Positions 1-22,194 of a DNA stretch of 22,194 nt are shown here, piece by piece. Position 1 is the first letter of the stretch, and each line of letters opens with the position of its first letter. This DNA comes from a virus. The translations under genes were made by a program, and so were the position numbers. The stretch covers positions 1 to 22,194 of IMG/VR virus record IMGVR_UViG_3300027687_000084, one strand, 5' to 3'. The notes below the pieces were generated by a model, which saw nothing but the letters and a program-made list of their open reading frames with translations, was not told the origin of the DNA and searched no databases.

Positions 1-3000
1 TAATTTTATTATACGTAAATACACTGTTTAACAAGGCTGCATCAACAACCGGTGTCTCAGTGTAACGTGCTTTCCAACTTGCTTCCTTGTTGGTATTGAC
101 CAATTGTGTTACTCTACCAAAGTCTCCTGAACTATCATTAAGGTCATCATTTGGAGCACCAACTAATAAAACTCCATCAACATAAGATACTGCTGATCCA
201 AACTTGTCTAAACTAGTAAGTGTTGTATCATAAACCTGTTGTCCATAAACAAACTTACCTGGATTGGTTGCACTTGGATTGGCTGCATTCAAGTAATCAT
301 ATGTAAACGCTACACCTGATTCAGCTAATGGGTCTAATAAATTTGTTGAACCTGAATCAAAATATGTTGTGCTGGTATCAAAAGTTGTTGGCAAATATGC
401 AGTTGCATCAGGAGCACCAACAACCAGTGTGGTTGCATCATTGCTGATGTTCAAACTTGTTCCAAAGTGTGCATAAGTCTGTGGTTCTGGTGCAGTAATT
501 GTTTGAGAATATATCCAAGGTGTCAAACCAAGATCTACAAATGCTGTTCCTGTTCCAGGTGCTACTTGTAATTTTATAAACTGCTCACCAGCTGAAACAT
601 CAATTAGATTAATCTGCAATGCTCCACCTACACTGGACGCAGTAATGTTTGGTATATTAGCAGTTGTAATATCTGTAACTAAACTTGCAACAGTGGTGCC
701 AGTGAGTGTCACATAATAATTGTTAATTCTAATAGTATCTGTTGCAGTTAAAACTGGATTTGTTACAGTTCCAGTGATAGTTCCAAACAATCTACTTTGA
801 TTGATCCAACGCTCAACACTTCCTGCTTCAGTTTGTACAACACTATCGTTAGGCATAGCAATATATGCACTACAGTTTGTTGAACACAGATCTACTGCTC
901 TACCAAAGAAGTAGTTTCCGCCATTTAATGCACTATTAAATTGTTGTAAGGTAGAGAAACTGTTTGTTTCAACTTCAATTATATCACCAACTGTGAGTGT
1001 TACCGGATTAAGCGTTGTACCAATTGTAATTACGCTTCCTACAACGCTAAACTGAGCATCGTTTGCATTACCAGTTGGTACCAAGTAGGTTCCGTTTAGT
1101 GTAACTGTAACTGGAGCAGTTGGAGAGATACTGGTTGTGTATGCAACAGTTGCGGCATTTGAGACTTGAAACCTTTGTACACTTCTATCTATTATGTAAC
1201 TTTCGCCTGCAAAATTATTTGTACCAATTGTAGCATCTGGTGTACCAACTAGTATTTGTCTACCGTCTGTTGTGGTTGAAATATCATAACCAAATTGATC
1301 ACTTGCTCCTAATCCTGTTGCAGTAAAGGTGTTTACAAAGTCCCAATGTGTTTTTGCATTAATAGTAAGTGAACCAGTGCTAATAGCTGATCCCAACACA
1401 ATATCAGTTCCTACTATAGAATAATCAAAGAATGGACGCAATAGTTTACTGTCGTTAACCACAGTCATCGAATATATGTCACTGGCAGTGAACAACGTAC
1501 TAAAACTAAAGTTGGTTGTTGATATAGTAGGGAAGTAGGTTTGACTCTGTCTTCGAATTATTACAATATCGTCATTTTCATTTGGTGGTGTAGTAAAATT
1601 AACCTGTTGTAATCCTGCAGACACTGATACAGTATAATCTGATCCAGCAGTTTGAGCTACATTATTCCTGGTAACTGCAATTTGTGTTTGAGCAGTTGCA
1701 ACACTTGCTGAAACTTGTATTGTTGGTTGTATTACAAAATTACTATTAGATCCGTCACCTGTAAATTCCAAACGTTGAGCTTGCACATCAATTTTGTTGT
1801 ATGCATATACCTTGTTGTCTGCTGGTGCACTGATGTACATCCAACGTTCATCATCACTAACAGCAACACTATATCCAAATTGGTCTACGTCGTTTGTTCC
1901 TGTATTAAAGTTTTGATAGAGTGCAAAACTTCCGTCTGATGCAGTTCTATTGATTGCAGTTGCATAACCTTTATTACTGTCTGATGCTGGTGCACCAACA
2001 ATTGCCCATTCGGTGTTACCTGCATCACTACTAAATCCAAATCCAGAAAATGATAAAGATGCATCTGGTGAAAGAATTGTTTTTTCTAAATAGGTGCCTG
2101 TGTCATTTTTATTAAAAGCATACACACCGCCTCTTGAACTTGCATAACCTGTTGCACCTACCAGTAACCCTTGATTGTTTAAACCTTGTGCAATAGTTGT
2201 TCCAAAAAGATCATTTATTATCGGCAATGTAGCTTGAATTTCTGTAGCAGTTCCAAATGGATTTTGCTTTTGTAAGACAGTCCAATTGCCTGATCCATTG
2301 TTGTCAACCCAAACTTGATTACCTGTTGTTAAACTTGTTGAAAAACTTAACTCTGGTATATCACTTGGTTGTGCAACTCTCACACTTTCAAGTGTGAAAC
2401 ATCTGCCATCACCATTTGTAATTGTTGTGGTATCTCCTGGGAGGCTGAGTAATACTGTAAGTGTTTTTAATCCGGGAACAGTTTGAACAATATATGCACC
2501 GTCAACATCTGTGTTAAAAAATTTAATTATCAAGCGTTGCCCAATAATCAATCCATGTGGTACATCAAATGTAAACGTAGACGTTCCATTTAGGTTATCA
2601 AGCACAGTAGTTAAAGTTGAGCGTACAAGATTGACTCTGTAAATATTCCAGTCATAACTGTTTGCTTTGGCTACCCAGATATTTGTTCCAACAACTATGT
2701 TATCAAGATCGTTCACTACATTGGTTAGATCATCATAATCAAAAACCTTAAGTTGAACGTCATCGTAGTTTACATAACCAGCAGTTGGTAAGCCAAGGTC
2801 TTCTGGAATAGCATTTATTGTAGGTAGAATATTGTTGTTTATTATATTATAGCTTTGTTTATAGATATTGTCAACCAAAACTGTTTGTTGTGCTTGACTA
2901 ACCTCTTGCGGATTTATAACTGCAATAGTGCTTGGATTACTCAACAACTTGCTTTCGTCTAGTTGTAATTCAAAATAACTTCTATTTGCATTAGCGCCGT

Positions 3001-6000
3001 ATAATCCTCTTTGTATAGCCCAATTTTCAAATATATCATATTGTGCTTCTTCTTTGCCAAGATTTGCACTTGTAAAGGTTTTAGCCGCAGTAATTGTTCC
3101 TTTTGTTGCTAAGAAACTAGAATACAATCCTGCTTGTGATATGTCATCTAAGTTTAGATTTTGCATATATTGCCTTGGACGAAAACCTATTAGTCCTAGT
3201 CCTAATAGTGTTGCATCGCCTTCGAGGTTAGCAGTTTGTATATCATAGTTGTCTTGTAGTTCGTCTGCTTTAGTCGCTAAGTTTGGCAATAGTCCTTTTT
3301 GTATTCTATTGTAATCACTTTTTGTCCAATCTGCAAATACAAATGTTTCACTAGGCGGAAGTAATGTAGTTGCACTCCAATAAGAATTCTTGTATTCTAT
3401 AATCTGACCTTTGGTGTAGGAAACGTTAGGTTCCCACTCTTTGATATTATCTTGGTTAAGTATAAAACCTTGAGCGTCTAATGTGCCATTCCAGTCATAT
3501 ACAGTAAATCCATTTATCAACAATCTATTTTGTCTAGCACCGGTTACTGGTTGGTACATCAAGTCGTTAAAAATACTGGTATTGTCAAAAACAATTATGT
3601 GTTCGTAAGATGTAAATCTGGCAAGAAGGTAACTGAAAGCGTTACTGTTTAATCCAATCAGCTTCAATTCATTATCTAGTCTTTCAACTGCATAGTCTTC
3701 AGCAAACACTGGTTGAAAGTTTTGATTAAGAAGTATATCATTGATATTTTCATTTGCTAAACTTTCAACTACACTGAAAGGTTGACTTAATTTTAAAACA
3801 TTTGCTGCTGGGTTAAGGTTTAATACACTACCAACAGTCCAAGACTGTCCTACCCAGTATATAAACTCTTGAGCCATCTGTGTCCAGTTAATTATTAAAT
3901 CATTCTCTGTACTATCAAAAGTCAAACCTTGTCTCTCTAAAAGTGTCCCATAACTTACCAAAAAGTCAACAACTGCACTTTGACTTGTAAACTCATAGCC
4001 ATAAGGCACTTGAATCACGTCATTGCTAAATGTTTGTGGCACACGTGCAGTAAATCCATTAACTGTAAAAGTTGAGAACGTTCCGGCAGCGGTACTTTTT
4101 AAGATGTTAAAATACGGTTTTGCAGTTGAATATCCTGCGACACTCCAACCGCTAACCGTTCTTTGTACTATTACTGCTGAATACTGTATTTCATTGAAAC
4201 TTGGGTTTTTGTATAGTGAAAGTTGATAACTTTCATCTGGTAATAACAGACTAGCATTTAAACTATTTGGTGATGACTTTTCAGAAAATATTTTTAAATA
4301 TCCTTGGTCACTAAATGCTGCCATTCTGTAACACAAACGTATGTCAAGATTTGCTAGTCTGTTTGTAAGCAGAGTTGTACTATCTAATCCAGAGACTCGA
4401 TTGTAGTCAACGATCATGTTGATGTAACTATTTTTTGCAACTCCATCACCATAGATCTGGAGTTCAGTTGCATTTATTCTATATCTTTTGTTATACAACC
4501 ATTGTTTAACACTAGTATCGTATTTCCATAAATCTCTATCAGCAAACCAACTGAAGTATTTTGCTGGCTTTGTTAATGCAAGTAATCTTTGTATTGCAAA
4601 AGGATAATAACTGCTTCGTCTCCAAGCAGTTTGTGTAGGAGCATAATCTCCTGCTACCCACGACTTTTTAAAACTGTTTATATCATAATTTCCAACAATG
4701 CTAACCATTGGATCAACCAAGTTGCCTTGAGAATCAGTTGGCAAACATTCTAAAAGTTGTGGACGTACATATTGTGTTCTGATTACATCACCGGTTGGAT
4801 AAGCAATCTTGCCATCTGCCATATCTTGCCATAGTACTGTGTTACCACTGGTATATGGTGCAGGTCCATATGTTATATTCCACCATGTTGGCTTTATGCT
4901 TAGTCCAACCATTTCCCATGGACGTGTATCAGGAGCATCTGTATCGTAAAGTTGGAAATAAATTCCTCTCCAGAATCCTAGTAACGGAAGGTTATCTAAC
5001 CTGTTGGCACTTTGACTATAGTTCCAGGTAAATCCGTTGTTGGCATCATAGGTCTGATCTTTAAAAGGTACCCTCTGCGTTCCTACCCAAGACAGAAAAC
5101 TTATATTTAAAATATTATTAATTTCTGTAAGTGTATAGTCTGTAGTTCTAAACTGTCCAGGAATAACATCAACTGCTTGTATTGGTGGAAAATACTTTTC
5201 TGTTGCAGTCAATTTGATGTTGTTAAAACATCTTTTTTCAAATTCTAATAATACACCATTTCTATAATCGCCTGCTTCAAATGCAACTGTTAAACTACCA
5301 TCATGTCCTTGTATTACATTTGTTGGAGTTACATAGGTATTGTCTAAAAACATCTGTGGCTTATAAACTTGATACAATCCTAGCATACTCGGACTTGCTG
5401 GAATATAACTTCCGTAAGTAGCCGCGTACTCGTTTATAGTAATAATATCGCCAATTGCCAGTGTGATATTTTCAATGTTGATTGTAATTCTTGGACCATC
5501 TGTTGCAACTGTATATTCGTCTCCATCGCCAACAAGTTGTGTCTGTACTCCTGTTGCTTTTGGAGTTAGATATACCAATAATCCTTTATAGTTTGCACTA
5601 GTAAAATCATAACTGTAAAGTGTATCAAATGTGTATGTAGTAATTGGACTGACTGTGTATGTAGTTGTTTCAAAAACAGTTCCACTCGGAATAGCATCAC
5701 TCCAGTAAAAAGAAGTAAGAGAAGTTTTTCCTGCATTTACTGCAATAAGTGTTTCATCGAGTATTTGTGCTGATGTCTTTGATTCCCAATCATTGTTTGC
5801 AACATAATCTAAAATTTTATTTTTAGTTTTATTGTATTCTGATGCATTAAAATCTAATGCACGAAAATATTCAAACTGTCTTTCGTTTATAAAAGGAGTA
5901 GTAAGTGTTAGTGGTGCACTGTGCTGAAGTATAAGATCACCATAAGGGACAACATTTCCCAAATCATGTATGTTGTTTGCACCGTGTATTTTACCAGAGA

Positions 6001-8812
6001 AGTCTTCTAAGTTCTGACAGATACTTTCGTAATGTGTCCTAACAGTACCAAGCGTAAAACTTGCACTATTTTCATTCATAGCGTTGGATTCTAAGTTATC
6101 AGGAATAGTATAAAATGCAATACTACTTGCACTATCGCTTATTACCTGAATCTCTACAACCGCACCAACTTCAGGAACAGTGTCAGGCTGACCAACAACA
6201 TTTGCATTAAAGGTAATTTGTGTAACACCAGCAGTGTTTGTTGTATATGTGTATGTGTTTGGAAGAACAAATTGTCCTTCAACAAAGACTTTTACAGGAA
6301 CAAGACTAGTGTTGCTTATTACTTTAACATCAAGGACTAACGAATCACCAGCAAAATCAAAACTAAAACTTTGTCGTTGAACAGATGTTGTAAAACTAGT
6401 CTGCCATCCAATCAGTTTGTCAAATGTACTGATAGTCTTATACTGTCTTACAAAGCCTTTGTCTATGTTTTCTGTTTTACTTACAGTGCCACTAACATAG
6501 ACGAATTTATCTACATATAGGTTGTTATCAAATACAATATCCCCAACATTTGCAATTGTAAGGTATTTTAAAGGTTGTTCAATTATGCTGTCAGTGATAC
6601 CAGTTCCAATAGCATAACTGAATATCTTTGTACCTGTAAATGTGCTTGACGGATATACTACTTCATCGCTTAAACTATATCCACTTGCATCAAAAATGTC
6701 AAATAATGGTGCTTGATTTGTATCAGTTTTTTGTTGTGCAGATACCCATGTTGTGCTGTTGAACCAATATGCTTTTCCTTGTTCTGTTTGCCCAGATAAT
6801 ACTACCACAGTAGTGTTAGTTGCTACATCAGGTTGAGTTAGACTTGCAGGTTGCAGATCAATTATTTCACCTGCTCCAAGATCAACAAATGTTACAGTGT
6901 AGATTTTATTTCTAACTTCTGGATCAAGGTCAGCATTGAATATTACTCTTGATCCGTCTACAAGACTATAACCATCTACTGCATAACCAGCAGTACCGTT
7001 TATGTTTGAAAGTGCATCAGTTTCTGCAAAGTCAATAATATCAACCGGAGTGGTTGCAATTGTGCCATAATTGAACAGTTTAAGACTTTTTCTAAATTCT
7101 ACAATTGGACGTTTTGCTCTTGCATTGTTATCAATTGCTAAAATTGTATTATTGTATGTTGCAGTTGCAGTTAATATATCAATATGAAACCATCTATTAC
7201 CTCGACACCATGCGTTCAAATCAATACAAGCTCTATTCATAAGCATATAGTCTTGCACTGTTGGGGCATCTGAAGTAGCATCAAATCCACCTTCGTCAAA
7301 AGATGTACTATCAAAAGGCACAGTCTTTGATTTAGTATAAGTTTCTGGTGTGACAAAATTTGTTACAGGAAGTAGTTCAATTGCAGTACCCACTCCTTCT
7401 ACATAATATTCTATGTTTGCATATGATGCTGGAACAACAGATCCAATAAAATTTACTTTTAATCCGTTTGCAAATACCACACCGTTTGGTGATGTGTAGT
7501 TTGGTTTTCCAATAATATCATTTACGTTTAAATCTTCACTATTAGCTTGATCAACAACTCTTATTACACCAAAATTAAGTTCGTCACTGGCATCTTGATA
7601 ATAAAGTATATCAAGGTTAGCAGTAATAAGAGGCTGGCGTTGAAAGTCACCTTCTGCATCTTTGTACATAGTTGAACCAGCATACTCAGTTCCATATTGT
7701 ATTGCAGTTTTACTTAGGTTTGCAATATCTTGAGTTTTTGTGAGTTCTATAAACGGACGAAGTGGATTGGCATAGTTAAAATTTATCCTCCACTGTACAT
7801 AACGCTCTGGATTTGTTGAGATTGCAACACTGTTGTCAAATGCCGCATTTGGTATTCCTGGATCGTCCTGATCAAAAAGTGTGTCGTCAAAAGGTGTAAA
7901 ATTTTCCCAACCCAAATCAGTCTCAGTGGTTATTAGAAGTGTTCTATTTTGTAAATCTGTAATGCCATCTATTCCACCATTTGCCGCTAAGAATACATCA
8001 ACAAATTGGTTGTTTATATCGCTAAACTTCAGTGTATCTTCAACTAAGTCAGTTGCACCAATATCAGCAAGTGTAAAGAAAAAGTTCTGTGCAGTTTTTG
8101 CAGGAACATTGAATACCACGTTGCCAACATCGTCTCCATTGTTACTGACACCAAGCACGTCTCTTGAACTTTGATTTGCCTGTTGTGGCAACACACCAGA
8201 AGTTCCTGGAACACTTTGTATCCAAAAATTTCTACCACCTGTGTTCACATCAAATACGTAATTTCCTTCTCGCACCAATGTTAGTGTCGGAAGACTCCCT
8301 GCTTCGCCTGAAAAATTGTAACCATCGTCGTATGTAACATCAAATGTATCTGTTAATGGAACTCCATTCGAAAATACATCTACACTGTTTGGTCCTGCTG
8401 GTACCCAATAGTACTGGCCAAAATTAACAAACTTGTCAAAATCAACCATTGGATCAAAACTATAATGTTCACTTTGTAAGAGTCTATCATCACGTGTTAC
8501 ATTTGCTCCTTGCATCTGTAAACTATCAATGATTCCAGGATATGTAATTGCATTCTCAACAGTACTTGTGTCTGTTTTTAGTTGTACAACTCCAGGCTCT
8601 AGTTGGTAATCAGTTCTTGTTTGTGTTGGCTCAAGAACATAACTGTCTGATGCAGTTACTCCAGGGCCAATCTTGCGTCCAATATAACCTTCAGTAGGTT
8701 TTAACTTGGGATTTTGTGTTAACTGGTCAAGAGTACTTCTTAGAAGTTGTTTGTTTGCTGGAGTTTGAAAGATTTCTGGTAAAAAATCTTCAGAGCGTAT
8801 ACGCTTAGCCAT
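1..8812 (-). CDS. Giant virion structural protein, gp7 position, with FG-GAP propeller repeats (3' end outside window)
   Basis: I translated this frame from the ATG at 8812-8810 to the window edge and met no stop, giving at least 2937 residues; the C-terminus is missing. The start lies 3 bp after the gp6 stop and in-frame extension is blocked, so the start is well fixed; a weak GGAG lies about 11 bp upstream. There is no signal peptide or membrane segment. Residues 1-1950 hold conserved-looking segments: an NGVVFANGLKVNF-type strand near 450, NAWCRGNRWFHIDI near 532, a Trp/Tyr-rich stretch WFADRDLWKYD near 1421, and ENWAIQRGLYGANANRSYF near 1928. Residues 2201-2903 hold seven FG-GAP-like repeats. 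Synteny immediately after gp6 is the T4 gp7 slot, so a baseplate-wedge or wedge-attached fibre role is inferred. I do not recognise T4 gp7 sequence in it. Tail fibre or adhesin is the alternative. Confidence 0.88.
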   Translation of the reverse strand, partial: MAKRIRSEDFLPEIFQTPANKQLLRSTLDQLTQNPKLKPTEGYIGRKIGPGVTASDSYVLEPTQTRTDYQLEPGVVQLKTDTSTVENAITYPGIIDSLQMQGANVTRDDRLLQSEHYSFDPMVDFDKFVNFGQYYWVPAGPNSVDVFSNGVPLTDTFDVTYDDGYNFSGEAGSLPTLTLVREGNYVFDVNTGGRNFWIQSVPGTSGVLPQQANQSSRDVLGVSNNGDDVGNVVFNVPAKTAQNFFFTLADIGATDLVEDTLKFSDINNQFVDVFLAANGGIDGITDLQNRTLLITTETDLGWENFTPFDDTLFDQDDPGIPNAAFDNSVAISTNPERYVQWRINFNYANPLRPFIELTKTQDIANLSKTAIQYGTEYAGSTMYKDAEGDFQRQPLITANLDILYYQDASDELNFGVIRVVDQANSEDLNVNDIIGKPNYTSPNGVVFANGLKVNFIGSVVPASYANIEYYVEGVGTAIELLPVTNFVTPETYTKSKTVPFDSTSFDEGGFDATSDAPTVQDYMLMNRACIDLNAWCRGNRWFHIDILTATATYNNTILAIDNNARAKRPIVEFRKSLKLFNYGTIATTPVDIIDFAETDALSNINGTAGYAVDGYSLVDGSRVIFNADLDPEVRNKIYTVTFVDLGAGEIIDLQPASLTQPDVATNTTVVVLSGQTEQGKAYWFNSTTWVSAQQKTDTNQAPLFDIFDASGYSLSDEVVYPSSTFTGTKIFSYAIGTGITDSIIEQPLKYLTIANVGDIVFDNNLYVDKFVYVSGTVSKTENIDKGFVRQYKTISTFDKLIGWQTSFTTSVQRQSFSFDFAGDSLVLDVKVISNTSLVPVKVFVEGQFVLPNTYTYTTNTAGVTQITFNANVVGQPDTVPEVGAVVEIQVISDSASSIAFYTIPDNLESNAMNENSASFTLGTVRTHYESICQNLEDFSGKIHGANNIHDLGNVVPYGDLILQHSAPLTLTTPFINERQFEYFRALDFNASEYNKTKNKILDYVANNDWESKTSAQILDETLIAVNAGKTSLTSFYWSDAIPSGTVFETTTYTVSPITTYTFDTLYSYDFTSANYKGLLVYLTPKATGVQTQLVGDGDEYTVATDGPRITINIENITLAIGDIITINEYAATYGSYIPASPSMLGLYQVYKPQMFLDNTYVTPTNVIQGHDGSLTVAFEAGDYRNGVLLEFEKRCFNNIKLTATEKYFPPIQAVDVIPGQFRTTDYTLTEINNILNISFLSWVGTQRVPFKDQTYDANNGFTWNYSQSANRLDNLPLLGFWRGIYFQLYDTDAPDTRPWEMVGLSIKPTWWNITYGPAPYTSGNTVLWQDMADGKIAYPTGDVIRTQYVRPQLLECLPTDSQGNLVDPMVSIVGNYDINSFKKSWVAGDYAPTQTAWRRSSYYPFAIQRLLALTKPAKYFSWFADRDLWKYDTSVKQWLYNKRYRINATELQIYGDGVAKNSYINMIVDYNRVSGLDSTTLLTNRLANLDIRLCYRMAAFSDQGYLKIFSEKSSPNSLNASLLLPDESYQLSLYKNPSFNEIQYSAVIVQRTVSGWSVAGYSTAKPYFNILKSTAAGTFSTFTVNGFTARVPQTFSNDVIQVPYGYEFTSQSAVVDFLVSYGTLLERQGLTFDSTENDLIINWTQMAQEFIYWVGQSWTVGSVLNLNPAANVLKLSQPFSVVESLANENINDILLNQNFQPVFAEDYAVERLDNELKLIGLNSNAFSYLLARFTSYEHIIVFDNTSIFNDLMYQPVTGARQNRLLINGFTVYDWNGTLDAQGFILNQDNIKEWEPNVSYTKGQIIEYKNSYWSATTLLPPSETFVFADWTKSDYNRIQKGLLPNLATKADELQDNYDIQTANLEGDATLLGLGLIGFRPRQYMQNLNLDDISQAGLYSSFLATKGTITAAKTFTSANLGKEEAQYDIFENWAIQRGLYGANANRSYFELQLDESKLLSNPSTIAVINPQEVSQAQQTVLVDNIYKQSYNIINNNILPTINAIPEDLGLPTAGYVNYDDVQLKVFDYDDLTNVVNDLDNIVVGTNIWVAKANSYDWNIYRVNLVRSTLTTVLDNLNGTSTFTFDVPHGLIIGQRLIIKFFNTDVDGAYIVQTVPGLKTLTVLLSLPGDTTTITNGDGRCFTLESVRVAQPSDIPELSFSTSLTTGNQVWVDNNGSGNWTVLQKQNPFGTATEIQATLPIINDLFGTTIAQGLNNQGLLVGATGYASSRGGVYAFNKNDTGTYLEKTILSPDASLSFSGFGFSSDAGNTEWAIVGAPASDSNKGYATAINRTASDGSFALYQNFNTGTNDVDQFGYSVAVSDDERWMYISAPADNKVYAYNKIDVQAQRLEFTGDGSNSNFVIQPTIQVSASVATAQTQIAVTRNNVAQTAGSDYTVSVSAGLQQVNFTTPPNENDDIVIIRRQSQTYFPTISTTNFSFSTLFTASDIYSMTVVNDSKLLRPFFDYSIVGTDIVLGSAISTGSLTINAKTHWDFVNTFTATGLGASDQFGYDISTTTDGRQILVGTPDATIGTNNFAGESYIIDRSVQRFQVSNAATVAYTTSISPTAPVTVTLNGTYLVPTGNANDAQFSVVGSVITIGTTLNPVTLTVGDIIEVETNSFSTLQQFNSALNGGNYFFGRAVDLCSTNCSAYIAMPNDSVVQTEAGSVERWINQSRLFGTITGTVTNPVLTATDTIRINNYYVTLTGTTVASLVTDITTANIPNITASSVGGALQINLIDVSAGEQFIKLQVAPGTGTAFVDLGLTPWIYSQTITAPEPQTYAHFGTSLNISNDATTLVVGAPDATAYLPTTFDTSTTYFDSGSTNLLDPLAESGVAFTYDYLNAANPSATNPGKFVYGQQVYDTTLTSLDKFGSAVSYVDGVLLVGAPNDDLNDSSGDFGRVTQLVNTNKEASWKARYTETPVVDAALLNSVFTYNKI
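100..2215 (-). repeat. Seven FG-GAP-like beta-propeller repeats in the giant protein
   Basis: Repeats of the form FG-x-S/T-hydrophobic, followed about 15 residues later by a (V/I)(G/S)(A/T)P-type turn, occur near residues 2201 (LFGTTIAQ...LLVGATG), 2254 (GFGFSSDAG...IVGAPASD), 2305 (DQFGYSVAVS...ISAPAD), 2504 (DQFGYDIS...LVGTPD), 2630 (FFGRAVDL...AMPND), 2780 (HFGTSLNIS...VVGAPD) and 2865 (DKFGSAVSY...LVGAPNDDLND). This is the integrin-alpha-type FG-GAP signature; several carry the Asp-rich loop after GAP that binds calcium in that family. Spacing is irregular because strand-rich segments are inserted between repeats 3-4, 4-5 and 5-6. The count could rise, since the gene continues past the window edge. 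Confidence 0.7.
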
Positions 8813-8824
8813 AGTTTATACTAC
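8812..8824 (-). repeat. 13-bp repeat GTAGTATAAACTA over the gp6 stop, copy 2
   Basis: Exact copy of the 13-mer at 12268-12280. It covers the gp6 stop TAA, the 3-bp spacer and the A of the giant gene's ATG. Its recurrence at two gene ends may be chance in AT-rich DNA or a shared processing or regulatory signal. Confidence 0.5.
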
Positions 8825-11800
8825 TCCACTGTTTGATGCAGTTCTAAGTTGACTACTGGTTAATGCATCTATAACTTCTACATCATTCACAGTTGCCGCA
8901 TTAGTAAATATTTCATTTGACTGTGAACGTATCTCATACAAATCTCCAAAAGATTTAAGAGGATTTGTTGGAACAAGTACAACAGTACTAATTATACTTC
9001 CGAGTTGTTCATGCAAGTAACTACTTAATTCACTAAAGAAGAAAGTATCACCAAAGTCCCAATTGTCAATAGTAAAGTATTGATTGATTGCATTTATCAC
9101 TTGACTTTTTATTTCACTTGTGCTAACTGTACTAGTTGCGTTCTTTACACATTTAATTGTTGCTCTAAGTTCAGTTGCTGCTTTTGTGCCAAATAAAGGT
9201 TTAAACGTCAAACTGTTTAGTATAATATTATCACTGATCATCTTGTATTGATCAAGTGTGCTATACGCAGTAGTAAGTTCTTCAATTGTTGGTTGAGCTG
9301 GTTTAGGCACTGTTCCAGTTGTATCTCGAATGTAGTTTTGATATGCAGTATAATATGCTTGGGTAAGCAAAAATATATCAATTATGTTGGTTGTACCTGG
9401 ATCAATACGTCTGCTCAATGGAGCATTGTGTCTATACTGAAAGTTCAAGTCTTGTCTACCAACAAATGTCTGATAACCACTTACTTCAGAAATAGTTCTT
9501 ACACCATCATATGCAACTGTTAGTTTGTAAAACTTTTTATCTGTGTATGCATAGAAAACCTGTGCATCATTATATTCACTTTTAACTAATTCAATAGCAT
9601 CTTTGGTTGCAAGTGTGCCGTTTACTATGCCGCTTGCTAGAGGAATATATCTTTCTAGGTTATCAAAATCAATTGTTTGTTGTAGATAGATTCTTTTGCT
9701 ATTTGGATTTGTGTCCGGTGCAACCAATGTTTCAAAATAATCTGGATTATCCGGAACCCCGTCGTTGTCTGAATCTTTGTATGAAATCCTTACTCTAAAA
9801 TCGTCAATGAAACCATCAGATTCAACCGGTTGCCCAATAATATCTAGTATCTCATCACTGTTTAAAGGTGTGCTTGTATCTGGGGCATTGTTTGTTTTTA
9901 AAACATTGATAAAATCGTTTATTACTTTTCCAGTTTTTGGATCATAAACTTTCTGTGTTCCATCATAAAAGAAACGAGTCTCTAGTACACTTGCCCAATA
10001 CCTGTCTAAACTTCTTGAACTGACAGTATAGGTTACACCATCTGTTTGAAAGTCAACTAACCACGAGTTATCCAAGCCTGTTCCGCTTGTGTTCTGTGCA
10101 TTTCCTAAACTAAAAGTAACACTGCTATCTAAGTTGGTTGAAGTAATCACATACCAAACTTGGTTTAGGTTATCATATCCAAGTCCAAAGTTTCTGTAAA
10201 GTTCAATATTGTTTCTCATGACAGTTTCAATGGCAGTTGGTAAATCTGTAACAAAGTTTACAATTACTTGTGTTGGCACTGCAAGTGATGGGATAAAATT
10301 GTTTAATGTCACTGGTCCTGTTCCATCAGCATTGTTTCCAACGCCAAAGTTTGTGCCATCAAGTTCTAGTGCAGTAACAGTTGCCCATAGTTCAGTTTTA
10401 TCACCAGGAAGTGTTGCAGATCCTACCTTGAGTCTATTAAGATTATTAAAGACATAACCAGCTGGTGGAACAAACTTAATTAACCCACCTTGTGCAATAT
10501 ATTTTTTGTTATCAGACGCTTGCGGACCAACCGGTGCTGGTGCACCACTTGCAACAAATTTAAAAAACCCTGTAGTTTCGTTGTTTGATGTTGTACTTTG
10601 CGACCATTCTAAATTCAGTGTTGTTAGACTTGGACGAAGGAAGTTTTCATAGTAAAACTCCTGCATTCCTCTACTGGAAAGCACAGGCTCTACTTGGTTT
10701 ATAATAACATCTGTGATGTCATTTTGATCAATAAATGTAAATGTAAAACTAGGTACTTCTGTATTTTCGTATACCATTCCATCAGATGCAAACACGTTGG
10801 TACTTGAATATTTTCCAGTGATGTCAACTAAATCCAAGTATCTACTAGTACCAATTGAGCTGCGATTAACTGCCTTAGACTTGATTATAGTTGAATATAG
10901 TGTATATGGAAAATTGTTGTAGTCTTCGCCATTAACCATTCTGTTTTGCGTGTAATATCTTGCTGGTGCTCTTTGCTTGATATCGTTAATATTTTCTCTA
11001 CTGGCAGCATTGCTAACAGGTTGTGTCAATGCACAGGTAAGAGTGAGTGTTTCGTTTCTTCCAGTTTTTGAAACATAACCAATACTAAGAGTAACATTTT
11101 GCATTTCGTCTGGGTTGATGATATAGTTCAAACCATTAGATGAACGCACATAAGTTCTGAAAGTGCCAACTGGAATACTGCTAAACACTCCGTCACCAAA
11201 GTTCAAATTAATTTGATCATTTGTTCTTGAAGTAATAGTAAAATACCTGCGTTGTTCTGGAGTTAGCTCTTCGGTGGAACCTGCATAGATATTTTCAACC
11301 TTTTTCCACTCGCTTTGAATTATGTTCTGTGCATTCAGTTGGTATAGCCATGTATCTTCGTTGTTGATTCCTTCAATGTTGACATTAACAACTCTGTTGC
11401 TTATTCTTTCACCAAGATTAAACTGTTGATCTTGTAAACTACCTTGTTTGAAGTAAAAAAAGTAACCAGTGTTTGCACTAGCGTAACCTTGTTTATCGTT
11501 TCTATATAGTATATTCAGAGCGCCGTTTGGTGCTGGTGCTGGTTCATACAAATATGTTTCATCTAAACTTGTTGCACTCACTGCTTCAAATGTCATGTTA
11601 GTTCCATTTACAATTTGACTAAATGGTATAACTGGTAAAAATCCCTGTATTAAATTTAATGTGTATTCATCTGTTTGCACACCGAGTAATGTTTGGCTAT
11701 TACCCGGACGCCCAAATCTTTGGCTTCCGTTTAATGCCGCATTAACAATCACTGTAAACTGTTCTAGCCAATTTGCATTTGTTGTATCGTTCCAGTTAAC

Positions 11801-12223
11801 TGTGATATTTGAAAGGTTTACACCAGTAAAGTCAATTACACCTTCTGTAGTGCTTATACTTTGTACTTTGATAAAACCTTGTGCCGCCGTATTTCGTTTT
11901 GGAGTATAACTTACTAGTTCAGCAAGACGTACTACACTGTCTCGTCTTTCAGCAGTATCAATGAAGTTTTCTCTAGTGTTTAAATCGTTACGGAAACTAC
12001 CTGCTTGTCCCATAAACGCCATAACATCTAGCAGAGCAATAAACTCACTTGATTCAATATAGTCGTTAAAACTTTCAGGATAGTATAAACGAATGTAGTC
12101 TATAAAGCTCTTGCGAAGTGTTTCAAAGTCATAACTCTGAAAGTCTGCTTCACGATATGTTTGGTAGATTCTTTTCCAATCTTCAACACCAAATATGCTG
12201 GTTTGTCTTGTAGTTTTAGCCAT
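8816..12223 (-). CDS. 6: Baseplate wedge protein gp6
   Basis: 1135 residues, much longer than T4 gp6 (about 660). The N-terminus (residues 1-120) has the gp6 hallmark: DFETLRKSFIDYIRLYYPES at 32-51, then FNDYIESSEFIALLDVMAFM and a RENFIDTAERRDSVVRLAEL helix. The C-terminus ends in the typical SNEIFTNAATVND segment near residue 1103. In T4, gp6 dimers form the continuous wedge ring around the hub and bind gp25 and gp53, consistent with its neighbours here. The middle is expanded and strand-rich, and includes a DxDxDG loop at about 816-828. ATG at 12223 is preceded by AAGGA nine bases upstream and by a CATAAATA late-promoter box, so gp6 probably opens a new transcription unit. The stop TAA lies 3 bp before the giant gene. 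Confidence 0.93.
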   Translation of the reverse strand: MAKTTRQTSIFGVEDWKRIYQTYREADFQSYDFETLRKSFIDYIRLYYPESFNDYIESSEFIALLDVMAFMGQAGSFRNDLNTRENFIDTAERRDSVVRLAELVSYTPKRNTAAQGFIKVQSISTTEGVIDFTGVNLSNITVNWNDTTNANWLEQFTVIVNAALNGSQRFGRPGNSQTLLGVQTDEYTLNLIQGFLPVIPFSQIVNGTNMTFEAVSATSLDETYLYEPAPAPNGALNILYRNDKQGYASANTGYFFYFKQGSLQDQQFNLGERISNRVVNVNIEGINNEDTWLYQLNAQNIIQSEWKKVENIYAGSTEELTPEQRRYFTITSRTNDQINLNFGDGVFSSIPVGTFRTYVRSSNGLNYIINPDEMQNVTLSIGYVSKTGRNETLTLTCALTQPVSNAASRENINDIKQRAPARYYTQNRMVNGEDYNNFPYTLYSTIIKSKAVNRSSIGTSRYLDLVDITGKYSSTNVFASDGMVYENTEVPSFTFTFIDQNDITDVIINQVEPVLSSRGMQEFYYENFLRPSLTTLNLEWSQSTTSNNETTGFFKFVASGAPAPVGPQASDNKKYIAQGGLIKFVPPAGYVFNNLNRLKVGSATLPGDKTELWATVTALELDGTNFGVGNNADGTGPVTLNNFIPSLAVPTQVIVNFVTDLPTAIETVMRNNIELYRNFGLGYDNLNQVWYVITSTNLDSSVTFSLGNAQNTSGTGLDNSWLVDFQTDGVTYTVSSRSLDRYWASVLETRFFYDGTQKVYDPKTGKVINDFINVLKTNNAPDTSTPLNSDEILDIIGQPVESDGFIDDFRVRISYKDSDNDGVPDNPDYFETLVAPDTNPNSKRIYLQQTIDFDNLERYIPLASGIVNGTLATKDAIELVKSEYNDAQVFYAYTDKKFYKLTVAYDGVRTISEVSGYQTFVGRQDLNFQYRHNAPLSRRIDPGTTNIIDIFLLTQAYYTAYQNYIRDTTGTVPKPAQPTIEELTTAYSTLDQYKMISDNIILNSLTFKPLFGTKAATELRATIKCVKNATSTVSTSEIKSQVINAINQYFTIDNWDFGDTFFFSELSSYLHEQLGSIISTVVLVPTNPLKSFGDLYEIRSQSNEIFTNAATVNDVEVIDALTSSQLRTASNSGVV
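9737..9776 (-). other. Calcium-loop motif DSDNDGVPDNPD inside gp6
   Basis: Codons around residues 816-828 of gp6 read DSDNDGVPDNPD, a DxDxDG loop of the type that binds calcium in EF-hand-like, dockerin and thrombospondin type-3 repeats. A single loop is visible, flanked by strand-rich sequence (FRVRISYK before, YFETLVAPD after). That it binds metal is inferred from the motif only. Confidence 0.55.
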
Positions 12224-12230
12224 GTGTATC

Positions 12231-12237
12231 TATCCTT
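12231..12237 (-). promoter_or_regulatory. Ribosome binding site of gp6 (AAGGATA)
   Basis: AAGGATA on the minus strand, with the AAGGA core nine bases before the ATG at 12223. Together with the conserved gp6 N-terminus, it fixes the start. Confidence 0.6.
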
Positions 12238-12243
12238 ACCTTG

Positions 12244-12251
12244 TATTTATG
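12244..12251 (-). promoter_or_regulatory. Late promoter -10 box CATAAATA upstream of gp6
   Basis: The minus strand reads CATAAATAC, matching 7 of 8 positions of the T4 late consensus TATAAATA and the NATAAATA form reported for marine T4-like phages. It lies 20 bp before the gp6 ATG in the only sizeable gap between structural genes. An identical octamer lies 17 bp before the gp48-like gene. It would be recognised by gp55-containing polymerase, whose gene begins in this window. No -35 element is expected for this promoter class. Confidence 0.65.
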
Positions 12252-12267
12252 AACAAAATAAACTGGG

Positions 12268-12280
12268 TAGTTTATACTAC
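12268..12280 (-). repeat. 13-bp repeat GTAGTATAAACTA over the gp25 stop, copy 1
   Basis: The minus strand reads GTAGTATAAACTA across the TAG stop of gp25. The identical 13-mer occurs at 8812-8824 across the gp6 stop. Here one more base pair extends the inverted repeat to GTAGT-ATAA-ACTAC (12267-12280), a possible 5-bp hairpin. No U-run follows, so it is not called a terminator. Confidence 0.5.
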
Positions 12281-12657
12281 ACGTCTGAGTAAGCGGCTCG
12301 CATTGTTTCATTATTAAAGAATATGTTTAGAAGTTCGCCTTGTTGCCCACTTACTGTGTCAACTTCAAGTTCAATTAGGATTCCGTTTTCTTGTGGATAA
12401 ACATTTACATCTGCCACTTGTATTCTTGGGTCTTGTGCAACCACACGTTGTATTTCTTTAATGATTGCTTTGTTTGTTGGTTCCCCTTGTGGTTCAAAAA
12501 TAAGTGTGAACATTGTTGTACCCACATTAGGACGCCCTGGCATTTCACCTTGACGTATAGTCAATGCATTCAATAGATCACGCTTGATCAAGTCAAAGTC
12601 TGTGACTGTATAGTTTTTGTACTGATTAATTGTACTATATCCGGTGAACGTTGCCAT
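12277..12657 (-). CDS. 25: Baseplate wedge protein gp25
   Basis: 126 residues, close to T4 gp25 (132). The GPW/gp25 family pattern is clear: RQGEMPGRPNVGT at residues 35-47 (the conserved loop after the first helix), the LIFEP strand-turn at 52-56, an amphipathic helix NKAIIKEIQRVVAQDPRI, and the terminal strands VNVYPQENGILIELEV. In T4, gp25 forms a heterotrimeric helical bundle with two gp6 chains, clamps the wedge to the sheath end and is needed for sheath initiation. The gene lies just before gp6, as functional pairing predicts. ATG at 12657 follows gp5 after 20 bp; the best ribosome site is a weak AGGA 13 bp upstream, so translation may depend partly on coupling. Confidence 0.93.
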   Translation of the reverse strand: MATFTGYSTINQYKNYTVTDFDLIKRDLLNALTIRQGEMPGRPNVGTTMFTLIFEPQGEPTNKAIIKEIQRVVAQDPRIQVADVNVYPQENGILIELEVDTVSGQQGELLNIFFNNETMRAAYSDV

Positions 12658-12677
12658 ACTGTATTTAGTGTCCTAAA

Positions 12678-14915
12678 TTAGGTGCTTATTACACCATTGA
12701 CTTTTTTGCTTGCAACAACGGTCTCTAATGCAGTATCAATTGATGTACGAACAGTTGTGCCAACCACTCCTCCACTACCAGTAGAAAATCCTTGTATCTC
12801 GTTGCTGAGCTTTTGTTGTGCTAGTTGTATAGAATACTGTCCGCCTCTAACCAATTCACTCATTTGGTTACTGGTTATAGGAGAACTGTTTGCTCCAGCA
12901 AATGTTTCGCCAAGTGTTGAGGCTCCGTCCTGCCATTTTTTCACTGCATCTACACCAAATTTACTTGCTCCGCTGATAAGTCCACCAAGCGATGCTTCGT
13001 CTTCAAGTCCAGTTACTATTCCTGCATTTTGCAGTTCACCTAAGCCCTTGTTGAATAAATCAGTTTTAGTAATATCTTGCAGTGCTTCGTTGTTTAGGAA
13101 ATCACTTACTCCATTGATTCCTTGAGAACCAGTCCACACACTGGCACTGCTTAGAACAGTGTTTAGATCAGCAGTAGCATCTTTGAGAAAGAACTCAGCA
13201 GTACCTGGTTTAAGTAATCCGCCTTTTTCTAATTCTGTTGCACTGAATCCAAACTTGCCAACACCAAAATCATTTGAAATTTCATTAGAGGCTTGTGCCA
13301 CAAGTTTACTTGATTGAGCTACCATACTTGTAACTTTTTCAGGTGGTATCTTGCCAACGTTTGTAGTTGCCTGAGCTTGTGTTTCGTAGTCTGATTCGGT
13401 TACAGTATCAATTTCTGTTGATTCTGCTTTGGTAACTGCTTCTTGTGTTTTAGGATCAAGTGGTACTTGTTCAGCAGGCGATTCTAAACTGGTACTGGTG
13501 TTTACGCCAGTTCCTCTGTTCGCATAAGGTTCGTGCGTTGGTGCTCGAGTCACAATAGTTTCAATTGCACCCGGATCCGTTATCCAACCTTGTTGAGGTT
13601 CAAATTTTGTATCTGCTAGACGTAGTTTTGGAATATCAACTGTTTTACTAACTGGTGGTGCTGAACCACTGTTTAACTTTATACAACCTGCTTCTAAGGA
13701 TAAGCCGGTACCGGCGCCCCATCCTCCGGTTCTACTGTTTAAATTCAGTGCACCATCGCTTTTTATTCCCACTGAGCTTTTGCTATACGCCAAGATACTA
13801 TTTGTTCCAGTGAGACTTAGACTACCAGTTTCCAAACTCATAGCACGTTTCGCAAAAATATTTACACTGCCAAGTTCGCTTGCTATATTGATATTACGAT
13901 CAGCATGCATGTTAAGTTCACCAGCACTTCTAATATTCAAACTGTTTGAAGCATATAGATCGATTGTTCCTTCGTTACCTAGTTCAATCCAAGTCTGCCC
14001 ATTTGCATGCATTATATGTATAGTTTGTTTGCCCACAGTATCGTTCATCATTATTTGATGACCGGTACTTGTTCTTATTCTTGTTAGATTATCTTCACCT
14101 GCTAGATCACCATCATCCATTACGATACTGTGGCCACCTTTACGTGCAATTACTGTTGTTTCATTTGCCTGTAGCGTACTGCTTGCTACCTTGGCAGCGA
14201 TCTGTGCATCAGTTAGTCCACCTTGATATACAGGTCTTCCGGCAGTGCTTATTCCAAATACAGTACTAGGAGATTCTCTTTGACTGTTTGAACTTATTGG
14301 TCCAATAAGAGGATCTGCTATAACACCTTGTGACAACATCTGTCCTGCTAGTACACTGTGTACTGGCTTTATTTCATCAAAGAATCTTGGATTTTCTGCT
14401 ATTGCATCATTGGCATTGTTTATTTCAACCACTGGTAATTTTGCTTTGTTTGCAAATAGAGGTGAACCACTATCGTCAATGTACTTTTTACTACTACCAA
14501 TTGCTGGAACCATATGATTTAGACCAGGAGATATTGGCATACCTAAGTAGTATCCTTCGTTTGGATCTCCATTTGCAAAGAAACAAATTACTTTGGTTCC
14601 AAGATCAGGTGGTGTGCCAAAGAATCCATACGCATGGTTGTTACCAGTAAAACTTCCTGGACCAGTTGTTTGTTGGGCACTCTGTTGTGTGTAGCCGTAA
14701 TAAGGAGAAATATAACTTACTGTACGCCATAGATCTGTGTTGTTTTTATCGTCTCCAGAAATATACTCAATATAAACTTGTAACCTGCCAGATCTAGTAG
14801 GATCAATGTTATTAGTTACTTCACCAATAAACGGTCCTGATTCAGCTGGTGTCCCGCCTTTTGTAGTTTTATAGGCTTTAGGTGTGCCTTTACTTCTTTG
14901 ATAATTTTCTGACAT
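12678..14915 (-). CDS. 5: Baseplate hub/spike protein gp5, without lysozyme domain
   Basis: 745 residues. The N-terminal gp5-type OB-fold covers roughly residues 25-135: GPFIGEV at 27-33, DPTRSGRLQVYI at 38-49, then FFGTPPDLGTKVICFFANGD and YYLGMPISPGL. Residues 250-413 are a VgrG/gp5-like spike: RKGGHSIVMDDGD, TSTGHQIMMNDT, HANGQTWIELGNEGTIDLYA, then short strand repeats of the LNIRSAGELNMHADRNINIA type that build a triple-stranded needle. The T4 lysozyme domain normally between them is absent; about 115 linker residues (roughly 135-250) stand in its place, as in many marine relatives. The C-terminal 330 residues are Ser/Thr/Ala-rich, predicted largely helical, and unrecognised. AAGGAAAA directly before the ATG is a good ribosome site, 9 bp after the upstream gene. 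Confidence 0.88.
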   Translation of the reverse strand: MSENYQRSKGTPKAYKTTKGGTPAESGPFIGEVTNNIDPTRSGRLQVYIEYISGDDKNNTDLWRTVSYISPYYGYTQQSAQQTTGPGSFTGNNHAYGFFGTPPDLGTKVICFFANGDPNEGYYLGMPISPGLNHMVPAIGSSKKYIDDSGSPLFANKAKLPVVEINNANDAIAENPRFFDEIKPVHSVLAGQMLSQGVIADPLIGPISSNSQRESPSTVFGISTAGRPVYQGGLTDAQIAAKVASSTLQANETTVIARKGGHSIVMDDGDLAGEDNLTRIRTSTGHQIMMNDTVGKQTIHIMHANGQTWIELGNEGTIDLYASNSLNIRSAGELNMHADRNINIASELGSVNIFAKRAMSLETGSLSLTGTNSILAYSKSSVGIKSDGALNLNSRTGGWGAGTGLSLEAGCIKLNSGSAPPVSKTVDIPKLRLADTKFEPQQGWITDPGAIETIVTRAPTHEPYANRGTGVNTSTSLESPAEQVPLDPKTQEAVTKAESTEIDTVTESDYETQAQATTNVGKIPPEKVTSMVAQSSKLVAQASNEISNDFGVGKFGFSATELEKGGLLKPGTAEFFLKDATADLNTVLSSASVWTGSQGINGVSDFLNNEALQDITKTDLFNKGLGELQNAGIVTGLEDEASLGGLISGASKFGVDAVKKWQDGASTLGETFAGANSSPITSNQMSELVRGGQYSIQLAQQKLSNEIQGFSTGSGGVVGTTVRTSIDTALETVVASKKVNGVIST

Positions 14916-14924
14916 TAATTTTCC

Positions 14925-17900
14925 TTATTTAAAAGCAGAACTTGCGTTTGTACCGCCACCTTGAAATCCTGTTGACTTTGCACCTCTAGCTTGTGCTGCC
15001 TCTGACCGTGCTCTTGCTTCTCTGCGTCTCTTTGCAAATAAACTTTCTTGCATCGGGCTAGTCTTTGTTCCAGCATCGTCACTTACAGTATTACTTCCAG
15101 GTTTAGGTTGTACTGGAGGTGTTTTTGGAAAACCTCCTGGTGGTGTCCATTCTGCTTCTCCCGGCGTAACATCTGCACCATCTGTGTAATTTACAGTTGA
15201 ATCTGGCAACTTTGCAATGCGTGTTGTTGTTTCATTATTTACTAGAGCACTGCTATACGGCTCTTTCTTTTGAGTATTGGTTTTAGATCCGTTAATAGTC
15301 TCAGCAGTTTTAAAGTTTCCTGCTCTTGGATCTTGACCAGCAGTTGGTTGAAATTGCCTATTACTGCTACGAGCCCCAGGTGGAATAACATTCTTGCTAG
15401 GTCTTACTGATTCACCTGCTCCGCCAAATGCATCTAATCCTGGATCTTCAACAACGTTCTTCTCAACTTGTTTTTGTTTTGGACTATCAGTTGCAATATC
15501 AAAGTTTCTAATAGTACCCATTAGTCTTTGTGTGAACTTTCCTTCCTTGAAGTAATTTACCACTGACTGTGTGCAGTATACTTCAGCGAATTGTGCTAGA
15601 TTCTTCTCGCCTGTGATTTTACTGTCACTGTTGTTTGCATTCACAGGAGTTTCACCAGTTGTCATATCATAGTCGGTTACCCTATTGAATCGCACTTCGT
15701 AAAGTACTTCACCAGATGCACTGTTTACACTACCGTCTGGTTCAAATGCAGTGAGATTTGGAGTACTATAAAATACCTCACTCTGTTGAATAAAGTCTGG
15801 ATCACCTACAATTTCTATTGTTGATCGAGCTACATCCACTGGTGCATACAATCGACCTGCTAATTGGGCCGCTGGTCTGGTGCTATTGCCTTTACCACCT
15901 TGTGTACTTTCATCTGGACTTGATTGAAAAAATCTTTTCTCAGCATAACGTGCTCCACTACCAGTTGGTTGTTCTTCTGTTTTTCCATCATTACCTATCA
16001 TAGTAAGGTAGTTTGAATTTGCTTGAATTTCAAAATTTATAACTTCTGTGTTTAATCCAGTAAACCAGTAGTTGTATATTTTATGAGCCCCTCTATACGT
16101 TGCTGGCGGAAAATAAGGCGATCGTGGTGTATTGATTTGATAACGAGATATACGATATGTAATTTGATAAGCATAATCGTTACGCTTTGAATCATATGTT
16201 GTTGGTACTGCTGTCTGAGTAACTCTATACCATTGCACTGTTTTCACTGGCTTATTAACAATCTCTTTGTTGGTAACCTCATCAAATGCTATTGTTTGTT
16301 GTGCAGTGATGTAGGTTGAATTTTTCATTATTTGGTCGATAAGTTGTACAATCTGTGTGCCAGCACTTATGCTATACTCTTTGGTTTCCTTGTCAAGGAA
16401 GTTTTTTTCCATGTTTCTCTGTTCATTAGGATTTCCAGATCTCTGCATTGGAGCTTTTGCTTTGTCAACCTTGCCTTGCTTACGCATCTTAGCATCAATC
16501 ATACCAGGCACATCTTCAATTAAGATGATATATTCATCCGCAACTTTTTGGGCATCTATCTTGACTAGCTCTTTTTGATGCTTGTTGAGAGCATCAGCCA
16601 ATCCTGACGTAACAACACGATCTACTAGTCCGTGTTTGCCTGCACGTTGTTGTGCAACTGTGGTTGTTTCTTCAGTGACAATATTTTGATTTGGTGGGCC
16701 ACCTGCTGCTGAGGATGTGACTATCGGCACTAGGGGTACTAATTCACTATTGCCATTCAACAATTTTTTAACACTCGACGCACTAAGTTGAAAGTTAAAC
16801 GGAATAGTGGCTCTGGCAGTTGAATACCCAACTTGCATCTGTGGTGTTGTACATTTTACATCATACATCACTGCTTGATTGTTAATCCTATAAGTGATAT
16901 CTGAAAACTGAAAAGGAATAAACTTTTCTACTAGTGCATCTGAATCACTTGTGGTTTCTATTTCGCCTTGAGGTAGATCTCTTTTGGTCACTAAATTACC
17001 AAATTCATCATAACCATAAAAGCGTATAACCATAAGAAAAGTCTGTGAGTAAACATTTACATCAGGCATCCTTTCATGCTCTGTTATGGCATTTGCCAAT
17101 CTTTCAAGAAAAGTTATTCCTTGTGGTTCCATAATTTTAAACGATAGTTTGGCAACATTATGTGGAGACATGGCTCCTTGTGTTCCCATTATACTTTCAA
17201 ATTCAATATCTTCTATATAAAAGTCTAGATCAAAGAACTTGTTGCGTTGTTCCGGTTTTGCTCCACCAGACTGTAGTATAAGTTGTCTAGTTGGCAGTGT
17301 CTTTCTATCAGTGTATAGGAACTTGATATACTCATCTTGATTCATCATGTAGATGCTTGCAGAATATGTTTGACTTGCAAGACCTAGTAACGGATTTGGT
17401 TGTGCAACAATAGGCTTTTCAAATTCTGCAGCCACAGCAGTTCTACCTTCAACTCCATCTGCATTTATAGCATCTCCGGTATTGTTTCTATTAGCTGATA
17501 GAGCATCATCTCCGGGTGCTACCTGTACATTGTTGCTACTACCACTGTTGTTGTTATCACCACTTAGTGGTGTAACTGCACTGCCTGTTGACGAGCTTAC
17601 TGCGGTTGTTTGTGTTTGTCCAATTTTTTTTACAGGAGCACCTCCTCCAACTGTACTGGATGATCCTGATCCTTTGAGATCGCCTAGTTGTTCATTGTTT
17701 CCACCTGAAAGTGCAGTTGTTCTTGCATTTGTTGATTTAACACTACTAGGAAGAAATAAAGAAAGCTCAGGTGCTTCTCCTTCAATTGTTTTAATAATTT
17801 CACTATCATCTATTGACGGTGTAGTGTATCTTGCAGTTTCTCTAGTATAAATTTTTTCGCTATTAACAATTGTACCACTACTGTCTTTGGTAATGTTCTC

Positions 17901-18239
17901 TCTCACTGCTGTTTTCTGTGTGTTTGAAAATGCCTGTGTTTGGATACCATTCATTGTAGAGGTCATTGTGGTTACTTCAACTTTGTTTTTTGTAATAAGT
18001 GTAGTAACTCTAGTCTGTCCTGGATCTCCATTTAATCCAGCATTTTGCTTTTGCAAGTTGTCAAGTTCAGAAAATTGGCTGGTTAGTTCGTTGTTTACTG
18101 TATTCCAATCACTGTCAATTTGATTCCACGAAGCACCTCCCGATACTAAGTTTTCAAGGTTCTGCACCTTTGTCTTGGTTTGGTTTATTTTTAATTGTAC
18201 CGACTGTCTTGCAACACCGAGTTGTGCAGAGGTTGTCAT
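14925..18239 (-). CDS. Large baseplate/virion structural protein, candidate gp27-type hub
   Basis: 1104 residues. Residues 10-85 are predicted coiled coil, followed by Ser/Thr/Asn-rich low complexity to about 270. Folded segments follow: SIYMMNQDEYIKFLY near 294, SGGAKPEQRNKFFDLDFY near 324, LMVIRFYGYDEFGNLV near 400, and YNYWFTGLNTEVINFEIQAN near 722. The last 200 residues are disordered Pro/Ser/Gly sequence containing EDPGLDAFG at 931-939 and ending FQGGGTNASSAFK. I associate this family with marine T4-like phages, where it is usually just called a structural protein. It lies immediately upstream of gp5, and no gp27 is recognisable here; in tailed phages the gp5 partner is the hub, so a gp27-equivalent role is inferred from position. 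The ATG is 1 bp past the gp53 stop, indicating translational coupling; no strong ribosome site is seen. Confidence 0.85.
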   Translation of the reverse strand: MTTSAQLGVARQSVQLKINQTKTKVQNLENLVSGGASWNQIDSDWNTVNNELTSQFSELDNLQKQNAGLNGDPGQTRVTTLITKNKVEVTTMTSTMNGIQTQAFSNTQKTAVRENITKDSSGTIVNSEKIYTRETARYTTPSIDDSEIIKTIEGEAPELSLFLPSSVKSTNARTTALSGGNNEQLGDLKGSGSSSTVGGGAPVKKIGQTQTTAVSSSTGSAVTPLSGDNNNSGSSNNVQVAPGDDALSANRNNTGDAINADGVEGRTAVAAEFEKPIVAQPNPLLGLASQTYSASIYMMNQDEYIKFLYTDRKTLPTRQLILQSGGAKPEQRNKFFDLDFYIEDIEFESIMGTQGAMSPHNVAKLSFKIMEPQGITFLERLANAITEHERMPDVNVYSQTFLMVIRFYGYDEFGNLVTKRDLPQGEIETTSDSDALVEKFIPFQFSDITYRINNQAVMYDVKCTTPQMQVGYSTARATIPFNFQLSASSVKKLLNGNSELVPLVPIVTSSAAGGPPNQNIVTEETTTVAQQRAGKHGLVDRVVTSGLADALNKHQKELVKIDAQKVADEYIILIEDVPGMIDAKMRKQGKVDKAKAPMQRSGNPNEQRNMEKNFLDKETKEYSISAGTQIVQLIDQIMKNSTYITAQQTIAFDEVTNKEIVNKPVKTVQWYRVTQTAVPTTYDSKRNDYAYQITYRISRYQINTPRSPYFPPATYRGAHKIYNYWFTGLNTEVINFEIQANSNYLTMIGNDGKTEEQPTGSGARYAEKRFFQSSPDESTQGGKGNSTRPAAQLAGRLYAPVDVARSTIEIVGDPDFIQQSEVFYSTPNLTAFEPDGSVNSASGEVLYEVRFNRVTDYDMTTGETPVNANNSDSKITGEKNLAQFAEVYCTQSVVNYFKEGKFTQRLMGTIRNFDIATDSPKQKQVEKNVVEDPGLDAFGGAGESVRPSKNVIPPGARSSNRQFQPTAGQDPRAGNFKTAETINGSKTNTQKKEPYSSALVNNETTTRIAKLPDSTVNYTDGADVTPGEAEWTPPGGFPKTPPVQPKPGSNTVSDDAGTKTSPMQESLFAKRRREARARSEAAQARGAKSTGFQGGGTNASSAFK
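15423..15449 (-). other. Motif EDPGLDAFG in the hub candidate (shared with the gp48-like protein)
   Basis: Residues 931-939 of the 1104-aa protein read EDPGLDAFG, identical to two nine-residue segments in the gp48-like protein (20070-20096 and 20232-20258). The codons differ synonymously between copies. It sits in a disordered, Pro/Gly-rich tail, as short binding motifs usually do. Confidence 0.75.
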
Positions 18240-18240
18240 A

Positions 18241-18546
18241 TTAGATACCTAATACTGTTTGTAACGTTGACTTCTGTGGTAGATAGATTGTGGTTCCAGT
18301 AACAAAATCAAACAGAGGATCTGGCAATTGATTTGGGTTACGCATGGCAAATACCCACCAAAGGTTTGAATCTTCATATAGGTCAAAAGCCAAGAGATCA
18401 GGACGTAGGTTATATGTTTCATTGATGGTCATCGACAAGTCGTCTACCAACTTTGGAATAGGGCGTTCGATCATTAATCCAAGGTACTGATTGTTGATAA
18501 CTGGCGTATCAAAATACGGACTGGTGTTTGAATAATTAGTAGCCAT
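18241..18546 (-). CDS. 53: Baseplate wedge protein gp53
   Basis: 101 residues from ATG at 18546; a GTG two codons upstream (18552) is possible but less likely. The central LysM-like segment, YNLRPDLLAFDLYEDSNLWW followed by VFAMRNPNQLPDPLFDF and the GTTIYLPQ strand, matches the gp53 wedge family of marine T4-like phages. It is shorter than T4 gp53 (about 196). In T4, gp53 clamps neighbouring gp6-gp25-gp7 wedges together to close the ring around the hub. The ATG overlaps the upstream stop as TAATG, with AAGGGA about 8 bp before it, so translation is coupled to the gp48-like gene. The next gene starts 1 bp after the stop. Confidence 0.82.
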   Translation of the reverse strand: MATNYSNTSPYFDTPVINNQYLGLMIERPIPKLVDDLSMTINETYNLRPDLLAFDLYEDSNLWWVFAMRNPNQLPDPLFDFVTGTTIYLPQKSTLQTVLGI

Positions 18547-21416
18547 TACCACATTCCCTTCTTGATTAAGTTACCGTTTGCGTATTCACGTAGGCTAAAT
18601 TGTTGACTTACCTGTTGCCTGCTTACAATTGGGTTCAACATAAGAGATATAGACATTTTGGTTGGAACATAGGTTGCTCCTTTTGTACCAAGTTTATCTA
18701 TGCCTAATTTGGTTGGTTCAGAACCCGATTTAAGCGGTTCTTTTTTCCCGTTTATAGCATTAGTAGTCGCAGTTTGTAACCTTGATAAACTGGAAAAGTT
18801 TCCGTTTGTTACACTGGTTGCCAATGGCTTTTTATATTGCAACTGTCCATCACGTTGTATCTGTTTGCTTCTCGCTCGTATATAGTTAACATCAGGAGGA
18901 AGGTTGTAATTAAATTCACTTATCACACATGGTGATTCGTTAAACTGGTATTCACCTAATCCTGTAAGGTATAACAAGGGAGGTGGTGAACCTCTTTGTG
19001 CATCTTGTCCGTAGAACATTTTGCTTGCACTTTTTAAGAAGTGTATAACTGCAAGTAGGTATTCTGCTTCAACTGTATCCTGAGCAGTAAAATCAGCATT
19101 CAATGATATCTGACCTACATTTGAGCCTTTGTAGAAATAGTGCTGATAATTTGAATGAGTTGGTGAATATGCTTGGTATTCTGCTCTGTACTGTATATCA
19201 ATAGTTGGAGTATAGGGAAATATTATTCCGTCAGTTTCTGTAAGTGGTGCAAGTATACCCGGGTCAGGTGCTTGATACAAGTAGGTTGCCTGCGGAGCTA
19301 ATCGGAGCTTAACACGCCAGTCGCCATCTGCATTCTTAACACCAGATGCTTCACGCATTTCACTAACAGTTTGTTGTTGTTGTGCTTTTGCTTTTAATGC
19401 TTGTGCATCAAGGGCACTTTGTTGTGCTTGAGTGATTGCTGCCTGTTCAACTCCATCAATACCTGTGCCTTCGGCACCGTCGCCTATATCAGCAACTGGA
19501 TCATCTCCGACTAGACTTTCACCATCATTGTCTACACGATCTTCAGGTGCTAGTATTGGGTCACCAAACTCATCAAATTGTGCTGCCTCTGGATCACCAA
19601 AGTCATCAACACCAAAAGGATTTACCTCTTCTGGTGATTGTATCGGGTCACCGAACTCATCAAACTGTGCAGCTTCAGGGTCGCCAAAATCATCAACACC
19701 AAAAGGATTTACTTCTTCTGGTGCATTTATAGGATCCCCGAAGTCATCAAATTGTGCAACTTCTGGATCTCCAAAATCGTCTACGCCAAAAGGATTTACT
19801 TCATCGGGTGAGTCGGTTGTTGCAAAGTCACTAAAGTCCTCTTCGCCAAAGTTATCGTCGCTATAATCAGCAAAGTCGTCCACTTGTGCTGGATTACGTG
19901 TTGGATCACCAAAGTCATCGACTTGTGCACCAAAGTCGTTATCGCTATAGTCAGCAAAATCATCAACTTGTGCAGGAGTGTTTATCTCTCCAAAATCATC
20001 TACTTGTGCACCAAAGTCATTGTTGGTATAGCCAGCAAAGTCGTCTACCTGTGCAGGTGCTGGTCCAGGACCAAATGCATCAAGTCCAGGATCTTCTGTG
20101 CCAAAGTCGTTATTGCTATAGTCAGCAAAGTCATCCACTTGAGCAGGTGCTTGAAACTCAGCAAAGTCGTCCACCTGTGCTGGTGATTGATACTCAGCAA
20201 AATCATCTACCTGTGCTGGCGCCGGACCTGGGCCAAATGCGTCAAGTCCAGGGTCTTCTGTTCCAAAGTCATTGTTGCTATAACCGCCAAAATCGTCTAC
20301 TTGTGCAGGAGTATTAATTTCTGCAAAATCATCTACTTGTGCAGGTGCTTGATATTCTGCGAAGTCATCTACCTGTGCGGGTGCTTGAAATTCAGCAAAA
20401 TCATCTACTTGTGCAGGTGCTTGATATTCAGCAAAATCATCAACCGGAGTAACGTTTCTACTTGGGCCACCAAAGTCATCTACTTCTGTAATACCAGTTC
20501 CACCAAAATCATCTACTTGTGATATTTCCTGTGCTGGTCTTGCTGGTGGAGGTTCAGGAGCAGTAATATCTGGTCTTGGTGTAGGCGTTGGTACATCTGC
20601 TCTGTTTGCTCTAGCAATATCATCAGCAGTTCTAAAATCTTGGTCATAGTCGTCGCCGGGTAATTCATTGTCAGTTTCATAATCTTGAGGTGGACTCTGT
20701 GGTGGTTGAAATGGCTGTGCCTGTTCTACACCAGGACGTCTTGTACTAGGTGGAATTGGTGTAACTTCTCTAAAACTTTCACCATAGGCATCAGTAAAAT
20801 CTACATCATCATCTTGTGGTTGAACAACCGGTGTTGGTATCGGAGTTGCCTGACGATAATTCTCACCATATGCGTCTGTAAAATCAACGTCTGAATCTTG
20901 TACTTGTACTGGTCTTGCTGGTGGCGGTGCTGGAAAAGGATCTGGTGCTGGTGCTGGATCACGACCGCCGTTTCCAAATGCTTGACCTGTTATAGTTCCT
21001 CCGCCTTGAAATGACGTACCCGAACCTGTTGTGTTTGTTGCAGTCTGCGAACTAGTGGGACTTGAAACAACCGGAGTTGGTGGTGTTGTATATGCCCTAC
21101 CAGTAAATGGATTAATACTTGGTGTTGAGCTAACGCTGGATACAGTTGCAGGTGGAAGATCGTTGCCAGCAAATGCTGATCCAGATCCAACTGTATTCCT
21201 TGGTGTGACTGTTTTATTTTGAGTGGTTGTTGCTCTTGCACTTGTTACTTGACCAAAAGCTGTGTTTGTAGCCGGAGTTCCAACTTTGTTTATTGCATAA
21301 TTAGGTAAATCAGCACGTGGTATTCCGGTCAGTTGTGCAATTCTTTCAAGCGGAATGCCAGGAAAGGCCTGCTGATATCCTCTTGCCAGTTTTGCGTCTG
21401 CTTCGTTATATGCCAT
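18546..21416 (-). CDS. 48: gp48-like baseplate tail-tube cap protein with long acidic repeat insertion
   Basis: 956 residues against about 364 for T4 gp48. The folded part is residues 700-956: VKLRLAPQATYLYQAP at 701, then DGIIFPYTPTIDIQYRA, MFYGQDAQRGSPPPLLYL near 800, and FNESPCVISEFNYNLPPDV. These segments look like the tube-cap/tube-junction family of marine T4-like phages; gp48 is favoured because gp53 follows, but gp54 is not excluded. Residues 1-45 form a small helical segment (LARGYQQAFPGIPLERIAQL) that may be a separate binding module. Between them lie about 600 Pro/Gly/Asp-rich residues, predicted disordered, holding two 28-residue repeats, about 18 VDDF motifs, and three to four 29-residue repeats. 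ATG at 21416 has AGGAGA 4 bp upstream and a late-promoter box. It is first in its operon. Confidence 0.8.
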   Translation of the reverse strand: MAYNEADAKLARGYQQAFPGIPLERIAQLTGIPRADLPNYAINKVGTPATNTAFGQVTSARATTTQNKTVTPRNTVGSGSAFAGNDLPPATVSSVSSTPSINPFTGRAYTTPPTPVVSSPTSSQTATNTTGSGTSFQGGGTITGQAFGNGGRDPAPAPDPFPAPPPARPVQVQDSDVDFTDAYGENYRQATPIPTPVVQPQDDDVDFTDAYGESFREVTPIPPSTRRPGVEQAQPFQPPQSPPQDYETDNELPGDDYDQDFRTADDIARANRADVPTPTPRPDITAPEPPPARPAQEISQVDDFGGTGITEVDDFGGPSRNVTPVDDFAEYQAPAQVDDFAEFQAPAQVDDFAEYQAPAQVDDFAEINTPAQVDDFGGYSNNDFGTEDPGLDAFGPGPAPAQVDDFAEYQSPAQVDDFAEFQAPAQVDDFADYSNNDFGTEDPGLDAFGPGPAPAQVDDFAGYTNNDFGAQVDDFGEINTPAQVDDFADYSDNDFGAQVDDFGDPTRNPAQVDDFADYSDDNFGEEDFSDFATTDSPDEVNPFGVDDFGDPEVAQFDDFGDPINAPEEVNPFGVDDFGDPEAAQFDEFGDPIQSPEEVNPFGVDDFGDPEAAQFDEFGDPILAPEDRVDNDGESLVGDDPVADIGDGAEGTGIDGVEQAAITQAQQSALDAQALKAKAQQQQTVSEMREASGVKNADGDWRVKLRLAPQATYLYQAPDPGILAPLTETDGIIFPYTPTIDIQYRAEYQAYSPTHSNYQHYFYKGSNVGQISLNADFTAQDTVEAEYLLAVIHFLKSASKMFYGQDAQRGSPPPLLYLTGLGEYQFNESPCVISEFNYNLPPDVNYIRARSKQIQRDGQLQYKKPLATSVTNGNFSSLSRLQTATTNAINGKKEPLKSGSEPTKLGIDKLGTKGATYVPTKMSISLMLNPIVSRQQVSQQFSLREYANGNLIKKGMW
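19540..19800 (-). repeat. 87-bp (29-residue) tandem repeats in the gp48-like gene
   Basis: Equivalent bases recur at 19618, 19705 and 19792, exactly 87 bp apart. Each unit encodes EEVNPFGVDDFGDPEAAQF followed by D(E/D)FGDPI and a three-residue linker. The leftmost unit is degenerate at its end. Most differences between units are synonymous (for example GGT/GGG, GAC/GAT, CCG/CCT in FGDP). Confidence 0.9.
20070..20096 (-). other. Motif EDPGLDAFG, gp48-like copy 1
   Basis: Residues 441-449 of the gp48-like protein, followed by PGPAPAQVDDF. The peptide is identical to the hub candidate's motif at 15423-15449. Confidence 0.75.
20232..20258 (-). other. Motif EDPGLDAFG, gp48-like copy 2
   Basis: Residues 387-395 of the gp48-like protein, again preceded by NNDFGT and followed by PGPAPAQVDDF. 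The DNA differs from the other copies at third codon positions only. Confidence 0.75.
20753..20897 (-). repeat. Two 84-bp (28-residue) repeats, VDFTDAYGE type
   Basis: Two successive units encode VDFTDAYGENYRQATPIP and VDFTDAYGESFREVTPIP, 28 residues apart and joined by a Pro/Val/Gln linker. They precede the VDDF array in the same protein and share the acidic-aromatic character. Confidence 0.85.
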
Positions 21417-21420
21417 AACT

Positions 21421-21426
21421 TCTCCT
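21421..21426 (-). promoter_or_regulatory. Ribosome binding site of the gp48-like gene (AGGAGA)
   Basis: AGGAGA on the minus strand, four bases before the ATG at 21416; the AGGAG core is at the usual 5-base spacing. This is the strongest Shine-Dalgarno among the structural genes here. Confidence 0.75.
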
Positions 21427-21433
21427 ACAGTCT

Positions 21434-21441
21434 TATTTATG
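21434..21441 (-). promoter_or_regulatory. Late promoter -10 box CATAAATA upstream of the gp48-like gene
   Basis: Same octamer and similar start-codon distance (17 bp) as the box before gp6. Transcription starting 6-7 bp downstream would give a leader of about 10-12 nt that begins at the ribosome site. It likely drives gp48-gp53-hub-gp5-gp25. Confidence 0.65.
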
Positions 21442-21467
21442 GTAACTAAAAACGGCTAAGATAATGA

Positions 21468-21495
21468 TTGACAACCCCTGTGTTTCGTGTATAAT
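21468..21495 (+). promoter_or_regulatory. Consensus sigma-70 promoter for the gp55 gene
   Basis: TTGACA at 21468-21473 and TATAAT at 21490-21495, both perfect consensus, with a 16-bp spacer. The expected start near 21502 gives a leader of about 20 nt containing AAGGAG. Host polymerase could use this without phage factors, so the late sigma factor would be made before the late genes. Confidence 0.85.
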
Positions 21496-21507
21496 AAGTA
21501 CTAGTAT

Positions 21508-21513
21508 AAGGAG
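21508..21513 (+). promoter_or_regulatory. Ribosome binding site of the gp55 gene (AAGGAG)
   Basis: AAGGAG nine bases before the ATG at 21523. It supports that ATG as the start. Confidence 0.75.
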
Positions 21514-21522
21514 AATTATAGA

Positions 21523-22194
21523 ATGGCAGTGTTTAAAGCACCAAGAAAAGTTAACTATCTTAACAACAGAGATATTCTAAAAGAAATTCACAAGAGCAAA
21601 AGCACTTACTGTTCATTCCTTGAAAAAGAGTATGCACAATATGATATAATTGTTCCTAGTGTTGACAAGATTAATCAGCGTAGTGTTGCAGAAGCGAGAC
21701 GTAACAAAGCTGATAGAATCAAAAGACTAACTGGTGAAGTTGTTGATCCTGTAAAACTAAGCAACCAAGAACTGGTATTTCGTGTTACTTGTTGGGAACA
21801 TATTCCAATGGTTCCAAAGAAACTAACCAAAGCACAAAAAAAGAAAAAGAGCAAACTTGAAGAACTATTAGAAATGGACGATGTTAACATCGAAGATGAT
21901 GGCTTGCAAGATCTAATTACTGAAACTAAACAAGATCTAAACTATGTTAAACTGAACTTTCCTCCTTTCTGGCACTACATGATTGATGACAACAAAGTTC
22001 CATACATAGTTGGCAAAAGTCACTGGATTGGTGGAATGGAAAACGGATACTTTTCAAAAGACCACGGAAAGATGACAGACAAACTAGCACACATGTTTAT
22101 CAAACTTTGTGAACGTTATGCAACACGTAGTAATTGGCGTGGATACACCTACAATGAAGAAATGCGTGGTACTGCATTGCTACAACTCAGTCAA
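21523..22194 (+). CDS. 55: gp55-like late-transcription sigma factor (3' end outside window)
   Basis: The first 224 codons are in the window with no stop. Residues 9-23 (KVNYLNNRDILKEIH) resemble the N-terminal motif of T4 gp55 (NYVNNKELLQAI type). Residues 184-224 (LAHMFIKLCERYATRSNW, then YTYNEEMRGTALLQL) resemble gp55/sigma region 2, which binds the polymerase beta-prime coiled coil and recognises the late -10 box. In T4 these two elements are nearly adjacent; here about 140 residues separate them, including a Lys-rich stretch at 98-114 (KKLTKAQKKKKSK), an acidic stretch at 115-135 and a conserved-looking FPPFWHYMI...VGKSHWIGG block. The gene runs divergently from the structural genes it should activate. 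The identification rests on remembered family motifs and lacks the C-terminal sliding-clamp-binding tail, which lies outside the window. Confidence 0.72.
   Translation, partial: MAVFKAPRKVNYLNNRDILKEIHKSKSTYCSFLEKEYAQYDIIVPSVDKINQRSVAEARRNKADRIKRLTGEVVDPVKLSNQELVFRVTCWEHIPMVPKKLTKAQKKKKSKLEELLEMDDVNIEDDGLQDLITETKQDLNYVKLNFPPFWHYMIDDNKVPYIVGKSHWIGGMENGYFSKDHGKMTDKLAHMFIKLCERYATRSNWRGYTYNEEMRGTALLQLSQ

What the first reader, a model, noticed from the sequence alone, without database searches (positions are those of the whole stretch)
19540..20520. Eighteen VDDF motifs in an acidic disordered arm on the tube cap
About 330 residues (roughly 298-626) are made of acidic-aromatic units, in two repeat families (36 bp and 87 bp). 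Tail-tube caps are compact in T4, so a long multivalent arm here is unexpected. Possible roles: a scaffold that recruits many copies of one baseplate partner, a phase-separating assembly hub, or an acidic mimic that binds a host protein.
Basis: partly seen in the sequence, partly recalled or inferred. Interest (0 to 1): 0.65.

Follow-up and report, generated by a model that had tools for sequence, protein, structure and literature searches.

The report
Swappable sticky-motif arms on phage hub
A marine jumbo phage's tail-tube starter protein carries a long acidic arm with eighteen VDDF motifs, and the same small motifs turn up on the loose ends of other central tail-hub proteins in other phages, swapped like cassettes, which suggests a shared docking tag whose partner is unknown.

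Summary
In detail: gene 18546-21416 (-) encodes 956 aa with exactly 18 VDDF motifs (residues 301-603) in an acidic array (residues 298-626: 89 D/E, 2 K/R, 38 F). Its C-terminal 258 residues fold like the contractile-tail tube initiator (T4 gp48, Pvc7), so 'tube cap' stands. The array belongs to one clade of uncultured marine phages (5-18 copies) and is kept by purifying selection. Sister clades carry another acidic linker or a lytic-transglycosylase domain in the same slot; cultured Rak2-like phages are armless.

The main new result: the arm is built from portable cassettes. PGLDAFG sits in the arm and in the neighbouring gp27-like hub, nowhere else in a 328-kb relative. In another lineage three VDDF units sit on the gp5 spike's C-terminus, 92% DNA-identical to a cap arm, where a strain with a 99.9% identical gp5 core has a different acidic-aromatic cassette. 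ETAAFEAE[FY]D, found in 32 of 2.9 million viral contigs, lies only at gp5 C-termini or in cap arms.

Best reading: interchangeable multivalent docking tags of the central hub; partner unknown (inferred). Rivals: host-facing ligand, electrostatic tether, freely spreading low-complexity sequence.

The parts
18546..21416 (-). Tube-initiator (cap) gene, 956 aa: tip 1-58, linker 59-297, VDDF array 298-626, post-array 627-658, anchor helices 659-698, tube domain 699-956
21243..21416 (-). Conserved N-terminal tip (residues 1-58), shared by the VDDF, SLT and L021/L030 clades
20526..21242 (-). Variable Pro/Ser/Thr-rich linker (residues 59-297); its FQGGGT is shared with the hub C-terminus
19539..20525 (-). 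VDDF array (residues 298-626), 18 VDDF, net charge -87
19540..19811 (-). Three 87-bp repeats (VNPFGVDDFGDPEAAQFDEFGDPIxxPE)
20232..20258 (-). EDPGLDAFG motif, first copy in the arm (residues 387-395)
20070..20096 (-). EDPGLDAFG motif, second copy in the arm (residues 441-449)
19488..19520 (-). ESLVGDDPVAD motif after the array (residues 633-643); V[GD]DDPVAD also occurs in gp5 tails of another lineage
19323..19442 (-). Segment before the tube domain, modelled as two helices at low confidence (residues 659-698); ends in a conserved QQT...R...GDWRV
18549..19322 (-). Tube-initiator domain (residues 699-956)
18241..18552 (-). gp53-like baseplate wedge protein
14925..18239 (-). gp27-like hub protein, 1104 aa; core 290-912 has the gp27/VgrG/Mu gp44 fold
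15423..15449 (-). EDPGLDAFG in the disordered tail of the hub protein (residues 931-939)
14928..15047 (-). Lys/Arg-rich C-terminal extension of the hub protein (residues 1065-1104), predicted helix 1067-1084, ending FQGGGTNASSAFK
12678..14915 (-). gp5-like spike; no cassette here, but a close relative (L002 phage) gained one at exactly this C-terminus

Best explanation
The arm is a multivalent docking arm. It is made of short acidic-aromatic linear motifs (QVDDF[GAS], [DP]GLDAFGG, ETAAFEAEFD, V[GD]DDPVAD, NGFGNxQGGEF) that work as interchangeable tags for the central hub of a T4-like contractile tail. The tags sit on disordered ends of whichever hub protein carries them: the N-terminus of the tube initiator, the C-terminal tail of the gp27-like hub, or the C-terminus of the gp5 spike. 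SHOWN: the motifs, their selection, their near-restriction to these proteins, and their movement between proteins and phages. INFERRED: they bind one common partner that handles all three hub proteins. The likeliest partner is a hub-assembly factor or scaffold of the kind T4 supplies with gp51, gp26, gp28 and gp29, or a neighbouring wedge protein; many weak sites raise avidity. In the window phage, six cap subunits (hexamer assumed from the family) would offer about 108 VDDF sites.
For: Array kept by selection with saturated synonymous change: pooled pS 0.74 / pN 0.19 between 36-bp units; ratio 0.10 for 87-bp units. VDDF occurs in one protein of a 328-kb relative; PGLDAFG only in the cap and the adjacent hub. 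At the hub site where others have PGLDAFG, L020 has EEEDFSDLDG, which resembles another motif of the arm. In lineage B (armless cap) three VDDF units lie on the gp5 C-terminus, 92% DNA-identical over 89 nt to a cap arm; strain L205 (gp5 core 99.93% identical, flanks matching on both sides) has NNGFGNAQGGEFDTT x2 there. Clade A arms and lineage B tails share 21 blocks of 7 or more identical residues in 5,575 aa, against 0 in 32,101 aa of control bodies and 0.19 after shuffling. ETAAFEAE[FY]D: 32 contigs of 2.9 million, 30 at gp5 C-termini (including two short fragments assigned by sequence) and 2 in cap arms. The L002 phage gained it at the gp5 C-terminus where its relatives end VNGVIST. LDAFGG also recurs in hub-operon proteins of other marine phages.
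Against: No partner is identified and no binding is shown. Cultured relatives (121Q, RaK2, PA5oct) do without any arm, so the function is not essential to the machine. Quick cassette turnover between near-identical strains could also mean host-driven diversification, or no sequence-specific partner at all. Lineage B tails are related to each other, so the 21 blocks come down to three motif types. Motif sharing between cap arm and hub across all lineages is only suggestive (permutation p = 0.067).
Confidence: 0.42

Rival explanations
1. Host-facing ligand. The tags lie on the part of the tail that enters the periplasm and bind an envelope or peptidoglycan-associated host protein during injection; cassettes are swapped as tail-fibre tips are, under host pressure.
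For: In the sister clade L022-L028 the same slot holds an SLT lytic transglycosylase (Pfam E 2.8e-18; the only SLT found among three large related records), so this arm can carry a cell-wall-directed domain. gp5 C-termini are at the distal spike. Two strains 98% identical over 4.7 kb differ by a whole cassette.
Against: No host protein with a related array. Array pN/pS is as low as that of the tube domain in the closest full-length pair, which is not the sign of diversifying selection. The motif is also in the gp27-like hub linker.
Confidence: 0.24
2. Electrostatic tether inside the hub. The acidic arm wraps onto the basic C-terminal tail of the neighbouring gp27-like hub protein and holds the two rings together before contraction.
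For: All VDDF-clade hub proteins that could be read have a 43-54-residue extension with net charge +6 to +11 in the last 45 residues; no other lineage in the first set exceeds +3, and the sisters end at SDDAG. It is the most basic 40-residue stretch of the window's baseplate proteins other than the very large one, which ties at +6. Cap and hub families are ring neighbours in solved tails (established for T4 gp48 and gp27).
Against: One origin of the VDDF clade (100/99 support), so the association is a single event. Lineage B hub tails are basic (+3 to +6) with or without VDDF. It does not explain why motif identity, not just charge, is conserved and shared.
Confidence: 0.17
3. Spacer or selfish low-complexity sequence. 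Repeats spread by slippage and recombination between disordered ends because these tolerate insertions; composition alone is kept.
For: Copy number varies 5-18 and linker modules turn over; the cassette swap is bordered by short identities in the motif itself (LVDD, FGGT).
Against: Strong purifying selection on the VDDF core with free synonymous change. The motifs are nearly confined to hub proteins although many other phage proteins have disordered regions.
Confidence: 0.12
4. Phase-separating assembly hub: aromatic stickers in an acidic chain condense hub proteins at the assembly site.
For: Regular F/Y stickers every 3-13 residues in an acidic chain.
Against: Net charge -87 without balancing basic residues in the array disfavours self-condensation (general knowledge); single-copy motifs in hub and gp5 tails are too few to condense alone.
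Confidence: 0.05

Closest known systems
Tube initiator family of contractile tails (T4 gp48, Pvc7/Afp adaptor, Mu gp43, cyanophage A-1(L) initiators)
   Same: Same fold of the C-terminal domain (VIA Z 9.7-10.4); same place in the operon before gp53, gp27-like hub, gp5 and gp25. Mu gp43 also carries an added domain that ties the hub to the wedges (PMC11915804).
   Different: Known extra parts are folded (LysM, helix-rich) and follow the tube domain; here the extra part is N-terminal, acidic and repetitive, with exchangeable motifs.
Rak2-like jumbo phages (121Q gp590, RaK2, GAP32, PA5oct, Atu_ph07)
   Same: Same gene order and homologous cap domain (25-39% identity); the annotation of PA5oct records MS detection of the cap in virions.
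Short linear motif (SLiM) docking arms, e.g. bacterial SSB acidic tips or endocytic DPF/FxDxF arms (from memory, a lead only)
   Same: Acidic-aromatic peptide motifs, repeated in disordered tails, that gather partners by avidity.
   Different: Here they are shared between three different virion hub proteins and exchanged between phages; no partner is known.
Swapped tail-fibre tip cassettes (from memory)
   Same: Horizontal replacement of a terminal module on an otherwise near-identical structural protein.
   Different: On the central hub and spike, not on the receptor-binding fibres; modules are 10-90 residues and disordered.

Membership tests
Tube initiator / tail-tube cap (gp48-like) | Tube-like beta-sandwich domain | tested here: met
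   AlphaFold2 model (mean pLDDT 67) matches Pvc7 6j0n_b Z 10.4, P1 9ay5_G 10.2, A-1(L) 8kea_R 10.1, T4 5iv5_BE (residue range fits gp48) 9.7
Tube initiator / tail-tube cap (gp48-like) | Sequence similarity to T4 gp48 or gp54 | tested here: inconclusive
   hhalign found no alignment of note; expected at this distance
Tube initiator / tail-tube cap (gp48-like) | Gene neighbourhood of gp53, gp27-like hub, gp5, gp25, gp6 | tested here: met
Tube initiator / tail-tube cap (gp48-like) | Hexamer that starts tube polymerisation | not testable with these tools
   no virion or structure
Multivalent SLiM docking arm | Repeated short motif under selection in a disordered region | tested here: met
   disorder itself inferred from composition
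Multivalent SLiM docking arm | Same motif in other proteins of the same assembly | tested here: met
   PGLDAFG cap and hub; ETAAFEAE[FY]D gp5 and cap; VDDF cap and gp5
Multivalent SLiM docking arm | Identified binding partner | not testable with these tools
   needs binding experiments
FG-type cohesive mesh / condensate | Self-association | not testable with these tools
   no experiment; net charge -87 argues against

The most novel reading that the evidence does not exclude
Large marine contractile phages keep a common pool of hub tags: short acidic-aromatic motif cassettes that are recombined among the disordered ends of the tube initiator, the gp27-like hub and the gp5 spike, within and between phage lineages. 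They make up a modular docking code for one hub partner that has not been described.
Probability: 0.45. Interest if true: 0.8.

Novelty: new variant of a known kind. Interest (0 to 1): 0.62.

Why it matters
Baseplate hubs are seen as compact, conserved machines. Here their central proteins carry long disordered arms whose motif cassettes are exchanged between proteins and phages while the fold beneath stays the same. If the tags bind one partner, that partner is a missing piece of hub assembly or of envelope passage in a large group of uncultured marine phages, and the naturally swapped strain pair (L101/L205) says which segment to test. It also shows that a tube initiator can take an SLT domain in the same slot.

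Tried and rejected
Sequence links of the cap to T4 gp48/gp54 and of the hub to gp27: none; fold comparison was needed. Pfam and PDB sequence search on the cap: nothing. Chance origin of VDDF: rejected. Recent slippage: rejected, copies are saturated at silent sites. Motif sharing between cap arm and hub as a general rule in all lineages: 4 of 22 pairs against 1.6 expected, p = 0.067, not claimed. Co-occurrence of PGLDAFG in arm and hub inside the clade: 7 both, 1 and 1 single, 3 neither by hand (excluding duplicates and truncated arms); too few and not independent. Assembly chimera for L101: rejected, both flanks and the downstream gp25 match L205. Host relative of the array: none. Cultured phage with the cassettes: none seen. 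Papers on VDDF in phages: none.

Full report
WHAT IS THERE. The gene at 18546-21416 (minus strand, 956 aa) lies first in a baseplate operon: cap, gp53-like (18241-18552), a 1104-aa hub protein (14925-18239), gp5-like (12678-14915), gp25 (12277-12657), gp6-like (8816-12223), with a late sigma factor divergent at 21523. The window is a 22-kb virus record. The order is the same in 121Q, RaK2, GAP32, PA5oct and Munch. VDDF occurs exactly 18 times, residues 301-603; shuffles give 0.1 on average. The array has 36-, 81-, 87- and 162-bp periods.

WHAT THE PROTEIN IS. Alignment A1 of 46 relatives gave a model (mean pLDDT 67) whose tube domain matches Pvc7, the AFP adaptor, P1, A-1(L) and T4 tube-initiator chains (the T4 chain's residue range, 58-358, fits gp48). 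The next protein, 1104 aa, has a core (290-912) of the gp27/VgrG/Mu gp44 fold, an N-terminal helical bundle, a disordered tail 928-1060 and a basic helix 1067-1084. So cap and hub are the two ring neighbours of a T4-like hub (contact known for T4, inferred here).

THE ARM IN RELATIVES. 79 loci were fetched. VDDF arms (5-18 copies) form one clade, 100/99 support. Their nearest kin either have a different acidic linker (L021, L030) or an SLT transglycosylase (L022-L028; Pfam E 2.8e-18) between the same conserved tip (residues 1-58) and the same pre-domain segment. More distant freshwater lineages have other lineage-specific linkers; cultured enterobacterial, Pseudomonas, Salicola and Vibrio phages have no comparable arm. 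The slot is therefore variable, the tip and base are kept.

SELECTION. Between the 17 repeat copies found by DNA alone, pooled pS is 0.74 and pN 0.19, with the second D and the F never changed; for the 87-bp copies pN/pS is 0.10. Between window and L002 the array has pN/pS 0.15, the tube domain 0.16, the linker before it 0.49. Over all clade pairs the array is at 0.31, the tube domain at 0.17, tip and linkers at 0.45-0.56. Alignment of repeats is uncertain, so these are rough, but neutral decay is excluded.

THE MOTIFS ARE NOT SPECIAL TO THE CAP. EDPGLDAFG is in the arm twice and in the hub's disordered tail. In the 328-kb relative G001, PGLDAFG is only in these two proteins and the array only in the cap. 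At the same hub site L020 has EEEDFSDLDG, similar to the arm's EEDFSDF. A scan with the array alone returned 17 loci: all but one are caps; the exception, L101, is another phage with the same operon, a 284-aa cap without VDDF, and three VDDF units at the C-terminus of gp5. Its 89-nt segment is 92% identical to a cap arm of clade A (L019), while strain L205, 98.3% identical over 4.7 kb and 99.93% in the gp5 core, carries NNGFGNAQGGEFDTT twice in that place; flanks on both sides match. This is a recent cassette exchange.

MORE CASSETTES. Clade A arms and lineage B tails share 21 exact blocks of 7 residues or more, of three kinds (VDDF array, ETAAFEAEFDAQ, V[GD]DDPVAD), against none in six times as much control sequence. 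ETAAFEAE[FY]D was then sought in all 2.9 million viral contigs: 32 hits, 28 classed as gp5 C-termini (7-15 residues from the end) and 2 as cap arms by script; the two unclassed are short fragments with the same gp5 C-terminal sequence. In the L002 phage this motif was added to the gp5 C-terminus exactly where the window and its relatives stop. In lineage B, NGFGNxQGGEFDTT is in both gp5 and hub tails of one genome. LDAFGG appears at cap N-termini (L212, L226), in hub proteins (L329, L332, L391) and in gp5 tails (L233, L394) of other marine phages; L394 has LDAFGG and ETAEFEAEFD together. That last scan was noisy and truncated.

MECHANISM. Shown: repetition, selection, near-restriction to central hub proteins, and exchange among them. 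Inferred: the motifs bind something common to these proteins. A hub-assembly factor or neighbouring wedge would explain why any hub protein may carry the tag and why copy number is free. A host envelope partner would explain the SLT in the slot and the swaps. An acidic-basic tether to the hub tail would explain the basic extension that arose with the VDDF clade, but that is one event and lineage B blurs it. I put the tag model first at 0.42.

LIMITS. Metagenomic fragments, no host, no virion data. Disorder is judged from composition. Hexamer and ring contact come from the family, not from this phage. Lineage B members are related, so counts are not independent events. Only open-access papers were searched, so absence of a description is not proof of novelty.

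Noticed in passing
L022:7311-8906 (and L023-L028): Tube initiator with an SLT lytic transglycosylase domain (PF01464) in the slot of the arm; SLT was the only one found in a 300-kb record and absent from two related large records.
   Followed up: partly
14925-18239: The gp27-like hub protein has an N-terminal helical bundle (residues 1-115) absent from T4 gp27, then 150 low-confidence residues.
   Followed up: partly
14928-15047: Basic C-terminal extension of the hub protein in all VDDF-clade members read, absent from the nearest sisters.
   Followed up: yes
L332:4507-5946, L345:3707-4939, L402:5478-6629: An extra 384-480 aa protein between hub and gp5 in other marine phages, carrying up to four LDAFGG motifs; in L345 it ends with a GFGSSQYGEFG stretch like the lineage B cassette.
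   Followed up: partly
12678-14915: gp5-like spike has no lysozyme domain in Pfam, unlike cultured Rak2-like phages; a stand-alone Phage_lysozyme hit lies elsewhere in the L002 phage (G001:129288-129677).
   Followed up: partly
2-8812: A very large protein cut by the window end (over 2,937 aa; 4,490 aa in the L002 phage), net acidic, next to gp6; probably a wedge protein.
   Followed up: no
19432-20522 (+): Several antisense open frames of 98-144 aa run through the repeat array; most likely a by-product of its composition.
   Followed up: no
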